From Capsulimonas corticalis (lineage in GTDB: Bacteria > Armatimonadota > Armatimonadia > Armatimonadales > Capsulimonadaceae): a stretch of DNA of 64,000 nt. Shown in pieces: positions 1 through 64,000 of this stretch (the stretch's first letter is position 1; each line of letters starts with the position of its first letter). The stretch spans positions 5,394,001 to 5,458,000 of the forward strand of contig NZ_AP025739.1 in NCBI RefSeq assembly GCF_003574315.2. The letters run 5' to 3'. The position numbers and the translations under genes are program-made. The notes under the pieces were generated by a model. It saw nothing but the letters and a program-made list of their open reading frames with translations, was not told the DNA's origin and did not search any database.

Positions 1-660
<660 letters not shown>

Positions 661-1101
661 TCATGTAGATAAAGTCTCTTGCTGACATTGGGGACACAAA
701 CCCCAAAAAATTACTTCCGCCTCCTGGATCACAAATCCATGATTAGCGGAAGGCTCCAGACAGGGAGCTGCGCCGACGGCGCAGTCCACGTCATTCGTCA
801 GACCGCAAACGCGGCAGACAATGTGATGGTGGTTGTCCCCCACCCGCGCTTCATAGCGAGCCGGATGCCCCGACGGCTGGATGCGGCGAATGAGGCCAAC
901 CTCCTCCAAAACGTGCAGATTGTCGTACACGGCCTGGGTAGAGAGAGCCCCAAGCCGCTTGCGGGCCGCGACCGCAATCGCCTCCGCATCCCGATGCGAT
1001 CCCTCACCCTGCACCGACATGAGCACGGCAAGACGCGGCGCCGTCACCCGCAGGCCGGCCCTGCGCAAGGAATCGTGAGTTGTGTTCTCGTCAGACGACA
1101 T
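661..1101 (-). CDS. Fur/PerR-family metalloregulator (FurA-like)
   Basis: A 146-residue Fur-family repressor. The N-terminal winged helix (about residues 10-85) contains [12 protein letters not shown] and the recognition-helix region [20 protein letters not shown]. The C-terminal dimerisation domain has the metal-binding run [12 protein letters not shown], a CxxC, and a second CPQC pair near the end, which together form the structural zinc and sensory metal sites. The start at 1101 (MSSDENTT) is preferred over an in-frame ATG at 1137 because family proteins begin close to the helix. It lies 18 bp upstream of katG on the same strand, so it most likely senses peroxide or iron and represses its own operon, as FurA/PerR do. 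Whether it is PerR-like or Fur-like cannot be settled from sequence alone. Confidence 0.93.
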
Positions 1102-1108
1102 GATCGCT

Positions 1109-1123
1109 ATTGTAAACGATAAT
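1109..1123. promoter_or_regulatory. Possible Fur/PerR box upstream of furA
   Basis: An AT-rich, partly dyad-symmetric 15-mer (ATTGTAAACGATAAT) lies just upstream of the furA start. Four of seven pairs match its inverse. Position and composition fit an autoregulatory PerR/Fur-type box, but the match is weak. Confidence 0.35.
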
Positions 1124-1184
1124 CTGGAATAAGTCAAGATTACGAATAATTAAGTTTTAACCAGGTGGTCATATTTTTTCGTCG

Positions 1185-1213
1185 TTGACAAGCGGCGAAA
1201 GGAGTGGTAAAAT
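1185..1213 (+). promoter_or_regulatory. Sigma-70 promoter of the LacI gene at 1262
   Basis: TTGACA (1185-1190), a 17-bp spacer, then TAAAAT (1208-1213). The -35 is a perfect match and the -10 matches 5 of 6. It lies directly upstream of a long palindrome at the predicted transcription start, the usual layout for an autorepressed LacI-type gene. Confidence 0.8.
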
Positions 1214-1214
1214 C

Positions 1215-1244
1215 ACTCATCACTTAACTGGTTAAGTGATGAGT
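1215..1244. promoter_or_regulatory. LacI-type operator, 14-bp perfect arms
   Basis: Perfect inverted repeat: arms 1215-1228 and 1231-1244 with a TG spacer. The centre reads TTAAC-TG-GTTAA, the half-site form typical of LacI/CcpA/MalR-type operators. It begins 2 bp after the -10 box, so bound repressor would block transcription start. The obvious ligand is the product of the adjacent gene. No second copy was found between this regulator and the following hydrolase genes. Confidence 0.8.
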
Positions 1245-1261
1245 ACCGAGTGGGAAATGTC

Positions 1262-2326
1262 ATGGCAACAATCAAAGATGTCGCGGAACGAAGCGGCGTC
1301 TCCAAGGCGACGGTTTCCTACATCCTCAACAACCGCCCCATCCCCATTGGGGTCGAAACACGGGAACGAGTCCTCGCGGCAATGAGAGATCTCAATTATC
1401 GTCCCGTGTCCGCCCGTCAAAGCTCCTCCGCAAAGCGCACGAACACGGTGGGAGTGATCTTTCCCAGCTTTGGAGGACGCCTTGTCGATCTGCCCTATTA
1501 CAATTATTTGATCGATGGGATTCTGTTTGTCGCCATCCAAAGCAAGTGGAACACGCTCCTGTTCAATTGCGAGACCTGGGAGGACGCTCACCAGAGCCTG
1601 CGCAGCTACTGCGATGGGAGCTGCGCGGGGCTGATCCTGATCGGTCCGTCTCCCATGGGAGATCTCGTCGTCGCGCTCAAGGAGCGGGGCATCCCCTTTA
1701 TCCTCATCAATACGGGAACGCAGCAGAGCGATATCTCCTCTGTGGATATCGATAACGAAGCCGCAGCCGTCCAGGCCGTCCGCTATCTGATCGATGAAGG
1801 GCATCGCCGGATCGCGATGCTGCCGGGGGCGGCCGGCCACGACAGTACGCAGCTCCGCGTACGCGGTTTCCGACGTGCATTGACAGAGGCCGGCCTGAAA
1901 TACCGAGAAGAGTGGGTAATGCCAGGGGAATATTCGGAAGAATCGGGATACCAGCGCACTCATCTATTGCTCCAAGCCGAATCTCACCCTTCAAAGCGTC
2001 CCACCGCGCTATTCTGCGGGAACGATCTGGTCGCTCAGGGAGCGTACCAAGCCCTCGCGGAGAGGAATATCTCCGTACCCGACGATATGTCGGTGATTGG
2101 GATGGACGATCAGTTATTTGCCCGCACGATGAACCCGCCTCTCACATCGATCCGGCAGCCTCTCCAGGAGATCGGAGAACGAGCCCTGACCATCCTGATG
2201 GCGCAGATCGATCAGGGAGCGGTGAAGGATCGCACGGTCCGTAAGGTGTTATTGCCCGTAGAACTGGTCCGCCGCCGCTCCGTCGCTCCCCCACAAGCCT
2301 CGGCGCAGAACACCGATGGCGAATAG
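1262..2326 (+). CDS. LacI-family transcriptional repressor
   Basis: A 354-residue LacI/GalR regulator. The N-terminal HTH is MATIKDVAERSGVSKATVSYI followed by the hinge region. The periplasmic-binding-protein-like sugar domain fills the rest, including AVRYLIDEGHRRIAMLPG, ALFCGNDLVAQGAYQAL and the C-terminal signature TSIRQPLQEIGERAL. The start at 1262 is chosen because family proteins begin MATIKDVA; an in-frame GTG lies four codons upstream. A strong promoter and a 30-bp palindrome lie immediately upstream, implying autorepression. It is followed by GH39-like and DUF6055-like genes on the same strand, so it probably controls plant-polysaccharide use. The ligand is unknown. Confidence 0.93.
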   Translation: MATIKDVAERSGVSKATVSYILNNRPIPIGVETRERVLAAMRDLNYRPVSARQSSSAKRTNTVGVIFPSFGGRLVDLPYYNYLIDGILFVAIQSKWNTLLFNCETWEDAHQSLRSYCDGSCAGLILIGPSPMGDLVVALKERGIPFILINTGTQQSDISSVDIDNEAAAVQAVRYLIDEGHRRIAMLPGAAGHDSTQLRVRGFRRALTEAGLKYREEWVMPGEYSEESGYQRTHLLLQAESHPSKRPTALFCGNDLVAQGAYQALAERNISVPDDMSVIGMDDQLFARTMNPPLTSIRQPLQEIGERALTILMAQIDQGAVKDRTVRKVLLPVELVRRRSVAPPQASAQNTDGE

Positions 2327-2409
2327 GCCGTGAGCCCCATACACATACAATCCATCTTTACATTTTATCGCAATCATTGCTATTAAGGACACACGGAAGG
2401 AACGACATC

Positions 2410-3975
2410 TTGATACTTCGAAATTGCCTGCTTGCTTTGGGCGCCGGCCTGATATTCACGACGCCTGCGGCCAGGGGCCAAGTCAAGGACGACGTGCGTC
2501 CCATCACCATCGATCTGAATGGGCCTTCGACGCCGCGCGATTACTTCTACAATCTCTCGGTAGGCTCCGATTACCCCGGCACTTTGATGCGCAGCGACAG
2601 CATGGAGCAGCTCAAGGTAGTACAGCAAGAGCTGGGTTTCCGCTATGTCCGTTTTCACGCGATTTTCCACGATATCATGGGCGCTTACAAAGAAGTCGAT
2701 GGAAAGCCTGTCTACGATTGGACAAAGATCGACGATCTGTACGATCATCTGCTCAAAATTCACGTCAAACCCTTCGTGGAGCTGGGTTTTACTCCCGAAG
2801 CGATGAAGACCTCGAACAATCGCATCTTCTACTGGCAAGGCAATACCTCCCATCCGGAGCCGCATAAGTGGGCCGCGCTCGTCGAAGCATTCTCACGCCA
2901 TATCGAGGATCGCTATGGAAAAAAAGAAGTGCGGTCCTGGTATTTCGAGGTCTGGAATGAGCCGAACTTAGATGGTTTTTGGGAAAAGGCGGACAAGGAC
3001 GCATACTTTGCTCTGTACGACCTGACGACTCGCACCCTCAAAGGCGTGGACACAAAACTCAAAGTCGGCGGGCCTTCAACGGCGGGGGCCGCCTGGGTTC
3101 CGGAGTTCATCGAGCATGCGCACGCCTCCCATGTCCCAATCGACTTTATCACCACCCATACCTATGGGGTAGACAGCGGATTTCTGGATGAGGAGGGCCA
3201 CGGCGACACCAAGCTGTCGCCTTCCAAAGACGCCATCATTGGCGATATTCGACGCGTGCGCCAGCAAATATCGGAATCGGCGACGCCGAATCTGCCGCTT
3301 TATTTTTCGGAATGGAGCACCAGCTACTCTCCGCGAGATCCAGTCCATGATTCGTATATCAGCGCCCCATATATCCTGACCAAACTCAAGGCCAGCCAGG
3401 GGCTGCTTCAGGGGATGAGTTATTGGACTTTCAGCGATCTGTTTGAAGAACCCGGCCCGCCAACCGCCCCCTTCCAGGGCGGCTTCGGTTTGATGAACCC
3501 GCAGGGAATCCGCAAGCCGGCTTATTTTGCGTACAAGTATCTGAACCAGTTGGGCGATCGAGAGCTGAAAACCGATGACGCGCAGAGCTTTGTGACGCGC
3601 AAAGGGAAGTCTATTCGGGTGCTGGCGTGGGATTTCGAGCAGCCCGAGCAGGACAAGAGCAATCACCCCTTCTACACCAAAGTGCTGCCCTCCAAAGCAG
3701 CGCCGCTTTTATCGCTCGACCTGAAAGGCGTCAAACCCGGCGACTATCAAGTCCGTCTATATCGGACGGGATTTCGAGCCAACGACGCCTACACGGCCTA
3801 TCTGGAGCTGGGCTCGCCGAAATCTCTCAACGCCGGACTCATCCAGCAGCTCAATCTCCTGACGGCGGATCAGCCGATTACGACGGTCCTGAACGTTGAT
3901 GCGTCTGGAACGGCGAGGTACAGCGCGCCGATGAGCGCCAATGATATCGTTCTGATAATGATAGAGCCGAGATAG
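2410..3975 (+). CDS. Secreted GH39-like glycoside hydrolase (xylosidase/iduronidase family)
   Basis: A 521-residue protein with a signal peptide (residues 1-24, ILRNCLLALGAGLIFTTPA) and a TIM-barrel catalytic domain of the GH39 type. The acid/base glutamate is in FEVWNEPN (about E184) and the nucleophile in YFSEWS (about E301). A C-terminal beta-sandwich region follows (about 380-520). GH39 enzymes act on xylosides and related glycosides; the exact substrate cannot be read off. The chosen start is a TTG at 2410, because a GGAAGG ribosome site lies 9 nt upstream and it gives a clean signal peptide; an upstream in-frame TTG at 2377 has no such support. The DUF6055-like gene at 4103 has the same kind of ribosome site. 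Confidence 0.85.
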   Translation: MILRNCLLALGAGLIFTTPAARGQVKDDVRPITIDLNGPSTPRDYFYNLSVGSDYPGTLMRSDSMEQLKVVQQELGFRYVRFHAIFHDIMGAYKEVDGKPVYDWTKIDDLYDHLLKIHVKPFVELGFTPEAMKTSNNRIFYWQGNTSHPEPHKWAALVEAFSRHIEDRYGKKEVRSWYFEVWNEPNLDGFWEKADKDAYFALYDLTTRTLKGVDTKLKVGGPSTAGAAWVPEFIEHAHASHVPIDFITTHTYGVDSGFLDEEGHGDTKLSPSKDAIIGDIRRVRQQISESATPNLPLYFSEWSTSYSPRDPVHDSYISAPYILTKLKASQGLLQGMSYWTFSDLFEEPGPPTAPFQGGFGLMNPQGIRKPAYFAYKYLNQLGDRELKTDDAQSFVTRKGKSIRVLAWDFEQPEQDKSNHPFYTKVLPSKAAPLLSLDLKGVKPGDYQVRLYRTGFRANDAYTAYLELGSPKSLNAGLIQQLNLLTADQPITTVLNVDASGTARYSAPMSANDIVLIMIEPR

Positions 3976-4102
3976 TCAGAGGTCAATCGATTCCATGCGT
4001 ATGGCGGATCGTCCATATTATACAGATCCGCCTGTCCTCTATAATGGCTGCGAAACCTTCGGCGCAAAGCATGGCGCCGCACGACGGAAGGACGCAGAGA
4101 TC

Positions 4103-5488
4103 GTGAAAGTACAGAACCCCGGCCGGCGAGTTTTTTGCGCCGCTTGCTTCCAGTCTCTTGTGGCGGTCACTCTCGCCGGCGGCGGCTCTCCTCCGGCGGT
4201 CGCCGCCTCTCGCTCGCCCAAGAACCCAGCCGCAAAACGGTTATATCTCCCGGACGAGATCTGGATGGTCCCGAAAGGTAACGATTTCACCGACGATCGC
4301 AGTGAGTTCAGTCACCAAAGGAAAGCGGAGTCCCCGAACTTCGCGCTATTCTGGGCGAAGGAATATGGGAGCGATCCGTCGCTCAATTCCGATCCGGCCA
4401 AGCGATTCCAGGTGGATGCGGTGCTGCGCGAGTGTGAGAGGTTTTACGACTGCTATGTCCACCGGCTGAAGTTCGTCGAGAGCGGACACTCCGTCGCGGA
4501 CAAGTACAAAATCCTCGTCATCGTCTTCGGCGGGGACGACGGAACCGCTTATGGCGGGGCGGACGGCTCTTTGGGGAAGCTGTGGGCGCCAGCCGTCCGC
4601 ATCAGCCGCCCGCCCTACGGCGCCGTGGCGCACGAACTGGGGCATACCTTCCAGTCGTTCGTGCATACCGACGGGGCGGCGGGGTTCAGCAACACATCGC
4701 ACGCCATCTTCGAGATGACGTCGCAGTTTATGCTCTGGCAGGTCTACCCGGAATGGATGACCTTCGAGAATTACCATCTGGTGAACTACTTGAAGAACAC
4801 GCACCTGGCGTTTCTCCACGAGGCGAACCAGTACTGTTCTCCCTATGTCCTGGAGTACTGGTCCAGCCGCCACGGCGTGGATTTCGTCGGGAAGCTTTGG
4901 CGTGAGGCGCGTCCGGGAGAGGATCCCGTGATGGCCTACCAGCGGCTGACGGGACTGAGCCAGTCGCAGTTCAATGATGAGATGTTCGATGCGGCGCGCC
5001 GGTTCATCACCTGGGATCTGAAACGGATCGAAAAGGTGGCCCATCCGTACGCCAACCAGCATCGGAGCGCGCTGAACCCGGTGGAGGACGGCTGGTATCG
5101 CATCGCGGAAAGCAACTGTCCCCAAAACTATGGTTACAACGGGATTCGACTGAAGGTCCCCGCCGCCGGAACTCAGGTCGCCCTGAACTTCAAAGGCGTC
5201 GCCGGCGCTCCGGGCTTCCAGGCTGTCCATACCGAGCGGGCTGGCTGGCGGTACGGGTTTCTAGCGGTGAAGCAGGACGGCCGACGCGTTTACGGCCCGG
5301 CGTTCTCCGATGTCTCCGGCGTTCACCAGTTCACCGTCCCCGCCCAAACGGCGTTCCTCTGGCTGGTAGTCAGCGGGGCGCCGACAGAGCACTGGACTCA
5401 CTTGACGGATAAGACGGCCGGCGAGCAATGGCCCTACCAGATCCAGCTCATCGGGACGTCGCCCGACGACACGATGATCGTCCACTGA
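4103..5488 (+). CDS. Secreted DUF6055-like protein with a zincin-type HELGH motif
   Basis: A 461-residue protein starting at a GTG with GGAAGGA about 11 nt upstream. This start gives a signal peptide (residues 1-36) that an upstream ATG at 3995 would not. The motif VAHELGHTFQ (H177, E178, H181) matches the zinc-protease signature, and an acidic residue lies downstream in FEMTSQFM. A C-terminal beta-rich domain follows from about residue 330. The protein resembles DUF6055-family proteins found with polysaccharide-degrading genes; their activity is not established. It lies 127 bp after the GH39-like gene on the same strand, likely in the same regulon. Metalloprotease activity is a guess from the motif. 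Confidence 0.75.
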   Translation: MKVQNPGRRVFCAACFQSLVAVTLAGGGSPPAVAASRSPKNPAAKRLYLPDEIWMVPKGNDFTDDRSEFSHQRKAESPNFALFWAKEYGSDPSLNSDPAKRFQVDAVLRECERFYDCYVHRLKFVESGHSVADKYKILVIVFGGDDGTAYGGADGSLGKLWAPAVRISRPPYGAVAHELGHTFQSFVHTDGAAGFSNTSHAIFEMTSQFMLWQVYPEWMTFENYHLVNYLKNTHLAFLHEANQYCSPYVLEYWSSRHGVDFVGKLWREARPGEDPVMAYQRLTGLSQSQFNDEMFDAARRFITWDLKRIEKVAHPYANQHRSALNPVEDGWYRIAESNCPQNYGYNGIRLKVPAAGTQVALNFKGVAGAPGFQAVHTERAGWRYGFLAVKQDGRRVYGPAFSDVSGVHQFTVPAQTAFLWLVVSGAPTEHWTHLTDKTAGEQWPYQIQLIGTSPDDTMIVH

Positions 5489-5512
5489 ATACGATCCGCT
5501 TCTCCGCGCTCC

Positions 5513-6367
5513 CTATTCTTTCCCTTCCAGCGCATTACCCGTGGAGGAGCGGCGGAACTCCGATGGCGATAATCGGTATCGGCGCTTGAATTGCTTCGAG
5601 AAGTAAAAGGGGTCCGCGAAACCGGTGCGGGCGGCGATCTCCGAGATGCTGAGGTGCAGGTCCTGCAAAAGATGCGCCGCCCGGCGCAGGCGAAAATCCA
5701 GGACGTAATCGATGGGTGACGAGCCAAAGCAGGCTTTGAACTCCGCGCTAAAGTGGCCGATGGAGAGCTGAGCGACCTCCGCGAGGTCCGTGAGTGTCAC
5801 CGATTGCGCGATATTATCCTCAATATACTGAAGCACGGCCAGCAGCCGATTGCGCCGCAATCCTTCCTGCCCATCCTCCCCCAGCCCGCGTCTTAACTGC
5901 GACATCCAGATACTGAAGTGGCTTTTCAAAATCACCGGATCTGGCTGCGCGTGCGTCTTCAATTCCGTCAAAATCGCCTGCAAGTGCCAATCGATCAGCG
6001 CGGCGTTCTTTAGCTGCACCGGACGATCCAGCGCGAGGCTGCTATACTGGATGATCTCGTCCGCCTCCGGGCCGTCGAGATGGATCCACGAGTGGCTCCA
6101 CGATCCTTCCTGACTTCCGTAGAGATGCTCCGTATTCGGCCCCCAGATGACGAACATATTGGGCGGATAGGCCAGCATTTGCCCCTCGACGAAAAGCCGG
6201 GCGGCTGTGTGAAAATGCATAAAAATGTAGTCCGCAGTCGCGCTGTGATGGACAATGCGCGGCCCCATGCGTTCGTGAAGGCCGAGCGCCGGCACGAAAA
6301 CCGGGGGCTCCTGAGCCCCGGATGGGAAGTAGTGCGGAGGCGCATACCAGAGTTCTGACGTTTGCAT
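5513..6367 (-). CDS. AraC-family transcriptional regulator (cupin plus two HTH)
   Basis: A 284-residue AraC/XylS regulator. The N-terminal half is a cupin-like sugar-sensing domain with HHSATADYIFMHFHTAARL and the MFVIWGPNTEHLYG segment. The C-terminal third carries the double helix-turn-helix, with TLTDLAEVAQLSIGHFSAEFK in the first and the family signature ISEIAARTGFADPFYFSKQF in the second. It is read away from the Gfo/Idh-isomerase-GH32 run at 6528, sharing a 160-bp intergenic region. It is therefore the likely activator of that sugar cluster. Confidence 0.92.
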   Translation of the reverse strand: MQTSELWYAPPHYFPSGAQEPPVFVPALGLHERMGPRIVHHSATADYIFMHFHTAARLFVEGQMLAYPPNMFVIWGPNTEHLYGSQEGSWSHSWIHLDGPEADEIIQYSSLALDRPVQLKNAALIDWHLQAILTELKTHAQPDPVILKSHFSIWMSQLRRGLGEDGQEGLRRNRLLAVLQYIEDNIAQSVTLTDLAEVAQLSIGHFSAEFKACFGSSPIDYVLDFRLRRAAHLLQDLHLSISEIAARTGFADPFYFSKQFKRRYRLSPSEFRRSSTGNALEGKE

Positions 6368-6427
6368 AATCTTAAGATACTCCAGGTTTTAGTAATATTG
6401 TCTATTTACGGCGATCGCCAGAGCATT

Positions 6428-6511
6428 TATAATGAAGTCAGCCAACCACGGGGATGTGCGAACTGGCGGGAAGAGTGCGGCCGCGCACGCCATAGGCGTG
6501 TGGCTGGCTTC
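6428..6511 (+). promoter_or_regulatory. Candidate promoter -10 and structured leader of the sugar cluster
   Basis: TATAAT at 6428-6433 with only a poor -35. It is followed by a long-range inverted repeat (6434-6444 with 6501-6511, 10 of 11 pairs) that encloses a small hairpin (6475-6479 with 6484-6488). The stem lies wholly in the 5' leader before the ATG at 6528, so it may influence expression or serve as AraC binding sites. Confidence 0.35.
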
Positions 6512-6527
6512 TTAAGTGAGTAGTATC

Positions 6528-7646
6528 ATGATCAATGCAATGAAAGTCGGAGTGATCGGCTGCGGCAATATTAGCGCCATCTACTTTGAAGCCGGACGCA
6601 AGTTCCGGAACATCGAAATAGTCGCCGCCGCCGATCTGCACCTGGAGCGCGCCCAGGCCAGGGCAGAGCAGTTCGGGATCCCGAAGGCGTGCGCCGTCGA
6701 CGATCTCCTTGCCGACCCCGATGTGGAGATCGTGATCAATCTGACCGTTCCTGCGGCGCACTACGGCGTCTGCCTGAGCGCCTTACAGGCGGGGAAGCAT
6801 GTTTATGTGGAAAAGCCCTTTTCGGCGACCCGTGAACAAGGCAAGCGTCTGCTGGATCTCGCCGCCGAAAAGGGGTTGCGGATCGGCGGAGCTCCGGACA
6901 CCTTCCTGGGCGGCGGATTGCAGACTTGCCGGAAGATCCTCGATGACGGCTGGATCGGCCGTCCCGTGGCGGCCACCGCGTTCGTGATGAACACAGGGCC
7001 GGAGGGGTGGCATCCGTCTCCAGACTTCTTTTATAAGGCGGGCGGCGGCCCGATGTTCGACATGGGACCCTACTATCTCACGGCCTTAGTCTCGCTCCTG
7101 GGACCGATCCAGCGGATCAGCGGCAGCGCGCGCCGAACCCATCCCGAGCGTACGGCGACCAGCGAGGCGCTGTATGGCCGGAAGATCCCCGTCGAAATCC
7201 CGACCCATGTGGCCGGAACGCTCGACTTTGAATCCGGGCCGGTCGCCTCGATGATCATGTCGTTCGACGTTCACGCGCATCGCCTGCCCAATATCGAGAT
7301 TTATGGCGCGGAAGGCACGCTGGCCGTTCCCGACCCCAATTGCTTCGACGGTCCGGCGCTAGTCCGCCGTCTGGACGATCGCGAATGGCGCGAGACGCCG
7401 CTGGCGTTCGGTTACCGCGAGAATAGCCGGGGAATCGGCGTCGCCGATATGATCGACGCCATACAAAGCGGCCGCGCCCACCGCGCCAGCGGCGAACTGA
7501 CCTACCATGTCCTGGAAGCGATGCATGGTTTCCATGAGGCGTCGGAAAGCGGGCGAAGCTACGAGATGACCAGCGGCTGCGCGCGCCCGGCGCCGCTGAA
7601 GATGGGACCGTTACACGATTGCGCCGAGATGTCGGCATTTCGATAG
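6528..7646 (+). CDS. Gfo/Idh/MocA-family NAD(P)-dependent sugar oxidoreductase
   Basis: About 372 residues. The N-terminal Rossmann fold begins KVGVIGCGNISAIYFEAGRK, with the family motif VYVEKPFSATREQGKRLLDL containing the EKP catalytic lysine. The C-terminal GFO/IDH/MocA domain includes GGGPMFDMGPYYLTALVSLLG. The family oxidises or reduces sugars and inositols with NAD(P). Three in-frame starts exist (GTG 6516, ATG 6528, ATG 6540). 6528 is preferred because AAGTGAG lies 7 nt before it; 6540 would match the Rossmann start most tightly. The next gene begins 12 bp downstream, so they are co-transcribed. Confidence 0.9.
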   Translation: MINAMKVGVIGCGNISAIYFEAGRKFRNIEIVAAADLHLERAQARAEQFGIPKACAVDDLLADPDVEIVINLTVPAAHYGVCLSALQAGKHVYVEKPFSATREQGKRLLDLAAEKGLRIGGAPDTFLGGGLQTCRKILDDGWIGRPVAATAFVMNTGPEGWHPSPDFFYKAGGGPMFDMGPYYLTALVSLLGPIQRISGSARRTHPERTATSEALYGRKIPVEIPTHVAGTLDFESGPVASMIMSFDVHAHRLPNIEIYGAEGTLAVPDPNCFDGPALVRRLDDREWRETPLAFGYRENSRGIGVADMIDAIQSGRAHRASGELTYHVLEAMHGFHEASESGRSYEMTSGCARPAPLKMGPLHDCAEMSAFR

Positions 7647-7658
7647 AAAGAACGTACG

Positions 7659-8435
7659 ATGATCAAACAGTCCTTTTCCTGGTGGGGTTTTGCAAACCAG
7701 GGCGTCGACGATGAGACGCTCCTGCGGGAGGCGAAGGCGATTGGATACGACGGCGTCGAACTCCTTCCCCCCACTCTCTTCCAGCAAGCTGTCGATCTGG
7801 GACTGTCCATTGTCACGCATGGCGGCCACGATTCCATCAGCAGCGGATTCAACGATTTGAGCCAGCATGACCGGATCGAGAAGGAAATCCTTGCCTTGCT
7901 GCCGGTCGCGGCGAAGTTTCAGATCCCATCGCTAATCGTTTTTAGCGGCGATCGTCGGGACGACCTCTCGGACGCCCAGGGATTGGAGAATACCGTAATC
8001 GGGCTGCGGCGCGTAGCGACGGCGGCGCAAGACGCGGGCGTAACGCTGATCCTGGAGTTGCTAAACAGCAAAGTGGACCATCACGGATACCAGGCCGACC
8101 ACACGGCGTGGGGGGCCGAGGCATGCAGGCGCGTCGGCTCCGCGCATGTCAAGCTGCTTTATGATATCTACCATATGCAGATCATGGAAGGCAATTTGAT
8201 CCAGACGATTCGCGATCATCACGAATATTTCGGACATTATCACACCGCCGGCAACCCGGGCCGGGGCGATATCGACCCCGCGACGCAGGAAATCAGCTAC
8301 GCGCCGATCTTCCGCGCTATCGCCGCCACCGGCTACGACGGTTACATCGGGCATGAATTCGTATCGCGCGGCGCGCCGCTGGCGATGCTGCGGTCCGCTT
8401 ACGATTTGACCAGAGACGCTTTCTCGTCTCGGTAA
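7659..8435 (+). CDS. TIM-barrel sugar isomerase/epimerase, hydroxypyruvate-isomerase-like
   Basis: A 258-residue AP-endonuclease-family-2 TIM barrel. Key segments are SFSWWGFANQGVDDETLLR at the N-terminus, VTLILELLNSK with the metal-binding glutamate, VKLLYDIYHMQIMEGN, and FGHYHTAGNPGRGDID, which is strongly reminiscent of hydroxypyruvate isomerase (Hyi). Metal-binding Glu/Asp/His residues are present in each. It lies 12 bp after the dehydrogenase gene and 24 bp before the GH32 gene, indicating an operon for catabolism of a sugar or sugar acid. The substrate is not determined. Confidence 0.87.
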   Translation: MIKQSFSWWGFANQGVDDETLLREAKAIGYDGVELLPPTLFQQAVDLGLSIVTHGGHDSISSGFNDLSQHDRIEKEILALLPVAAKFQIPSLIVFSGDRRDDLSDAQGLENTVIGLRRVATAAQDAGVTLILELLNSKVDHHGYQADHTAWGAEACRRVGSAHVKLLYDIYHMQIMEGNLIQTIRDHHEYFGHYHTAGNPGRGDIDPATQEISYAPIFRAIAATGYDGYIGHEFVSRGAPLAMLRSAYDLTRDAFSSR

Positions 8436-8459
8436 CGTATCTCACCGGGAGACATCGAC

Positions 8460-9962
8460 TTGGATATCGATCCGTTTCGCCCTTTGTACCATTTTTCGCC
8501 CCTGACGGGCTTCATGAACGACCCGAATGGACTGGTGTACTTCGAAGAAGAATACCATCTCTTTTACCAGTGGACCCCTGAGGGTGGAAAGCAGCATTGG
8601 GGACACGCGGTCAGCCCGGATCTTCTGCGCTGGCAGGACCTGGAGGTCGCCCTGGCGCCGGATGAGCTCGGGAGCATCTGGTCCGGGAGCGCCGTCGTCG
8701 ATGAAAACGACGCCAGTGGATTTTTCGGCGGGCGCCCCGGATTGATCGCAGCTTACACCAATCAAAATCACGAGACGCCTCCCCATGGCCCGCAAGCGCA
8801 AAGCATTGCGTACTCGGCGGACCGGGGTCGAACCTGGACCAAGCACCAAGGCAATCCCGTGGCGCCGAACCCGGGCATCCCAGATTTTCGGGATCCCAAG
8901 GTGTTCTGGCATGCGACCACCGCGCGATGGATCATGATCCTTGCCGCCGGCTGCCATGCCGAAATCTGGACCTCCCGCGATTTGAAAGAGTGGGCGCACG
9001 CCAGCAGCTTCGGAGCAGCTCAAGGGACGCCGGAGTGCGTGTGGGAATGTCCCGATCTATTTGAATTGCCGATTGAGAACGAGCCGGGCCAAAGCCGGTG
9101 GGTCCTAGCCGGAAGCCCCATCATGCCCGCCTGTTATCCCCTGGAGAGCACGCGGACATGGTGCTTCGTCGGCGCATTCGATGGAACGACATTTATCTCC
9201 GAGACGCCGGCCCTTGAGCCGCTGTGGGTCGATTACGGACGAGACAACTACGCCTCCGTGACCTGGGCGAACGCGCCGGGCGGCCGGGCGCTCTGGATCG
9301 GCTGGATGAGCGATTGGGATTGGACATTTCAGGTCCCGACGCAGGGCTGGAGAAGCGCGATGACACTGCCGCGTGAGCTGACGCTGCGGCGAACGTCGGG
9401 CAAGCTTCAATTCATCCAAAGGCCCATTCGCGAAATCGAGAGCGTCCGGACAAGCATTTGGGAGATGAGTGACGTTTGTCTTGCGCCCGGCGAAGATCCG
9501 TGGGGTCACGTCCAAGGCGTTGCTCTGGATATCTCCCTGGAATTTGAGCCAGGCGACGCCTCCGAAGTCGGCGTCCGTGTCCGGGTCGGCTCCAGTGAAC
9601 AGACGACGATTGGTTACGATGCAGCCGCCGGGAGATTGTTTGTCGATCGGACACGCTCCGGTCAATGCGATTTTCACCCGCGCTTTTCTGAGCGCCACGA
9701 TGCGCCCCTGCCGGCCCGTAACGGACAGATCTCGCTGCGTATTCTGGTCGATGCATGCTCGGTGGAAGTCTTCGCGGACGACGGCGCGCTGGTGATGACG
9801 GACCTGATCTTTCCCGCAGCCGCCAGCCGCGGTCTCTCGCTCTATTCCAAAGACGGCGCCTGCCGGATCGCGCACGCCAGGATTTCGGAAGTGAGCCGTA
9901 CGGTGGAGCGTCCCGCCCACGCCGAATCCCCAGCGGCGGGATGCGATCGCCAAAATCCTTGA
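8460..9962 (+). CDS. GH32 beta-fructosidase (levanase/invertase type)
   Basis: A 500-residue GH32 enzyme. The nucleophile lies in FMNDPNG (D21), the transition-state stabiliser in FRDPK (D145) and the general acid in WECPDLF (E196). The five-bladed propeller is followed by a C-terminal beta-sandwich ending near VEVFADDGALVMTDLIFP, as in fructanases. It hydrolyses terminal fructose from sucrose, inulin or levan. It starts at a TTG, since GGGAGA lies 7 nt upstream and the family begins just before the NDPN motif. No signal peptide is seen, so it probably acts in the cytoplasm on imported short oligosaccharides. Confidence 0.94.
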   Translation: MDIDPFRPLYHFSPLTGFMNDPNGLVYFEEEYHLFYQWTPEGGKQHWGHAVSPDLLRWQDLEVALAPDELGSIWSGSAVVDENDASGFFGGRPGLIAAYTNQNHETPPHGPQAQSIAYSADRGRTWTKHQGNPVAPNPGIPDFRDPKVFWHATTARWIMILAAGCHAEIWTSRDLKEWAHASSFGAAQGTPECVWECPDLFELPIENEPGQSRWVLAGSPIMPACYPLESTRTWCFVGAFDGTTFISETPALEPLWVDYGRDNYASVTWANAPGGRALWIGWMSDWDWTFQVPTQGWRSAMTLPRELTLRRTSGKLQFIQRPIREIESVRTSIWEMSDVCLAPGEDPWGHVQGVALDISLEFEPGDASEVGVRVRVGSSEQTTIGYDAAAGRLFVDRTRSGQCDFHPRFSERHDAPLPARNGQISLRILVDACSVEVFADDGALVMTDLIFPAAASRGLSLYSKDGACRIAHARISEVSRTVERPAHAESPAAGCDRQNP

Positions 9963-10005
9963 CAATCGTCCCGGCAATATTTCACTTTACGCAGAAAGTC
10001 ACATT

Positions 10006-10458
10006 ATGCCAATTCCCCCTCAAGCTCCTGCGGGAGCGCTTTTGTCGATCTTCGGAGCGCCGGGCGTCTCCGCCCTGCGGGCTCTCGTGGACACCTTGAT
10101 CCCGCCCGACGACTATCCCGGCGGCTGGGACTGCGGCGTCGGCGATTATCTGGAGCGCGGCTTTACGGCCCAGCTTGCGCCGCACGTTCCCCTGTATCTT
10201 GCTTGCTTGGCGGCGCTGGACGCCGAAGCTCGCGGGCATGAGGATCGGAGTTTCGCCGAATTAGGACTGCCCGAGCGCACGCGGCTGCTTCAGCTTCTGG
10301 AAAAGGACGGCGGAGCGGCGGAGTGGCCGATCGCCCCCGTCCGGTTCATCCGCATCGCCGCCGAACATGCGGCGGAAGGATTCTATGCCGATCCGGCCAA
10401 TGGCGGCAATAAAAATGAGATTTCGTGGAAAATGATCGGATTCGAGGTCGTGGGATGA
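10006..10458 (+). CDS. Gluconate 2-dehydrogenase subunit 3-like protein
   Basis: A 150-residue protein of the gluconate 2-dehydrogenase subunit 3 family (ALRALVDTLIPPDDYPGGWD near the N-terminus and a C-terminal region ending at EISWKMIGFEVVG). These small subunits partner a GMC-type FAD dehydrogenase and are often needed for its export or stability. The stop overlaps the ATG of the GMC gene (ATGA), showing translational coupling. Unlike many relatives it lacks an obvious twin-arginine signal. Function is inferred from the pair. Confidence 0.85.
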   Translation: MPIPPQAPAGALLSIFGAPGVSALRALVDTLIPPDDYPGGWDCGVGDYLERGFTAQLAPHVPLYLACLAALDAEARGHEDRSFAELGLPERTRLLQLLEKDGGAAEWPIAPVRFIRIAAEHAAEGFYADPANGGNKNEISWKMIGFEVVG

Positions 10459-12086
10459 AACATTACGATGTGGTGATTGTCGGCGCCGGCGCCGGCGGAG
10501 GGATCGCGGCGGGCGTGCTGGCGAACGCGGGTAAGTCGGTGCTGCTTCTGGAGCGCGGCCGCCCGCTCTCATTCGAGGATGTCGGCCGGGACCATTTGCG
10601 CAGCATGCGCTTCTCGCGCTACGGGGTGAACGCAGGCCCGGACCTCGACGGCGTCCCGCGCGTGTTTGTGGAGCAGGACGGCGCCACGCGTATTGTCGGC
10701 CCCCTGGACGGCGGATATCACAACCTCGCGGCCTGCGTCGGCAGCGGGACGCGCGTCTACGGCGGGCAAGCCTGGCGGTTTATGCCGCAGGACTTCCGGA
10801 TGGCGAGCATCTATGGAACGCCGGCGGGCAGCTCTCTCGCGGACTGGCCGATCACGTACGACGATCTTGCGCCATTCTACGAGCGCGTGGAGTGGGAAGT
10901 GGGCGTGAGCGCGGACTGTGCGCGCATGAGCCATCTGCCGGAGTACCATCGCCAGTACCCCATGGAGCCGCTGCCGATGACCCGGCGGGCGAACCGGTTC
11001 GAGCAGGCGGCGCAGGGGCTAAATTGGCGGACCACACGCGTCCCGCTCTTGATCAACTCGAAGCCTTACGGCGGCAAGCCCGCCTGTATCCACTGCCAGC
11101 ACTGCGTCGGCTACGCCTGCCCAGTCGACGCCAAAAACGGAACGCAAAGTACGGTAATCCCGCGCGCCATCGCCTCGGGCAGGTGCACGCTCGTCACCGG
11201 CGCCATGACCGAAAAGATCAATGTCGATGCGAGCGGGCGCGCCAGCGGCGTGACGTTCCACGATCGCGACGGCGTGCGTCAGGAAGTCGGAGCGGATGTC
11301 GTCGTGGCCGCCGGCGGCGCGATCGAGACGGCGCGTTTGCTGCTGAACTCGGCGTCTTCGCGCGAGCCGCTGGGCCTGGGAAACGCGAACGGCCAGGTGG
11401 GTCGCAGCCTCCAGGGACACTATTACGCCGGCTGCGTCGGACTGTTCGAGGACGACATTTGGGACGGAGTTGGGCCGGGCGCGTGCATCGGAACGTGCGA
11501 GTTCAATCACGGCAACGACGGGATCATCGGGGGCGGCCTGCTGGCGGACGACTTTATTGCGACGCCCATCAGCGCCTGGAACGGCATGCTCCCGCCGGAC
11601 TTACCGCGCTGGGGCCTGGAAGCCAAGCAGTGGATGAGAAAGAACTATCGCCGGGTCGCCGATATCCGGGGTCCCGTCCACGAGATCCCCTCGCCGGAGT
11701 GCCGGGTCACGGTGGACACGGGAGTGCGAGATCGGTTTGGGATTCCCGCAGCGAAGCTGTCCGGATTCGCGCATGAGGAGACGGTCCGCACGGCGAACTT
11801 CATGGACGCCCGGGCGCGTGAATGGCTTCTCGCCGCCGGCGCCGTGGACGTCTGGGGAGGCGGACACGGACGGTACTTATCCGGCGGACAGCACCAGGCC
11901 GGGACCTGCCGCATGGGCGACGATCCCCACACAAGCGTCGTGGACGCATCGTGCCGCGTCCACGGCCACGACAACGTCTATCTTGCCGACGGCAGCGTGC
12001 ATGTCACCAATGGCGGATTCAACCCCGTTCTGACGATCATGGCGCTGGCCTGGAGAACCGCCGAGGGAATCGCAGCCGCATGGTAG
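10455..12086 (+). CDS. GMC-family FAD-dependent oxidoreductase, sugar/alcohol dehydrogenase type
   Basis: A 543-residue flavoprotein. The FAD Rossmann motif VVIVGAGAGGGIAAG is near the N-terminus. The cysteine-rich segment CIHCQHCVGYACPVDAKN is typical of the gluconate/sorbitol dehydrogenase subgroup. The C-terminal GMC region contains GGQHQAGTCRMGDDPHTSVV and the catalytic HVTNGGFNPVLTIMALA. Such enzymes oxidise sugars or polyols and pass electrons to a cytochrome or quinone. The start at 10455 overlaps the stop of the small-subunit gene. No cytochrome subunit gene follows, so the electron acceptor is unknown. Confidence 0.9.
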   Translation: MKHYDVVIVGAGAGGGIAAGVLANAGKSVLLLERGRPLSFEDVGRDHLRSMRFSRYGVNAGPDLDGVPRVFVEQDGATRIVGPLDGGYHNLAACVGSGTRVYGGQAWRFMPQDFRMASIYGTPAGSSLADWPITYDDLAPFYERVEWEVGVSADCARMSHLPEYHRQYPMEPLPMTRRANRFEQAAQGLNWRTTRVPLLINSKPYGGKPACIHCQHCVGYACPVDAKNGTQSTVIPRAIASGRCTLVTGAMTEKINVDASGRASGVTFHDRDGVRQEVGADVVVAAGGAIETARLLLNSASSREPLGLGNANGQVGRSLQGHYYAGCVGLFEDDIWDGVGPGACIGTCEFNHGNDGIIGGGLLADDFIATPISAWNGMLPPDLPRWGLEAKQWMRKNYRRVADIRGPVHEIPSPECRVTVDTGVRDRFGIPAAKLSGFAHEETVRTANFMDARAREWLLAAGAVDVWGGGHGRYLSGGQHQAGTCRMGDDPHTSVVDASCRVHGHDNVYLADGSVHVTNGGFNPVLTIMALAWRTAEGIAAAW

Positions 12087-12109
12087 GCTGTTTATCGAAA
12101 ACAGCGGCG

Positions 12110-13165
12110 TCATTCCCCGTCCTGGCTCCCAGACGGCGGGGGGGCGATCGTCTGCCGCATTATCAGCTCTCCGGGGATAATGACGCGTCCATGCTCCATC
12201 TCGACGCCGTTGATCGTGTCCACCAGAAGCTCGATCGCGCGGCGTCCGATTTGCGCGTAAGGCTGCCGCACCGTGGTGAGCGCAACCTTCGATGTCACCG
12301 TGGGATCGTCGTCGAAGCCGGTGACGGAAAGATCCGCAGGCACATTCAGGCCCATGCCATTCGCGACACGGATGATCTCGCCGGCCGTGATGTCATTCCA
12401 AGCGGCAATCGCCGTAGGCCGTTCCCCGTCAGGCAGGCTCAAGACGCTCCGCAGCCACGGGGTAATCTCTTCATACTCCGAGGTCTCCTCTGGAAGATGG
12501 ACGAAGTGTTCCGGCGCCGCGACGCCGTACTCACGGAGGCTTTGCAGGAAGTAGTCTTTTCGCTCGATGGACGCGCTGTGCCGACGGTCCCAGCCGGCAA
12601 AGGCGATGCGGCGATGCCCCGCGGACACCAGGGCGCGCACGATATCCCGCATGCCCTGTCTGTTGTCGACATCGACAATGGACAGCGGATGCGAGTACTG
12701 CCCGTAATGGCCCACGGACACGACAGGAATGCCTCGCTCCAGCAAAGCGGTGATCAGCGGACTGTCGTTCCAGGGCTCGATCACCACCAGACCGTCGCAC
12801 CGGCCGTCGCAGTAAAGGCGGATATCGGCCATGGGGTCTTTGTAGAGAAGATCGCTGACAAAGAGCAGGACATTGTGCTTCATCTCGCCCGCCGCGACGA
12901 CTGCGCCGGTGGTGATGTCGGTGTAGTAACTCTGCACACCCATCAAGCAGGGAGAGGTCCATCCGCCGACCATGCCGATGGTGTGAGTCTTCTGCGCCGT
13001 GGCGCGCCGCCGCGGCGCGCCGGGACGGTAATCCATGTCGCGCACGGCCTGAAGCACCCGCGCGCGCGTTTCCACGCTGACCTTGCCGGGAATGTTGTGG
13101 ATGACGGACATAACCGTTTGCGGCGCGACGCCGCAAGCCGCGGCGATATCTCGAATTGTTGTCAT
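12110..13165 (-). CDS. LacI-family transcriptional repressor (paralog of 15751-16794)
   Basis: A 351-residue LacI regulator. The N-terminal HTH is MTTIRDIAAACGVAPQTVMSV, followed by HNIPGKVSVETRARVLQAV. The ligand domain includes IRLYCDGRCDGLVVIEPW, ALVSAGHRRIAFAGWDRR and the C-terminal TTVRQPYAQIGRRAIELL. Its recognition helix (APQTV) is identical to that of the second LacI at 15751, so both probably read the same operator. It is divergent from the pseudopilin gene at 13491; the shared 325-bp region holds a promoter, a GWAGACATGTCTWC palindrome and a further dyad close to this gene's start. Confidence 0.93.
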   Translation of the reverse strand: MTTIRDIAAACGVAPQTVMSVIHNIPGKVSVETRARVLQAVRDMDYRPGAPRRRATAQKTHTIGMVGGWTSPCLMGVQSYYTDITTGAVVAAGEMKHNVLLFVSDLLYKDPMADIRLYCDGRCDGLVVIEPWNDSPLITALLERGIPVVSVGHYGQYSHPLSIVDVDNRQGMRDIVRALVSAGHRRIAFAGWDRRHSASIERKDYFLQSLREYGVAAPEHFVHLPEETSEYEEITPWLRSVLSLPDGERPTAIAAWNDITAGEIIRVANGMGLNVPADLSVTGFDDDPTVTSKVALTTVRQPYAQIGRRAIELLVDTINGVEMEHGRVIIPGELIMRQTIAPPPSGSQDGE

Positions 13166-13180
13166 AATTTCGCTTGTCTT

Positions 13181-13195
13181 GACATCTGCGATGTC
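13181..13195. promoter_or_regulatory. Candidate autoregulatory dyad of the LacI gene
   Basis: GACAT-N5-ATGTC (13181-13195) lies 15 bp upstream of the LacI start codon at 13165. The half-sites match those of the longer palindrome at 13351 (AGACATGTCT) but are spread by five bases. It may be a weaker autoregulatory site. Confidence 0.45.
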
Positions 13196-13309
13196 GTGCG
13201 TATCACTTATTCCTGTTATATCGGGAGATGTGTCTTCTTGTCAATATTTGCTCGTGGTGCGATGGATATGCACCCACAAACAAAATTCAGGAATGCTCGC
13301 CATTTTTGC

Positions 13310-13338
13310 TTGACACGACGCAATTAATGTGATAATAT
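13310..13338 (+). promoter_or_regulatory. Sigma-70 promoter of the pseudopilin gene
   Basis: TTGACA (13310-13315), 17-bp spacer, TAATAT (13333-13338); an overlapping GATAAT is also possible. The operator palindrome begins 12 bp downstream. Confidence 0.7.
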
Positions 13339-13350
13339 TGATCCAGAGCC

Positions 13351-13370
13351 AAGGTAGACATGTCTACCTT
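13351..13370. promoter_or_regulatory. 20-bp perfect palindromic operator (pseudopilin 1)
   Basis: Perfect palindrome with core GTAGACATGTCTAC, placed 12 bp after the -10 box. The same core and placement recur at 17618-17637 and 23345-23366. The adjacent LacI-family proteins are the natural candidates to bind it. Confidence 0.8.
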
Positions 13371-13395
13371 AACAGAAACGCGATCAAGAATGATC

Positions 13396-13432
13396 GCAAA
13401 ACTATCACGGATTATTAATATGATAGTTTTGC
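13396..13432 (+). promoter_or_regulatory. 12-bp perfect inverted repeat in the pseudopilin 5' leader
   Basis: Arms 13396-13407 and 13421-13432 pair perfectly around a 13-nt AT-rich loop. The hairpin would form in the untranslated leader, about 58 nt before the start codon. It may stabilise the messenger of a highly expressed structural protein, or bind a regulator. It is not repeated at the other pseudopilin gene. Confidence 0.6.
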
Positions 13433-13490
13433 AATTATTACTGGTCACACGGTCCGAACTCTCATCTCGCGGTTATAAGGAATTTTACCA

Positions 13491-14276
13491 ATGCGAACTA
13501 ATCACAAAGGCTTTACCCTCATCGAGCTTCTCGTTGTAATCGCAATCATTGCGATACTCGCCTCCATCTTGTTCCCGGTGTTCGCCAAGGCGCGCGAAAA
13601 GGCGCGTCAAATCACCTGCGCCAGCAATGAGAAGCAGATCCTGCTTGGCGAGATGCAGTATGTGCAGGACAACGACGAAACCCATCCGGTCCCGTGGGGA
13701 TACGATCCGACATGGACGCCCTGGCATCAAGCCATCATGCCGTATATCAAAAGCACGGCTGCGTTTCGATGCCCGGACGACACCTTCCAGCGCGCCGCAG
13801 GCAACACTCCGATCTCTTACAGCATCTCCACGGTGACTCAGAAGTACCCTGGCCCCGGCGCGCCGTCTGGACCCAACTTCTACGCCAGCCCCTGGGCGCA
13901 GGCGCACGCCATCCCAGGATCCACGGACTCAACCATTGCCTCGCCCGCCTCGACGATCTTTATCACCGAGCGGTGGCGCGCCGACCATCAGCTGCAGAAT
14001 GCCGACAACGCGGACAACGGCTGCGATCAATGGGATTATGAGTTTGGAATCGACGGCAATACCGGCCCCGCCAGCGCGCACACCGGCGGAGCGAATTACG
14101 GCTTCGCGGACGGACATGTCAAGTGGATGCGGATGATGGACACGATCAAGCAGATCGGAAACGAGCAGACCATCGACGCACAGTCGAGCGGATCGAACCC
14201 GATCGACCATTCCGGCTGGGGATGCGGATTTAACTGGAATTCGCAGTACTTCGGAATGTGGGATAAAGCACAGTAG
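13491..14276 (+). CDS. DUF1559-type pseudopilin (type IV prepilin-like N-terminus)
   Basis: A 261-residue protein. The prepilin cleavage site is HKG followed by [16 protein letters not shown], with Glu at position 5 of the mature protein, then [13 protein letters not shown]. The C-terminal DUF1559 head domain ends with [12 protein letters not shown], the family's characteristic GHV motif. Prepilin peptidase would cleave after the glycine; the mature protein assembles at or across the membrane in pilus- or type II secretion-like fibres. Exact roles of this large family are unknown. AAGGA lies 9 nt before the ATG. The gene has its own promoter and operator, which suggests carbohydrate-dependent expression. 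Confidence 0.93.
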
Positions 14277-14289
14277 TCCATTGGGGATG

Positions 14290-14322
14290 CGAGAACGGTC
14301 ACGCAAGCCGCGACCGTTCTCG
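14290..14322 (+). terminator. Hairpin terminator after pseudopilin 1
   Basis: An 11-bp perfect stem (14290-14300 with 14312-14322), extended imperfectly by flanking GGATG/CATCC and CCATT/AATGG, starts 13 bp after the stop codon. The T-tract is weak, so termination may be partial. Confidence 0.6.
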
Positions 14323-14380
14323 TCATCCAAATGGTTTGTCAGTCAGCGATGACCATTGCTCTTATCAGGGACATAATTTC

Positions 14381-14587
14381 GTGAAAATTCCAATCAACAA
14401 CGTAACCATGGCGGCGGTGCTAGCCGTCCTCGTCATCGTGTTTGGGGTCGGGCTCTACAGGGTGTCCTCCCCCGCTCCCATCAACAATAAGCCGGGAGTG
14501 GACAGCGCGCCGTCCGGCGCTCATATGCCGCCGGCCATCGCGCACATGGCGCCGCCTCCGCAGTTTCCGAACCGCAGCGGCCAGTAG
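14381..14587 (+). CDS. Small single-pass membrane protein, proline-rich C-terminus
   Basis: About 68 residues from a GTG at 14381, chosen because CAGGGA lies 8 nt upstream; an in-frame upstream ATG at 14336 has no ribosome site. One transmembrane helix (about residues 9-26, MAAVLAVLVIVFGVGLYRV) is followed by a Pro/Ala/Met-rich tail. I do not recognise a family. Its position directly after a pseudopilin suggests it might be an accessory membrane protein of the same system. Confidence 0.6.
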   Translation: MKIPINNVTMAAVLAVLVIVFGVGLYRVSSPAPINNKPGVDSAPSGAHMPPAIAHMAPPPQFPNRSGQ

Positions 14588-14684
14588 CCGGTAGATTTCC
14601 CCCAACGCCGCCGCTTGCGAGCGATCTTCGCCCGCTGGCGGCATTGCTTTGTGAGTTCCCGCAAGAAATGTGGAAGATAGCGGC

Positions 14685-15743
14685 ATGAGTGTTCCCATCA
14701 TCGACGTCACCGACCTGTACCACCCCCACCAGGACATCGGCGACACCGTGGACTTGATCGCCGCGTACGCCCTCCCTCAGATCGATCTCAAAGCGGTCAT
14801 TTTGGATTGCACCGAAGCATTTCGGCGGCCGCGCAGCATGCAGGCGGGGTTCGAGGATGAGAACGGGCCGCGCGATCCCGGCGTGATTCCGGTAGAGCAG
14901 CTCAACTACATCTTCGATCGCGACGTTCCCTACGGAGTCGGCCCATTCTCGAAGATGCGGTCGCCCGACGATCCCATGCTTTCTCTTCCCCGATTCCAGC
15001 AGCGCGGGATCGAGCTCATTCTGCGCACGCTGCGCGACGCGAGTGAGCCCGTCGAGATCCTCTCGTTCGGCTCCGCGCGCGCCATCGCCGCCGCCTACAA
15101 CCGGGAGCCAAAACTCTTCCACGAAAAGGTGAAAGTCATTCGGCTGAGCGCGGGCAGCGCCTCCCCCGACCTTCTTGAGTGGAACGCGCTGCTCGATCCC
15201 CAGGCGATTGTCCGCCTCCTCCAGTCCTCATTGCCGATCGCGATCTACCCGTGCGCCGGCTCCTGCTCACCGTTTGATGATGAGCCGCACAATACATACT
15301 ACAAGCTGCCCCATCGTCTGGGCAGAGGCATGGCGCCAAAGCTTCGGAGATATCTGGAGTACGCGTATACCCGTTCGACGCGCAGCGACTTTCTGCGCGC
15401 GATGGATGAGGATTTTCCCGTGGGAGACGAAGCGCATTACGATTGGGAGCATCACGTTTGGGAGACGGCCCTGTGGCTGGACGCCACGGGCAGTAAACTG
15501 GTGGAGCGTGGGGACGGGAGCTACCGGATCGTGTCCGCGCATGACGCGCTTCCGACGGATAGGGAGATCCGGCAGGAGCTTCTGCCCTGCGCCGTTTCGG
15601 TCCGTGAAGACGGCGGTTACCGCTTTACGCGCACCGATCAGCCCAGTCACTTCCAGATGTACTTTCGTGACGATCCGGCGCGCCATCAAACCGCGCTGCG
15701 GGAAGCGCTCCCGGCGCTTTACAACAGCTTCGCCACGCCGTAA
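14685..15743 (+). CDS. Nucleoside-hydrolase-like protein
   Basis: A 352-residue protein starting at ATG 14685, with GGAAGA 7 nt upstream. The N-terminal IIDVTDLYHPHQDIGDTVDL corresponds to the Asp-rich calcium/ribose site of the inosine-uridine nucleoside hydrolase fold. The central EPVEILSFGSARAIAAAY matches the conserved strand that follows it. The C-terminal part, with EDFPVGDEAHYDWEHHVWETA, could supply the active-site histidine. The exact DTDxGxDDA motif of true nucleoside hydrolases is altered, so the substrate is uncertain. The gene lies between the two LacI/pseudopilin pairs. Confidence 0.7.
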   Translation: MSVPIIDVTDLYHPHQDIGDTVDLIAAYALPQIDLKAVILDCTEAFRRPRSMQAGFEDENGPRDPGVIPVEQLNYIFDRDVPYGVGPFSKMRSPDDPMLSLPRFQQRGIELILRTLRDASEPVEILSFGSARAIAAAYNREPKLFHEKVKVIRLSAGSASPDLLEWNALLDPQAIVRLLQSSLPIAIYPCAGSCSPFDDEPHNTYYKLPHRLGRGMAPKLRRYLEYAYTRSTRSDFLRAMDEDFPVGDEAHYDWEHHVWETALWLDATGSKLVERGDGSYRIVSAHDALPTDREIRQELLPCAVSVREDGGYRFTRTDQPSHFQMYFRDDPARHQTALREALPALYNSFATP

Positions 15744-15750
15744 AAGACAT

Positions 15751-16794
15751 TCATAAAAGACATGATGCGGGACGCGCGATCGTGCCGCGGTGGATCAGCT
15801 CGCCGGGAAGGGCGACGCACTGGGCGGCCCCGTCGTCGCGGCGGATCACGCCCATCAGCGTCTCCACGGCGCGCCGCCCGATCTGCGCGTAAGGCTGCCG
15901 GATGGTGGTCAGGTCGAACGCGGCCGCGAGGCGCAGGTCGTCGTCAAACCCCGTAACCGAAAGGTCTCTGGGCACGTCGAGCCCAAGGCCGCGCGCCGTT
16001 TCGATCACCTCGACGGCGGTGGTGTCGTTCCAGCAAACCACGGCCGACGGCCGCACTGAGGCGGGCGCGCCAAGCACCGAAGCGGTCCACTGCGCGATAT
16101 CACCCGGCCGGCTGTTTTCCGGCAGATGAACGAACGCGTCTCCCACGGTCGCCCCAAACTCGCCGGCGATCTCAAGAAACGCCTCCAGACGCGCGGTGGC
16201 GGCGCATTGCCGCCGATCCATGCCCGCAAACGCGATGCGCCGATGCCCGGCGTCCCAAAGCGCGGCGACGACATCCCGGATCCCCTGAGCGTTATCGACA
16301 TCGACCGTCGAAACAAAGTGGTTATATTCTCCGGAATAACCGATCGTCACGACGGGCACGCCACGGTCCAGAAGGGCCGCGATCAGCGGATTGCAGACGG
16401 ACGGTTCAATCACCACCAGTCCCTCGCATCGCCCGTCACACGAAAGCCGGATCCGTTCAAACGGATCCGGCGGAAGCATCTCGCTCATAAAAATCAGCAC
16501 GTTCTGCTTGATCGCCCCCGCCGCCACGATCGACGCCGTCAGGACTTCCGTGTAGTAGTACGAACCGCCAAAGCGCATCGGCTCCGATCCGCCGCCGATC
16601 AAGCCGACGGTGCAGCTTTTCTGGACCGGCGTACGGCGGCGCGCCGCGCCCGGGCGGTAGTTCATCTCGCGAACAACCGCCAAAATCCGCTCGCGAGTGT
16701 GCGCGCTGACTTTGCCGGGGACGTTATTGATGGCGGACATCACCGTCTGCGGCGCCACGCCGCAGACGGTGGCGATATCTCGAATGGTGGTCAT
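15751..16794 (-). CDS. LacI-family transcriptional repressor (paralog of 12110-13165)
   Basis: A 347-residue LacI regulator closely similar to the one at 12110: MTTIRDIATVCGVAPQTVMSA, then NNVPGKVSAHTRERI, with CDGRCEGLVVIEP and TTIRQPYAQIGRRAVETL in the ligand domain. It starts 12 bp after the stop of the pseudopilin gene on the same strand, so it is co-transcribed from the promoter at 17651-17679. The operator in that promoter would make this a feedback loop in which the repressor controls its own pilin operon. Confidence 0.93.
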   Translation of the reverse strand: MTTIRDIATVCGVAPQTVMSAINNVPGKVSAHTRERILAVVREMNYRPGAARRRTPVQKSCTVGLIGGGSEPMRFGGSYYYTEVLTASIVAAGAIKQNVLIFMSEMLPPDPFERIRLSCDGRCEGLVVIEPSVCNPLIAALLDRGVPVVTIGYSGEYNHFVSTVDVDNAQGIRDVVAALWDAGHRRIAFAGMDRRQCAATARLEAFLEIAGEFGATVGDAFVHLPENSRPGDIAQWTASVLGAPASVRPSAVVCWNDTTAVEVIETARGLGLDVPRDLSVTGFDDDLRLAAAFDLTTIRQPYAQIGRRAVETLMGVIRRDDGAAQCVALPGELIHRGTIARPASCLL

Positions 16795-16806
16795 ACGCGA
16801 TCGCCT

Positions 16807-17589
16807 TTAGGGATTGTAGCCGGACGAAGTCGCCGCGTCTTTGCTCAAATACCACTGATAAGGCCGGGTGCTCTTTTGGAATTTGACGTGTCCGTCATAA
16901 AACGCGGCGTTGAACCCATCGGTATGGCGGGAGTCCACGCCAAGATGGGGCAGGTCCTGGCCGGTTCCGAACAAAGCGCAAGCGCTCGCATCGAGCCGAT
17001 TGAAATATTCGACTTCATAATCTCCGCCGCCAGGGGTATCTACGAGAAGGATCGTGGCGGCGGGAGAGTCCACGAGCGACAGCGCCGCGCCGAAGGGGCC
17101 ATTCCCGTTGACTCCCGTGCCGTACGCGCCGGGACTGCCGATGCCGAAGTTGGAGCCGTTATAGCCGAACGTATCGTTGTAGGCGTAGTTGACGCCGCCC
17201 GCCTTAACCACGGAAGCCAGATCCGGATTCTCCGTGATCCCGCTTCCGTTGTAGAAATATGTCACGCCGCCGGACGCCGAAGGGCAGCGCGCGATTTGCG
17301 TGTTTTTCGTATAAGGATAGAGCAGCTCCACCCAGATCTTTTTGTCGTTTCCGTCGCCTCCCGCCAAACCCGGCCCGCCGATGAACGGTCCGGAATACGT
17401 TTCATCGTAATCCTGCGCGTACATCTGCGCCGCAAGCCCGAACTGCTTTAAGTTCGAGGCGCAGGAGATCTGGCGCGCCTTCTCACGCGCCTTGGCGAAG
17501 ACCGGGAACAGAATGGCGGCTAGTATCGCAATGATTGCTATCACAACGAGCAGTTCGATGAGCGTAAAACCTTTGTGTCGAATAATCAT
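16807..17589 (-). CDS. DUF1559-type pseudopilin
   Basis: A 260-residue protein. The prepilin site is RHKG followed by [16 protein letters not shown] with Glu5, then [19 protein letters not shown]. The head domain contains [15 protein letters not shown], and the C-terminus carries [10 protein letters not shown], the GHV-type family signature. The start at 17589 (MIIRHKG) is preferred over an ATG at 17628 because the promoter and operator lie only 29 bp upstream of 17589, so the longer form would begin inside the operator. It is the first gene of a two-gene operon with the LacI at 15751. The fibre function is inferred from family. Confidence 0.93.
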
Positions 17590-17617
17590 GAATGGATCCT
17601 TCGCGAATTGATGAGAG

Positions 17618-17637
17618 TTAGTAGACATGTCTACTAA
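17618..17637. promoter_or_regulatory. 20-bp perfect palindromic operator (pseudopilin 2)
   Basis: Perfect palindrome with core GTAGACATGTCTAC, 13 bp downstream of the -10 box of the minus-strand promoter. Same core and placement as 13351-13370 and 23345-23366. Confidence 0.8.
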
Positions 17638-17650
17638 GTGAAGTCAATGA

Positions 17651-17679
17651 ATTATATCACAGGCTTATCGGCGAGTCAA
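17651..17679 (-). promoter_or_regulatory. Sigma-70 promoter of the pseudopilin-lacI operon
   Basis: On the minus strand TTGACT (17679-17674), 17-bp spacer, TATAAT (17656-17651). The target duplication of the adjacent IS begins 1 bp upstream of the -35 box. Confidence 0.8.
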
Positions 17680-17708
17680 GGCAAAGATTGTGTTCGTTTC
17701 TTGCGCCT
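17680..17708. repeat. 29-bp target-site duplication, left copy
   Basis: Identical to 19134-19162 and directly abutting the left end of the insertion sequence. Duplications of 24-29 bp are a known feature of IS1202-group elements. Confidence 0.9.
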
Positions 17709-19133
17709 TGTTACTGTTCCGCGAATATGTCCTCCTTAAGTGTTCTGCGATTATGTCCTCGTCGAACCTTAAAGAATGGAGATATTGACGTTGACTGTCT
17801 CGGAACAAAGAACCATCGATCTGCTTACTCGGCTGGCAGCTCACCAGATTACCGTGGAGCGAGCCGCAGAACTTCTTGGGCTCTCCTCTCGTCAGGTCCG
17901 GCGTAAGCTCAAACGCTTTCTGGCCGAGGGAGTAAATGCGATCCCGCACGGCAATCGCCGCCGAAAACCACACAATATCCTCGACCCAGACACACGGACA
18001 CGGATCCTTGCTCTCACCAGCACCGGCGGACCCTACCATGGGTTCAATGTTTGCCACACGCGCGACTTGCTGGCCGCCAGCGATGGCATCCAGATCGGGC
18101 GTTCCACCTTGCACAAGCTTCTTCACCCCAAAGCTCCCCCAGAGGTTAAGGAAGCGAAACCTGCGCGAGGCGTGGTGCGTCGCCGACGCTTGCGCAAAGC
18201 CGCCTCGGGCATGATGGTGCAGATTGATGGTTCTCCACACAATTGGCTCGAAGGACGCGGGCCTCGCCTGTGCTTAATGGGTGCGATCGATGACGCCGAC
18301 AACTATGTCCTGCATGCTCATTTCCGCCCGAACGAAGATGCCGCAGGTTATCTCTGGATGTTCCGAGCGATTGCCATCGAGTATGGCCTGCCCGCCAGCT
18401 ACTACCATGACAAACACACCATCTTGAGATCACCCAAAAAGGCCACGATCGAGGACGAACTGGCCGGACAGATCCCCATGAGCCATGTCCAGAAAGTACT
18501 CCATGACCTGGGCGTCGAGAGCATCGCCGCCCATTCCCCGCAAGCCAAAGGGCGGATCGAGCGGCTCTGGAGCACCTTTCAAGACCGGCTCGTCAAAGAA
18601 ATGCGTTTGGCGGGTATCTCGACGATGGAGCAGGCGAATGCATTCTTGCCGGCGTTCATCGCAAAACACAATGCTCAGTTCGGCATCGAGGCGGCCGATC
18701 CCAACTCGGCGTTCATTGCTCTGGAACCCGGTTTTGATCTGGACTACTATTTCAGCATCCAGGAAACTCGCACCGTCAAGGCGGACCACACGCTGAGTTT
18801 CGAGGGCAAAGTCTACCAGATTACCGCTGCCTCGCGAAGCCGCTCGCTGGCGGGCCAAAAAGTGAGCGCTCGAGTAAATCCCGAAGGCCAGCTTCACCTC
18901 TACGATGGGAAAAGACGGCTCGATTATCGCCTTGCGTCTGCCGCGCCAGCGAAGGCAAAGCCCGTACAACCCTCACCCGAAGCTCCGAAATCTCCACTCG
19001 AAACTCCGAAATCTCAGCCCTGCGATCCAGCCGCCGCCGCCAGAAAAAGAGCCTGGCTTCATACGGCGTCCCCCTAACACAAAATGGACAAAATCGCAGA
19101 ACACTTAGCGGACATTATCGCGGAGCAGGAACA
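17709..19133 (+). mobile_element. Intact IS1202-group (ISNCY-type) insertion sequence, 1425 bp
   Basis: Bounded by long imperfect inverted repeats (17709-17758 and 19086-19133), both starting TGTT and sharing TCCGCGA, ATGTCC, TAAGTGTTCTGCGATT and TGTCC blocks. It is flanked by a perfect 29-bp direct repeat and carries one full-length transposase gene. It sits just upstream of the -35 box of the pseudopilin operon on the opposite strand. A second, decayed copy lies at 23435-24883 in the same orientation. Confidence 0.9.
17776..19077 (+). CDS. IS1202-group (ISNCY) DDE transposase
   Basis: A 433-residue transposase. An N-terminal helix-turn-helix region (VERAAELLGLSSRQVRRKLK) is followed by an integrase-core domain with MMVQIDGSPHNWLEGRG (first catalytic Asp) and MGAIDDADNYVLHAHF (second Asp). 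The final Glu lies in HSPQAKGRIERLWSTFQD. A beta-barrel-like C-terminal region and a Pro/Lys-rich tail follow. It is intact, in contrast to its homologue at 23502, so the element may still be active. Confidence 0.92.
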   Translation: MEILTLTVSEQRTIDLLTRLAAHQITVERAAELLGLSSRQVRRKLKRFLAEGVNAIPHGNRRRKPHNILDPDTRTRILALTSTGGPYHGFNVCHTRDLLAASDGIQIGRSTLHKLLHPKAPPEVKEAKPARGVVRRRRLRKAASGMMVQIDGSPHNWLEGRGPRLCLMGAIDDADNYVLHAHFRPNEDAAGYLWMFRAIAIEYGLPASYYHDKHTILRSPKKATIEDELAGQIPMSHVQKVLHDLGVESIAAHSPQAKGRIERLWSTFQDRLVKEMRLAGISTMEQANAFLPAFIAKHNAQFGIEAADPNSAFIALEPGFDLDYYFSIQETRTVKADHTLSFEGKVYQITAASRSRSLAGQKVSARVNPEGQLHLYDGKRRLDYRLASAAPAKAKPVQPSPEAPKSPLETPKSQPCDPAAAARKRAWLHTASP

Positions 19134-19162
19134 GGCAAAGATTGTGTTCGTTTCTTGCGCCT
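19134..19162. repeat. 29-bp target-site duplication, right copy
   Basis: Direct repeat of 17680-17708, abutting the right end of the insertion sequence. Confidence 0.9.
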
Positions 19163-19187
19163 GTTACTCTGGAGGCTTGGCCGGCCG

Positions 19188-21326
19188 TCAAGCCCGACGC
19201 AAACGGACCACGCAGGCGCTAAACTCCTCCTCCAGGCGGCATGCGAGGCCGCCAGTCTGGATTTCCGCATCATTGCCGACCGACTGTAACTGCTCGTCGA
19301 TCCGCCATTCTCCGGGCGCGGGCAGCGGGACGCTCAGCAGCGCCTCGCCCTTGCCGAAACGATGGACGACGGCGAGCGCCGACTGCCCGTCGTCCGCGAG
19401 ACGGACAACCGCCTGCCACCCTTCGGGACGCCGCCAGCTGCCGTTAGCGCGATCGTGGAGCTTGTTCTTGCCGTGCTTGATCACTTCCTTCGACCGCTGA
19501 TACACCCCGAGAGACCGAACGACGAAGCTCATCTGCGCGTCGCTGAGCCGATCGACGTCGCCACCCAGCGCCATTCGCCCCAGGAAGCCGGCGGCCAGGC
19601 CGTAGCAAAGGCGTCGCTCGGGATGCGATTCGCGCACCACCGCCCAGATCTGCATCTGGCGGGGAAGACACAATCGCTGGACATGCGCGGCGACGAGCGG
19701 CGCTTCCAGATCCATGGCGTCGGAGAAACACGACATCGCGGCGCGCCCGATCAGGCCGGGCTCCAGTCGATTTCCGCCGGACGCGCAGTTCTCGATAACC
19801 AGGTCAGGCAGCCGCTCCCGCATGGCGTCAAAGAACCGATACGTTCCTTCGGTTTGGCGGCGAAGCCCCTCCCCCAGCGCTTCCGCGCCGTCCACGCCAA
19901 CGCCGATCGTCTCGTTGTAGTCGATTTTGACGTATCCAAACCCAGTCCGCTCCAGCAAGCCGATCACGCGCTCGCTCAAATGCGAAATCACCTCGGACTT
20001 CGTCAGGTCCAGAAAATGCCGGCCGCTCACGGTGATGGGAACGCCGTCGCGATGCAGCATCAGCTCCTTGCGGGATCCGATCCGGGTTTCGGGCGAGCAT
20101 GTCTCCGCTTCGAACCACAGCCCGGGCCGGAAACCCAGCTCGCGCAGCGCGGCGCCCGTGGCCTCCAGATCGGGAAACCGCGACGGATTGACGATCCAGT
20201 CGCCGTGTCCCGCGTCCGGACGCTCCCCTTCGGCCATATACCAGCCGGCGTCGATCACGAAGTACTCCACGCCCGAGCCTTTGAGCTTCTTCGCCAGCGT
20301 CATAACCCGTTCGTGCGTGGTGTCCCCCCAATGAGTGCACCATTCATTGTAGATGATGGGAAGGTTTTGCTCGTCCGCCGGCTGCAAGTCGGCGGCGGCG
20401 CGCCCAAGGTGGGTCAAACGATGACAGGCGTCGTCGATGTCGCCCTGCACACATGCGATCGCGGCGGACGGCGTTTCGAAGCGCGCGCCCGGCGCGATCG
20501 TCTTCATCCACTGGCCGAACTCTCGGTCCGCCAGGCCGCCGGAAAGGCAGATCTGATCGTCTCTGCGGAAGATCTCCATCTGCCACGAGCCGCCCCAGGC
20601 CACGTTGGCGGCCCAGGTGACGCCGGCAACCGTGTCTTCAATCGCGGCGGCGGGAAACCAGCCGCGTGAGGCCATCGAGCCGACCTGTCCAAAGCGCTCG
20701 CTTTGCAGCGACGCGCCGCTGGGGCAGCGCTCCAGCTGGAGCTGCTCGATCGTTTGGGTGTCAAGTCGCCCCTCGGCACACCAAGCCGACCGGAACCGGT
20801 GCGCGCGCAGTCTGCCGGGAGCTTCATCGTCCACAAACGGCGTGATATTTCCTAGGGAAAAGCTGGTCAGCATTTCCAGCGTCACGGGACGGTCCGAGCC
20901 GTTGATCAGCGTGGTGGCGACGACCGCCGCCATCTCGCCGTCGCGCCAATTCAGCCGGTGCTCCAGGCGCAGTCCGCTTTGGGCCGCGAGGAATGTCGTG
21001 ATCGTCGCGGAGCGAGCGTCGCGGACGACAGTCTGATTCACAAATTGAAAGTCGCCGATGCCCGGGGCATTGCGCAGGGTTCGCCCCTGCGCGAACATGC
21101 CGCCGTACGCCTCTCCGGCGATCTTGAGATGCACGAGAGAATCGACGTTATTTGTCGCCTCCCAGGGCCCGTCCTCACGGTGCCGGATCGTTTGCCGGCG
21201 CGCCACGATCTCACCGGCCAGGACGGTCGGAAAGATCTCCAGTCCAACCCACCCCGTATCTTCATCCTGCGTGTACCGTACGGTGGTGTCGGAAAAATAG
21301 TGTTCGGAAACGATTTTGCGGGGCAT
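19188..21326 (-). CDS. GH36-type alpha-galactosidase
   Basis: About 712 residues. An N-terminal beta-supersandwich is followed by the (beta/alpha)8 catalytic barrel. The nucleophile Asp is in GYVKIDYNE and the acid/base Asp in SCFSDAMDLEAP, with VIENCASGGNR between them, all GH36/melibiase hallmarks. It removes terminal alpha-galactose from galactosides or galactomannan. The start at 21326 (MPRKIVSE) is preferred because AAGGTGAG lies 7 nt upstream. Longer ORF starts at 21344 or 21422 lack a ribosome site, and the latter would overlap the preceding gene. It lies 70 bp after the GH26-like gene, and the pairing suggests joint attack on galactomannan. No signal peptide is visible. Confidence 0.9.
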   Translation of the reverse strand: MPRKIVSEHYFSDTTVRYTQDEDTGWVGLEIFPTVLAGEIVARRQTIRHREDGPWEATNNVDSLVHLKIAGEAYGGMFAQGRTLRNAPGIGDFQFVNQTVVRDARSATITTFLAAQSGLRLEHRLNWRDGEMAAVVATTLINGSDRPVTLEMLTSFSLGNITPFVDDEAPGRLRAHRFRSAWCAEGRLDTQTIEQLQLERCPSGASLQSERFGQVGSMASRGWFPAAAIEDTVAGVTWAANVAWGGSWQMEIFRRDDQICLSGGLADREFGQWMKTIAPGARFETPSAAIACVQGDIDDACHRLTHLGRAAADLQPADEQNLPIIYNEWCTHWGDTTHERVMTLAKKLKGSGVEYFVIDAGWYMAEGERPDAGHGDWIVNPSRFPDLEATGAALRELGFRPGLWFEAETCSPETRIGSRKELMLHRDGVPITVSGRHFLDLTKSEVISHLSERVIGLLERTGFGYVKIDYNETIGVGVDGAEALGEGLRRQTEGTYRFFDAMRERLPDLVIENCASGGNRLEPGLIGRAAMSCFSDAMDLEAPLVAAHVQRLCLPRQMQIWAVVRESHPERRLCYGLAAGFLGRMALGGDVDRLSDAQMSFVVRSLGVYQRSKEVIKHGKNKLHDRANGSWRRPEGWQAVVRLADDGQSALAVVHRFGKGEALLSVPLPAPGEWRIDEQLQSVGNDAEIQTGGLACRLEEEFSACVVRLRRA

Positions 21327-21396
21327 GACGAAACTCACCTTCATGGGCCACAGGCGCGGCGTGGGGAATTCCCCTGGAGCACGCCTGGGAAAACGG

Positions 21397-23307
21397 TTAT
21401 TTGACGACGACATCGTCGACATTGAGCCATTGGTTCGCGGCGGCGCTGTCGTGGAACGAGACTTCCAGAACGCCGCTTGTGACGTTCACCGTCGTGGCGA
21501 TCTTCCTCCAGCCGCCGGACGCCGGGATATCGATCTTCGCGGCATCAGCGCCGTGGTAGCCGCTGACCCGCATCGCGCAGGCTGCCTGGCCGCCGCTGCT
21601 CTTGATCCATGCGCTGACGCTGTGCTTGCCGTTGGGAACCGCGACCCGCTGCCGGGTCGTTATCTCGTAGGAAGCGCCCGACCAATGCGTCAGCTCCCAC
21701 TCGCCCGAATGCGCGTCCTTCGCGCCGCAGTGCTGCGCGAAGCAGTCGTTTGCGCCGCCGCCGCCCACATCCACCGTCCAGTCATTCAGGCTTCCCGTTT
21801 CAAATCCCGCGTTCGCGAGGTAATTCTCCGGAAGATTGGGCGTTACGCCGATGGGCGCGGAATAGCCGCCGGCCCCCTTGGCGTTGAACGCCCGCACTTT
21901 ATAGAAGTAATGGACGCCGTTCGTCAGGCCCGAGTCCGTGAACGACGGGGATTTTGTCGACGCGACGGCGACGGTGGACTTTGGACCGGCGGAGGTCCCT
22001 CGAAACACTTTGTAGAGCGTGGCTCCGGGAGCGGAATCCCAGGAGAGCGTCACGCGCCGGCTTGCCGGAGCGGCGGCGAGGCCCGTAGGAGCGCCCGGCG
22101 GCCTGGAGGCGGCTAAAGCCGCGGCCGCCGCGCCGCCGTCATCGCTGAAGAGTTCGCGATACTTGGCCGCCGCTTTTGGGTACGCCGTCCCCTTCGCGCC
22201 CCAGGAGTGGTTGCCGCTTCCCGGCTTGGGATAGCCGCCGGGCCAAAGTGTGGACACGCCGTCCGACGGCGTCTCGAAGTAGCACTCCATATAGACATTG
22301 TGCGAGCTCATCCAATCGTACATATTCTGGATGTACGCGGGATCGTCGCCGCCGGCCGGCCGGCCCGTCGCGGAGATCTGCCACATGCCCCATTCGCCGA
22401 CGATCAATGGGACACTACGTCCGGCGAGATACCCATTTCGGTTTTTGGGATTGGCGGCCGACGCGAAATCGGCGAACCACTGGATGCGCGGCAGGATCGA
22501 CTTCGTCCACGCCAGCTGCTGCGTCGCGGCGTCCGGCTGCACACCCGACTTGTAAACGCCGGAATAGTCGTAATCGTAATTGTCGAAGCCGATATAGTCG
22601 ACATAAGCGTCGCCGGGATAAAATTTCGCCGTCTCGATCTGCACGTTGGCGTCGGTCGGGTTCCAGAGGAATTTGACCTTGATGTTCGGATTCTTCGCCT
22701 TGACCGTATCACGAACCGTGGTGACGATGTTGCGCCACGCCTTGTTGAAGTTGCCCGGCATGCCGGGGATGGCGTTGAGGTTGCCATAAGGGATCCAGCC
22801 GCCGTCGAACTCGTAATCCATGCGGATGATGACGCTTTTGTAGTTCCAGGCAACGATATTGTTCGCGAGATTCACAAAATGCTGCATCGTCGCCGGATCG
22901 TTTTCGGCCTCCAGCCGCCACTGCTCGCCTTCCCACGCCGTGTCGTATCCATGCGGAGAATATGGCGTGGAGGCGATACTTAGCAGAACTTCCGGAAGCG
23001 TCTTGACGCCATAGCGCGTCTGCTGATCGCCCCAATGGTTATTGTTCCAGCCCTCGGTGGCGTTCGCCCAGGTATCCCAGCCTCCCGGATCGGACTCCGC
23101 TCCCAGCCGCTTCACGCCGAGCCATTGCCGATACATCCCCCAATCTCCCGAACCGCTCAAGTCGGTGTCGGTCCCCTGAGTCCAAAGATACGCCGATTGG
23201 ATAAACGGCGTCTCCGCAAGCGCGGCGCGGCCGGCGCCCATGGCGAAAAGTCCGGCGCCGACGAAGGCGGCAAGTTTTGCGAGCGGCGAAAAGCGAACGA
23301 CTTTCAT
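21397..23307 (-). CDS. Secreted GH26-like glycanase with FN3 and C-terminal carbohydrate-binding-like domain
   Basis: A 636-residue protein with a signal peptide (residues 1-31, ending GRAALA). The catalytic barrel has VIIRMDYEFDGGWIPYG, resembling the GH26 acid/base region, and VPLIVGEWGMW with the likely nucleophile Glu. A fibronectin type III domain follows (about residues 400-490, APTGLAAAPASRRVTLSWDS). The last 145 residues form a beta-sandwich typical of CBM4/9-like modules (NAGFETGSLNDWT). GH26 enzymes are mostly beta-mannanases; substrate here is inferred from the neighbouring alpha-galactosidase. A consensus promoter and a palindromic operator lie immediately upstream. Confidence 0.8.
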   Translation of the reverse strand: MKVVRFSPLAKLAAFVGAGLFAMGAGRAALAETPFIQSAYLWTQGTDTDLSGSGDWGMYRQWLGVKRLGAESDPGGWDTWANATEGWNNNHWGDQQTRYGVKTLPEVLLSIASTPYSPHGYDTAWEGEQWRLEAENDPATMQHFVNLANNIVAWNYKSVIIRMDYEFDGGWIPYGNLNAIPGMPGNFNKAWRNIVTTVRDTVKAKNPNIKVKFLWNPTDANVQIETAKFYPGDAYVDYIGFDNYDYDYSGVYKSGVQPDAATQQLAWTKSILPRIQWFADFASAANPKNRNGYLAGRSVPLIVGEWGMWQISATGRPAGGDDPAYIQNMYDWMSSHNVYMECYFETPSDGVSTLWPGGYPKPGSGNHSWGAKGTAYPKAAAKYRELFSDDGGAAAAALAASRPPGAPTGLAAAPASRRVTLSWDSAPGATLYKVFRGTSAGPKSTVAVASTKSPSFTDSGLTNGVHYFYKVRAFNAKGAGGYSAPIGVTPNLPENYLANAGFETGSLNDWTVDVGGGGANDCFAQHCGAKDAHSGEWELTHWSGASYEITTRQRVAVPNGKHSVSAWIKSSGGQAACAMRVSGYHGADAAKIDIPASGGWRKIATTVNVTSGVLEVSFHDSAAANQWLNVDDVVVK

Positions 23308-23344
23308 AGGGTCCTTTATCCAGCAAAACGACAGAAATCTCGCA

Positions 23345-23366
23345 TCAGGAAGACATGTCTTCCTGA
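23345..23366. promoter_or_regulatory. 22-bp perfect palindromic operator (GH26-GH36 operon)
   Basis: Perfect palindrome with core GAAGACATGTCTTC, 11 bp downstream of the -10 box. It is the third member of the palindrome set at 13351 and 17618. Confidence 0.8.
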
Positions 23367-23376
23367 CACTGACACT

Positions 23377-23405
23377 ATCATATCACAGCGGCGAACAACT
23401 GTCAA
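23377..23405 (-). promoter_or_regulatory. Sigma-70 promoter of the GH26-GH36 operon
   Basis: On the minus strand TTGACA (23405-23400), 17-bp spacer, TATGAT (23382-23377). The sequence before the -10 (CTGTGATAT) is shared with the pseudopilin promoter at 17651-17679. Confidence 0.82.
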
Positions 23406-23501
23406 TCACGGGATTTGCCGGGAAGATTTCGGCGTGTTACTGTTCCGCGAATATGTCCTCCTTAAGTGTTCTGCGACTTTGTCCTCGTCGAACCTAAAGG
23501 A

Positions 23502-24827
23502 ATGGAGATATTGACGTTGACCCGATCGGAACAAAGAACCATCGACATGCTCACCCGCTTGGCTGCGGATCAGTTGACGGTCGAGCGAACCGCAGAGATC
23601 CTGGGCCTCTCGTCACGCCAGGTCCGTCGTAAGCTCAAACGCTTCTTGGCGGATGGAGTGACCGGCATTCCCCATGGCAATCGCCACCGAAAGCCACACA
23701 ATGCCCTGGATCCAGACATCGGCGCAAGGATCGTCGCTCTGGCAAGCCTGGGCGGACCCTATCACGGCTTCAATGTCTGCCACATGCGCGATCTTCTCGC
23801 CGCCAACGATGGCATCCAGATCGGACGATCAACCTTACAGAAAATCTTGCATCCTAAACCCATGGCGGAACCGCCCCCAGCCAAGCCTGCACGCGGCGTC
23901 GTGCGTCGTCGGCGTTTGCGCAAAGCCGCTTCGGGCATGATGGTGCAGATTGATGGCTCGCCGCACGATTGGCTGGAAGGCCGAGCGCCGCGTCTGTGTT
24001 TGATGGGCGCGATCGACGACGCCGACAATCATGTCTTGCACGCCCACTTCCGGCATGTCTTGCATGCCCACTTCCGGTCCACCGAGGATGCGGCGGGCTA
24101 TCTGTTTCTATTTCGCGAGATCGCCATCAAGTATGGCTTGCCCGCAAGCTACTACCATGACAAACACACGATCTTGAGATCGCCCAAAAAGGCGACGATT
24201 GAGGATGAACTCGCCGGTCAGATCCCCATGAGCCATGTCCAGAAAGTGCTTCATGATCTAGGCATCGAAAGCATTGCCGCCCATTCTCCGCAAGCCAAAG
24301 GTCGGATCGAGCGGCTCTGGAGCATGTTCCAAGATCGGCTCGTCAAAGAAATGCGTTTGGCCGATATCTCGACAATGGAGCAGGCGAATGCATTTTTGCC
24401 TGCGTTCATCGCTAAGCATTATGCTCAGTTCGGCATCGAAGCGCCGATCCTAATTCGGCATTCATTGTGTTGGAACCCGATTTTGATCTGGACTACTATT
24501 TCAGCATGCAGGAAACGCGCACCGTCAAGGCGGATCACACGCTGAGTTTCGAGGGCAAAGTCTACCAAATTACCGCTGCATCGCGCAGTCGCTCGCTGGC
24601 GGGTTAAAAAGTGAGTGTCCGAATAAATCCCGAAGGTCAGCTTCACCATCTACGATGGGAAGAAACGACTCGATTATCGCCTTGCGTCCGCCGCACCGGC
24701 GAAGGCAAATCCCGAACAATCCTCACCCAAGCCTCCGAGGTCTCAGCTCGAAACACCGAAATCTCAGCCCTGCGATCCAGCCGCCGCTGTCAGAAAAAGG
24801 GCCTGGCTTCATGCGGTGGCTCCCTAG
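23502..24827 (+). pseudogene. Broken IS1202-group transposase
   Basis: Closely similar to the intact transposase at 17776 over its whole length, but with at least three lesions. A one-base deletion near 24446 shifts the frame after the GIEA segment. An in-frame TAA at 24604-24606 replaces the glutamine after RSLAG. A one-base insertion near 24650 shifts the frame again. There is also a 24-bp tandem duplication at 24030-24077. The three acidic catalytic regions remain readable upstream of the first frameshift. It is unlikely to be functional, though its ends could still be moved by the intact copy's transposase. Confidence 0.9.
24030..24077 (+). repeat. 24-bp tandem duplication inside the broken transposase
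   Basis: Two near-identical 24-bp units (24030-24053 and 24054-24077) duplicate the residues HVLHAHFR in frame. The intact copy has a single unit, so this arose by slippage in this copy. Confidence 0.85.
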
Positions 24828-24883
24828 CACAAAGTGGACAAAGTCGCAGAACACTTAGCGGACATAATCGCAGAGCAGGAACA

Positions 24884-25106
24884 GCACTATTTATTTATTC
24901 TGGCGCCGGCGATGGTACTATTCTTGGGAAAATATTCTTGTTGTTTGAGGAATATTTGAGGGCGCCGAGATATTCTGTAGAAGCCTGGATCGACGCCTGC
25001 CTGAATGGTTTGCTTTATGCATTCGATTGAGCCGTCATGGCGCGACGCTTTTCCTCGACGCCGCTGCGAAAATGCGTGACCGGGACATCGCCACACTGGG
25101 GAAAGC
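24884..25106. other. Intergenic gap downstream of the decayed IS
   Basis: No gene is supported here. It holds an 8-bp inverted repeat (24930-24937 with 24950-24957) in AT-rich sequence. The left 60 bases are noticeably more AT-rich than the surrounding host DNA. Confidence 0.4.
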
Positions 25107-26825
25107 ATGAATTCAATGACATCTTTACTGCGCCGCGCCGCGTGCGTCACGCTTCCGGGTCTTCTGCTGATGGCCGCCGCCGGCGCTCGGGCCGCCTCAC
25201 CCACGCCAGGAACCGCCGAAGCGCTGATCTATTCGACCATGCCTTCCACGGCGGCGCATCGTCCGGAAATGGCGCTGGACGGCGACCCGAAAAGCTATTA
25301 CAAAACCGTCTATGGCATGGATGACGGCGATACGTTTTTGGTCCTGCTGTCTCGCCCAATCCCCGTCCGGTCCCTGCATATCCTGACGGGCGACGCCGAG
25401 GGTCAGGATGGGGTGACTCAGGGAGTCGTTGAGACGTCCGTGGATGGGGTCCAGTTCACCAAAGCGGCCGCATTCGACGCAAACGGCGCGGCGGACGCCA
25501 AGCTTGACGGCAAGCTCGTGGAGGCCATTCGCATCCGTTTGAACGATCATGCGGGCGTGCCCTCGCTGATGGTGCGCGAGATCACGATCGATTCGCCCGT
25601 CAAAGTCTCCCATGTCCAGCAAGGGCCAGGACGCGGGTTCGTCGACATCTCCCAGGCGCCCGATCTGGCGGACTGGGCGAAGCGCGCCGAGACTCAGATG
25701 GAAGCGTTCTGGGCCGACACCGCCGCGCTGCTTTACACCGACGATTTCATCACGCCGAATATGGTCAACGTCGTCTACAAGACCGGCCCCGGCGTCACCG
25801 ATGTCGCCGCGACCGGCGGCGGCGTCATGGTCGTCAACAGCAAATGGTGCCGCGAGCATCCGGACGACACGGGCCTGACCGTCCACGAGACGGCGCATGT
25901 CATTCAGGCGATGTCCTCCTACAACCCCGTCTGGCTGATCGAAGGAACGGCGGACTATATCCGCTGGGTCAAGTTCGAGCCGCAGAACTTCCATCCGCGC
26001 ATCAATGTCCTCAAAGCAAAGTACACCGACCGTTATCAAACCACCGCCACCTTTTTGGGCTGGTGCGAGCTGCACTACGACAGCGGCCTTGTCACCAAAC
26101 TGAACCGCGCTACCCGGCTTGGCAACTATGACAATAGTATGTTCAAGCAGTATTGCGGCAAGGATATCGACACCCTCTGGGCGGAGTTTATCGAGGCTTA
26201 CAAGGCGGATCCGGTCAATATCATCACCAAACCGGTCGCCGAGGCGGACAAGCCCCGCGTCCTTCCCGTAGTGACCAAAGGAACTTCCGCGATGGTGGAC
26301 CTTAGCCCGGCGTTCAACACGACCGGCGTCACCAAGGACGGCGCGAAGTTTAGCCCGGACGGCGGCGCGGACAGCGGCGGCGCCTCGTATTCTGGAACAC
26401 TCCTTGGAATGACGCAAAGCTGGAAGGATGTGACGTTCGTGTTCGCCTCGGCGGATGCTCCGGATATGGTTTCCTGCCAGGGACAAACGGTATCGGTGGC
26501 TCCGGGGCAGTATCAATCGCTGTGGCTCGTGGGCGCCGCCGTGGACGGCAGTCAGATGGCGCAGCATTTCATCGTCAACTACACCGACGGCTCCACGGCG
26601 GATTTCGCACAAAACGTCAGCGACTGGTTCCAGCCGAGTAATTTCCCCGGCGAAAGCCGGGTCGTCAAGATGGCGTATCGCAACTTGGCGACCGGCGAGA
26701 AAGACCCGCGTACCTTCTACGCCTACAGTTACGGCTTCAGCCTCAATCACGATAAGACCGTCAAAAGCATTACGCTGACCAATAATCCCAGCGTCCGCCT
26801 TCTGGCGGCGACCCTCGCAAATTAA
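25107..26825 (+). CDS. Secreted basic-secretory-protein family protein with discoidin-like domain
   Basis: A 572-residue protein with signal peptide (about residues 1-29, ending ARAAS). An F5/8 type C-like domain (about 35-165) is followed by a BSP-like metallopeptidase domain containing LTVHETAHVIQA (HExxH) and VWLIEGTADYIRW. The LIEGTADY downstream helix is diagnostic of this family, known from plants and bacteria. A further C-terminal beta domain (about 395-572) is absent from its downstream paralog. Protease activity is predicted, not proven. The ATG at 25107 has GGGGAAAG just upstream. Confidence 0.83.
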   Translation: MNSMTSLLRRAACVTLPGLLLMAAAGARAASPTPGTAEALIYSTMPSTAAHRPEMALDGDPKSYYKTVYGMDDGDTFLVLLSRPIPVRSLHILTGDAEGQDGVTQGVVETSVDGVQFTKAAAFDANGAADAKLDGKLVEAIRIRLNDHAGVPSLMVREITIDSPVKVSHVQQGPGRGFVDISQAPDLADWAKRAETQMEAFWADTAALLYTDDFITPNMVNVVYKTGPGVTDVAATGGGVMVVNSKWCREHPDDTGLTVHETAHVIQAMSSYNPVWLIEGTADYIRWVKFEPQNFHPRINVLKAKYTDRYQTTATFLGWCELHYDSGLVTKLNRATRLGNYDNSMFKQYCGKDIDTLWAEFIEAYKADPVNIITKPVAEADKPRVLPVVTKGTSAMVDLSPAFNTTGVTKDGAKFSPDGGADSGGASYSGTLLGMTQSWKDVTFVFASADAPDMVSCQGQTVSVAPGQYQSLWLVGAAVDGSQMAQHFIVNYTDGSTADFAQNVSDWFQPSNFPGESRVVKMAYRNLATGEKDPRTFYAYSYGFSLNHDKTVKSITLTNNPSVRLLAATLAN

Positions 26826-26835
26826 GTCCAGGCTT

Positions 26836-26861
26836 CCCGTTCCGGCGTTCGCCGGAACGGG
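26836..26861 (+). terminator. Intergenic GC-rich hairpin between the tandem paralogs
   Basis: An 11-bp perfect stem with a 4-nt loop lies 10 bp after the stop codon. There is no T-tract, so it may stabilise the upstream messenger or only attenuate transcription. Confidence 0.5.
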
Positions 26862-26891
26862 AGACATTCACCAGCATCAATCGGGGAATCC

Positions 26892-28025
26892 ATGAAGTCT
26901 ATCACAGCAATTCGCGGGGCGGCGTGGAGCACGCTGCCGGCGCTTCTCATCACGATGTCCGGCTCGGCTACGCTCCAAGCTTCGGCGGCGTCTTCCACGG
27001 TTCAAGCGTCCATTTACTCCACCATGCCCTCCACCACGGCGCATAGCCCGCAGATGGCGCTGGACGGCAATCCCAGCACCTACTTCAAATCCGTTTACGA
27101 CATGGGGGACGGGGATACATTTCTCGTCGTCCTGTCCCAGCCCGTCCCGCTGCGATCGCTGCATATCGTGACGGGCGGCGCGGACGGCAAGGATGAAGTG
27201 ACGAACGGCGTCGCCGAAACCTCCCCTGACGGCGCCGTATTCCGCAAGGCGGCCGCGTTCGGCGCGGACGGCGTCGCGGACGCAAAGCTCGGCGGGCAGC
27301 CCATCAAATCGATCCGCATTCATCTGAATGAGGGGGCGCACCTTCCCGCACTGCTGATCCGCGAGATCACGATCGGATCGCCCGTCAAAATCTCCGACGT
27401 CCGGCTGGCTCCGGGACGTGGATTTGTGGATCTCTCACAGGCGCCGGACATGGAGGACTGGGCGAAGCGCGCCGAGATCGGCATGGAGGACTTCTGGCCG
27501 AAAACCGCATATATGCTTCGCTCGGACGGCTTCATATCGCCGAACATGGTCAATGTCGTCTACAAAACCGGCCCGGATGTCACCGGCGTCGCCGCGACCG
27601 GCGGCGGCGTGATGACCATCAATACCAAATGGTGCCGCGAGCATGACGACGATACGGGCCTGGCGGTTCACGAGATGACGCATATGATCCAGGCGACGCC
27701 TTACGAGCCGGTATGGCTGGTCGAAGGAACGGCGGATTATATCCGCTGGGTCAAGTTCGAGCCGCAGAACTTCCATCCGCGTATCAACGTGAAGACCGCC
27801 AAATACTCGGATTCCTATCAGACCACCGCCACGTTTCTGGGCTGGTGCGAGAACCACTACGGCGACGGTCTCGTCACCAAGCTGAACGACGCGGTGCGAT
27901 ACGGGAAGTACAGCGACGATCTGTTTCAGAAGTACTGCGGCAAAGATGTCAACGCCTTGTGGGCGGAGTTTATCGCGGCGTATCAAGCCGATCCATCGAA
28001 AATTCTCGCCAAGCCGGCCGCATAG
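26892..28025 (+). CDS. Secreted basic-secretory-protein family protein (shorter paralog)
   Basis: A 377-residue paralog of the preceding gene: signal peptide (about 1-30), discoidin-like domain, and BSP domain with LAVHEMTHMIQA (HExxH) and VWLVEGTADYIRWVKFEPQN. It ends shortly after the peptidase domain (at ADPSKILAKPAA), lacking the last 180 residues of its neighbour. It is a tandem duplicate in which either the C-terminal domain was lost here or gained upstream. Both are probably exported and could act on cell-surface or environmental protein. Confidence 0.83.
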   Translation: MKSITAIRGAAWSTLPALLITMSGSATLQASAASSTVQASIYSTMPSTTAHSPQMALDGNPSTYFKSVYDMGDGDTFLVVLSQPVPLRSLHIVTGGADGKDEVTNGVAETSPDGAVFRKAAAFGADGVADAKLGGQPIKSIRIHLNEGAHLPALLIREITIGSPVKISDVRLAPGRGFVDLSQAPDMEDWAKRAEIGMEDFWPKTAYMLRSDGFISPNMVNVVYKTGPDVTGVAATGGGVMTINTKWCREHDDDTGLAVHEMTHMIQATPYEPVWLVEGTADYIRWVKFEPQNFHPRINVKTAKYSDSYQTTATFLGWCENHYGDGLVTKLNDAVRYGKYSDDLFQKYCGKDVNALWAEFIAAYQADPSKILAKPAA

Positions 28026-28134
28026 GCGGACATTCTCCCTTCCTCGCGATATTCGCCGCTGTCCTGGCTCTGTCCACTTTGGGCTGGGACAGCCGGCCCA
28101 CCCGCCTCAATTTCTTTGCAATCTCGCTCACGCC

Positions 28135-28165
28135 TTGACTCCATTTTGGTTTCTGGGGATATAAT
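28135..28165 (+). promoter_or_regulatory. Promoter of the phosphatase gene
   Basis: TTGACT (28135-28140), 19-bp spacer, perfect TATAAT (28160-28165). The spacer is longer than ideal. Confidence 0.6.
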
Positions 28166-28236
28166 GAGTATGTTAGTACGCTAAAATCTCATTTACGCGG
28201 TTCGAGGACGAACGGAGAAGGCAGACCCGCGCACAG

Positions 28237-29043
28237 ATGATATTTGCCATCAGTGATATCCATGGCCAGCTCAACATGCTCGATCCAGCGTTGAGCAGGC
28301 TCTCCACACGTCTGCGGCCAAGCGACGTGGTGATTTTTCTGGGTGATTATATCGATCGGGGGCCAGACAGCGAGGGGGTCCTCCGCCGCCTGATACGCTT
28401 CAAAAAACAGCATCCCGGAACGATGTTTTTGCGCGGCAACCACGAAGACCTGCTGATCCGTTCCTACGAAGGCGACAAGCGCCGCGAGGAGCTGTGGCTG
28501 CTCAACGGCGGAATGGCGACACTCTCGAGCTTCAAGCTCGGAGGAAATTCGCACTGGCGACGAAAATTCCCGAAATGGGCGATGGACTTTGTCGCGGCCA
28601 CCCATGTCGCCGTCAAATTCGATCACTTCCACTTTGTCCACGCGGGCGTCGTGCCCTACGGCGTCGATACCGAAGTGGAGGCAGACCTGGACCCGCGTCT
28701 ATGGATCCGGCACCCCTTCATCAAATATGGCGATAGCCCCGGCCGCATCGTCGTCTTCGGGCACACGCCCACCCCCGATTGCCGCCCCTTGATCCACACC
28801 AACAAAGTCGGCCTGGATACGGGGGCCGGCCAGCGCGGTGGACGCCTCAGCGTCGGCTGCTTCGACGACACCCGGCCACGGCCGCGCTCGCCGGAATTTA
28901 CGCTCTTCCAAGTCTGCGATGACGGGACCGTGACACCGGATGAAGCCATCCGAAATGTGCTGACCCATCTTCCGAAGAATGAGCCGACGCTGAGATTTTC
29001 CATGCCGGCCATTCCGACACTGCCTCCCGCCTCCGTTGAATAG
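28237..29043 (+). CDS. PPP-family metallophosphatase (serine/threonine phosphatase or ApaH-like)
   Basis: A 268-residue calcineurin-like phosphoesterase. The four PPP blocks are present: SDIHG near the N-terminus, GDYIDRGPD, RGNHEDL and FGHTPTP near residue 170. These coordinate two metal ions. The family splits phosphoserine, phosphothreonine, or dinucleoside polyphosphates. It stands alone with its own promoter. Its target is not known; short bacterial members such as PrpA/PrpE are the closest comparison. Confidence 0.9.
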   Translation: MIFAISDIHGQLNMLDPALSRLSTRLRPSDVVIFLGDYIDRGPDSEGVLRRLIRFKKQHPGTMFLRGNHEDLLIRSYEGDKRREELWLLNGGMATLSSFKLGGNSHWRRKFPKWAMDFVAATHVAVKFDHFHFVHAGVVPYGVDTEVEADLDPRLWIRHPFIKYGDSPGRIVVFGHTPTPDCRPLIHTNKVGLDTGAGQRGGRLSVGCFDDTRPRPRSPEFTLFQVCDDGTVTPDEAIRNVLTHLPKNEPTLRFSMPAIPTLPPASVE

Positions 29044-29054
29044 ATGACGGCTTT

Positions 29055-29088
29055 TTATCGAGATTTTTGTTTGCGAAAATCTCGATAA
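29055..29088. repeat. 13-bp perfect inverted repeat between genes
   Basis: Arms 29055-29067 and 29076-29088 pair perfectly around an 8-nt loop. It has no T-tract on the plus strand. It could terminate the phosphatase transcript or act as a dyad operator for the gene at 29130. Confidence 0.6.
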
Positions 29089-29129
29089 GATGGAAGGAAG
29101 GTTGCTTGCTGGCAGCGAATAGGGTTCGC

Positions 29130-29846
29130 ATGAGCCAAGCATGCTACTATCACCCCGCGCGAGGCATTGTCTCGACTTGCGTCGAATGCGGGATTCCGCT
29201 ATGCGTCGAATGCACCCATCGGATCGACGGCTCCGCCGCCTGCAATCAGTGCGCGCCCACGGTGCAGACAAATCTTCAAAACGCGCCGCTGGCCGCTCCA
29301 TATGGGGCGGCTCCATTGTCGACAAACGCATTCGCGGCGACGACATATGAGCCGGCCGGCGCCGCTCCGCAGCCCTACGTCCCGTTTTACGCTCCGGAAA
29401 GCTCCGCGGGCGCAATCAATGGGGCTCAGTCACGAATGGTCTCGCCGGGCAGCGTTCCGCTCGGACTGCTGTTCGGGGCCTTCATCGGCCTCGTCGGCTC
29501 AATCCTTGTCCTCAAGATTCTGTTCTACGCGCACCACGGCCTGTCGTGGCTCTACATCGCCGTCGGTTATGGGATAGCTTACGGGATCACGAGCGTCACG
29601 CGCCGGGGCGGCGTCGGACTTTCGCTGGCGGCCGTGGGGATCATGATCTTCAGCTTGCTCGTCGCGCATTTTGTGTACGCCGGAGATCTGCTCAATGAAG
29701 CAAGGACACAGGGCGTCGCCGACCCGGCAATGACCGTACTGGATGCTCTGCCGATCGCAATGCGCGCATTCCAGCCACAGCACTGGATTTGCGTCGTGGT
29801 CGGGCTTGCGGCCTGCTGGCGTGGAGCCCAGCAAAAGTCGAGCTAA
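29130..29846 (+). CDS. B-box-like zinc-finger membrane protein
   Basis: A 238-residue protein. The first 41 residues hold a cysteine/histidine cluster (C5, H8, C17, C20, C25, C28, H30, C38, C41) resembling a B-box zinc finger. An Ala/Pro-rich linker follows, and then three to four membrane helices (from about residue 108). The start at 29130 has AGGG 5 nt upstream; the ORF could extend to 29067 but without a ribosome site. Similar finger-plus-membrane proteins are common in bacteria and uncharacterised; the finger would face the cytoplasm. Confidence 0.72.
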   Translation: MSQACYYHPARGIVSTCVECGIPLCVECTHRIDGSAACNQCAPTVQTNLQNAPLAAPYGAAPLSTNAFAATTYEPAGAAPQPYVPFYAPESSAGAINGAQSRMVSPGSVPLGLLFGAFIGLVGSILVLKILFYAHHGLSWLYIAVGYGIAYGITSVTRRGGVGLSLAAVGIMIFSLLVAHFVYAGDLLNEARTQGVADPAMTVLDALPIAMRAFQPQHWICVVVGLAACWRGAQQKSS

Positions 29847-29860
29847 CGGCTCCCTGGTTT

Positions 29861-29903
29861 AAGAGCCTTTCTTCTTGTGTCGCTCCCAAGAAGAAAGGCT
29901 CTT
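29861..29903 (+). terminator. Rho-independent terminator
   Basis: A 16-bp perfect stem (29861-29876 with 29888-29903) with an 11-nt loop, followed by TGTTT. It ends the gene at 29846 and, read from the other strand, would follow the carbonic-anhydrase remnant. Confidence 0.85.
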
Positions 29904-29906
29904 TGT

Positions 29907-30175
29907 TTATGCGGCTTTGCCGACTTCGGTGGCGCTGAGGACTTCCACTAACCGCCCCGTACGCACGTCGTACACATACCCATAGATCGGGATACCGCTC
30001 GGAACGAGCGGGTGGTGACGAATACGGCGCACATCCTCCGTGACGCTTTCCGATTGATCGCGAATAGTCAACCAGTCGATATAATCTCCCGCGTGCGATC
30101 CCGGTCCCAGCCCCACATCACGCCAGCCGCCGGCGTCCTCAGAATGGCGAAATGGCGTCCAGATCGAAATATTAT
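29907..30175 (-). pseudogene. Remnant of a beta-carbonic anhydrase (C-terminal part only)
   Basis: The minus strand codes about 89 residues, ending with [27 protein letters not shown] and [18 protein letters not shown], which matches the C-terminus of beta-class carbonic anhydrases. The N-terminal zinc-binding region (CxDxR and HxxC) is absent: an in-frame TGA lies just before the readable segment, and the upstream DNA shows no related sequence. It is therefore a truncated leftover rather than a working enzyme. Confidence 0.75.
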
Positions 30176-30304
30176 TCCCTCAGGAAAGATTGTTTCATTC
30201 CGAGCGCGAAGCAGGAATCTTGGAGCCCGTTCGCGTATTGCCAGGCACGCCTACAAAAGCAATCGTCGCGATGCTACGTATTCCCAATCACAGGAGGGCT
30301 CCCC

Positions 30305-30610
30305 ATGAGTTCACAGACGCCGAACTGGACTAAGATCGCGCAGTCGCCGCGATTTCGCGCGCTGCTTGCCGACAAGACGGCTTTTATCGTGCCGGTCACC
30401 GCGTTTTTTCTGGCGTTCTATTTTGCCCTGCCGCTGATGACGTCCTTCTCAAAGACACTCAATCGCCCCGCTGTTGGGTCGATCACCTGGGCGTGGGTCT
30501 TCGCCTTCGCTCAGTTTGTCATGACATGGACGCTGGCTTCGCTTTATACGAAGCGGGCGGAGCGGTTCGACGCACAGGTCGCGGAGATTATCGCGGCGGA
30601 AAAGGAATAA
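30305..30610 (+). CDS. DUF485 membrane protein, partner of the acetate symporter
   Basis: A 101-residue protein with two membrane helices (about 27-47 and 60-82). It starts at ATG 30305 with GGAGGG 6 nt upstream; a longer ORF frame lacks support. DUF485 proteins (YjcH type) are nearly always encoded directly before ActP-type symporters, as here with a 4-bp gap, and are thought to assist the transporter. Confidence 0.88.
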   Translation: MSSQTPNWTKIAQSPRFRALLADKTAFIVPVTAFFLAFYFALPLMTSFSKTLNRPAVGSITWAWVFAFAQFVMTWTLASLYTKRAERFDAQVAEIIAAEKE

Positions 30611-30614
30611 CCCC

Positions 30615-32183
30615 ATGCATCTCTCACTTCCTTTCGCGCTCTTTCTCGCCATCGTCGCAATGACGCTTGTGATCACCTATATCGCCGCGCGTAAGACGAA
30701 CAGCGCCAGCGAGTTTTATACGGGCGGCGGCGGGCTGTCCGGCTGGCAAAACGGCCTCGCCATCGCCGGCGACTATATGTCGGCGGCGTCGTTCCTCGGC
30801 ATCGCCGGCTCCATCGCTTTGGCCGGTTTTGATGGCTTCTTTTACAGCATCGGCTTCCTGGTCGCCTACCTCGTTGTACTCTATCTCGTGGCGGAACCGC
30901 TGCGAAACCTCGGCAAATATACGATGGCGGATATGCTGGCGTCGCGCTTCCCCGAGCGCGGCGTGCGCGGCTTCGCGGCCGTCAACTCCATCGTCATTTC
31001 GATCTTCTACATGCTTGCGCAGCTGACGGGCGCGGGTGGATTGATCCATTTGCTGCTCGGGATCGAGAACCATGTCGCCATCGCCATTGTCGGCGTTCTG
31101 ATGACGGTCTATGTGATCTTCGGCGGCATGCGCGCCACAAGCTGGGTGCAGATCATCAAAGCGATCCTGCTGATCGCCGGAACGCTCGTTCTTTCGGTCC
31201 TGGTGCTGGCGAAGTTCGGCTTCAACATCTCCCATATGTTCAGCCAATTGGAGATCGTCACGCCTCTGAAAGAGAAGTTCCTATGGCCCGGCAATAAGTT
31301 CAAGGATCCTCTGGATACGCTCTCGCTCAATCTGGCGCTCGTTCTGGGAACCGCCGGCCTGCCGCACATCCTCATTCGGTTCTTTACCGTCAAGGATGCG
31401 CCCACTGCGCGTAAATCCGTCGTGTCGGCGACATGGCTGATCGGCATCTTCTATGTGATGACGCTATTCCTTGGGTTCGGCGCCGCCGCATTCGTGGGTC
31501 ACGGCGCAATTGTCGCCGCGCAAAAAGAAGGCAACATGGCCGCGCCGCTGCTGGCGAAGGCGCTGGGCGGAGACTTCCTGTTCGCGTTCATCTCGGCGGT
31601 CGCCTTCGCCACGATCCTCGCCGTTGTGACGGGGCTTGTGCTTTCGGCGGCGTCGGCGTTCGCGCATGATATCTACAACCAGATCATCAAGCGCGGAAAG
31701 GCGACGGAGAAGGAGCAGATCACCACGGCGCGCTTTGCTTCGGTCGGGGTCGCCGTGATCTCCATCGCGCTGGCGCTCTTTGCGGGAAGCCTGAACGTCG
31801 CCTTCCTGGTTTCGCTTGCGTTCGCGGTCGCCGCCAGCGCCAACCTTCCAGTGATTCTGCTGACTATCTACTGGCGCCGCTTTAGCTCCACGGGGGCGAT
31901 TGCGGGAATGGCGGCGGGGCTGATCAGCTCGCTCGTGCTGGTCGCGCTCAGCCCCAATGTCTGGGATCCGGAAGCAGGCAAGGCGATCCTTCAAGGGGCG
32001 CCGCTGTTCCACCTGAAAAATCCCGGGATTTACTCGATCCCCATCGGCTTCCTCGGCGCAATTGCTGGTACACTATTATCTAAGAAGCAGGACGGCGCGA
32101 AGTTTGACGAAATCCTGGTGCGCGCGCACACAGGCATGTCGCACGCCGCCGCCGTGGATGAAGTGGAGATGATGTCTCGCTGA
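30615..32183 (+). CDS. actP: Sodium/cation-acetate symporter, ActP-type (SSS family)
   Basis: A 522-residue protein with about 13 membrane helices and the solute:sodium symporter fold. Characteristic segments are ARKTNSASEFYTGGGGLSGW, GLAIAGDYMSAASFLGIAG, LGTAGLPHILIRFFTVKDA and SAASAFAHDIYNQIIKRG. These closely follow the ActP subfamily, which imports acetate and other short carboxylates with sodium. It is translated with the DUF485 gene 4 bp upstream, and its stop overlaps the next start (TGATG). The gene symbol is given on family grounds; glycolate or pyruvate are alternative substrates. Confidence 0.88.
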   Translation: MHLSLPFALFLAIVAMTLVITYIAARKTNSASEFYTGGGGLSGWQNGLAIAGDYMSAASFLGIAGSIALAGFDGFFYSIGFLVAYLVVLYLVAEPLRNLGKYTMADMLASRFPERGVRGFAAVNSIVISIFYMLAQLTGAGGLIHLLLGIENHVAIAIVGVLMTVYVIFGGMRATSWVQIIKAILLIAGTLVLSVLVLAKFGFNISHMFSQLEIVTPLKEKFLWPGNKFKDPLDTLSLNLALVLGTAGLPHILIRFFTVKDAPTARKSVVSATWLIGIFYVMTLFLGFGAAAFVGHGAIVAAQKEGNMAAPLLAKALGGDFLFAFISAVAFATILAVVTGLVLSAASAFAHDIYNQIIKRGKATEKEQITTARFASVGVAVISIALALFAGSLNVAFLVSLAFAVAASANLPVILLTIYWRRFSSTGAIAGMAAGLISSLVLVALSPNVWDPEAGKAILQGAPLFHLKNPGIYSIPIGFLGAIAGTLLSKKQDGAKFDEILVRAHTGMSHAAAVDEVEMMSR

Positions 32184-33067
32184 TGGCGGATATGTTCAAA
32201 ATGCGTGATGAGAATGGCGCGGAAAGCGCGCCGTTCGACGGCGAGACCCTGCTGGCGTGCGCTCGCAAGGGAAGCATCCAGCCCGCAACTCCGATTTACG
32301 ATGTTGCGGCCAGCCGCTGGATGCCCGCCGCGGAGCACGTTCTGCTGGGCGGCGCGCCCGCGCCCATCCCCACTCCCGCAACGCCGGCGGCAGCGCTCGC
32401 GCCTTCCGCGCCCAGCCCGCAGCCGGCGTACGTTCCATACGCGCCTGCACCGCCCGTCGTCCGCACCAGCGGCGGCTCCTCCAGCAACACCATGGTTCTC
32501 GCCTGTGTGGTGGCGGGGGCGGTGTTCATGCTGGTTTTTGGCATACTCTCAGAATTCAAGAAACCGGCGCAATCCAAGCCGATTCTTGCCGGCCCCATTC
32601 AGACGATTACGACAGTCGACGGACATTACGCCATCAACGTCCCCGCCGACTGGATACGCTGGAAAACCAGGCGGGCAGACGTGATTGAATATTCCAACGC
32701 GGACCATCTCAGTGGAATCGCAATGGTAAAAACGACCGAAACGCAAACGAACGCCGCCGGCTTATTGGCGCTCACGAACAAAACGATGCTCAAGGAAACA
32801 CGCCACATGAACGGTGAGTTTACTGGAAACTTGAAGCCCATCAGCGTGAAAGGTTATCCGGGATATCAGCAGGACATGCGAACAGGGAATCTTTTCAGAG
32901 AACACCAATTTCGCAGTACCATTCTGCAAACGCCAAATGGAGCATATTCACTTGTTTCGTTCGTAGATAACGGCGCCCACGACAGTCTTTCCGACCTCGA
33001 CGCCATTGTCAAAACATTTCACAGTCTTCCTTCCAACAGCGCTGCGCTGACGCCGAAAAAATCGTAA
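32183..33067 (+). CDS. GYF_2-like domain membrane protein
   Basis: A 294-residue protein. The N-terminal 50 residues resemble the GYF_2/DUF4339 fold (FKMRDENGAESAPFDGETL, then QPATPIYDVAASRWMPA). An Ala/Pro-rich linker leads to one membrane helix (about 106-124, TMVLACVVAGAVFMLVFGIL). An external domain of about 170 residues follows, with no family I recognise. The start codon overlaps the stop of actP by one base, so it is in the same operon. Its role there is unknown. Confidence 0.7.
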   Translation: MADMFKMRDENGAESAPFDGETLLACARKGSIQPATPIYDVAASRWMPAAEHVLLGGAPAPIPTPATPAAALAPSAPSPQPAYVPYAPAPPVVRTSGGSSSNTMVLACVVAGAVFMLVFGILSEFKKPAQSKPILAGPIQTITTVDGHYAINVPADWIRWKTRRADVIEYSNADHLSGIAMVKTTETQTNAAGLLALTNKTMLKETRHMNGEFTGNLKPISVKGYPGYQQDMRTGNLFREHQFRSTILQTPNGAYSLVSFVDNGAHDSLSDLDAIVKTFHSLPSNSAALTPKKS

Positions 33068-33121
33068 GCATACGAAACTTCATGCACACTTGTCCGTTTC
33101 CTATTTGGGAGTAACACACCA

Positions 33122-33409
33122 ATGCCGTCGAAATGGATGAGTGGATTGTCGGGCGACCTCAAGCATCCCGGCTGGATGTATCTCAAGGCCGTCCTCTTTT
33201 TGATTGCCGGCGTCGCCACGACGGCGGCGATCTTCGCCCAAATTCCAACGCTGCAGAACGCGTTTCTGCTGGCGATTGGAATCTGGTCCTTCTGCCGCCT
33301 CTACTACTTCTGCTTTTATGTGATCGAGAAGTATATTGATCCCAGTTTTCGCTTCGCGGGGCTATGGTCCGTGGTGGTGTATTTCACGAAACGCAAGCCA
33401 CGCGGTTGA
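33122..33409 (+). CDS. Small membrane protein of unknown family
   Basis: A 95-residue protein with two membrane helices (about 20-42 and 47-68, the second rich in Tyr/Phe/Cys: FCRLYYFCFYVIEKYIDPSF). It follows the GYF_2-like gene by 54 bp on the same strand. I do not recognise a family. Confidence 0.65.
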   Translation: MPSKWMSGLSGDLKHPGWMYLKAVLFLIAGVATTAAIFAQIPTLQNAFLLAIGIWSFCRLYYFCFYVIEKYIDPSFRFAGLWSVVVYFTKRKPRG

Positions 33410-33515
33410 GAGATGGGGTGGAAAAGGTACAATACCGTCAGCTCAAGCGTCCGGCGAGTGAAGCACGGCGAGCATCCTCACAGTTCTTGGCATACACAAT
33501 GAAGGACCTGCTCGA

Positions 33516-34031
33516 ATGCTGACCATGGAAACGGACCGCCTGCTCCTCCGCCCGTTCCGCGCTGAAGACTTCGACGAACTCCACCATATCCTCTCCGACG
33601 CAAAGACCATGCAGTTCTGGCCGGCGCCCTTTTCACGCGAAGCCACCCAAGGCTGGATGGAGCGCAACATTGTCCGCTGCGCCGATGACGGGCATGGGCG
33701 CATGGCGATGGTCCAGAAGCAGACCGGCGTGATCGTGGGAGATTGCGGCATCGTTCCGCTGGAAATCAACGGAGCGCTGGAGAACGATCTGGGCTATATC
33801 GTTCACCACGCCTTTTGGAATCGGGGATATGCGTCGGAAGCGGCGGCCGCGCAGCTGGACTTTGGACTGCGCAGCCTCCTCCTCAAACGAATTTGCGCCA
33901 ATATGCCGACGACGCACGGCGCCTCGCGCCGCATCGCCGAAAAGATCGGAATGCAGTACGCCGGCGAATTTCTCAACACGCGAAACCGCATGATTCCGAC
34001 ATGTCTCTACACCGCCGAGACGGCGGATTGA
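33516..34031 (+). CDS. GNAT-family N-acetyltransferase (RimJ/RimL type)
   Basis: A 171-residue GNAT enzyme. It opens METDRLLLRPFRAEDFDEL as RimJ/RimL-like proteins do. The acetyl-CoA-binding region is in GYIVHHAFWNRGYASEAAAA, and the C-terminal part contains NMPTTHGASRRIAEKIGMQY. It transfers an acetyl group to an amine, such as a protein N-terminus or a small molecule. The substrate cannot be inferred. It stands alone. Confidence 0.88.
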   Translation: MLTMETDRLLLRPFRAEDFDELHHILSDAKTMQFWPAPFSREATQGWMERNIVRCADDGHGRMAMVQKQTGVIVGDCGIVPLEINGALENDLGYIVHHAFWNRGYASEAAAAQLDFGLRSLLLKRICANMPTTHGASRRIAEKIGMQYAGEFLNTRNRMIPTCLYTAETAD

Positions 34032-34058
34032 ATCGTCGGCGCAAGTCGATCGCTTACC

Positions 34059-34640
34059 TCAAGGCTCGATTTTCGTTCCCAGAACTTCCAGGAACTGACG
34101 AAGCCACGCTGGATGCGCCGGCCAGGCCGGTCCCGAAACGAAATTGCGGTCCGTGTGGGCCTGATCCACGGCGATATCGACAAACTCTCCGCCGGCGGCG
34201 GTCACTTCCGGCCCGACCGCCGGATAGGCCGAACAGGACACACCGCGCAGCACACCGGCCGTCGCCAAAAGCTGCGGACCGTGGCATAGCGCGGCGATCG
34301 GCTTTTTGGCTTCGGCGAAGCTCCGGATGATTTCCAGCACGCGCGGGTTCAGTCGCAAATACTCCGGGGCGCGGCCGCCGGGAATCACTAGCGCGTCGTA
34401 ATCCCCCGCCTGGATCTCGTCAAAAGTCGCGTTCAGCACAAAGTTATGTCCGCGCTTTTCGCTATACGTCTGATCGCCTTCGAAGTCATGGATCGCGGTT
34501 CGGACAAATTCACCGGACTTTTTCTTCGGGCACACCGCATCCACGCGATGCCCGACCATCAGCAGCGCCTGGAACGGAACCATCACCTCGTAATCCTCAA
34601 CATAGTCGCCCACCAGCATTAAGATCTTCTTGACGCTCAT
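34059..34640 (-). CDS. DJ-1/PfpI-family protein
   Basis: A 193-residue protein with the DJ-1/PfpI fold: [19 protein letters not shown] at the N-terminus, [14 protein letters not shown], and the nucleophile elbow [15 protein letters not shown] with the catalytic Cys. Members act as chaperones, deglycases or peptidases. The start at 34640 is set by AGGAG 8 nt upstream; a longer ORF to 34754 has no support. It lies 80 bp after the DUF99 gene on the same strand. Confidence 0.9.
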
Positions 34641-34719
34641 GTGATTTCTCCTTTGATTCATCGACTTGGACAAGGCCAAAGCGCTGTTCTCCGAAGATCG
34701 CCGACGTTCCTTCTCCCCT

Positions 34720-35286
34720 TCAGGTTCGTCCCCGGCTTTGCCCGGTCGCCACACCGCCCGCGATCAGATGCGCCGTCCGCAGCGGCTCCGGAATGACGCC
34801 ATGGATCGCGAAACGAGTAACGGCGGCCGTCGCGTCTTCCAAAGAGATCCCGGCGCGCTGCACCCATACGCCGGCGGCGGGCTCCATCTCCCCCGCCCGT
34901 TCGATCAGCCGCCACTTGCGCGCTCCGCCCGGAACGCGCGTCAGCAGCGCCGCCTTTACGGAATCCATGCGCGGCAGACGGCGCGCCACCACCAGCACGG
35001 GAACGCCCAGCGTCTCATACAGCCCATGAATATCCACGACATTGAACCCGCCCAGCGCGATCCCTTGCAGAAAGATCAATTGAATGGAGCTTCCATACTT
35101 CGAGCCGGACACAAGCTGCGCGATTCGCTGAGTCGAATTCGCGCCGTCGCGCCGCACGCGTCCGCCCAGCACGCCCTCCAGGCGCGATCCTGAGTAAACC
35201 GCGCCGACAATCGGCACATCCCCGCGCGTCGCGCGCACAAAGGGGAAATCGTCAAACCCGACCACATATGAGAACGAAGACGACAT
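34720..35286 (-). CDS. DUF99 protein (endonuclease V-like fold)
   Basis: A 188-residue protein. It starts at 35286 ([16 protein letters not shown]) and carries the DUF99 marks [43 protein letters not shown] and [12 protein letters not shown]99 proteins are common in archaea and scattered in bacteria. They share the RNase-H/endonuclease V fold, but their function is unproven. The longer ORF (to 35400) is rejected because the family motif starts at once after this ATG. Confidence 0.82.
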
Positions 35287-35353
35287 AATGCCTGTATAGT
35301 ACCTTGGTATAGGCGCTGAATATCGGCTGCCTCTTTTCCGTTGAGGACTCGTA

Positions 35354-36034
35354 ATGTCGAACAAGAAGCGAACCGTTGGACTGGTCGCCGCGGTGTGCAT
35401 TGCCGCCGTCGCCGGCGGCGCATGGGGCGGTTATCACAAGTATTTCCAGGCGTATTCGCCGGCGTCCCGCGCGCCTTTGGCGGAGTCGGCGGACAAACTC
35501 ACCCCGTTTCAGAAATCGGTTCTGTCGGACCTCAATCGGCAGTGCGCATCCGGCATCATCTATCAAGACGGCTACTTCTCCGGCGGCGAACCGCCGCCGA
35601 AGATCGGGGTGTGCACCGATGTTGTGATCCGCTCTTACCGGGCGGCAGGCGTGGATCTACAGACGGCGGTGGCGGCGGATATCGCCGCCGCTCCAGAAGC
35701 TTATCATATTGCTCGCCCCGATCCGAACATCGACCATCGGCGCTGCCGCAATCTGACAATCTTCTTCCGGCGGCATGCGCGGACGCTGCCGGCGTCCGGG
35801 CCGAATGCCGACTGGGAGCCGGGCGACATCGTGTTCTGGGACACCTTCGGCGACGGTCAGGCGCACCATGTCGGCGTCATTGCAAATCATCTGGGCGCCA
35901 GCGGAGCGCCTACCGTCACGCACCATTGGCCCGGTCAGATCGTCTCGGAAATGGACTGGCTTTATCGCCTTCACCCAATCAGTCATTATCGCTGGCGCCA
36001 ATCAGACGCCGCTAGGGCTCCACATTCGGTATAA
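35354..36034 (+). CDS. DUF1287 protein (NlpC/P60-like)
   Basis: A 226-residue protein with an N-terminal membrane helix or uncleaved signal (about 7-27). The DUF1287 domain has KIGVCTDVVIRSYRAAGVD (likely catalytic Cys), PNADWEPGDIVFWDT, HHVGVIANH (His) and TVTHHWPG. The order Cys-His-His suggests a papain-like amidase or peptidase acting in the periplasm, possibly on the cell wall. The start at 35354 immediately precedes MSNKKRT. Confidence 0.83.
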   Translation: MSNKKRTVGLVAAVCIAAVAGGAWGGYHKYFQAYSPASRAPLAESADKLTPFQKSVLSDLNRQCASGIIYQDGYFSGGEPPPKIGVCTDVVIRSYRAAGVDLQTAVAADIAAAPEAYHIARPDPNIDHRRCRNLTIFFRRHARTLPASGPNADWEPGDIVFWDTFGDGQAHHVGVIANHLGASGAPTVTHHWPGQIVSEMDWLYRLHPISHYRWRQSDAARAPHSV

Positions 36035-36077
36035 TTGATTGCTTGCCCGCACCATTAAACATTTCCGAAGAGGCCCC

Positions 36078-37055
36078 ATGATTTCCCGAATATTGACGCG
36101 AACGTTCGTGCTGCTGTCCCTGATCGCGATCTGTGCGGGGCAAACGCGCGCCGCCGGAATTGAATGGCAGCCGGATTGGAGCAGCGCCGTCGCGCAGTCG
36201 TCGCGAACGAATAAAATGATCCTGGTGGATTTTTATACGGATTGGTGCGGCTGGTGCAAGAAACTGGACGCAGACGTTTACCCGAAACCCGCAGTTATCA
36301 GTACAGTCGCCCAGTTTGTCCCCGTTCGACTCAATGCGGAGAAAGCCGGCAAGGAATTGGCGGAGCGGTACCAGGTGAACGGTTACCCCACCATCCTGAT
36401 ATTGGACAGTTCCGGAAACGTCGTGGACCGATGCGCGGGATATATGAAGCCGAAAGAGTTTGTTGGTTGGCTGAACGAAGTCTTGCACGGCGGCGACGCT
36501 TCCGGCAGCGCAGCGCCAAGTGACGGCGCGGCCAATGACACCCCATCCAACGGCGTTGCATCGGACACCGACGTTCCGAAAACCACAACATCGCACAATG
36601 CGTCCGTTATTCACATGTCTCGTATTCGCGAGACGACGAAGTTCGTTCCCACCTACCAGGGCGATCCCATTGAAGCCGCGCCGACCATGACGCTGGCGCA
36701 GAAGTATCTGGATCGCGGCGATGCGGCGGGAGCCGGGCGGGTCGCCGTCAAAGTCGCGCATGGCGGCGGGACGGTTCCCGCCGCGTTCTATAGCAAATTG
36801 GGCGACGCCGCGCTGCGAGGCAAGAAGACGGACGCGGCGTGGGGCTGGTTTCAGCTGGCGCTGAAAACCGCGAAGTCCGACCAAGACATCGCGTATGCGC
36901 AGCTGCAATCGGCGAGGACCGAGATGGCGCTGGGCTCCTTGACCCCGGCGAAGGCGCATTTGAAAGCGCTCACGGAAAGCGCGGGCGCGCCCGCCAAGAT
37001 CAAATCCGAGGCGCAGTCGTTATTGGATGGGATCGGCGCTCCGGCCACGCGTTAG
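36078..37055 (+). CDS. Secreted thioredoxin-like protein with C-terminal helical repeats
   Basis: A 325-residue protein. The signal peptide (1-25) is followed by a thioredoxin domain with VDFYTDWCGWCKKLDADVY (active site C57-G-W-C60) and the cis-Pro segment YQVNGYPTILIL. A low-complexity linker (about 148-195) leads to a TPR-like helical region (YLDRGDAAGAGRVAVKVA onwards). The start at 36078 has GAAGAGG 5 nt upstream. It probably reduces or shuffles disulfides in exported proteins, with the repeats holding partners. Confidence 0.87.
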   Translation: MISRILTRTFVLLSLIAICAGQTRAAGIEWQPDWSSAVAQSSRTNKMILVDFYTDWCGWCKKLDADVYPKPAVISTVAQFVPVRLNAEKAGKELAERYQVNGYPTILILDSSGNVVDRCAGYMKPKEFVGWLNEVLHGGDASGSAAPSDGAANDTPSNGVASDTDVPKTTTSHNASVIHMSRIRETTKFVPTYQGDPIEAAPTMTLAQKYLDRGDAAGAGRVAVKVAHGGGTVPAAFYSKLGDAALRGKKTDAAWGWFQLALKTAKSDQDIAYAQLQSARTEMALGSLTPAKAHLKALTESAGAPAKIKSEAQSLLDGIGAPATR

Positions 37056-37091
37056 GCGTGTGGATTGCGCTGGAGGCGTTCCCGCTGGAAA

Positions 37092-37119
37092 TCGACTTCC
37101 CGGCGAAGTCAGGTATAAT
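37092..37119 (+). promoter_or_regulatory. Candidate promoter of cysDN
   Basis: TCGACT (37092-37097), 16-bp spacer, perfect TATAAT (37114-37119), leaving a 5' leader of about 150 nt before cysD. I see no known riboswitch in that leader, only a GC-rich region near 37245-37260. Confidence 0.5.
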
Positions 37120-37277
37120 AAAGCCCAAGTACTCGGCGCCCGCTGCGCCCGAGGCGAAGTCGCCGCTGCCCGCCGCCTCCGTTCGGTCCACGCCCGGTAA
37201 CGATTTCGCCACTGCGGGTGTTATAGAAGAAGTGGAGAAGTCGCGCCGTCGGCGCGCGGTAAGGACCAGCAACCTCA

Positions 37278-38186
37278 GTGATAAACTCGTACAGTTTGAC
37301 TCATCTCAAAGAATTGGAAGCGGAGTCGATCTTCGTCATCCGCGAAGTCGCGGCCCAGTTCGAGCGGCCCGCGCTGCTGTTTTCTGGCGGCAAGGACTCG
37401 ATCGTGCTCAGCCATCTGGCGCGCAAGGCCTTCGCCCCCGCCAAAATCCCCTTCCCTTTGCTGCACATCGACACCGGACACAACTTTCCCGAAACGCTGG
37501 AGTATCGGGACGCCTGGGTGGACCAGCTCGGCGCGAAGCTGATCGTGAAGTATGTGCAGGATTCCATCGATTCCGGCCGCGTGGTCGAGGAAAAGGGCTT
37601 TAACGCCAGCCGCAACGCCCTGCAAACCGTCACGCTGCTCGACGCGCTTGAAGAACTGAAAATCGACGCGGCGCTGGGCGGCGCGCGGCGCGATGAGGAA
37701 AAGGCGCGCGCGAAGGAGCGGTTCTTCTCGCATCGTGATGAATTCGGCCAGTGGGACCCGAAAAACCAGCGTCCCGAGCTCTGGAACCTCTTCAACGGCA
37801 AAAAGCAGATCGGCGAGCACTTCCGCGTCTTCCCGATCAGCAACTGGACGGAGATGGATGTCTGGCAGTATCTCTATCAGGAAAAGATCGAGCTTCCCAG
37901 CCTCTACTTCACGCACCAGCGCCAGATGATCGCTCGCGACGGCCAGCTCCTCTACGCCTCCGAAGCGCTGAACAAGCGTCCCGACGAAGTTCCGGTGGAG
38001 TATCAGGTCCGATTCCGCACGATCGGCGATATGACCTGCACCGGCGCGGTGCTTTCCCCGGCGAACTCCATGGAGGAGATCATCCAGGAAGTCGCCGCCT
38101 CCCGCGTCACCGAGCGCGGCACGCGCGCCGATGACAAGCGGTCTGAGGCGGCCATGGAAGACCGCAAAAAACAGGGTTATTTCTAA
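37278..38186 (+). CDS. cysD: Sulfate adenylyltransferase subunit 2, CysD
   Basis: A 302-residue PP-loop ATPase. It opens NSYSLTHLKELEAESIFVIR and carries the P-loop-like LLFSGGKDSIVLSHLARKAF, then LHIDTGHNFPETLEYRD and the C-terminal TIGDMTCTGAV. With CysN it converts ATP and sulfate to adenosine phosphosulfate, the first step of sulfate assimilation. The start is a GTG at 37278. Length matches the family, and cysN follows by 22 bp. Confidence 0.96.
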   Translation: MINSYSLTHLKELEAESIFVIREVAAQFERPALLFSGGKDSIVLSHLARKAFAPAKIPFPLLHIDTGHNFPETLEYRDAWVDQLGAKLIVKYVQDSIDSGRVVEEKGFNASRNALQTVTLLDALEELKIDAALGGARRDEEKARAKERFFSHRDEFGQWDPKNQRPELWNLFNGKKQIGEHFRVFPISNWTEMDVWQYLYQEKIELPSLYFTHQRQMIARDGQLLYASEALNKRPDEVPVEYQVRFRTIGDMTCTGAVLSPANSMEEIIQEVAASRVTERGTRADDKRSEAAMEDRKKQGYF

Positions 38187-38208
38187 GAGTTTGCAAAGAT
38201 TTTAAAAC

Positions 38209-39504
38209 ATGACTGAAGTATTCGTAGAGCCAGAATTCACCAGCGCCGGCTACCTTGATATGGAGCTGCTGCGCTTTACCACGGCGGGAAGCGTCGACGA
38301 CGGCAAGAGCACCCTCATCGGCCGCCTGCTGTACGACAGCAAGTCGATCTTCGACGATCAGTACGACGCCATCAAAGAGTCCAGTGAGAAGCGCGGCGAG
38401 GAGTACGTCAATCTCGCCCTTCTCACGGACGGTCTGCGGGCAGAGCGCGAGCAGGGCATCACGATCGATGTCGCCTACCGATATTTCGCCACGCCCAAGC
38501 GCAAGTTTATCATCGCGGATACCCCCGGACATATCCAGTACACCCGCAACATGGTCACGGGCGCGTCCACCGCAAACCTCGCGATCATCTTGATCGACGC
38601 CCGCAAAGGCGTCATCGAGCAGACCTGCCGGCATACGATCATCGCGTCCCTGCTGCGTATCCCGCATGTCGTGGTCTGCGTCAACAAGATGGACCTCGTC
38701 GAGTACAAGCAGGAAGTCTTCGAAGGGATTCGCAAGGACTTTGAGGCGTTCGCGTCGCACCTGGAAGTGACGGATCTGCACTTCCTGCCGATCAGCGCGC
38801 TGAACGGCGATAACGTTGTGGACCGCTCGACGAATATGGATTGGTATCAGGGGCCGACGCTCCTCTCGGTCCTGGAAACCACGCATATCAGCAGCGATCA
38901 CAACCACACCGATGGGCGTTTCCCCGTCCAGTACGTCATCCGGCCCCAATCCACCGAGCACCACGACTATCGCGGGTACGCCGGGCGCATTGCCGGAGGC
39001 GTGTTCAAACCAGGCGACGCCGTGACGGTGCTGCCGTCGGGCTTTACCTCGCGCGTCAAATCCGTCGACAGTTATTCCGAGTCGCTCCCGGAGGCGTTCG
39101 CGCCGATGTCCGTGACGCTGACTCTGGAGGACGAGATCGACATCAGCCGAGGCGATATGATCGTCGGCTCCTGCGATGTCACGCCCGAAGTCTCTCAGGA
39201 CCTGGAAATCATGGTCTGCTGGCTGAACGAGAAGAAGCTGGCGCTAAACGGCAAGTACACGATCAAGCACACGAGCCGCGAAGCGCGCTGCATCGTGAAG
39301 GACATCCAGTACAAGCTCAATATCAGCAACATGGAGCGGATCACCGATGACAACGATGTCAACATGAACGACATCGCGCGCGTCACGCTGCGAACGACCC
39401 AGCCGCTGGTGTTCGACAAGTACAGCCGCAACCGCATCACCGGCAGCGTCATTCTGATCGACGAAGCCACCAACACCACGGTCGGCGCCGGCATGATCGT
39501 CTGA
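38209..39504 (+). CDS. cysN: Sulfate adenylyltransferase subunit 1 (GTPase), CysN
   Basis: A 431-residue translation-factor-type GTPase. It has the G1 loop AGSVDDGKSTLIGRLLYD, G3 DTPGH and G4 VNKMD, and two beta-barrel domains. Its GTP hydrolysis drives formation of adenosine phosphosulfate with CysD. It lacks a C-terminal CysC kinase domain, and no separate cysC follows, so the next step must be encoded elsewhere. It is in an operon with cysD and ended by the terminator at 39531. Confidence 0.96.
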   Translation: MTEVFVEPEFTSAGYLDMELLRFTTAGSVDDGKSTLIGRLLYDSKSIFDDQYDAIKESSEKRGEEYVNLALLTDGLRAEREQGITIDVAYRYFATPKRKFIIADTPGHIQYTRNMVTGASTANLAIILIDARKGVIEQTCRHTIIASLLRIPHVVVCVNKMDLVEYKQEVFEGIRKDFEAFASHLEVTDLHFLPISALNGDNVVDRSTNMDWYQGPTLLSVLETTHISSDHNHTDGRFPVQYVIRPQSTEHHDYRGYAGRIAGGVFKPGDAVTVLPSGFTSRVKSVDSYSESLPEAFAPMSVTLTLEDEIDISRGDMIVGSCDVTPEVSQDLEIMVCWLNEKKLALNGKYTIKHTSREARCIVKDIQYKLNISNMERITDDNDVNMNDIARVTLRTTQPLVFDKYSRNRITGSVILIDEATNTTVGAGMIV

Positions 39505-39530
39505 CATCCACGAAAATTCGCGCGATACTG

Positions 39531-39560
39531 AACGCCCCGCCGATCGCTGCGGGGCGTTTT
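39531..39560 (+). terminator. Rho-independent terminator of cysDN
   Basis: A 10-bp perfect GC-rich stem (39531-39540 with 39549-39558) ends in TTTT. It lies 27 bp after the cysN stop. Confidence 0.9.
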
Positions 39561-39654
39561 GGCGTTCAGATGGATGAGTTTTGCCGATTCCGGTAGGAAA
39601 ATCGGCCGCGTTTCGCGAACAACCTTTCAGTCTCCCTTGTTTCAGGATTACCTT

Positions 39655-41739
39655 TTGCGACATCTCCATCGTCTCATTCTGACGGCTGCGCTGCTCGGCG
39701 GCGCGGCCGCCGCTCACGCCCAGGATCCGGCGCTGCCGCCGTCGCCTGTCGTCGATCCGGCTGCCGGCGCTCCCACCCCGCTGGTTGTCCCGCCGCCGGT
39801 GCTGGCGACGCCTTCCTCGCCAATCAAGTCTTTGCCCCCGGTCTACCTGGATGACGCCAACGACAGCTTCGGCATCGCGCAGACCGAGGCGCGCACGCAT
39901 GGCTTGCAGGCCCGCATTCTCTGGATCGATGGCCTCGCCAATACCGATCGCATCAACAGCGCGGACAAAATCAAAGCGCTGATGGCGCAGATCAAAAACG
40001 CAGGCTTCAATATGGTCGTGCTCGATGTCAAGCCGATCTCGGGTCTGACGCTGTACAAAAGCGCCTACGCCCCTTTGCTGACTGGGCGCGGCGGCAAACG
40101 TTTCCCGGATGGGTTCGACCCCCTGGCTGAGGTGCTGCGCGCCGCCCACCCGCTTGGTTTGCAAGTGATCGCCAGTATGAACGCATTCGCCGAGGGGCAG
40201 CTGGACGCGCCGCTGCCGCAGTCGCCCGGTTACGCCAATCCGCAGTGGCAGACGACGATTTATGAGACCGTCACCCGCGTCGCGCCGGCCGGATCGACCG
40301 TCAATACGATCCTCGCCGGCGACACGCCGAACGTTTTGAACGAAAACGGCGACCGCGTGACGATCTATCAGGATTTAACAAAGCTCAAGAAAGATTTGGA
40401 CAGCCGGGGCAACGCCAGCCTGACCGTGGCCGTGCTGAACGCTCAGGGGCAGGTGACGGCGGTGGGTAACGGCCAGATGATGACCGTGCCGACCACCGGC
40501 GCTCCCGCGCTTCCAATTCCCGTTCCTGTTCCAGTAGTTCCGGCGGCGCCAGTGGCTCCCGCCCCGGCCGCTCCCGCGCCACCCATAGCCCCGGTTCCAG
40601 ACGCCGCCGCGCCCGCATTGCCGCCTACGGCGCCAGCCGCTCCCCCGGCGGTCATTCCAGCGCCGACCAGCAAGCTCGGGCCTATGCCGGCCCGGCTCGC
40701 GAAAGGCGAAATGGCGCTTGTGGGGATCGCCGGCGCGTCGAACTTTCTCAACGCCTTCGCGCGGCTGGGCGTAACGATGACGGTGACATCGCTGCCGGAC
40801 TTCCACCCGATCGGCAAAGGCGCGGCGCATACAGGCCCGCTGATGGTGAACCCGAACGATCCCACGGTCCAGACACGCCTGCTCAACATGGTCGGCGAAG
40901 TCGTAGGATATGGAGTGGATGGCGTCGTCTTCGACGACCGGCTCCGGTACGCGGGCCTGAACGCGGACTTTGGCGATACGACGCGGGCGGCCTTCGAGAC
41001 CTATGTCGGGCATTCCGTGAAATGGCCGGACGACGTATTCAAGTACGCGTCGGACGATCTGCTGTCGCGCCGTGTTGTCCCGGGTCCATTGATGGAGACC
41101 TGGCTGCTCTGGCGCGCCGCGACGATCCGAAACTTTCTCGCGACGGCCGGCGCCCGCGTTAAGTCGCTCAATAAAAACACGACGATCAGCATTTACGTCG
41201 GCTCAACCTACAGCGACTACCCAAAGATGGGCGCGAACTGGGCCGCGGACGATTTCAGCGCTGGGTACCGATTTCTCACTCCAAGCTTTCAAAAGACGGG
41301 CATGGCCGGTCTTGTGGACTGGATGACGACCGGATGTTACTACCGCGTTGGCCCCATGCGCGACGCCGGCGATATCGGCCAAACGTCGAGCTATACCGTG
41401 GAGGCCGCCGGGCAGTTCAGCAACCGCGCGGCGAACGACCGGACGTGGGTGTACGCGGGGCTTTCGCTGGAGATGTTCAACGGCCGCCCCGACGCCCTCC
41501 GAGGCGCGCTCCAGGCGGCGGCCGCCACGACGCAGGGGATCATGGTCTTCGATCTCTCGCACAACATCGATCAGTTTTGGCCGGTGTTCAAGCAGGCGTT
41601 CGCGCTGCCGGCGCTGCCGCCGCACACGTCGCCTGGCCTGCTGGATTCGGTGCGCGCGCAGCACGAGGCGCACAAAACGTCCGGCCTGCCCGATCCTCCC
41701 GTCATCGTATTCGGCGGCGCGTCGGGAACGGGCTTATAA
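39655..41739 (+). CDS. Secreted GHL10-type hydrolase with a proline-rich insertion
   Basis: About 694 residues from a TTG at 39655. AGGA lies 8 nt upstream and the start gives a proper signal peptide (RHLHRLILTAALLGGAAAAHA). The earlier in-frame TTG at 39559 lies inside the cysN terminator. The first half of a GHL10/DUF187-like TIM barrel (ARILWIDGLANTD, FNMVVLDVKPISGLTLYKS) is followed by a Pro/Ala-rich stretch (about residues 275-350). The barrel then resumes (VVGYGVDGVVFDDRLRYAG, TISIYVGSTYSDYPKMG). The family includes putative glycoside hydrolases acting on cell-surface glycans; activity here is not known. Confidence 0.75.
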   Translation: MRHLHRLILTAALLGGAAAAHAQDPALPPSPVVDPAAGAPTPLVVPPPVLATPSSPIKSLPPVYLDDANDSFGIAQTEARTHGLQARILWIDGLANTDRINSADKIKALMAQIKNAGFNMVVLDVKPISGLTLYKSAYAPLLTGRGGKRFPDGFDPLAEVLRAAHPLGLQVIASMNAFAEGQLDAPLPQSPGYANPQWQTTIYETVTRVAPAGSTVNTILAGDTPNVLNENGDRVTIYQDLTKLKKDLDSRGNASLTVAVLNAQGQVTAVGNGQMMTVPTTGAPALPIPVPVPVVPAAPVAPAPAAPAPPIAPVPDAAAPALPPTAPAAPPAVIPAPTSKLGPMPARLAKGEMALVGIAGASNFLNAFARLGVTMTVTSLPDFHPIGKGAAHTGPLMVNPNDPTVQTRLLNMVGEVVGYGVDGVVFDDRLRYAGLNADFGDTTRAAFETYVGHSVKWPDDVFKYASDDLLSRRVVPGPLMETWLLWRAATIRNFLATAGARVKSLNKNTTISIYVGSTYSDYPKMGANWAADDFSAGYRFLTPSFQKTGMAGLVDWMTTGCYYRVGPMRDAGDIGQTSSYTVEAAGQFSNRAANDRTWVYAGLSLEMFNGRPDALRGALQAAAATTQGIMVFDLSHNIDQFWPVFKQAFALPALPPHTSPGLLDSVRAQHEAHKTSGLPDPPVIVFGGASGTGL

Positions 41740-41842
41740 ACTATCCGGAAAGACGGCCGTTCCGGGTATTATTACCAGTATCAAGCGCAGTTGCGCCAAG
41801 GTTTTCAACGACGTCCCTTGCAGTTTGTGAAGATGTAATCAT

Positions 41843-42691
41843 ATGCGTTACGGCTCTCCGCCCAACCCGATGGACCAATTCCGCGATTTGATACGACGCG
41901 GCGGCATTCCCGTCACTAACGCGCTGCTGATCGCCAATGTCGTCACGTTTTTTGCTCTCTTTTTAGGCGGCCTTCCCGCCGCCGGTTTTATTCAGAACTT
42001 CCTGGCGTTCGATACGGATCTGTTCCTCCATCGTCCGTGGACGCTTTTCACGTATCCGCTGGTCGCGACGGGATTTTTGAATCTGCTGATCGGCGGATTT
42101 TTCCTTTGGCTCAGCGGCGGCAGCCTGGAGCGAAGCTGGGGCAGCCCGCGTTTCGCGCGGATGTTTTTCGCGCTCTCCGCAGTGTTCGCTCTCTTTATGT
42201 CGCTCGGCGCCCATGTGCTGCATATGGGCAATTATCCTCTCGATGGATTTAATCTGCCGCTGACGGGCTTGATCGTCGCCTTCTGCGCGCTCAATCCCGA
42301 GCAGACGCTCATGCTGTACTTCGTGCCGGTGCGCGCACGCTATTTGATCTATATCGTCGCGCTCTTCACCTGGATTACTTACGGGAAGTTTCTTGGTCTC
42401 TTCGCCTGCGGCGGTATCCTCGTGACGTATCTGTACATGACGTACTTCAATACGTACGGCGGGCGCGGCTACACGGTGCGCGGGCGGGATCCCAAGATCC
42501 TCCATTTGAACCCGAAGCAAAACACGGCGCGCAAGGTTTCGCTCGATGGTTCGGCGCCGCGCAGTCCTCTCGATATCGCCGGCCGCTGGCGTGACTATCA
42601 AGAGAAAAAACGGCTGGAGCAGCTTCTGAAAAATTCCGGTTTCACTGACAAGAACGACTGGCTCGACGACGACCCCAAGCGACGACGGTAA
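41843..42691 (+). CDS. Rhomboid-like membrane protein lacking the catalytic pair
   Basis: A 282-residue protein with six membrane helices and a rhomboid-like layout (FVVATGFLNLL region, LERSWGSPRFARMFF, LPLTGLIVAFCALNPEQ). The catalytic GxSG is replaced by PLTGLIVA, and no His is visible in the final helix (GLFACGGILVTYLY). It is therefore probably a non-proteolytic pseudo-rhomboid. A charged C-terminal tail of about 60 residues ends DDDPKRRR. It lies alone between the hydrolase and the PQQ-propeller gene. Confidence 0.72.
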   Translation: MRYGSPPNPMDQFRDLIRRGGIPVTNALLIANVVTFFALFLGGLPAAGFIQNFLAFDTDLFLHRPWTLFTYPLVATGFLNLLIGGFFLWLSGGSLERSWGSPRFARMFFALSAVFALFMSLGAHVLHMGNYPLDGFNLPLTGLIVAFCALNPEQTLMLYFVPVRARYLIYIVALFTWITYGKFLGLFACGGILVTYLYMTYFNTYGGRGYTVRGRDPKILHLNPKQNTARKVSLDGSAPRSPLDIAGRWRDYQEKKRLEQLLKNSGFTDKNDWLDDDPKRRR

Positions 42692-42795
42692 GAGAGAACC
42701 CCGCGAGTTTAATGAAGGTATTTCGTTTTTGGGAACTCAAAGTTAAAGATCATCCGCCTGAAATAAATCACCATGCCATTCGAAGGAGAGTTTTG

Positions 42796-44604
42796 ATGAA
42801 CAAGCGCCACGCAGGCACATGGACGGCTTGCGCCGCAGTCCTGACGGTCATGCTCCACCCTTATCCAGCCACCGCCGCAACAGATGCTTCCGCAAACTCG
42901 GGCGCGGCCACCCTGGATTCCGTGACGCTTTACCGAAATAATCCGGAACGCACTGGATTTACTCAGAAGACGCTGACGACGCCGCTGTCGCTGTTCTGGA
43001 AGTTTACGTCGTCCGCTTCCCCGGATACTCCCTCCTCGCCGGTCGCGCAGGACGGGATTCTCTACTTCGCATGCGGTCCCGCCGTGTACGCGGTGCGGGA
43101 GTCCGATGGATCTCAGGTATGGAAGTTCGCGCCGTCGTCCGACAAAGACGCCAAGCCGTTCAAAAACACGCCCGCGATTGACGATGGCTTCTTATATGTC
43201 GGCGGCGACGATTACAACTTCTACAAGATCGACATCAAGAACGGCAAGCAGGTATGGGTCTTCAAAGCGCCCTACGGCATCCGTTCGCAGCCGATCGTTC
43301 AGGGCGGCCTGGTCCTCTTCGGCAGTGAAGACGGCGTCTGCTACGCTCTCGATATCAAAACGGGAGAAGTGGCGTGGTCGGCCACGACGAACGGTTCCGT
43401 CTCGGCGCCGCCGATGATGACATCCCCCTCGGTCGTCGTTTTCGCATCCTCGGACAACAGTCTGTACGCGTTCAACCCGCTCACGGGCCGCAACGCCTGG
43501 TCGGTCAAATTGCCGACGGACCCCACGCATTCTCCGCCGATCTACAGCGGCAACGAGATTTTTGTCGCGGCGGATGAGTACTTCTTCTGCCTGACCGGCC
43601 GTACGGGCGCCACGCGCTGGCAAACGAAGCTGGGATCGCCGGTCACCACGCCGCTGACCTATTCGCATAGCTCGATCTTCTTCGGCACACAAGACAACAA
43701 CATCATCTCCCTGTCGGATCGCGGCAAGATCCAATGGTCGACGGATATTGGGTATCCCACCAGCGCCGCTCCGCTGCTGGCCGGCGACACCCTCTTTGTC
43801 CCGACACAGCATGGCATTGTTTACGCGCTTTCGGCCAGCAGCGGCAAGATCCTTTGGAACTATGTCGTCCAGGCCGCCGGCACGGACAAGCAGCCAAAGC
43901 TGGAGTTTACCGACATCGCCTCATCGCCGATCCTGGTGAACGGCGCACTGTATGTCCTGAGCGACGACGGCAGCCTGTCGGCGTTCCGCGCCGACGCCAC
44001 GGACCACGCTCCGCCGCTGTTCTCGAAGTTCACTCCGGCGCCCACGACAACTGTCGGCGGCGTGCGTGTTCCTTATAGCGCGCTGATCATCGACGAAGGA
44101 TCCGGCGTCAACCCGGCCAGCGTCTCGCTGTCCGTGGATGGCTCGAAAGTGCCGCCGGTCGAATACGATCCCAGCTTCAATGGCGCCCACGTGATCACCC
44201 ATGTCGACGATCCGGAAGATCGGGTGCCGCACCTTGCCGACGGCCCGCACCAGGTCATCCTCACGGCTTCAGATTGGCGCGGAAACAAGGCCACCACGAC
44301 CTGGAGCTTCACCGTCGATAACAAACTCAACCCGGAAGACACCAAGGGTTACGTCCCGCCGACCACTACGCCGAACGCGCGCCAGAATCGCGGCCAGCAG
44401 AACGGCGGAGCGGCGCAGCCGGGCGGCGCTACAGGCCAGACGCCTGGCGGCGGCGGCAATAACAACGGCGGGCGAGCCACGCCGGGCGGCGGCGGCGTGA
44501 CGAATGGAGGAGGCGGCGTTGCGCCCACTCCAAAGCCGAAGCCCACCCCCACTCCTACGCCGAACCCGCCCGCTGGCGGCGGACCGCCTCCTCCGCCTCT
44601 GTAG
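42796..44604 (+). CDS. PQQ-type beta-propeller secreted protein
   Basis: A 602-residue protein with a signal peptide (about 1-28). Its PQQ-like propeller repeats include FACGPAVYAVRESDGSQVW, GGDDYNFYKIDIKNGKQVW and VCYALDIKTGEVAWSA; each blade ends in a Trp-docking W. A C-terminal Ig-like region (about 420-530) is followed by a Gly/Pro/Asn-rich tail. The repeats resemble BamB/PQQ dehydrogenase blades but the catalytic residues of a PQQ enzyme are not apparent, so it is probably a binding or scaffold protein. The start at 42796 has AAGGAGA 6 nt upstream; the in-frame ATG at 42712 has none. dprA begins 11 bp downstream. Confidence 0.83.
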   Translation: MNKRHAGTWTACAAVLTVMLHPYPATAATDASANSGAATLDSVTLYRNNPERTGFTQKTLTTPLSLFWKFTSSASPDTPSSPVAQDGILYFACGPAVYAVRESDGSQVWKFAPSSDKDAKPFKNTPAIDDGFLYVGGDDYNFYKIDIKNGKQVWVFKAPYGIRSQPIVQGGLVLFGSEDGVCYALDIKTGEVAWSATTNGSVSAPPMMTSPSVVVFASSDNSLYAFNPLTGRNAWSVKLPTDPTHSPPIYSGNEIFVAADEYFFCLTGRTGATRWQTKLGSPVTTPLTYSHSSIFFGTQDNNIISLSDRGKIQWSTDIGYPTSAAPLLAGDTLFVPTQHGIVYALSASSGKILWNYVVQAAGTDKQPKLEFTDIASSPILVNGALYVLSDDGSLSAFRADATDHAPPLFSKFTPAPTTTVGGVRVPYSALIIDEGSGVNPASVSLSVDGSKVPPVEYDPSFNGAHVITHVDDPEDRVPHLADGPHQVILTASDWRGNKATTTWSFTVDNKLNPEDTKGYVPPTTTPNARQNRGQQNGGAAQPGGATGQTPGGGGNNNGGRATPGGGGVTNGGGGVAPTPKPKPTPTPTPNPPAGGGPPPPPL

Positions 44605-44614
44605 AGCCGAACCG

Positions 44615-45300
44615 ATGACCATCGCAGATCCGACCGCCGGCAGCGCTCAGCAGATTGCCTGGCTCCGACTGAACGCGCTTGAGTTTGCTCCCAAGCGCGT
44701 TCACGCTCTCCTAGAGTTCTTTGACGGCTCTCCTGAGATCGCCTTCTCCCAGTCAGAGTCCGCGTGGCGTCAGGCGCTCCCGGATCTTACGTCCAAGCAG
44801 CTCGAACGCCTTCGCAAGATTCGCGATCAAGATTTCTCCAAAGAAATCGTCTTTCTGGAGCGATCCGGCGGACGAGCCGTTCCCTTCACCGATCCCGACT
44901 ACCCCGCAAACCTGAAGCCCTTGCCGGACGCCCCGCCCGTCCTGATCGTCCGAGGCTCCTTCGTCAGCGAAGACAAATTCAGCGTCGCCATCGTTGGCTC
45001 CCGCCGCGCCAGCTCCTACGGCCTCTCGCTCGCCCGACGCTTCGCCGCCGAGCTTGCCGACCGCGGCCTCACCGTCGTCTCCGGCGGCGCGCGAGGCGTA
45101 GACACCCAGGCGCACCTCGGCGCGCTGGACGCCAAAGGCCGCACCATCGCCTATTTGGGCTGTGGCGCCGACATCAACTACCCGTCCGAAAACCGCACCC
45201 TCTTTGACAACATCGTCACCTCCGGCGGCGCCGTCGTCTCCGAATTCCCGCTCGGCACGCGCCCCGAGCCCTGGCGATTTCCCGCAAGAAATAGACTCAT
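44615..45300 (+). pseudogene. dprA: DprA, 3' part displaced by the mobile element
   Basis: About 229 residues of DprA remain: an N-terminal helical region, then the Rossmann core with VAIVGSRRASSYGLSLARR, LTVVSGGARGVDTQAHLGAL and YLGCGADINYPSENRTLF. It ends in FPARNRLISG, the conserved segment that normally leads to the second half of the protein. After this point the frame runs antisense into the serine recombinase. DprA loads RecA on incoming single-stranded DNA during natural transformation, so the break should remove or impair competence. The frame continues to 45634 without DprA similarity. Position 45300 marks the last clear DprA codon. Confidence 0.9.
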
Positions 45301-47046
45301 TTCGGGTACGGCGCTCGGCGTGCCAACAGTATCTGCGAAAGTTTCGTCGGCAAACAAGCCCGGCTTAAAGAAGATCTCGGCCCCGTTATTCTTGCCCTCT
45401 TTGAATGGCAAGACCTTTTCAATAACGGAGCCGGTGATATCGCGCTTGGTCGCGCCTGGGACATGCGGCGACGTCAGCGCGATGCGCACGTCGGCAAGTA
45501 TGTCTGTGATGGCGACAGGCTTTGGAGACATGGCTCTGCCGCGACTTGGATGCACATTTACGCTCTTGGCTAGAACACCCCGCTGTTTCTCCAGGTCTTG
45601 CCGCCGCGCAGCTATTTCTGCAAAGACAGCCTGATAGACATCCGGCGATGCGCCTGCCCGAATGCCTGCAATCTGCGCCTGAACAGCGGCGGCTTCTTCT
45701 TGTCCGATCTCCTTCAAAGCGCGATCAAGCGCCGTCAACTGACGGCGTATCGCGTCGCCGTCTAAAGTTGCGGGGCTCATCTGGTTATATTCCGCGACCA
45801 GCGCCGCAACCATGGCCGGACGCAGGCAGGCATCCTCCAGCGCGCTAATGACTCGCTCTTCAATATCCTGCACATAATATCCTGTGGGGGCGCATGCGGC
45901 ATTCCCTTTGCCTAAATTAACAACCGAAGTGCGGTAAACGCCACACTGATAGCGCGCCGGATATTCAAACACGTCAGTGCTTCCTGGCTTCTTGCTTTTT
46001 TGCCGGGTGGGCGACATGTGATACATGCCCGCGCCGCATTCGCGGCAAAACACCCGCGCCGTCAGCATATGAACGCGGTTCGGGTTTCCGCTTTTCAGCT
46101 TTTTGTTTTCCTGCATCTGTTGCGCGCAATAGTCCCATACGTCTTCAGAGACCAGGGCCGGGCAGTCAAAGGTAATCCAGGTGTCTTCCGCTGCCGGGCG
46201 CATGCGGTGCGCCGATGTGAGCGGCTTTCCGGTGCGCTGATGGACCTGTCCAAGCCTGCTTTCATCGGTGTCATGGTCAAATCTGCCAAACACTGCACAG
46301 CCTTTGTAAACCGGGTTTAAAAACATAAATCTGATATTGGTTGAGCGCCAGCACTTGCCGCCGCCGGGCGTCGGCGCGCCGGCACTATTCAATTCTTTTG
46401 CTAATTCGTTGAGCGAGTGCGTGCCGGCCACATATTTCGCAAACAGATCACGGACGATTTGCGCTTGGCTTTCGATGATCTGATACTTGCCCAATTGATC
46501 ATGTGTATAATGGCCGCGCAGCACATCGGCCTTGGTAACGATGCGATAACCAAAAGGTGATGTCCGCCGTGCTGACTGGATGCCATGCTCTGCGCGCTTT
46601 ACAAAGCCGCTGTAGGTCCGCTTGCGGATAACCTTGCGCTCGTATTCCGCGAACTGCCCCATCATGCCAAACGCGAAATCTCCTTCGGGGGTATCGTCAA
46701 AATTCATATCGCAGAAAATGATCCGCCCACCTGCCGCCTGTACGGCTTTTTTAATCACCTGCTGATGTTCGGTATCCCGGCTGTAGCGGCTCATATTGGC
46801 GCAGATCAGCGTGTCAGCGCGCCCCGCTTGAATATCGGCAATGGCTTGCATCATGCCATGGCGCTGCGTCAGCCATGCGCCGGATATGCCACCATCGTAA
46901 TATTCAGCTACGATGGGCAGTCCTAAATCTAACGCCTTCAATCGGCAGGCATCAAGCTGGGTCTCCGGTGACGTGCCGTGCGCTTCCTGTCCATCTGAAC
47001 TCACGCGCGTATAAAGCACCGCGCCACGCGTTTTATTGATTGTCAT
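45178..47046 (-). CDS. Large serine recombinase (site-specific integrase)
   Basis: A 622-residue serine recombinase. The catalytic domain opens TRGAVLYTRVSSDGQ with the nucleophile Ser16, and contains EYYDGGISGAWLTQRHGMM and ANMSRYSRDTEHQQ. A recombinase DNA-binding domain and a zinc-ribbon (VFCRECGAGMYHM, later CGVYRT) follow, with a coiled region near residues 480-540. The start at 47046 has AAGGAAAG upstream. The last part of the frame, about 40-54 residues from DVGTPSAVPEM on, is read from the antisense of dprA, so its C-terminus depends on the integration site. It presumably catalyses insertion and excision. Confidence 0.93.
   Translation of the reverse strand: MTINKTRGAVLYTRVSSDGQEAHGTSPETQLDACRLKALDLGLPIVAEYYDGGISGAWLTQRHGMMQAIADIQAGRADTLICANMSRYSRDTEHQQVIKKAVQAAGGRIIFCDMNFDDTPEGDFAFGMMGQFAEYERKVIRKRTYSGFVKRAEHGIQSARRTSPFGYRIVTKADVLRGHYTHDQLGKYQIIESQAQIVRDLFAKYVAGTHSLNELAKELNSAGAPTPGGGKCWRSTNIRFMFLNPVYKGCAVFGRFDHDTDESRLGQVHQRTGKPLTSAHRMRPAAEDTWITFDCPALVSEDVWDYCAQQMQENKKLKSGNPNRVHMLTARVFCRECGAGMYHMSPTRQKSKKPGSTDVFEYPARYQCGVYRTSVVNLGKGNAACAPTGYYVQDIEERVISALEDACLRPAMVAALVAEYNQMSPATLDGDAIRRQLTALDRALKEIGQEEAAAVQAQIAGIRAGASPDVYQAVFAEIAARRQDLEKQRGVLAKSVNVHPSRGRAMSPKPVAITDILADVRIALTSPHVPGATKRDITGSVIEKVLPFKEGKNNGAEIFFKPGLFADETFADTVGTPSAVPEMSLFLAGNRQGSGRVPSGNSETTAPPEVTMLSKRVRFSDG
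45300..45340. other. Left junction of the mobile element (attachment-site region)
   Basis: DprA similarity stops at or shortly after 45300, and the serine-recombinase reading frame crosses this point on the other strand. The exact crossover pair cannot be fixed without the empty site. The right junction, expected to resume with a DprA GLSxG-type codon run, is not in the window. Confidence 0.7.
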
Positions 47047-47251
47047 TGATTCTTTCCTTGCGCGGCCTGCCCTGACGCCGCACCCCACCGGACGCCTTGA
47101 ATTGGTCAAGTTGTTGGCGCGTGACGCGCCATGATTTCTTATTTGCCATATATCCCGGCATATCACCGGCGTTGAGCATTCGCCGTACTGTGTTTACCGC
47201 AAGGCCAAGCTCGGCGGCCACTTCTGCCGCCGTCATATCCGGTTTGTCCAT
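47033..47251 (-). CDS. Small helix-turn-helix protein, excisionase-like
   Basis: A 72-residue MerR/excisionase-type HTH: MTAAEVAAELGLAVNTVRRM in the first helices, then the wing MPGYMANKKSWRVTRQQLDQF. Its end overlaps the recombinase start (14 bp), so the two are translationally coupled. It may direct the recombinase toward excision or regulate it. A TTGACA box at 47311-47316 on the minus strand may be part of its promoter. Confidence 0.85.
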   Translation of the reverse strand: MDKPDMTAAEVAAELGLAVNTVRRMLNAGDMPGYMANKKSWRVTRQQLDQFKASGGVRRQGRPRKERINDNQ

Positions 47252-47349
47252 GGAGCTATGTTTCGATGCTTATGGATGCTTTTCCTGCTTTATTCTCAAT
47301 GTTTTTTCGCTGTCAAATCGCTCCATGATTGCACGACTTGACTATCTAA

Positions 47350-47371
47350 GTTTGCAGCGCAGGCTGCAAAC
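47350..47371. repeat. Short perfect inverted repeat upstream of the recombinase operon
   Basis: Arms 47350-47358 and 47363-47371 pair over 9 bp with a 4-nt loop. It lies upstream of the excisionase-like gene and may be an operator or a recombinase accessory site. Confidence 0.45.
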
Positions 47372-47582
47372 CTGAATAATGCGACGGAAAGTGCTATTCA
47401 GACACGGTTTCTGCGATGTAGATTTCTTGTAAAAACGCCATTACGCATCATTGAACTTTAGCGCGTTTGTAAAATCTTCTCATAGATCAATGTCGGAGAA
47501 ATTGACCGTTGCAGAGAAGGAAGCGCCGACAGTAAAAATATTCATGAGCGCGGAGACAGGTAAGCCTATCCATGGCTTGGTC

Positions 47583-47804
47583 CTAAATCGACGCGGCTTC
47601 GGCGCTGCTCTCTGCCGCCAGGGTAATAGCCTTATTTTGATCCCGCTCATGCCGTCGATGAAGGTCGGCGGCCTGCCGGACGAGACGGGCAAATACAGCA
47701 AGTGACGGGCTATGAATGGCGGCATTCAGCGGCGGCGACGCAAGGCTAACCCTGTCTATCCGAAATAATGCGTTTGGCAAAGTTTCTTGTACATTTTGAG
47801 GCAT
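47583..47804 (-). CDS. Possible small protein of unknown function
   Basis: A 73-residue reading frame with an amphipathic, Arg/Ala-rich C-terminal half (LARLVRQ-type pattern within VFARLVRQAADLHRRHERD). AAGGA lies about 9 nt before the ATG. Overlapping frames on the plus strand (47451-47705) are alternatives. The rest of the 47252-48056 interval shows only AT-rich sequence and short repeats. No family is recognised. Confidence 0.35.
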   Translation of the reverse strand: MPQNVQETLPNALFRIDRVSLASPPLNAAIHSPSLAVFARLVRQAADLHRRHERDQNKAITLAAESSAEAASI

Positions 47805-47899
47805 GAGCTAATGTCCTTATCCATCACAGCCCTTTGATAGCGTAAATCGCAGTTGCGTTGCTTGCTTGGCCTTAATAAATCTCACCTACACAATAAATC

Positions 47900-47932
47900 G
47901 AGGAAACAACCAAGCTGTAAAAGCGTTTCCTC
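47900..47932. repeat. Inverted repeat upstream of the SARP-like regulator
   Basis: GAGGAAAC (47900-47907) and GTTTCCTC (47925-47932) form an 8-bp dyad in AT-rich DNA, about 125 bp before the regulator start. It is a candidate autoregulatory site. Confidence 0.4.
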
Positions 47933-48056
47933 TAACTAAAAAAATTATATTTATTTTGTGGGTGAAAGACAATTGAAGTACAAGGAATCTTCATGAAGCT
48001 TGGTGAATACCGGCGTCAGTCACTTTCAAGGTCTTTTCGATCAGAGACATTTACTA

Positions 48057-49175
48057 ATGATCACATTCTTGCTGTTTGGGAAATTTCAAATTTGCTTATC
48101 CGACGGTCGCACTGAAACGATCGCGGATACAATGGCGGCGCGAATTCTCGCTTTCCTGGCATACCAGAATCGCTTTTGCGCGCGCAATGAAATTGTGGCT
48201 GCCTGCTGGGGTGCACATCGTGTTAGTGGCCGGGACCGGTTAGAAGATGAGGCTTATCAAAAGCAAATTTCAAATCTAAGGGGGATCTTCACAGAGCGAC
48301 TTGGCGTGCCATGGCAAGATTATTTGCTGACGCAGCCGAATGGTGCGCAACTGAAAGACGGCGCGTTTACCACAGACGTTATGCAATTTAACGGATTGTT
48401 GGCGGCTGGCTATGGTCGCAGCAATGATCTGAATGATCGGCAGGCAAAGCTTCTCGAAGCGGATGCCTTGCGGCGTGGCTATTTTCTTGATGGCATGAAC
48501 TGCGAATGGATTATCTCGCAAGATGGCGGAGCGCGGACGGATTATACCGCTCGCTTTAAAGACTTACGCCAAGAGATTCAGCAATTAGGATCTTCTGCCG
48601 AGCATCAAGCCGCGCCGCATGTTCCCTATTATGACAGTCTGTATGAAGCAATCCCAGATTTACGAAAAGCGATCAGCCAAGCCAAGAGAGAGATCGTTTT
48701 ATGCGGGATTAGTCTGAATGTAACGATCCCCATTATTTACGATATCCTCTTAGACCGGCTAGGTGATGGCCTCACGATCAAGTTTCTCCTCCTTGATCCT
48801 GCCAGTCAGTGGCTTTCGCATTTTGCGGCGATCACCGGCAGCGATACGGTCACGCAAAAGCAAGAAGTCATTCTAACGTTACATCGGTTGAGTAGTCTGA
48901 TATCCAAAGCGCCAGCGCCTCCAGCAAGCGATACCATTAATCAGCTCTTGATTGATGTGTCGGTTTTTGACGGCTTTCTTCCTGGCCGTATCTATGCTGT
49001 TGATCCTCAGAACGAAGACGGCCAACTTTTCTATTTCCCCTATCTCAATGCCACAACCCCGTCGCGTCTTCCAGGCTTTACCTGGTCACAGCGACAGACA
49101 GGACCGTTTGAAACCTATACCCATGCTATTTGGCAGCTTTGGCAGAACCGCAGCCGATCCGATGTTCGTCAATAA
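48057..49175 (+). CDS. SARP-like winged-helix/BTAD regulator with a C-terminal phospholipase-D-like region
   Basis: A 372-residue protein. The N-terminal part has an OmpR/SARP winged helix (ITFLLFGKFQICLSDGR, RILAFLAYQNRFCARNEIV, AYQKQISNLRGIFTERLG). The BTAD-like helical region follows, with ADALRRGYFLDGMNCEWI. From about residue 185 the C-terminal half, PYYDSLYEAIPDLRKAISQ, EIVLCGISLNVTIPIIYDIL and IKFLLLDPASQWL, resembles the DUF5919/phospholipase-D-like domains seen in HTH-linked signalling proteins. It does not carry a clear HKD motif. It could sense a ligand or damage and control the following transfer genes. Start at ATG 48057; a separate short frame with a better ribosome site starts at 47993 but is not extended. 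Confidence 0.65.
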   Translation: MITFLLFGKFQICLSDGRTETIADTMAARILAFLAYQNRFCARNEIVAACWGAHRVSGRDRLEDEAYQKQISNLRGIFTERLGVPWQDYLLTQPNGAQLKDGAFTTDVMQFNGLLAAGYGRSNDLNDRQAKLLEADALRRGYFLDGMNCEWIISQDGGARTDYTARFKDLRQEIQQLGSSAEHQAAPHVPYYDSLYEAIPDLRKAISQAKREIVLCGISLNVTIPIIYDILLDRLGDGLTIKFLLLDPASQWLSHFAAITGSDTVTQKQEVILTLHRLSSLISKAPAPPASDTINQLLIDVSVFDGFLPGRIYAVDPQNEDGQLFYFPYLNATTPSRLPGFTWSQRQTGPFETYTHAIWQLWQNRSRSDVRQ

Positions 49176-49214
49176 ATCGTACTAAATCGTAAATAGAATT
49201 TGGAGGGTTTAACC

Positions 49215-49994
49215 GTGGCGAATTTACAGCTTGATAAACAAACCGCGAGCCGCCAGGAGAAAACGGACGCGAAGACGAAGCTCGGCCTGGCTGGAATTAC
49301 ATTATTGATCGCGCTCGGCGTTGTTGGCATTTGTATTATGTCGCCAGCGGTGCGCCGTCCTATTGATATATATCTTAGCAAATGGGTAGATCCCAACCGG
49401 TTATACGATCCTCATCGATCAGCAATCGATCAAGCGCTCATTGGCACGAACTATTCTGTGATGCATGTGCCCCAGGCGGGGATCGCTGTGGTCTTCTATA
49501 TTTCAAAATCAGATGCGCATGTGTTATCCGATCCCACCACGCAATTTGTTGCGCCAAATCCGTTTCATATCAGCAGATCTGATTCTCCTTATGCAATCTC
49601 TCAATCCGGCATTATGAAGAACATTGCCAACCTTGAAGATTGTTATGCAATGAGTGTGCCGAAGCGTTCCGTCGCGGCTATTATTGGTGATATGGATATC
49701 ATATCACCGGATGTGCTTAATCAAGTCCTAGCAGGTGTTGCTGCAAATCGCATTGGGCCGGAACAGACCGCCGGAAGTTACGCCATTTACGACCATGACC
49801 ATGCGTTGATCCAACATCTCTATGCGTCGGGGGCCATTCAAGGCACATTGCAAACGCAAACGAACGATCAAACGCCAGGCATAACTTTTGGTGAGCAGAG
49901 CGATGACATTATCGTTCCTATCGATAAACGCCAGCAGATGGATGTTATGCTAGGCGAGAACATGAGAGTTGGTCAGCAAGGTCAGCAGCTGTAA
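49215..49994 (+). CDS. Membrane-anchored protein of the transfer region, unknown family
   Basis: A 259-residue protein from a GTG at 49215, chosen because GGAGGG lies 7 nt upstream; a TTG at 49200 lies on the other side of that site. It has one membrane helix (about residues 27-46, LGLAGITLLIALGVVGICIM) and a large external or cytoplasmic domain. The tail is Gln-rich (VGQQGQQL). It precedes the three-helix protein and the coupling ATPase on the same strand by 32 bp, so it is likely part of the same operon. No family is recognised. Confidence 0.65.
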   Translation: MANLQLDKQTASRQEKTDAKTKLGLAGITLLIALGVVGICIMSPAVRRPIDIYLSKWVDPNRLYDPHRSAIDQALIGTNYSVMHVPQAGIAVVFYISKSDAHVLSDPTTQFVAPNPFHISRSDSPYAISQSGIMKNIANLEDCYAMSVPKRSVAAIIGDMDIISPDVLNQVLAGVAANRIGPEQTAGSYAIYDHDHALIQHLYASGAIQGTLQTQTNDQTPGITFGEQSDDIIVPIDKRQQMDVMLGENMRVGQQGQQL

Positions 49995-50026
49995 ATAGCG
50001 CTTCGCATCGCATATGGAGAACTGCT

Positions 50027-50683
50027 ATGCTACTTATCCTTATCGTTGGCTTGATAGCTACTTTGGCGCTCTGGGGTTTAATTTACCGCCTTGCCGTCTA
50101 TTGGCGTGATGCACATTCCGTGAAAGCAGGAATGAGCTTGACGACCGAGATGGAGATCATCGCGCCGCCGCCTCTAGCGGCCTTCCAACTTTTTCGACGC
50201 ATGACGATAATTAGCGTCGTAATATTGATCCTGTGGAGCATGATAGCTTTCTGGCTCTCTCAAGAACAAAAAGATTCGTTTTTTATTATTTTCCTCAGAC
50301 CATTTATCAATCCGCTAGCAAACGGCCTGATTGCTGTCGCGGTACGCATTGGTCTCTGGCTTGCGGTTGCATCCATCTGTATCTGCATTTGGCTTTGGAT
50401 AGCGGTTCGGCGCACAGGCGGACGCCGTGTGGTCAAACACATGAAACACTTTGGCAAATCTGGCAAGAAACAGACAGTGGTTTTTACAGAACCCCAGGCC
50501 AATGCTTGGCCGCCGGATTTTGCCGATGCTTTGCCGCGCCCAAACGCTCATGTTGCTTGGCGCAATGGAAGGGAAATTGTCGTTGAGATTCCGCCTTTCG
50601 ATCGTCCCCCAGTAAGTTATGGCGCTAGTGTAGAAGACGATATGCAAAACCTCCTTACCGGTCCGGAGGACAATCATGCCTGA
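50027..50683 (+). CDS. Three-helix membrane protein upstream of the coupling ATPase
   Basis: A 218-residue protein with membrane helices at about 2-22, 58-79 and 95-125 and a cytoplasmic C-terminal tail. GGAG lies 9 nt before the ATG. Its stop overlaps the start of the VirD4-like ATPase by 8 bp, showing translational coupling. Because that ATPase lacks membrane helices, this protein may provide the membrane anchor that is fused in ordinary coupling proteins. No family is recognised. Confidence 0.7.
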   Translation: MLLILIVGLIATLALWGLIYRLAVYWRDAHSVKAGMSLTTEMEIIAPPPLAAFQLFRRMTIISVVILILWSMIAFWLSQEQKDSFFIIFLRPFINPLANGLIAVAVRIGLWLAVASICICIWLWIAVRRTGGRRVVKHMKHFGKSGKKQTVVFTEPQANAWPPDFADALPRPNAHVAWRNGREIVVEIPPFDRPPVSYGASVEDDMQNLLTGPEDNHA

Positions 50684-52535
50684 AAACGAGTTTCTCAAAG
50701 CCCTACGCGAAAGCCCGGACAGCCCGTATTATAAGATTAAAGCGGAGCATCAGAATTATCTCTCACAGCAACGCCGCATTGCGGCTGAACGCCAGCAAGC
50801 ACTCATCGCGGCGCAAAACGAAGCGCGCGCCCGTCAGCTAGAGGATGCCGCCGCCGCAGAAAAAAAACGTCAACGACACTTTCAGGAGCAACAGAACATG
50901 CTTGATGCTATTGAAGAAGCAAAACACCGGCGCTGGATGCATGAACCGAATACGCTTTTGCTTGGCACTGTGCGCGGGCATCCCCTGGAAGGTCTTCGCG
51001 TGCCTGTGCCGGACCATTTGCATGATCTCTACCATGACCGGAATCATCAGATTGAACTCCCCATATGGTTTCGGGGTGACGAAATGGGCCTTACGTTCGG
51101 CGCGACGGGTTCAGGGAAATTTACAGGCATTATCGCTGCAAATGCGATGTATTTTGACGGTGGCCTGTTTGTGGTCGATCCTAAAGGAGAAGTTTGCGCC
51201 GTTACCGGCAACGCGCGGCGCAAGAAATTCCAGAAGGTGTATCGCTTAGATCCGTTCGACGTGACAGAATTTGCGCCGGATGCTTATCAAGTGCCGCGCG
51301 CCAGCTTTAATCCGCTCGATGCGCTTAATTCCGAAGCCAAACATTTTGACAATGATGTGTGTGACCTTGTTGAAATCATTGTGACGCCGCACAAGGACGG
51401 CGGGGACGGACAGTTTTTTATCGATCAAGCAAAAACGCTATTGACAGCCTTGATCATGTTCGTATGCGCCAGCCCCCTTTTTGACGGCCAGCGCCATTTG
51501 GCTAAGGTCCATGAATTGTTGTGTGTCGATGCCGCGCATCTGATATGGCTATTAGAAGAAATGGCGCAAGCGCCGCAAGACGCCATCCGGCTCTGCGCCA
51601 CAGCGCACCAGGGCATGACAGAAAAAACGCGGAGCGGTGTCTGGTCACAAGCGCAAAATGATATGAGCATTTTTAGCCGAGGGGCGATTAAAGAGAGTAC
51701 AAGCCATTCGACATTTGATTTGGCCGAATTATTTGAGGGCAAAATCACCGTTTATCTTGTCCTGCCATCTAAACGCCTTGATAGCAATAATCGATGGCTG
51801 CGTCTGATTATGGCGACTTTTCTTATGGAAGCTGGAAATCGTAAAGAAAGAGGCGCGACAGCGGCTAATACTTTATGGCTCGTTGACGAAGCAAGGCAGC
51901 TTGGTGCTCTCAGCAGTATTCCACAGGCTTATCGCCTGCTGCGTAGTTATGGCATTCGCATGTGGACCTTCTGGCAGAGCTTGCAGGACTTGCAGCAGAC
52001 GTACCCAGATGATTGGAGTTCAATGCTGGATAATTCCTTCGTGCAGCTGCTGAGTTGCAATAGCTTGGATACCGCAAAATATTTTTCGGAATTGGCTGGC
52101 GAATATCGGGAAGGACGCATATCAACCAGTGAAGCGCATGGTGTCAATTCTAGCGAAAATTCGAGCGTTACACATGGTAGTTCAGGATCAGGCGGGATAT
52201 CCAGAGGGCCGCAAGGGACAACATCATCATGGAATTCAGGCGGTTCATCAAGCCGCACCACAGGCACCAGTCATGGCACAAGCTTTACAGAATCCACAAC
52301 GCGTTCATGGCAATGGGATAAGCGTATTCGCATCGACGATATTCTCACAATGGCTTCTGATCGAATCTATCTACGATGCCCCCGCGAGCGCGCGGGTTTT
52401 GTGAATAAGCACATGTATTTTGACAATGCGTTTTTAGCGGCGTTAGCGAGTGGCAATCCCCTTTACGGTGGGCCAAGACCCAAACCGCTCTTCCCGCCCT
52501 TGTCGCTCGAACAGACGACGGAGGATGCTGACTAA
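50676..52535 (+). CDS. Type IV coupling protein, VirD4/TraG family, without membrane helices
   Basis: A 619-residue ATPase. The Walker A motif is FGATGSGKFTGI (residues 142-150), in the place where VirD4 proteins have GPTRSGKGVG. The Walker B is TLWLVDEARQLGAL (D404, E405). FVVDPKGEVCAVTG and FNPLDALNSEAKHFDNDVC also match the family. The N-terminus (25-85) is a charged coiled coil rather than the usual membrane helices. Near residues 490-555 is a Ser/Gly-rich insertion. Coupling proteins bring the relaxase-DNA complex to the type IV channel. GGAGG lies 7 nt upstream. No VirB homologues are visible nearby. Confidence 0.92.
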   Translation: MPENEFLKALRESPDSPYYKIKAEHQNYLSQQRRIAAERQQALIAAQNEARARQLEDAAAAEKKRQRHFQEQQNMLDAIEEAKHRRWMHEPNTLLLGTVRGHPLEGLRVPVPDHLHDLYHDRNHQIELPIWFRGDEMGLTFGATGSGKFTGIIAANAMYFDGGLFVVDPKGEVCAVTGNARRKKFQKVYRLDPFDVTEFAPDAYQVPRASFNPLDALNSEAKHFDNDVCDLVEIIVTPHKDGGDGQFFIDQAKTLLTALIMFVCASPLFDGQRHLAKVHELLCVDAAHLIWLLEEMAQAPQDAIRLCATAHQGMTEKTRSGVWSQAQNDMSIFSRGAIKESTSHSTFDLAELFEGKITVYLVLPSKRLDSNNRWLRLIMATFLMEAGNRKERGATAANTLWLVDEARQLGALSSIPQAYRLLRSYGIRMWTFWQSLQDLQQTYPDDWSSMLDNSFVQLLSCNSLDTAKYFSELAGEYREGRISTSEAHGVNSSENSSVTHGSSGSGGISRGPQGTTSSWNSGGSSSRTTGTSHGTSFTESTTRSWQWDKRIRIDDILTMASDRIYLRCPRERAGFVNKHMYFDNAFLAALASGNPLYGGPRPKPLFPPLSLEQTTEDAD

Positions 52536-52539
52536 AACG

Positions 52540-53286
52540 TTATCGCTCCAAAGAACGGCCAAGCTCGCGCACCTTCTCCTGTTCATGTTCTGGCGGCTGG
52601 GCTTGGCTTTCCTGCATTTTGCGCGCACAGAGTTCTTCCCAGCTTTCATGTTGGCGTGGCACGGCGGCATCTTGGCCGCCATGCCGCTGAATAAAGTCAA
52701 GCGGCGGGCGAAAGCCTGGTTTTGGTTCCAGCGGTGGGGGTTGTCCCGCCGTTTGCGCGGGCGTGATGGGAGGTGTATGTTCAATGACACGGCCATTTTG
52801 AAATTCGTTGGGCCGCGTCACGTTAGCGACGATCATTTCAGGATTAACGCGTGCTTCGGCGCGCCGTTCGTCGTCACGCAAGAATTCAACGCGCGGTTCT
52901 GAGTGGAACGGCTTAAACGCATAACGGTCTACACTCCCTGATAAGCGCTCTTTAGGATCGTTATTTGGCGTCGCGGGATGATCACGGGTGTAGTCTTGGC
53001 GAAACGCATCCACAGCAGCCTCAAAGTGATTTTCAAAAACCGCGCGCCGCTCATCGAAATACTGATTAATCTTGGTCTCTGCGGCAGATTTTAATTCAGT
53101 ATTCGGGATCAGGCTGCCAATGGCCTCCAAAGCGCCTTCACGTTTGGTATCGAGTTCTCGGACAGCTTCTCCCCAATAGGCGACGGCAAATTCGTCAATC
53201 TCCCGTTCTGTCACCCTATCTTGGGATTCAACAGATTTAAAATATTGCGCAAGCTCTCCGTAATAGCGCGCAGTCATAGCATCCAA
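52540..53286 (-). CDS. Uncharacterised protein with a shared SWEE...PEH C-terminal tail
   Basis: A 248-residue, hydrophilic, mainly helical protein (for example YFDERRAVFENHFEAAVDAF). It ends with SWEELCARKMQES and PPEHEQEKVRELGRSLER (residues 215-248, at 52543-52644). A related tail ends the relaxase and the 177-residue protein. It converges on the coupling ATPase, with 4 bp between stops. A Pro-rich linker precedes the tail. No family is recognised; a role as an accessory transfer protein or a transferred effector is inferred only from the tail. Confidence 0.7.
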   Translation of the reverse strand: MDAMTARYYGELAQYFKSVESQDRVTEREIDEFAVAYWGEAVRELDTKREGALEAIGSLIPNTELKSAAETKINQYFDERRAVFENHFEAAVDAFRQDYTRDHPATPNNDPKERLSGSVDRYAFKPFHSEPRVEFLRDDERRAEARVNPEMIVANVTRPNEFQNGRVIEHTPPITPAQTAGQPPPLEPKPGFRPPLDFIQRHGGQDAAVPRQHESWEELCARKMQESQAQPPEHEQEKVRELGRSLER

Positions 53287-53353
53287 GGAAGTTTCCTCAC
53301 CCCGGCAAACTTTCCCGCTACTACGGGAAATAAAAAATAATTAGGTCCCGCTC

Positions 53354-53764
53354 TTATTTGATAGCGGAGATGGTGCGCAACAAAGCCCCAAGTTCATATT
53401 TAAATCGCGTTTCCGTAATATAATGGCGGTCAAACCACTTTTTGCGCTGCGCTACCTTTTCATCTCCAAAGGGGCTACGCTCATATTTCTCATTCAGGAT
53501 AAGGCAAAGACCTACATAATCAATATTGTATTTTTGAGCCAGTTCAACATCTGCCGCCGCATAGATTTGGCCGAAATTAAACTTCACGAAAATATTGCCC
53601 GCTTCATATTCTTGCGTCAGCCTAGCGCATTCTTGTTCAATATGCCGAAGCCAATCGCGGCGCGCTGCAATAAAGGCGTCACTACTCGGCTTTGGCGCTG
53701 GCGGCAAATCGGCAGTGAGTTCGGCGAATGATGGTAAGGCTTGAGAAAAGGTCATAGACGACAT
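53354..53764 (-). CDS. Uncharacterised protein in the mobilisation cluster
   Basis: About 136 residues, beginning MSSMTFSQALPSFAELTADL. ATG 53764 is used; an in-frame TTG at 53791 and an ATG at 53755 are alternatives, none with a clear ribosome site. It lacks the SWEE...PEH tail of its two neighbours. A stretch with NIFVKFNFGQIYAAADVELA suggests a folded helical protein. No family is recognised. Confidence 0.6.
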   Translation of the reverse strand: MSSMTFSQALPSFAELTADLPPAPKPSSDAFIAARRDWLRHIEQECARLTQEYEAGNIFVKFNFGQIYAAADVELAQKYNIDYVGLCLILNEKYERSPFGDEKVAQRKKWFDRHYITETRFKYELGALLRTISAIK

Positions 53765-53794
53765 TCTAATACAATTTAGATCAATTTGCAAAAA

Positions 53795-54328
53795 TTATCG
53801 TTCAAATTCTTGCGCCTGATTGTGTTCTGGCACGGGCGTCGCGGGCATCTCGCGCTGCTTTCTTGAGATCAACTCCTCCCAGGATTCGGGTTTAACAGTT
53901 TGACCGCTTAATAACGCTTTTTCGGATTGAGCTGGTGGCATAGGTTCCAAAGCAAGGTTTGGCGTGCGCCCTTTTGAAATATCTTGAACCGCTGCAATCA
54001 AGCTGCCGCGTAAATCTAAGATGGCTTGCTTAATTTCAACCGCTGCTTCCACTTGCGCGGTATTGACCTTAGCGGCGCGCTCACGCTCTGCGAAAATAGT
54101 ATTTGAATTCGCACTGCGCGGTTCATTCATGTCAATTTCTTGCTGCGCGGCTTCAATAAGCCGTTCGCGTTCGTCCGTCAGTTTTAAGCTCCAGTCGATT
54201 AAAAATTGGTCCGTGACTTTTTGGACGGTGTTGGCATCAGCACCAGATGCCCGCTGCTGCACAACCTGTTCATTGACATCCACCACTTGGCGATTAAATT
54301 CTTGCCAGATATTTGTATATGCGCTCAT
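53795..54328 (-). CDS. Uncharacterised protein with a shared SWEE...PEH C-terminal tail
   Basis: A 177-residue helical protein. Residues 1-95 are rich in Glu/Gln/Arg, suggesting coiled-coil. It ends SWEELISRKQRE, then MPATPVPEHNQAQEFER (residues 149-177, at 53798-53884). The preceding LLSGQTVKPE resembles LTGQTIPAT in the relaxase. It is encoded immediately after the relaxase on the same strand, 84 bp downstream. It could be part of the relaxosome or be carried with it. No family is recognised. Confidence 0.7.
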   Translation of the reverse strand: MSAYTNIWQEFNRQVVDVNEQVVQQRASGADANTVQKVTDQFLIDWSLKLTDERERLIEAAQQEIDMNEPRSANSNTIFAERERAAKVNTAQVEAAVEIKQAILDLRGSLIAAVQDISKGRTPNLALEPMPPAQSEKALLSGQTVKPESWEELISRKQREMPATPVPEHNQAQEFER

Positions 54329-54412
54329 TATGCATCAGTTTACCTCAAATGAATTTATTCTAGAGCTGAAGCAAGTTGCGGCTTTTTCAGCGCAATGCCT
54401 TCATTCTTAAAC

Positions 54413-55483
54413 CTAAAGATCAAGGCTGAGCGTTTCATAATGTTCAGGGCTTCTTGTCTCACGTTGTTCAGCGCGTTGCGCGACATATTCTTCCCAGGAT
54501 ATAGCCGGTTGCGTCTCAGGCGGCGCGGTGATTAAACGATTGGCGTCCGTTGCGGTCAGATTTTTCGCTCGGCGCGGCACAAGTTGCGGCGCAGGCGCTT
54601 GCTGCGTGGCCGGGATTGTTTGTCCGGTCAGTTCAGCGGCATACGCCTGATGCGTAAGATGCTTAGCCCGTACTCGAACTGGCTCCTGTTGGTTACAGAT
54701 ATTTTCGGGCGTCAACGGAGAGGGCTGACAAATTGGCGGGTCGCGTCGCATTTTAACGCGGAACTCCGCCGTGCGCACTTCTTCCAGCAACCGCACGGGA
54801 TCATAACGCTTTCCCGCATGCCATAGATTGAAATCACGGCGTTCGCCAGGCGTCAAATGCATCCCGTATGGTGCGAGCAACGCCTCAAACTGGCGTCCGG
54901 TCGTGCTAGCCTCCCATGCTGTTTTGACCATATCGCAAAGCGCGCTTCGGCTGATGCCACTTTCCTTTGCCATCTTATATTCAACAGAGCGCGTTTTTTG
55001 ATTGCCATTACGCATGCGTTTCGGTGCGCTATCTAATTCACGTAGGCCAAATTCTCGTTCCATCTGCCGGGCAGTCGCGTGAAGTTGCCGCCGGTCATGG
55101 CTCATTTTGAGCAGCTTGCCTTGGTCGCGGTCGAGCCGGGAATAGACCACGTGCAGATGCGGCTCACCATCTAAGTAATGGGCAACGATCGCACGCGGTT
55201 GGTTGCTAAGGTGCAATTTGCTTTCCATGACTTCAAGGGTTTGCAGCCACTGTTCGTTTCGTAGCGTTTCGCCAGGCGCCAAGCGGATTTTCACATTATA
55301 AAGCGGCTTTTCGCCTTTAGTGATAGCAAGAGCTTCTTTTTCCCAGGCATTCAAAGTGGATTGCAAATCCTCCATTAGGCTGCCACGAATACCCAACACG
55401 ATTATCTGCTGACGGTCGTTTTCCGTCAATAAATACACCGCGAGCTTCTTGCCGTTTTTGAGGCAGTTTGCCTTTATAATCAT
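54413..55483 (-). CDS. Relaxase/mobilisation nuclease (MobA/VirD2-type)
   Basis: A 356-residue relaxase. Tyr17 in KKLAVYLLTEND is the likely catalytic tyrosine. The histidine triad is in IVAHYLDGEPHLHVVYSRLD (H102, H109, H111). A helical segment SRSALCDMVKTAWEASTTG follows, and a short tail ends SWEEYVAQRAEQRE and PEHYETLSLDL (residues 329-356). It would nick the element's origin of transfer and stay bound to the transferred strand. It is shorter than most relatives, being trimmed to the nuclease, a helical domain and the tail. MobC lies 3 bp upstream of the start on the same strand. Confidence 0.9.
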   Translation of the reverse strand: MIIKANCLKNGKKLAVYLLTENDRQQIIVLGIRGSLMEDLQSTLNAWEKEALAITKGEKPLYNVKIRLAPGETLRNEQWLQTLEVMESKLHLSNQPRAIVAHYLDGEPHLHVVYSRLDRDQGKLLKMSHDRRQLHATARQMEREFGLRELDSAPKRMRNGNQKTRSVEYKMAKESGISRSALCDMVKTAWEASTTGRQFEALLAPYGMHLTPGERRDFNLWHAGKRYDPVRLLEEVRTAEFRVKMRRDPPICQPSPLTPENICNQQEPVRVRAKHLTHQAYAAELTGQTIPATQQAPAPQLVPRRAKNLTATDANRLITAPPETQPAISWEEYVAQRAEQRETRSPEHYETLSLDL

Positions 55484-55486
55484 GCT

Positions 55487-55831
55487 TTAATTTTCCATCG
55501 CGGCGATCACCGCTTGCGCGGCGGTTATCAGCATCTTGCGGTCGTCCTGTGCTTGACGATAAACGTCAGCGTTACCGGCGATATTCGCTTGGTGCGCGAT
55601 CTGATTGATGTTTGTGCCGATCCGGTTGAGAGCCACCAACGCCTGGCCGAGCGCAGCTATGTTGGGCGATTTGTTACGTGCCCGCTGTGGCGCTTTGGCT
55701 TTCACCAGGACGTGACGGATGTAAGCGGACAACTCCACTTGGGCGGCTTGGGCCAGCGTTTCCAGCTGGGCAAATTCTTCCGGTGTAAATCTCACGCCGA
55801 CAAAGCGTGTGCGTTTTGGTTCTGTTTTCAT
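55487..55831 (-). CDS. mobC: MobC-like mobilisation accessory protein
   Basis: A 114-residue protein. The N-terminal ribbon-helix-helix (TRFVGVRFTPEEFAQLETLA) is followed by the MobC signature ALNRIGTNINQIAHQAN. MobC binds near the nick site and helps the relaxase open the strands. It is encoded directly before the relaxase, with an upstream region (55832-56114) rich in inverted repeats that could be the origin of transfer. Confidence 0.88.
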   Translation of the reverse strand: MKTEPKRTRFVGVRFTPEEFAQLETLAQAAQVELSAYIRHVLVKAKAPQRARNKSPNIAALGQALVALNRIGTNINQIAHQANIAGNADVYRQAQDDRKMLITAAQAVIAAMEN

Positions 55832-55853
55832 TTTCCTCCGGGAGGGATTGAAC

Positions 55854-55913
55854 GGGAGGGCGGAGCCCTCCCTTCACAAGTAAAGGCGAAGCCGGTGCCG
55901 TGTTTAACACGGC
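55854..55913. promoter_or_regulatory. Candidate origin-of-transfer structure upstream of mobC
   Basis: Two perfect dyads: GGGAGGGC with GCCCTCCC (55854-55861 and 55865-55872), and a 17-bp palindrome centred on T (55897-55913). They lie 23 and 66 bp upstream of mobC, where mobilisable elements of this type often carry oriT. No consensus nick sequence was recognised, so this is a position-based guess. Confidence 0.4.
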
Positions 55914-56114
55914 ATTACTTGCCGGTCTTTCTAAAATCGACAAACCGATGCAGTTGAACGGGTAGCCATTCAAAGGCTTGGGCCATCCAACGGCGGTGTG
56001 TCGTACTGTGAAGATACTAGGGGCGGGAATTGAAGATCAATTGAAGCAAGCCGAAATACGCAGAAACGTGCCGACGGTGATTTGCGGCGCGTTTCTGGCA
56101 CGAGGATGTAGCGG

Positions 56115-56342
56115 CTAACTTTGCTTTAGGTAACGCCGCGTGGTGGGGCGATAGCGTCGCCGCTGCCATCCGTTGTTCGCGGAGGTTTGTATTTCGTCTT
56201 GAAAGCTTGCATCAAGCATCGCGAGCGCGCGGGGGCGAAATCTGGGTGGCAGCGCCATGATATGCTCACGGGCAAATTTGAAGGCATTAATGACTGTTTC
56301 TTCCCAGTCTTGGTCTGTATCAGTATAACTATCTGTTTCCAT
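56115..56342 (-). CDS. Small hypothetical protein
   Basis: A 75-residue protein with an acidic N-terminus (METDSYTDTDQDWEE) and a basic C-terminus (GWQRRRYRPTTRRYLKQS). No family is recognised. It lies between mobC and ardC with the same orientation. Confidence 0.5.
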   Translation of the reverse strand: METDSYTDTDQDWEETVINAFKFAREHIMALPPRFRPRALAMLDASFQDEIQTSANNGWQRRRYRPTTRRYLKQS

Positions 56343-56442
56343 GGTTAGCTCTCATAGCCGAAATAAAGGAGAAAATACACCCATAAGTTGAGTGATTTGA
56401 GGGACTAAGACGAATACGCAATATTCGTTCATTTTTCGACGC

Positions 56443-57438
56443 TTATAAGCACAAAGATTGCTGGATAGAACGTGAGACGACGGCTGTAACCTCTGGCTGC
56501 GGCGCGGCACCACGCAGATCATGCATAAAATCGACAGCGCGTTGGGCGTAACTCGCAGCGGCGAAAATTGCGCGCGTATCGCGCTTGAGGACTGTTAGCC
56601 AATTATCAATGTAAGCCGCATTCTCTGGCCTTGATTCTGAACTGAGGCCCAAATCCGCGCAAAGGAAGGCCGAACCCAGCTCGGCGATCAGCTCCTCGGC
56701 GGCGTAGCTTTCCGTGCCAAAGCGTGTTTTTAGTTCACGGTTCAGCCGCGAGGTATGGCCGGTCCAGTGCGTCACTTCATGCGTCAATGTGGAGTAGTAA
56801 GAGAACGGATCGACAAAGCAGTTAAAAGGCGGCATCTGGATATGATCCGTTGCCGGACGGTAAAAGGCGCGGTTGCCACCATGACGGATATCCGGGCCAA
56901 GCGCCTTGATGAAATGCTCGATCTCGGCGATGCGTTCATGGCCGGGGCGTGGCGGTTGTGTTACGGGCGGCTCATAGTTCGCTGTTTGGGCGATATTGAA
57001 TAACGCGAAGGCGCGCGCCACCCAGCGGCTTTGTGGCGTGTCGGCATCCTCAGTGACATGATCGCTTTCTGACTTCCCTGTAGCATCAATGTCCAGAGGT
57101 TTCCAGAACACCGCACAGGCGCTTTTTTCGCCTTTGTTCACCTGATAGCCGAGATCGCTCCATTGTCTGTAGGTCGCCCATTTTGCTTCGGGATAGTGAT
57201 GCGCCTGCGCTTCGGCAAGCAAGGCGACGATGTTCACGCCTCGATAAGCTTTCTGCGTCATGGCGTTGCGCGGGATAGCCAAAGCGATATCCGGTGCGTG
57301 CCAGGGCATCGTGCAAGTTTGTGCGCCTGCTTCAATGGCTTTGATGATTTGATCGGTTATGCGCGTATAAACGTCGGCACGGCTGATTGTTTCTTTTGGG
57401 CGTTGCGTCGCGGCATTGCGAGGATGGAGAGTGGGCAT
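56443..57438 (-). CDS. ardC: ArdC-like antirestriction protein
   Basis: A 331-residue protein. The N-terminal single-strand-binding domain (about 18-150) has RADVYTRITDQIIKAIEAG, MPWHAPDIALAIPRNAMTQ and YRGVNIVALL. The C-terminal zincin-like domain has STLTHEVTHWTGHTSRLNRE (H220, E221, H224). ArdC proteins protect incoming single-stranded DNA from host restriction during conjugation. Its presence with a relaxase is typical of mobilisable plasmids and elements. Confidence 0.92.
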   Translation of the reverse strand: MPTLHPRNAATQRPKETISRADVYTRITDQIIKAIEAGAQTCTMPWHAPDIALAIPRNAMTQKAYRGVNIVALLAEAQAHHYPEAKWATYRQWSDLGYQVNKGEKSACAVFWKPLDIDATGKSESDHVTEDADTPQSRWVARAFALFNIAQTANYEPPVTQPPRPGHERIAEIEHFIKALGPDIRHGGNRAFYRPATDHIQMPPFNCFVDPFSYYSTLTHEVTHWTGHTSRLNRELKTRFGTESYAAEELIAELGSAFLCADLGLSSESRPENAAYIDNWLTVLKRDTRAIFAAASYAQRAVDFMHDLRGAAPQPEVTAVVSRSIQQSLCL

Positions 57439-57506
57439 GGAAGATCCGTAAGCTAAATATGTTGAAGGAGGAAAGATGAGGGCGGCGCGCGCCGCCCCCG
57501 TTGGAG

Positions 57507-57767
57507 CTAGCTATTGGGTGTCTGAAGCTTCATCAGTTCTGCGATGGCGCAATCGGTAATTTCGCGCAGCCCCAGTAATTCCGCTAAGCGATAATTATTC
57601 GATGACTGCCATACACCGGCAGTATCACGGTAGCGCTGCTCGATGCTGACGGCGTGATCTACGCCGCCGTCAATTTGATTGACCCAGATCGTGGCTTGCG
57701 TGCGCCCGATTTTGTAGCGTTTGACGGCTTCGGATTTGACTTCGGCGGTTTGGGTTTCGGTTGTCAT
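57507..57767 (-). CDS. Small protein of unknown family
   Basis: An 86-residue protein beginning TTETQTAEVKSEAVKRYKIG and containing TQATIWVNQIDGGVDHAVSI and NNYRLAELLGLREITDCAIA. It resembles small conserved proteins found beside ardC on mobile elements. Their function is unknown. Confidence 0.65.
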   Translation of the reverse strand: MTTETQTAEVKSEAVKRYKIGRTQATIWVNQIDGGVDHAVSIEQRYRDTAGVWQSSNNYRLAELLGLREITDCAIAELMKLQTPNS

Positions 57768-57801
57768 GATTTGTCTCCTTTGGTTAGGCTGGCTTCATTG
57801 C

Positions 57802-57938
57802 CCGCCTGTGAAATCGCCTCGACCTTGCGCGCCCCCCGGCGTCAATGCGCCAACACGGTTCCGCGCAGCGGAAGTGGTGCGGGCAGGCGCTTGACGTATT
57901 GAGGGGGGCGACCAAGGTAGATTTCACAATCACGGCGG
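57802..57938. other. Nested stem structure in a gene-free gap
   Basis: Coaxial helices close one another: 57802-57806/57934-57938 (5 bp), 57808-57815/57920-57927 (8 bp), 57822-57827/57913-57918 (6 bp), 57830-57837/57903-57910 (8 bp), 57840-57845/57891-57896 (6 bp) and 57847-57851/57886-57890 (5 bp). A 6-bp terminal hairpin lies at 57859-57864/57868-57873. About 44 pairs in 137 nt lie in the 370-bp space between the 57507 gene and alpA. It could be a small RNA, a transfer or replication origin, or an assembly site. I recognise no known family. Confidence 0.6.
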
Positions 57939-58137
57939 CAATGAGGACAGCCGGGCAAAGCGGTGAGACTTGATCCTTGGCTTCTGCCCAACCCGCCGGG
58001 AGTTAATTCGAAAGCAGCAACAGGAAGGTAAGAGGACCACCATGCGCAGTGCTGGACGTGCAGAATGACAGCGGCGCAGGCTAGTCAGTACAGAGCGACG
58101 CGACCACGATACAAAAGGGATTGGCAAACGCATGAGC

Positions 58138-58350
58138 TTAACCTCGCGGGGGGCGACGGGTTGCCGCACGCGCCGAAATCCAGGCGCTAATCTCGCTGTC
58201 CATCCATCCCACGGCGCGCGCGCCAATGCTGACAGAAGACGGAAATTCGTTCTTGCGGATTAGTTCGTAGAGAGTGGAACGGCTGAGGCCGGTGCGCAGC
58301 AGGGTTTCGCGCAAGCGCAAAATGCGCTCACCTTTAAGATTAACTAACAT
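58138..58350 (-). CDS. AlpA-family regulator
   Basis: A 70-residue HTH protein: RILRLRETLLRTGLSRSTLY, then ELIRKNEFPSSVSIGARAVGW and MDSEISAWISAR, matching AlpA proteins. AlpA acts as a positive regulator of phage-like integrases or transfer genes. The start is preceded by AAGG-type sequence, and an operator-like dyad lies about 75 bp upstream (58408-58438). Confidence 0.9.
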   Translation of the reverse strand: MLVNLKGERILRLRETLLRTGLSRSTLYELIRKNEFPSSVSIGARAVGWMDSEISAWISARAATRRPPRG

Positions 58351-58407
58351 AAAGGTTCCTCCGTTGGGTTGACGGAGAAACGCTATCAGGCTTGGCTAGC
58401 GCCGTGG

Positions 58408-58438
58408 CCGAATACGGTTAGCGGCGACCGAATTCGGT
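58408..58438. promoter_or_regulatory. Repeated operator-like sites upstream of alpA
   Basis: CCGAATACGG (58408-58417) and the perfect 12-bp palindrome ACCGAATTCGGT (58427-58438) lie 19 bp apart, start to start, in the same orientation. Their position between alpA and the divergent gene at 58543 suggests regulator binding. Confidence 0.5.
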
Positions 58439-58542
58439 TTACTTGAATCCATTACATGATGAGCGCGGCCACATCATTTTCGAGGTGCGCAAAAAGGAAC
58501 TTAATTGTAGAATAGAAATTATACGAAGTGATGTGGGATCTT

Positions 58543-58926
58543 ATGAATTATCAAGAAGATGAAATAACAAAGCTACAGGCAATTGGAATGGCTTTGCTGT
58601 GTGTGCGAAACACGTGCATTGAGCATATCCATAGTGGAATCGAACCACAGTCCAAAACGGGCGATTATTCTGATGTGCATGTCGTCACGCCATATGGTGA
58701 GATCCCATGGAACAACGTTTCGCGTATCACGGATGATGAAATGCGTGAATGGATGAAAGAAGTCGTTAACAAGCTTTACACCTTTTTAATCCGTTCGAAC
58801 GATATTGATTTTCTAGAGCGAATGACGATTTATAGTCAGCAGGCAACACATTTATGGGAAGATCCTAAAAATCTGACAAAGTGGTTTACCGGTAAATGGG
58901 ATAACGGTTCTGAACAAGTGGACTAG
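58543..58926 (+). CDS. Hypothetical protein, cargo of the element
   Basis: A 127-residue acidic protein starting at ATG 58543; ATG 58531 and GTG 58528 in the same frame are alternatives. It includes MALLCVRNTCIEHIHSGIEP and WFTGKWDNGSEQVD. Its AT-rich codons differ from the host. It converges on the next gene with a 4-bp overlap of stops. No family is recognised. Confidence 0.6.
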   Translation: MNYQEDEITKLQAIGMALLCVRNTCIEHIHSGIEPQSKTGDYSDVHVVTPYGEIPWNNVSRITDDEMREWMKEVVNKLYTFLIRSNDIDFLERMTIYSQQATHLWEDPKNLTKWFTGKWDNGSEQVD

Positions 58927-59735
58927 AGTGCATCTGCCGTAAGACGGCTGGCCTCTTTCAGCTTATTGCGGATTGTGTCAAGGTCCAGCGCAATCCCCTG
59001 CCGGGCGAGGTCGTCATGTATTTCTTTGACGATAGATGATCTGCTGGCTTGCGGATCGTAGCCATAGCCGCCGGCAGCCATGCCGCCGATCAGCTTGAGA
59101 AATGTATCGCGTTCTCTGGGGACTATCGGCTTTTCCGCCGCCATGCGATCACGCTCCCCTGCCCCACGCTGATGAACAAGGTTTGCCAATTCCGCTGGGA
59201 AATCCACAGCATGGCTTCGCGCCCAAGCGATATAGCTTTCTGGCACAATACCTTTGCCAGCCCGCGCGATGACGCCAGTTTGTATTGCCCGCGTTACGAG
59301 TTCTTTTAATCGCACAAAAGCCACGCTGCTGAGCAGTGCGGCTTCAAAGAAAGGCGACGGTGAAATCGCGTCAATATCGACGGTGCTTCCGAGCGAAAGA
59401 GCAACGGCCTCGGTGACAGTCCACAGCGCCATTTTGGCCCAGAATGCGTAATCAGCAAGCGCATTCCCGCTCCTCGTTTTGGTGCGGCGCGAGGCGCGAT
59501 GGCTTGGCGATTGTAGTGGCTGATGCTTGCTGTTCCGCAGATCGGCGTAGATCCGTTCTAACATCTCTGGTGATAGCGCCGTCAACTCCGCGTGATAGGC
59601 GGCGGCTTGCTTTTCCATCGTGCGCAACTCGTCTGATTTGCCAATCCAGTGTGCGTTTCGCAATAGCTCGCGCAAATCTGGAAACTTCTCGGCAACTAAA
59701 AACTCAACTCTACTCAATGCAATTGATCGAATCAT
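58923..59735 (-). CDS. Conserved hypothetical protein beside the tyrosine integrase
   Basis: A 270-residue protein. The C-terminal third contains ETFLKLIGGMAAGGYGYDPQ-like sequence (in fact DTFLKLIGGMAAGGYGYDP) and IVKEIHDDLARQGIALDLDT. This resembles an HTH-like module common in proteobacterial islands next to integrases. The central part has a hydrophobic stretch that may be a membrane helix. Its function is unknown. Confidence 0.65.
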   Translation of the reverse strand: MIRSIALSRVEFLVAEKFPDLRELLRNAHWIGKSDELRTMEKQAAAYHAELTALSPEMLERIYADLRNSKHQPLQSPSHRASRRTKTRSGNALADYAFWAKMALWTVTEAVALSLGSTVDIDAISPSPFFEAALLSSVAFVRLKELVTRAIQTGVIARAGKGIVPESYIAWARSHAVDFPAELANLVHQRGAGERDRMAAEKPIVPRERDTFLKLIGGMAAGGYGYDPQASRSSIVKEIHDDLARQGIALDLDTIRNKLKEASRLTADAL

Positions 59736-60029
59736 AACGGGAGATGGTGTAGCACAACTTTAAATTGATTCGACAGGCATAAACTATTTTAAATTTGTAG
59801 GTGCGAAAACAGCCAGAACATGAGCGTATAAAAGCGAGTATATAATTATGAAATCTCAATTACGAAACGGCTGATTTCCAAGCACAAATGCTTACTGTTA
59901 GAAATCCTCCGTCTCCGCCATTTACCTATTTGAGATGATCCGAAGTCATCCAATAATTATAATTAAAACAATAACTTATTTATAAAATGCATCCTTCTTA
60001 GTGCGACACAGTGTTGGTAAAGCCGGTAC

Positions 60030-60053
60030 AAATAGGTATAGAAATAGGTATAG
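60030..60053. repeat. Tandem 12-bp repeat upstream of the tyrosine integrase
   Basis: AAATAGGTATAG occurs twice head-to-tail (60030-60041 and 60042-60053), 32 bp before the integrase start. Such direct repeats are typical arm-type binding sites for integrases with an N-terminal arm-binding domain. The rest of 59736-60085 is AT-rich and shows no gene. Confidence 0.5.
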
Positions 60054-60085
60054 AATTATGCTAATTTGTCATTGGGATTTGCGCC

Positions 60086-61378
60086 ATGGCACTTACAGAA
60101 TTAGCTCTCAAAAACCTAAAACCGAAGTCCAAGCCCTATAGGGTGCCGGACGGCGGCAATCTTAGTATTGAAGTCTCGCCTGCTGGCGGCAAGCATTGGC
60201 GATGGCGCTATGTGTTTGCGGGCAAACCGGATATTCTGTCTTTGGGTAAATACCCTGCTGTCTCACTTGCCGAGGCGCGCAAGCGGTGCGACGAAGTGCG
60301 AGAAATTCTCAAAAGCGGCAAGCATCCAGGGCGCGAAAGACGGGCGGAGAAGCAACGGCAGATCGCTGCCGCCGACGACAACTTTGCGTCATTTGCGCGC
60401 GACTGGCTCAAAACCAAGCACCGCGCCGAAAGCAAAAAATATCGGCAACAATGCCTAAAACGGATGCAAGATCACGTGTTCCCAAGGATTGGCAATCTAT
60501 CCATACCAGAAATAACCGCCCCAATGATTGTGAGGGTAATTGAAGCAATCGGTGCCGCTGGAACGATTGAAACGGCCAAGCGCATGGGACAGCTACTCAA
60601 ACAAATTTTTCGTTACGGCGTTCAGCGTGGCCTTTGCTCGACTAATCCTGCGGCGGATCTTCAAGACGTTCTGCCACGCCCTAAGAAAAAACATCATGCC
60701 TGCATTCATCCTCGCGACATGACAGAGCTTTTGCAGGCTATGGCGGCCTACAAGGGCGAAAAGATCACTGTTCATGCCATGCATTTGATGGCTCTAACAT
60801 TTGTCCGTACCAGTGAGCTGATTGCAGCCAGATGGGATGAGGTCGATTGGGAAAAGCGGCAATGGGATATCCCTAAAGAACGCATGAAAATGAAACGCCC
60901 GCATGTCGTGCCGCTATGCGATCAATCTATCGCTACCTTGACTGCACTGCGTGATCTGACTGGCGATAAATCGCACATATTTTTTAGTGCGGCCAGCAAG
61001 TCAAAACATTTGAGTAATGGGGTAATTTTGATGGCGTTGGATCGCATGGGCTATCACGGCCTGATGACTGGCCATGGTTTTCGCAGCCTTGCTTCAACCA
61101 TTTTGAACGAAAATGGCTTTAACCGTGATGTAGTCGAACGACAACTAGCCCATGAAGATGAGGACGAAGTACGATCAGCTTATAACCGTGCGGAATATTT
61201 GGCCGAGCGCGTAAAAATGATGCAATGGTGGGGCGATCATCTTGATGAAATGCGCGCAAAAATTATAGAACCAAGAAAGAAGAAAGTCGCCAATTTATCA
61301 CCCGAACGCCAACGGGCGAACGAGATGACTAATGGTGTAAAATCTCGCCTAAGGGTTGGCACAGCACGTTTAGCTTAA
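60086..61378 (+). CDS. Tyrosine integrase with an arm-binding domain
   Basis: A 430-residue integrase of the P4-like type. The arm-binding DUF4102 domain (1-90) holds PDGGNLSIEVSPAGGKHW, then the core-binding domain (about 98-185). The catalytic domain has R241 in FVRTSELIAARWDEVDW, H330 and R333 in GHGFRSLAS, H356 in RQLAHEDEDEV and the nucleophile Y366 in RSAYNRAEYL. It recombines a tRNA-type or short attachment site. Its presence with the serine recombinase suggests nested elements or a second integration system. Confidence 0.94.
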   Translation: MALTELALKNLKPKSKPYRVPDGGNLSIEVSPAGGKHWRWRYVFAGKPDILSLGKYPAVSLAEARKRCDEVREILKSGKHPGRERRAEKQRQIAAADDNFASFARDWLKTKHRAESKKYRQQCLKRMQDHVFPRIGNLSIPEITAPMIVRVIEAIGAAGTIETAKRMGQLLKQIFRYGVQRGLCSTNPAADLQDVLPRPKKKHHACIHPRDMTELLQAMAAYKGEKITVHAMHLMALTFVRTSELIAARWDEVDWEKRQWDIPKERMKMKRPHVVPLCDQSIATLTALRDLTGDKSHIFFSAASKSKHLSNGVILMALDRMGYHGLMTGHGFRSLASTILNENGFNRDVVERQLAHEDEDEVRSAYNRAEYLAERVKMMQWWGDHLDEMRAKIIEPRKKKVANLSPERQRANEMTNGVKSRLRVGTARLA

Positions 61379-61552
61379 CGCCGAGCAACGTAAGCGGCTG
61401 TTGTCTGGTGGATTTCGGCTACATGTCCCACTTTACACGCTGATGAAGTACGCAATTTATGGAAAAACACAGAGAACAGGAATTGCCGTCAGTTGGGTCA
61501 TATTAAATAATTATGTTACTAATATCGTTTAAACGCCAACTGAATTGTTTGT

Positions 61553-61581
61553 TTGACAAGTTTGTATTGACAATATATATA
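61553..61581 (+). promoter_or_regulatory. Promoter of the small protein at 61588
   Basis: TTGACA (61553-61558), 17-bp spacer, TATATA (61576-61581). A predicted start about 7 nt downstream coincides with the ATG at 61588, as for a leaderless messenger. A second TTGACA lies at 61567-61572. Confidence 0.55.
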
Positions 61582-61587
61582 GGCCAG

Positions 61588-61860
61588 ATGGCACTTAAAA
61601 GTCTCCCTGGGTATAAAAAATATAACCGAGCGGATTATAGAACTGCGATTGAATTTTTTATAAAGGATGTGTATGCCTGCAAAGCTACATTCTCGGTCGT
61701 AGGATATGAAAGATGGCGTAAAAAAAATCCAAATACGCCATCTTCCTATCAGCTCGTTCGTCAATACCCAAAAGTAACCCCACTTTCTACGCCAGGAACT
61801 GTTTTATCGGCAATAGTATGGGAGTATATGAAGGCCAACCCCATTAAATGGAAGGCATAG
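61588..61860 (+). CDS. Small DNA-binding-like protein of unknown function
   Basis: A 90-residue AT-rich gene. The start at ATG 61588 is chosen because the promoter ends just before it; the frame is open from 61513. The segment GYERWRKKNPNTPSSYQLVR faintly resembles the helix-turn-helix repeats found in homing-endonuclease-associated domains. It lies between the integrase and a decayed transposase. No firm function. Confidence 0.5.
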   Translation: MALKSLPGYKKYNRADYRTAIEFFIKDVYACKATFSVVGYERWRKKNPNTPSSYQLVRQYPKVTPLSTPGTVLSAIVWEYMKANPIKWKA

Positions 61861-62130
61861 CAGTTACACTTATGAAATTATTTGCTCTAGTGATACTATT
61901 CTCATAAACAAGATTGCGAATACATTCTACAAATACTTTTGAAGGCCCGGGCAGGGATTGAATTACACCAGATTTGCGACAGAAATGCTAGAATTTTCAA
62001 ATACGATATTTATCGATACCCCCAAAGCTACCCCTATCACGGCCTCACTATTTGGGTTCGATTCCTTAATGGAGATATATAATACTATTTTAAACGTTCG
62101 CAAACATAGAAAGCTGTAATCGCAGCAAAT

Positions 62131-62702
62131 AAGGCTAACTATGTCAACGATCCATGCTCTATTGAGGATAGCCTTCTCAATAGCGCCGTGCAATTGGAGC
62201 GGCAGAAGTTTCTTGGCCCTGCCCGCACGAATGAACCGGAGACCGAACGGGCTGCGCCAACGGTTACAAAGACAATCCATAGCAACTCTGCCAGTTCCAT
62301 CTTCAGCAGAATGCCACCAGCTACGTCACCAAACATGAACTCAAGGCTCCTGTTGCAGCGGAAAATCACGTCATTTTCAACGCCCAGGTTCATAGTGAAG
62401 CAGAAATTTTGCTGAAGCGGGTTGCTTCAAAATACTAGAAGAGCGTTCCCAAACGCGCCGATTGTATGGCGCAGAACCTGCTTGAAGGGTTGCCTGTGAT
62501 TGCCTTTCCCACCGCTTGCCGACGATTGATCCGCACGACCAACGGCGTGGAGTGGGCGAACAAAGAATTGAAGCGGCACACGCGAGTGGCGAGCATTTTC
62601 CCAAACGAGGCGTCGTAATTACGACTCGTCTCGGCCTTGCTGATGGAGATTAGCGATGAATGGCAGACCGACAAAGCTTATCTGACCTTTACGAACGCAT
62701 AA
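62131..62702 (+). pseudogene. Decayed IS256 (mutator-type) transposase
   Basis: The first part reads SLLNSAVQLERQKFLG, matching the N-terminal region of IS256-family transposases. After a large internal deletion and frameshifts, the last part (about 62520-62702) reads RTTNGVEWANKELKRHTRVA, SIFPNEAS, then a TAA stop, then LRLVSALLMEISDEWQTDKA, matching the family C-terminus. The stop replaces a cysteine codon normally found there. No inverted repeats are recognised. Confidence 0.8.
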
Positions 62703-62818
62703 AAACTCAAGGATGCTCCAACAATTTATAGAAGAGATATTACATTATCAAGCCCTGCACTAATACGCACTAAAGTTAGGTATTATATACATATTCATAT
62801 TTTAAGCAGGTTTAACCA

Positions 62819-64000
62819 TTGATTCTCGTTGAGTTCATCGCGAAGTGGCAAAAGTCTCAGTTAACCGAAAAATCTGCTGCCCAGTCGCATTTTATTGATC
62901 TCTGCCGCGTTCTTGAGAAATCGGAACCTACATCGGACGCAACAGGTCATGATTATTCCTTTGAGAAAGGAACGATCAAAACCGGTGGAGGATCAGGATT
63001 TGCCGATGTTTGGAAACGTGGTTTATTTGCCTGGGAATATAAAGGAAAGAAAAAGAACCTGGCTGAGGCCTACCAACAACTCTTGAAATACCGAGAGGAT
63101 TTGGAAAATCCACCCCTCCTCGTCGTATGTGACCTGAATCGGTTTGAGGTCCACACTAATTTTACAGGAACCGTAAAGAGTGTGTTTGCCTTCGATTTGG
63201 TTGATCTTGGAGCTGGCATTCCCACGGCAACCTGTGCAATGCCGCCCCTAGACGTTCTACGCGCCCTATTTGAAGATCCCAATAGACTGCGCCCCAACCA
63301 AACTACCGTAGCACTTACCCAAGACGCAGCTAACAACTTTGGCCAACTGGCCCGGAACTTAATCGAAGCTGGCTTCGACCCTCATCCAGTTTCTCGCTTT
63401 CTCATTCGGGTCTTATTCTGTTTGTTTGCAGAAGATGCAGGCCTGCTGCCCCCAAAGCTCTTTACTTCTATCATTGAGAAAACCAAAATCCGCCCTGCGG
63501 AGTTCGGTCAGCGCCTCGGATTACTATTTGCCGCTATGGCAAGCGGTGGATCATTTGGAGCCGATGACATAAAGCATTTTAATGGTGGGCTATTCAATGA
63601 CGCACAAACTCTTCCGTTGACAAGGAATGATCTCTCGATCCTTGTAGAATGCGCCGAACTAGATTGGTCCAGCATCGAACCATCCATTTTTGGCACACTG
63701 TTTGAGCGTAGTCTCGATCCACAGAAGCGATCTCAACTCGGAGCTCATTATACAAGTCGTGATGATATTCTGCTTATTGTGGAGCCTGTCCTCATGGCCC
63801 CACTCCGTCGACAGTGGGAACTAGTGCAACAACAGGCGCAGGCGATAGTCAACCGTCGCGAAAAGGTTAAAACATTGGCCAGCAAGCGCAAGGCCAGCCA
63901 GGACCTTTCGGCTCTCCTGAAGCGATTTCAGGATGTACTCGTGGCGGTACGAGTTCTTGACCCGGCGTGCGGTAGTGGAAATTTCCTATATGTTGCCCTT
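62819..64000 (+). CDS. MmeI-type restriction-modification enzyme (N-terminal part, runs off the window)
   Basis: 394 codons open to the window edge from a TTG at 62819; an in-frame stop (62813-62815) directly precedes it and GCAGG lies 8 nt upstream. The nuclease domain has GFADVWKRGLFAWEYKGKKK with the Asp-X9-Glu-X-Lys pattern of MmeI. A helical domain follows (FLIRVLFCLFAEDAGLLPPK, PSIFGTLFERSLDPQKR). The last residues are RVLDPACGSGNFLYVAL, the S-adenosylmethionine motif. Such single-chain enzymes cut and methylate DNA. The specificity domain lies outside the window. Confidence 0.92.
   Translation, partial: MILVEFIAKWQKSQLTEKSAAQSHFIDLCRVLEKSEPTSDATGHDYSFEKGTIKTGGGSGFADVWKRGLFAWEYKGKKKNLAEAYQQLLKYREDLENPPLLVVCDLNRFEVHTNFTGTVKSVFAFDLVDLGAGIPTATCAMPPLDVLRALFEDPNRLRPNQTTVALTQDAANNFGQLARNLIEAGFDPHPVSRFLIRVLFCLFAEDAGLLPPKLFTSIIEKTKIRPAEFGQRLGLLFAAMASGGSFGADDIKHFNGGLFNDAQTLPLTRNDLSILVECAELDWSSIEPSIFGTLFERSLDPQKRSQLGAHYTSRDDILLIVEPVLMAPLRRQWELVQQQAQAIVNRREKVKTLASKRKASQDLSALLKRFQDVLVAVRVLDPACGSGNFLYVAL

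Follow-up and report, generated by a model that had tools for sequence, protein, structure and literature searches.

What does a long inverted repeat do in a gene-free gap of a putative mobile element in the chromosome of Capsulimonas corticalis? The stretch analysed here, the window, comprises 64,000 nucleotides of contig NZ_AP025739.1 (positions 5,394,001 to 5,458,000), and coordinates refer to it unless another record is named. An earlier note had described a 137-nt nested stem at 57802-57938 within a 370-bp gap, and proposed for it a non-coding RNA, an origin of transfer or replication, or a protein-assembly site. The evidence collected below favours a gene-expression element for the genes orf86 and ardC that would be active as single-stranded DNA (ssDNA) in the leading region of the element.

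The hairpin and its genetic neighbourhood

The size of the gap was correctly given, since it spans 57768-58137 between alpA and a small ORF, and the stem at 57802-57938 was confirmed, with about 47 pairs, an RNA minimum free energy of -73.3 and a z-score of -4.9 (0 of 200 shuffles folded as well); the opposite strand of this segment also folds (-71, z -4.7). The core described earlier is present, but the structure is larger than was claimed, this core being the inner part of an imperfect inverted repeat of 197 nt at 57773-57969, which forms about 73 pairs when folded as plus-strand ssDNA and whose outer stem, previously overlooked, holds the Shine-Dalgarno sequence of an 86-aa ORF (orf86). A rho-independent terminator, which would consist of a short GC stem and a T-tract, had rightly been discarded, as no T-tract follows on either side. 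Under DNA parameters for single-strand folding, positions 57780-57960 reached a z-score of -6.4 with no shuffle equal to it, and the minus-strand RNA of 221 nt around the hairpin one of -5.4. In a scan of 912 tiles of 200 nt, the tile 57771-57970 lay 28 kcal/mol below its own shuffles, the lowest value of the window (next, -24.6), with the reservation that only this tile was aligned to its repeat and the others were not aligned individually to hairpins. When raw energies of 150-nt tiles were corrected for GC content, the same place ranked only about tenth, so that alignment to the full repeat matters. The second strongest fold of the window (16591-16790, about 25 kcal/mol below shuffles) lies within a 441-aa ORF.

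The features of the locus, read leftward and followed by the signals within the hairpin, are these:

60086-61378, plus strand: tyrosine integrase of the element
58138-58350, minus strand: alpA regulator (PF05930), upstream of the hairpin
57773-57969, plus strand (as ssDNA): full inverted repeat or hairpin; left arm 57773-57864, apical loop 57865-57867, right arm 57868-57969
57507-57767, minus strand: orf86, the 86-aa ORF, first gene after the hairpin
56443-57438, minus strand: ardC, with an ArdC N-terminal ssDNA-binding domain (PF08401, 2.2e-31) and a zincin-like metallopeptidase domain (PF18818, 4.5e-52)
56115-56342, minus strand: possible 75-aa ORF between ardC and the oriT-like region
55843-55927, minus strand: oriT-like region, CAAG-inverted repeat-CTTG and then GGGAGGGCTCCGCCCTCCCGTT..A.CCC, directly upstream of mobC
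55487-55831, minus strand: mobC/NikA-like relaxosome protein
54413-55483, minus strand: MobA/VirD2-type relaxase (PF03432, 1.5e-16)
50676-52535, plus strand: type IV secretion system (T4SS) coupling protein (VirD4/TraG type)
57771-57782, minus strand: orf86 Shine-Dalgarno region CAAAGGAGACAA, paired in the outer stem
57874-57882, plus strand: GTGGTGCGG, beside the apex
57891-57896, plus strand: TTGACG, -35-like, in the right (non-template) arm, pairing with CGTCAA at 57840-57845
57918-57923, plus strand: TAGATT, a weak -10-like candidate (4/6) beside a mismatched stretch

On the minus strand, the leftward order is thus alpA, hairpin, orf86, ardC, 75-aa ORF, oriT-like region, mobC and relaxase, with orf86 and ardC forming an operon downstream of the hairpin. 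The product of orf86 has no Pfam match and has distant relatives in two genomes of the same phylum. ArdC is an anti-restriction protein, and that of plasmid R388 is needed in the recipient and not in the donor (PMC7213743). The element is integrative and probably mobilizable; no mating-pair proteins were recognised among the ORFs of the window region scanned, and transfer itself is therefore something that we infer. A large serine recombinase (45178-47166) adjoins the element, besides its tyrosine integrase.

The location of the hairpin in a mobilization region could suggest that it is itself the oriT of the element. A comparison by eye of the window with five relatives of its relaxase (from Sphingopyxis pSREG01, Sinorhizobium pSymB, Acidithiobacillus pTF4.1, Frigidibacter pcai42B and a same-phylum contig) revealed a common layout upstream of mobC, composed of CAAG, an inverted repeat, CTTG, a G-rich hairpin and GTT.A.CCC. 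In the window, this motif has the same position and orientation as in the relatives, diverse MOBP-type plasmids among them, and it falls at 55843-55927, about 1.8 kb away from the hairpin, which makes an oriT function of the hairpin exceedingly improbable. Out of the roles proposed at the outset, the oriT does not stand and the non-coding RNA finds no support in Rfam, whereas a ssDNA site of the leading region comes nearest to the notion of a replication origin or assembly site. Beside the oriT-like region there is a weaker nested inverted repeat (56041-56215, z -2.65), which overlaps the end of the 75-aa ORF.

Samuel et al. 2024 (PMC11541004) place relaxase genes usually on the lagging side, and consequently the side of ardC and the hairpin would be the leading one, with the plus strand being transferred and serving as template of orf86 and ardC. 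This direction of transfer is deduced from the relatives of the relaxase and should be taken as a prediction. Plasmid F shows the mirror image of the order in the window, and its leading genes likewise run toward oriT.

Hairpins preceding ardC on plasmids

A comparative scan, for which DNA folding was applied to 700 bp of sequence preceding ardC in other loci, was calibrated with two hairpins of plasmid F, Frpo1 (z -9.0) and Frpo2 (z -7.0). The value for the window was -5.2, and several plasmids lay between -4.9 and -8.1, the high-scoring plasmid hairpins falling into two families, A and B, unrelated to each other. Family A precedes ardC in 22 rhizobial plasmid records and covers about 190 nt beginning at the ribosome-binding site of ardC, whose Shine-Dalgarno sequence is part of the outer stem; its divergence is too small for covariation (2 compensated pairs). 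Family B was found in 123 plasmid records of Rhodobacterales and others, about 20 of which cover most of the query while many are short partial matches, and it sits before ardC, DUF3768 genes and others. In this family, 19 of the 51 core pairs are changed on both sides, compared with 7.5 +/- 1.9 in shuffles (none of 500 reached as many) and with 3-6 compensated pairs in a control of slid alignments. A piece of about 40 nt of family B also occurs in many gammaproteobacterial conjugative plasmids, and NZ_CP136707 (L055) carries more partial copies at 25104, 203192, 203458 and 214052, on the same strand as its full copy.

The plasmid NZ_CP034814 of Paracoccus sp. Arc7-R13 contains five copies of family B (L200:32881-33050, 36690-36859, 40101-40270, 42626-42685 and 48941-49041), all on one strand and on the leading side, between the oriT side and a umuC/S24 pair. 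Each of them precedes a gene running toward oriT, namely those for DUF3560, ParB, DUF932 and two hypothetical proteins. This arrangement corresponds to the published picture of the Frpo hairpins, which drive early expression of leading genes from ssDNA (PMC9849209).

The relation to the relaxase was then compared in all records having both a hairpin and a PF03432 or annotated relaxase, that is, P. yeei, Ochrobactrum, Jiella, Salipiger, Paracoccus Arc7-R13, two Bosea plasmids and Bradyrhizobium. In 8/8 plasmids, the nearest relaxase lies downstream of the gene that follows the hairpin and on the same strand as that gene; random strands would give this outcome with a chance of 1 in 256, the two Bosea plasmids not being fully independent. 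For Jiella, where no gene is annotated directly behind the hairpin, the gene strand was taken as the opposite of that of the hairpin motif, and in Salipiger a second relaxase lies 118 kb off on the other strand. The window is a ninth case fitting this geometry. No earlier description of families A and B was found in the open-access literature, and these two families with their shared strand logic on alphaproteobacterial plasmids are better supported than the single case of the window.

Searches for homologues of the window hairpin itself gave a uniformly negative panorama. None was detected by blastn in plasmids or at the DNA level in 101 related genomes, nor starting from orf86 in its class (19 species), its phylum, plasmids and viral contigs. 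With the relaxase as query, viral contigs and the phylum yielded only a 39% relative (L029) and no hairpin homologue. Searching with ardC returned none in genome contigs, the closest of which (L003) starts 76 nt upstream of the match, and none similar among phylum relatives of up to 60% identity; relatives of the integrase in viral contigs reached only 33-46%. As no homologue was found, there are no compensatory changes to be counted for the window hairpin itself. It has no blastn match to families A and B or to the F Frpo hairpins (loci including F 50000-67500), and the covariance model of family B (R1), which gives scores as high as 132 bits to its own relatives, does not find it.

Some short motifs are shared nevertheless. 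The sequence TGGTGCGG is common to the window hairpin and both families, and at the corresponding stem TTGAC is invariant in family B and appears as TTGA(C/T) in family A; TTGACG had been noted in the window hairpin before the families came to light. A shuffle test of this sharing gave p values of about 0.01-0.03, other tiles of the window outscoring the hairpin for the two-block motif, and the patterns TGGTGCGG..GGCGCTTG in viral contigs and TGGTGCGG..CGCTTGAC in 291 genomes were unspecific. The motif as a link to the two families is suggestive only. Membership of the window hairpin in family B was abandoned after the motif test and the covariance model; with the former weak and the latter negative, the window hairpin is to be seen as an analogue and not as a demonstrated homologue.

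The idea that ardC always has a hairpin was likewise dropped. For 29 ardC genes on chromosomes of the same phylum, the upstream regions were no more structured than the downstream ones (p = 0.98), and several plasmid ardC genes had no upstream hairpin in the 700-bp scan. From these controls it follows that the hairpin belongs to certain mobile elements and not to ardC as such.

A decayed transposon, a MITE or a chance inverted duplication devoid of function would account for a hairpin that is a single copy in its 7.6-Mb host genome and a singleton in the collections searched. That such duplications do arise is indicated by the right arms of family A, which resemble inverted ardC start regions; at L043:3790-4000, on a rhizobial plasmid, the ribosome-binding site and start codon of ardC seem to recur inverted in that arm. 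No target duplication was seen by eye at the ends of the window hairpin, however, its long nested arms have been retained, and its position and orientation match those of two other families, so we regard a functionless origin as very improbable.

Promoter, primer or RNA element

Given its position and geometry, the hairpin is moderately likely to be a ssDNA promoter, a primer site or both, with an action similar to that of Frpo/ssi in plasmid F. On this reading, the transferred strand, presumably the plus one, would enter the recipient, where 57773-57969 would fold into a double-stranded hairpin. Host RNA polymerase might recognise the folded structure, using the left arm as template, and transcription would exit the base of the hairpin leftward to give an orf86-ardC mRNA ahead of second-strand synthesis. 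This early mRNA would supply ArdC to protect the incoming DNA against restriction, and conversion to duplex would make the hairpin disappear.

The promoter-like signals are of unequal quality. TTGACG can be read toward orf86-ardC in both arms (57891-57896 and the complement of 57840-57845), and the spacing between TAGATT and TTGACG is 17 nt only when the bulge 57897-57902 is counted without its 4 extra bases; judged from its sequence, this putative -10 box is weak and not convincing. No conventional sigma-70 promoter was found in 55700-58500.

A different explanation is that the structure works as RNA: as part of the leader of a transcript covering alpA, orf86 and ardC, it would keep the Shine-Dalgarno sequence of orf86 hidden and in this way control translation or stability. 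Both strands fold well, the three genes run the same way, and the Shine-Dalgarno sequence within the outer stem is nearly always paired in long transcripts: the unpaired probability of AAAGGAGAC is 0.00-0.07 for transcript starts at 57976 or farther upstream. Nonetheless, a 197-nt stem of such stability lacks an evident on-state, Rfam returned no match above the gathering score, and a purely RNA role does not predict the 8/8 DNA-strand geometry of the analogous hairpins. For these reasons we hold an exclusively RNA-based function to be rather unlikely.

The ssDNA promoter and the buried ribosome-binding site could also act together. With a start at 57952 or at a lower coordinate, the unpaired probability of AAAGGAGAC rises to 0.06-1.0, that is, largely free with low values at single positions. 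According to this folding model, read-through RNA from alpA would contain the two arms, so that the Shine-Dalgarno sequence would be buried and translation silenced, whereas RNA begun inside the hairpin would expose it, limiting expression to the moment of entry. Such a dual switch, by which ardC would be expressed only from the incoming strand and stay silent both as duplex and as read-through RNA, is a tentative and somewhat doubtful proposal. For family A, long transcripts have the Shine-Dalgarno sequence paired, and a 60-nt transcript still keeps it in local pairing, hence the translational switch fails there and is predicted for the window only.

It could be argued that the hairpin is instead a single-strand origin, or a primase or primosome site, priming second-strand synthesis without being an mRNA promoter. 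Orientation-specific hairpins do serve as single-strand origins, as is known from ICEBs1 (PMC4595007), and Frpo was reported to prime replication besides transcription (Masai and Arai 1997). A priming site, however, need not directly precede a gene; the window hairpin extends into the ribosome-binding site, and plasmids with family B carry as many as five copies, every one of them in front of a gene, which makes a role restricted to priming quite unlikely. Like the sso of ICEBs1, the window hairpin would be an orientation-specific folded ssDNA on an integrative element; unlike it, the ICEBs1 sso consists of three stem-loops similar to the sso of pBAA1 and primes the second strand of a Gram-positive element.

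Relation to known systems and significance

If the Frpo-like reading holds, the window hairpin resembles Frpo1 and Frpo2 (ssi) of F in being a long and stable ssDNA hairpin in the presumably transferred strand, on the leading side of oriT and immediately before early genes oriented toward it, with the transferred strand as predicted template and an anti-defence gene downstream. The differences are also clear: there is no sequence similarity, the hairpin measures 197 nt in the window versus about 285 nt (estimated by eye) in F, the window stem reaches the Shine-Dalgarno sequence whereas that of F ends about 57 nt before the ssb start, the -10 of the window is not consensus, and the window hairpin resides in an integrative element of a chromosome. 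With families A and B it has in common the location before ardC, the strand relation to the relaxase and the TGGTGCGG and TTGAY motif, and with family A the Shine-Dalgarno sequence inside the stem, in spite of having no alignable similarity to either. Samuel et al. 2024 (PMC11541004) describe leading regions as harbouring many anti-defence genes and Frpo-like candidates, and their main text makes no mention of ArdC. In contrast to those candidates, the window hairpin and families A and B came to light by position and not by similarity to Frpo.

Expression of anti-defence genes from incoming ssDNA is experimentally known for enterobacterial plasmids such as F. If it were also true for these hairpins, the mechanism would be a general one, evolved in unrelated sequences and recognisable by position and structure instead of Frpo similarity. 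Early gene expression would then become testable in Rhodobacterales, rhizobia and integrative elements, and the layout would provide a search rule for unknown anti-defence genes. Should the dual switch be true as well, the window hairpin together with families A and B would mean that ssDNA promoters arose repeatedly without a common sequence, outside enterobacterial plasmids and with integrated elements included.
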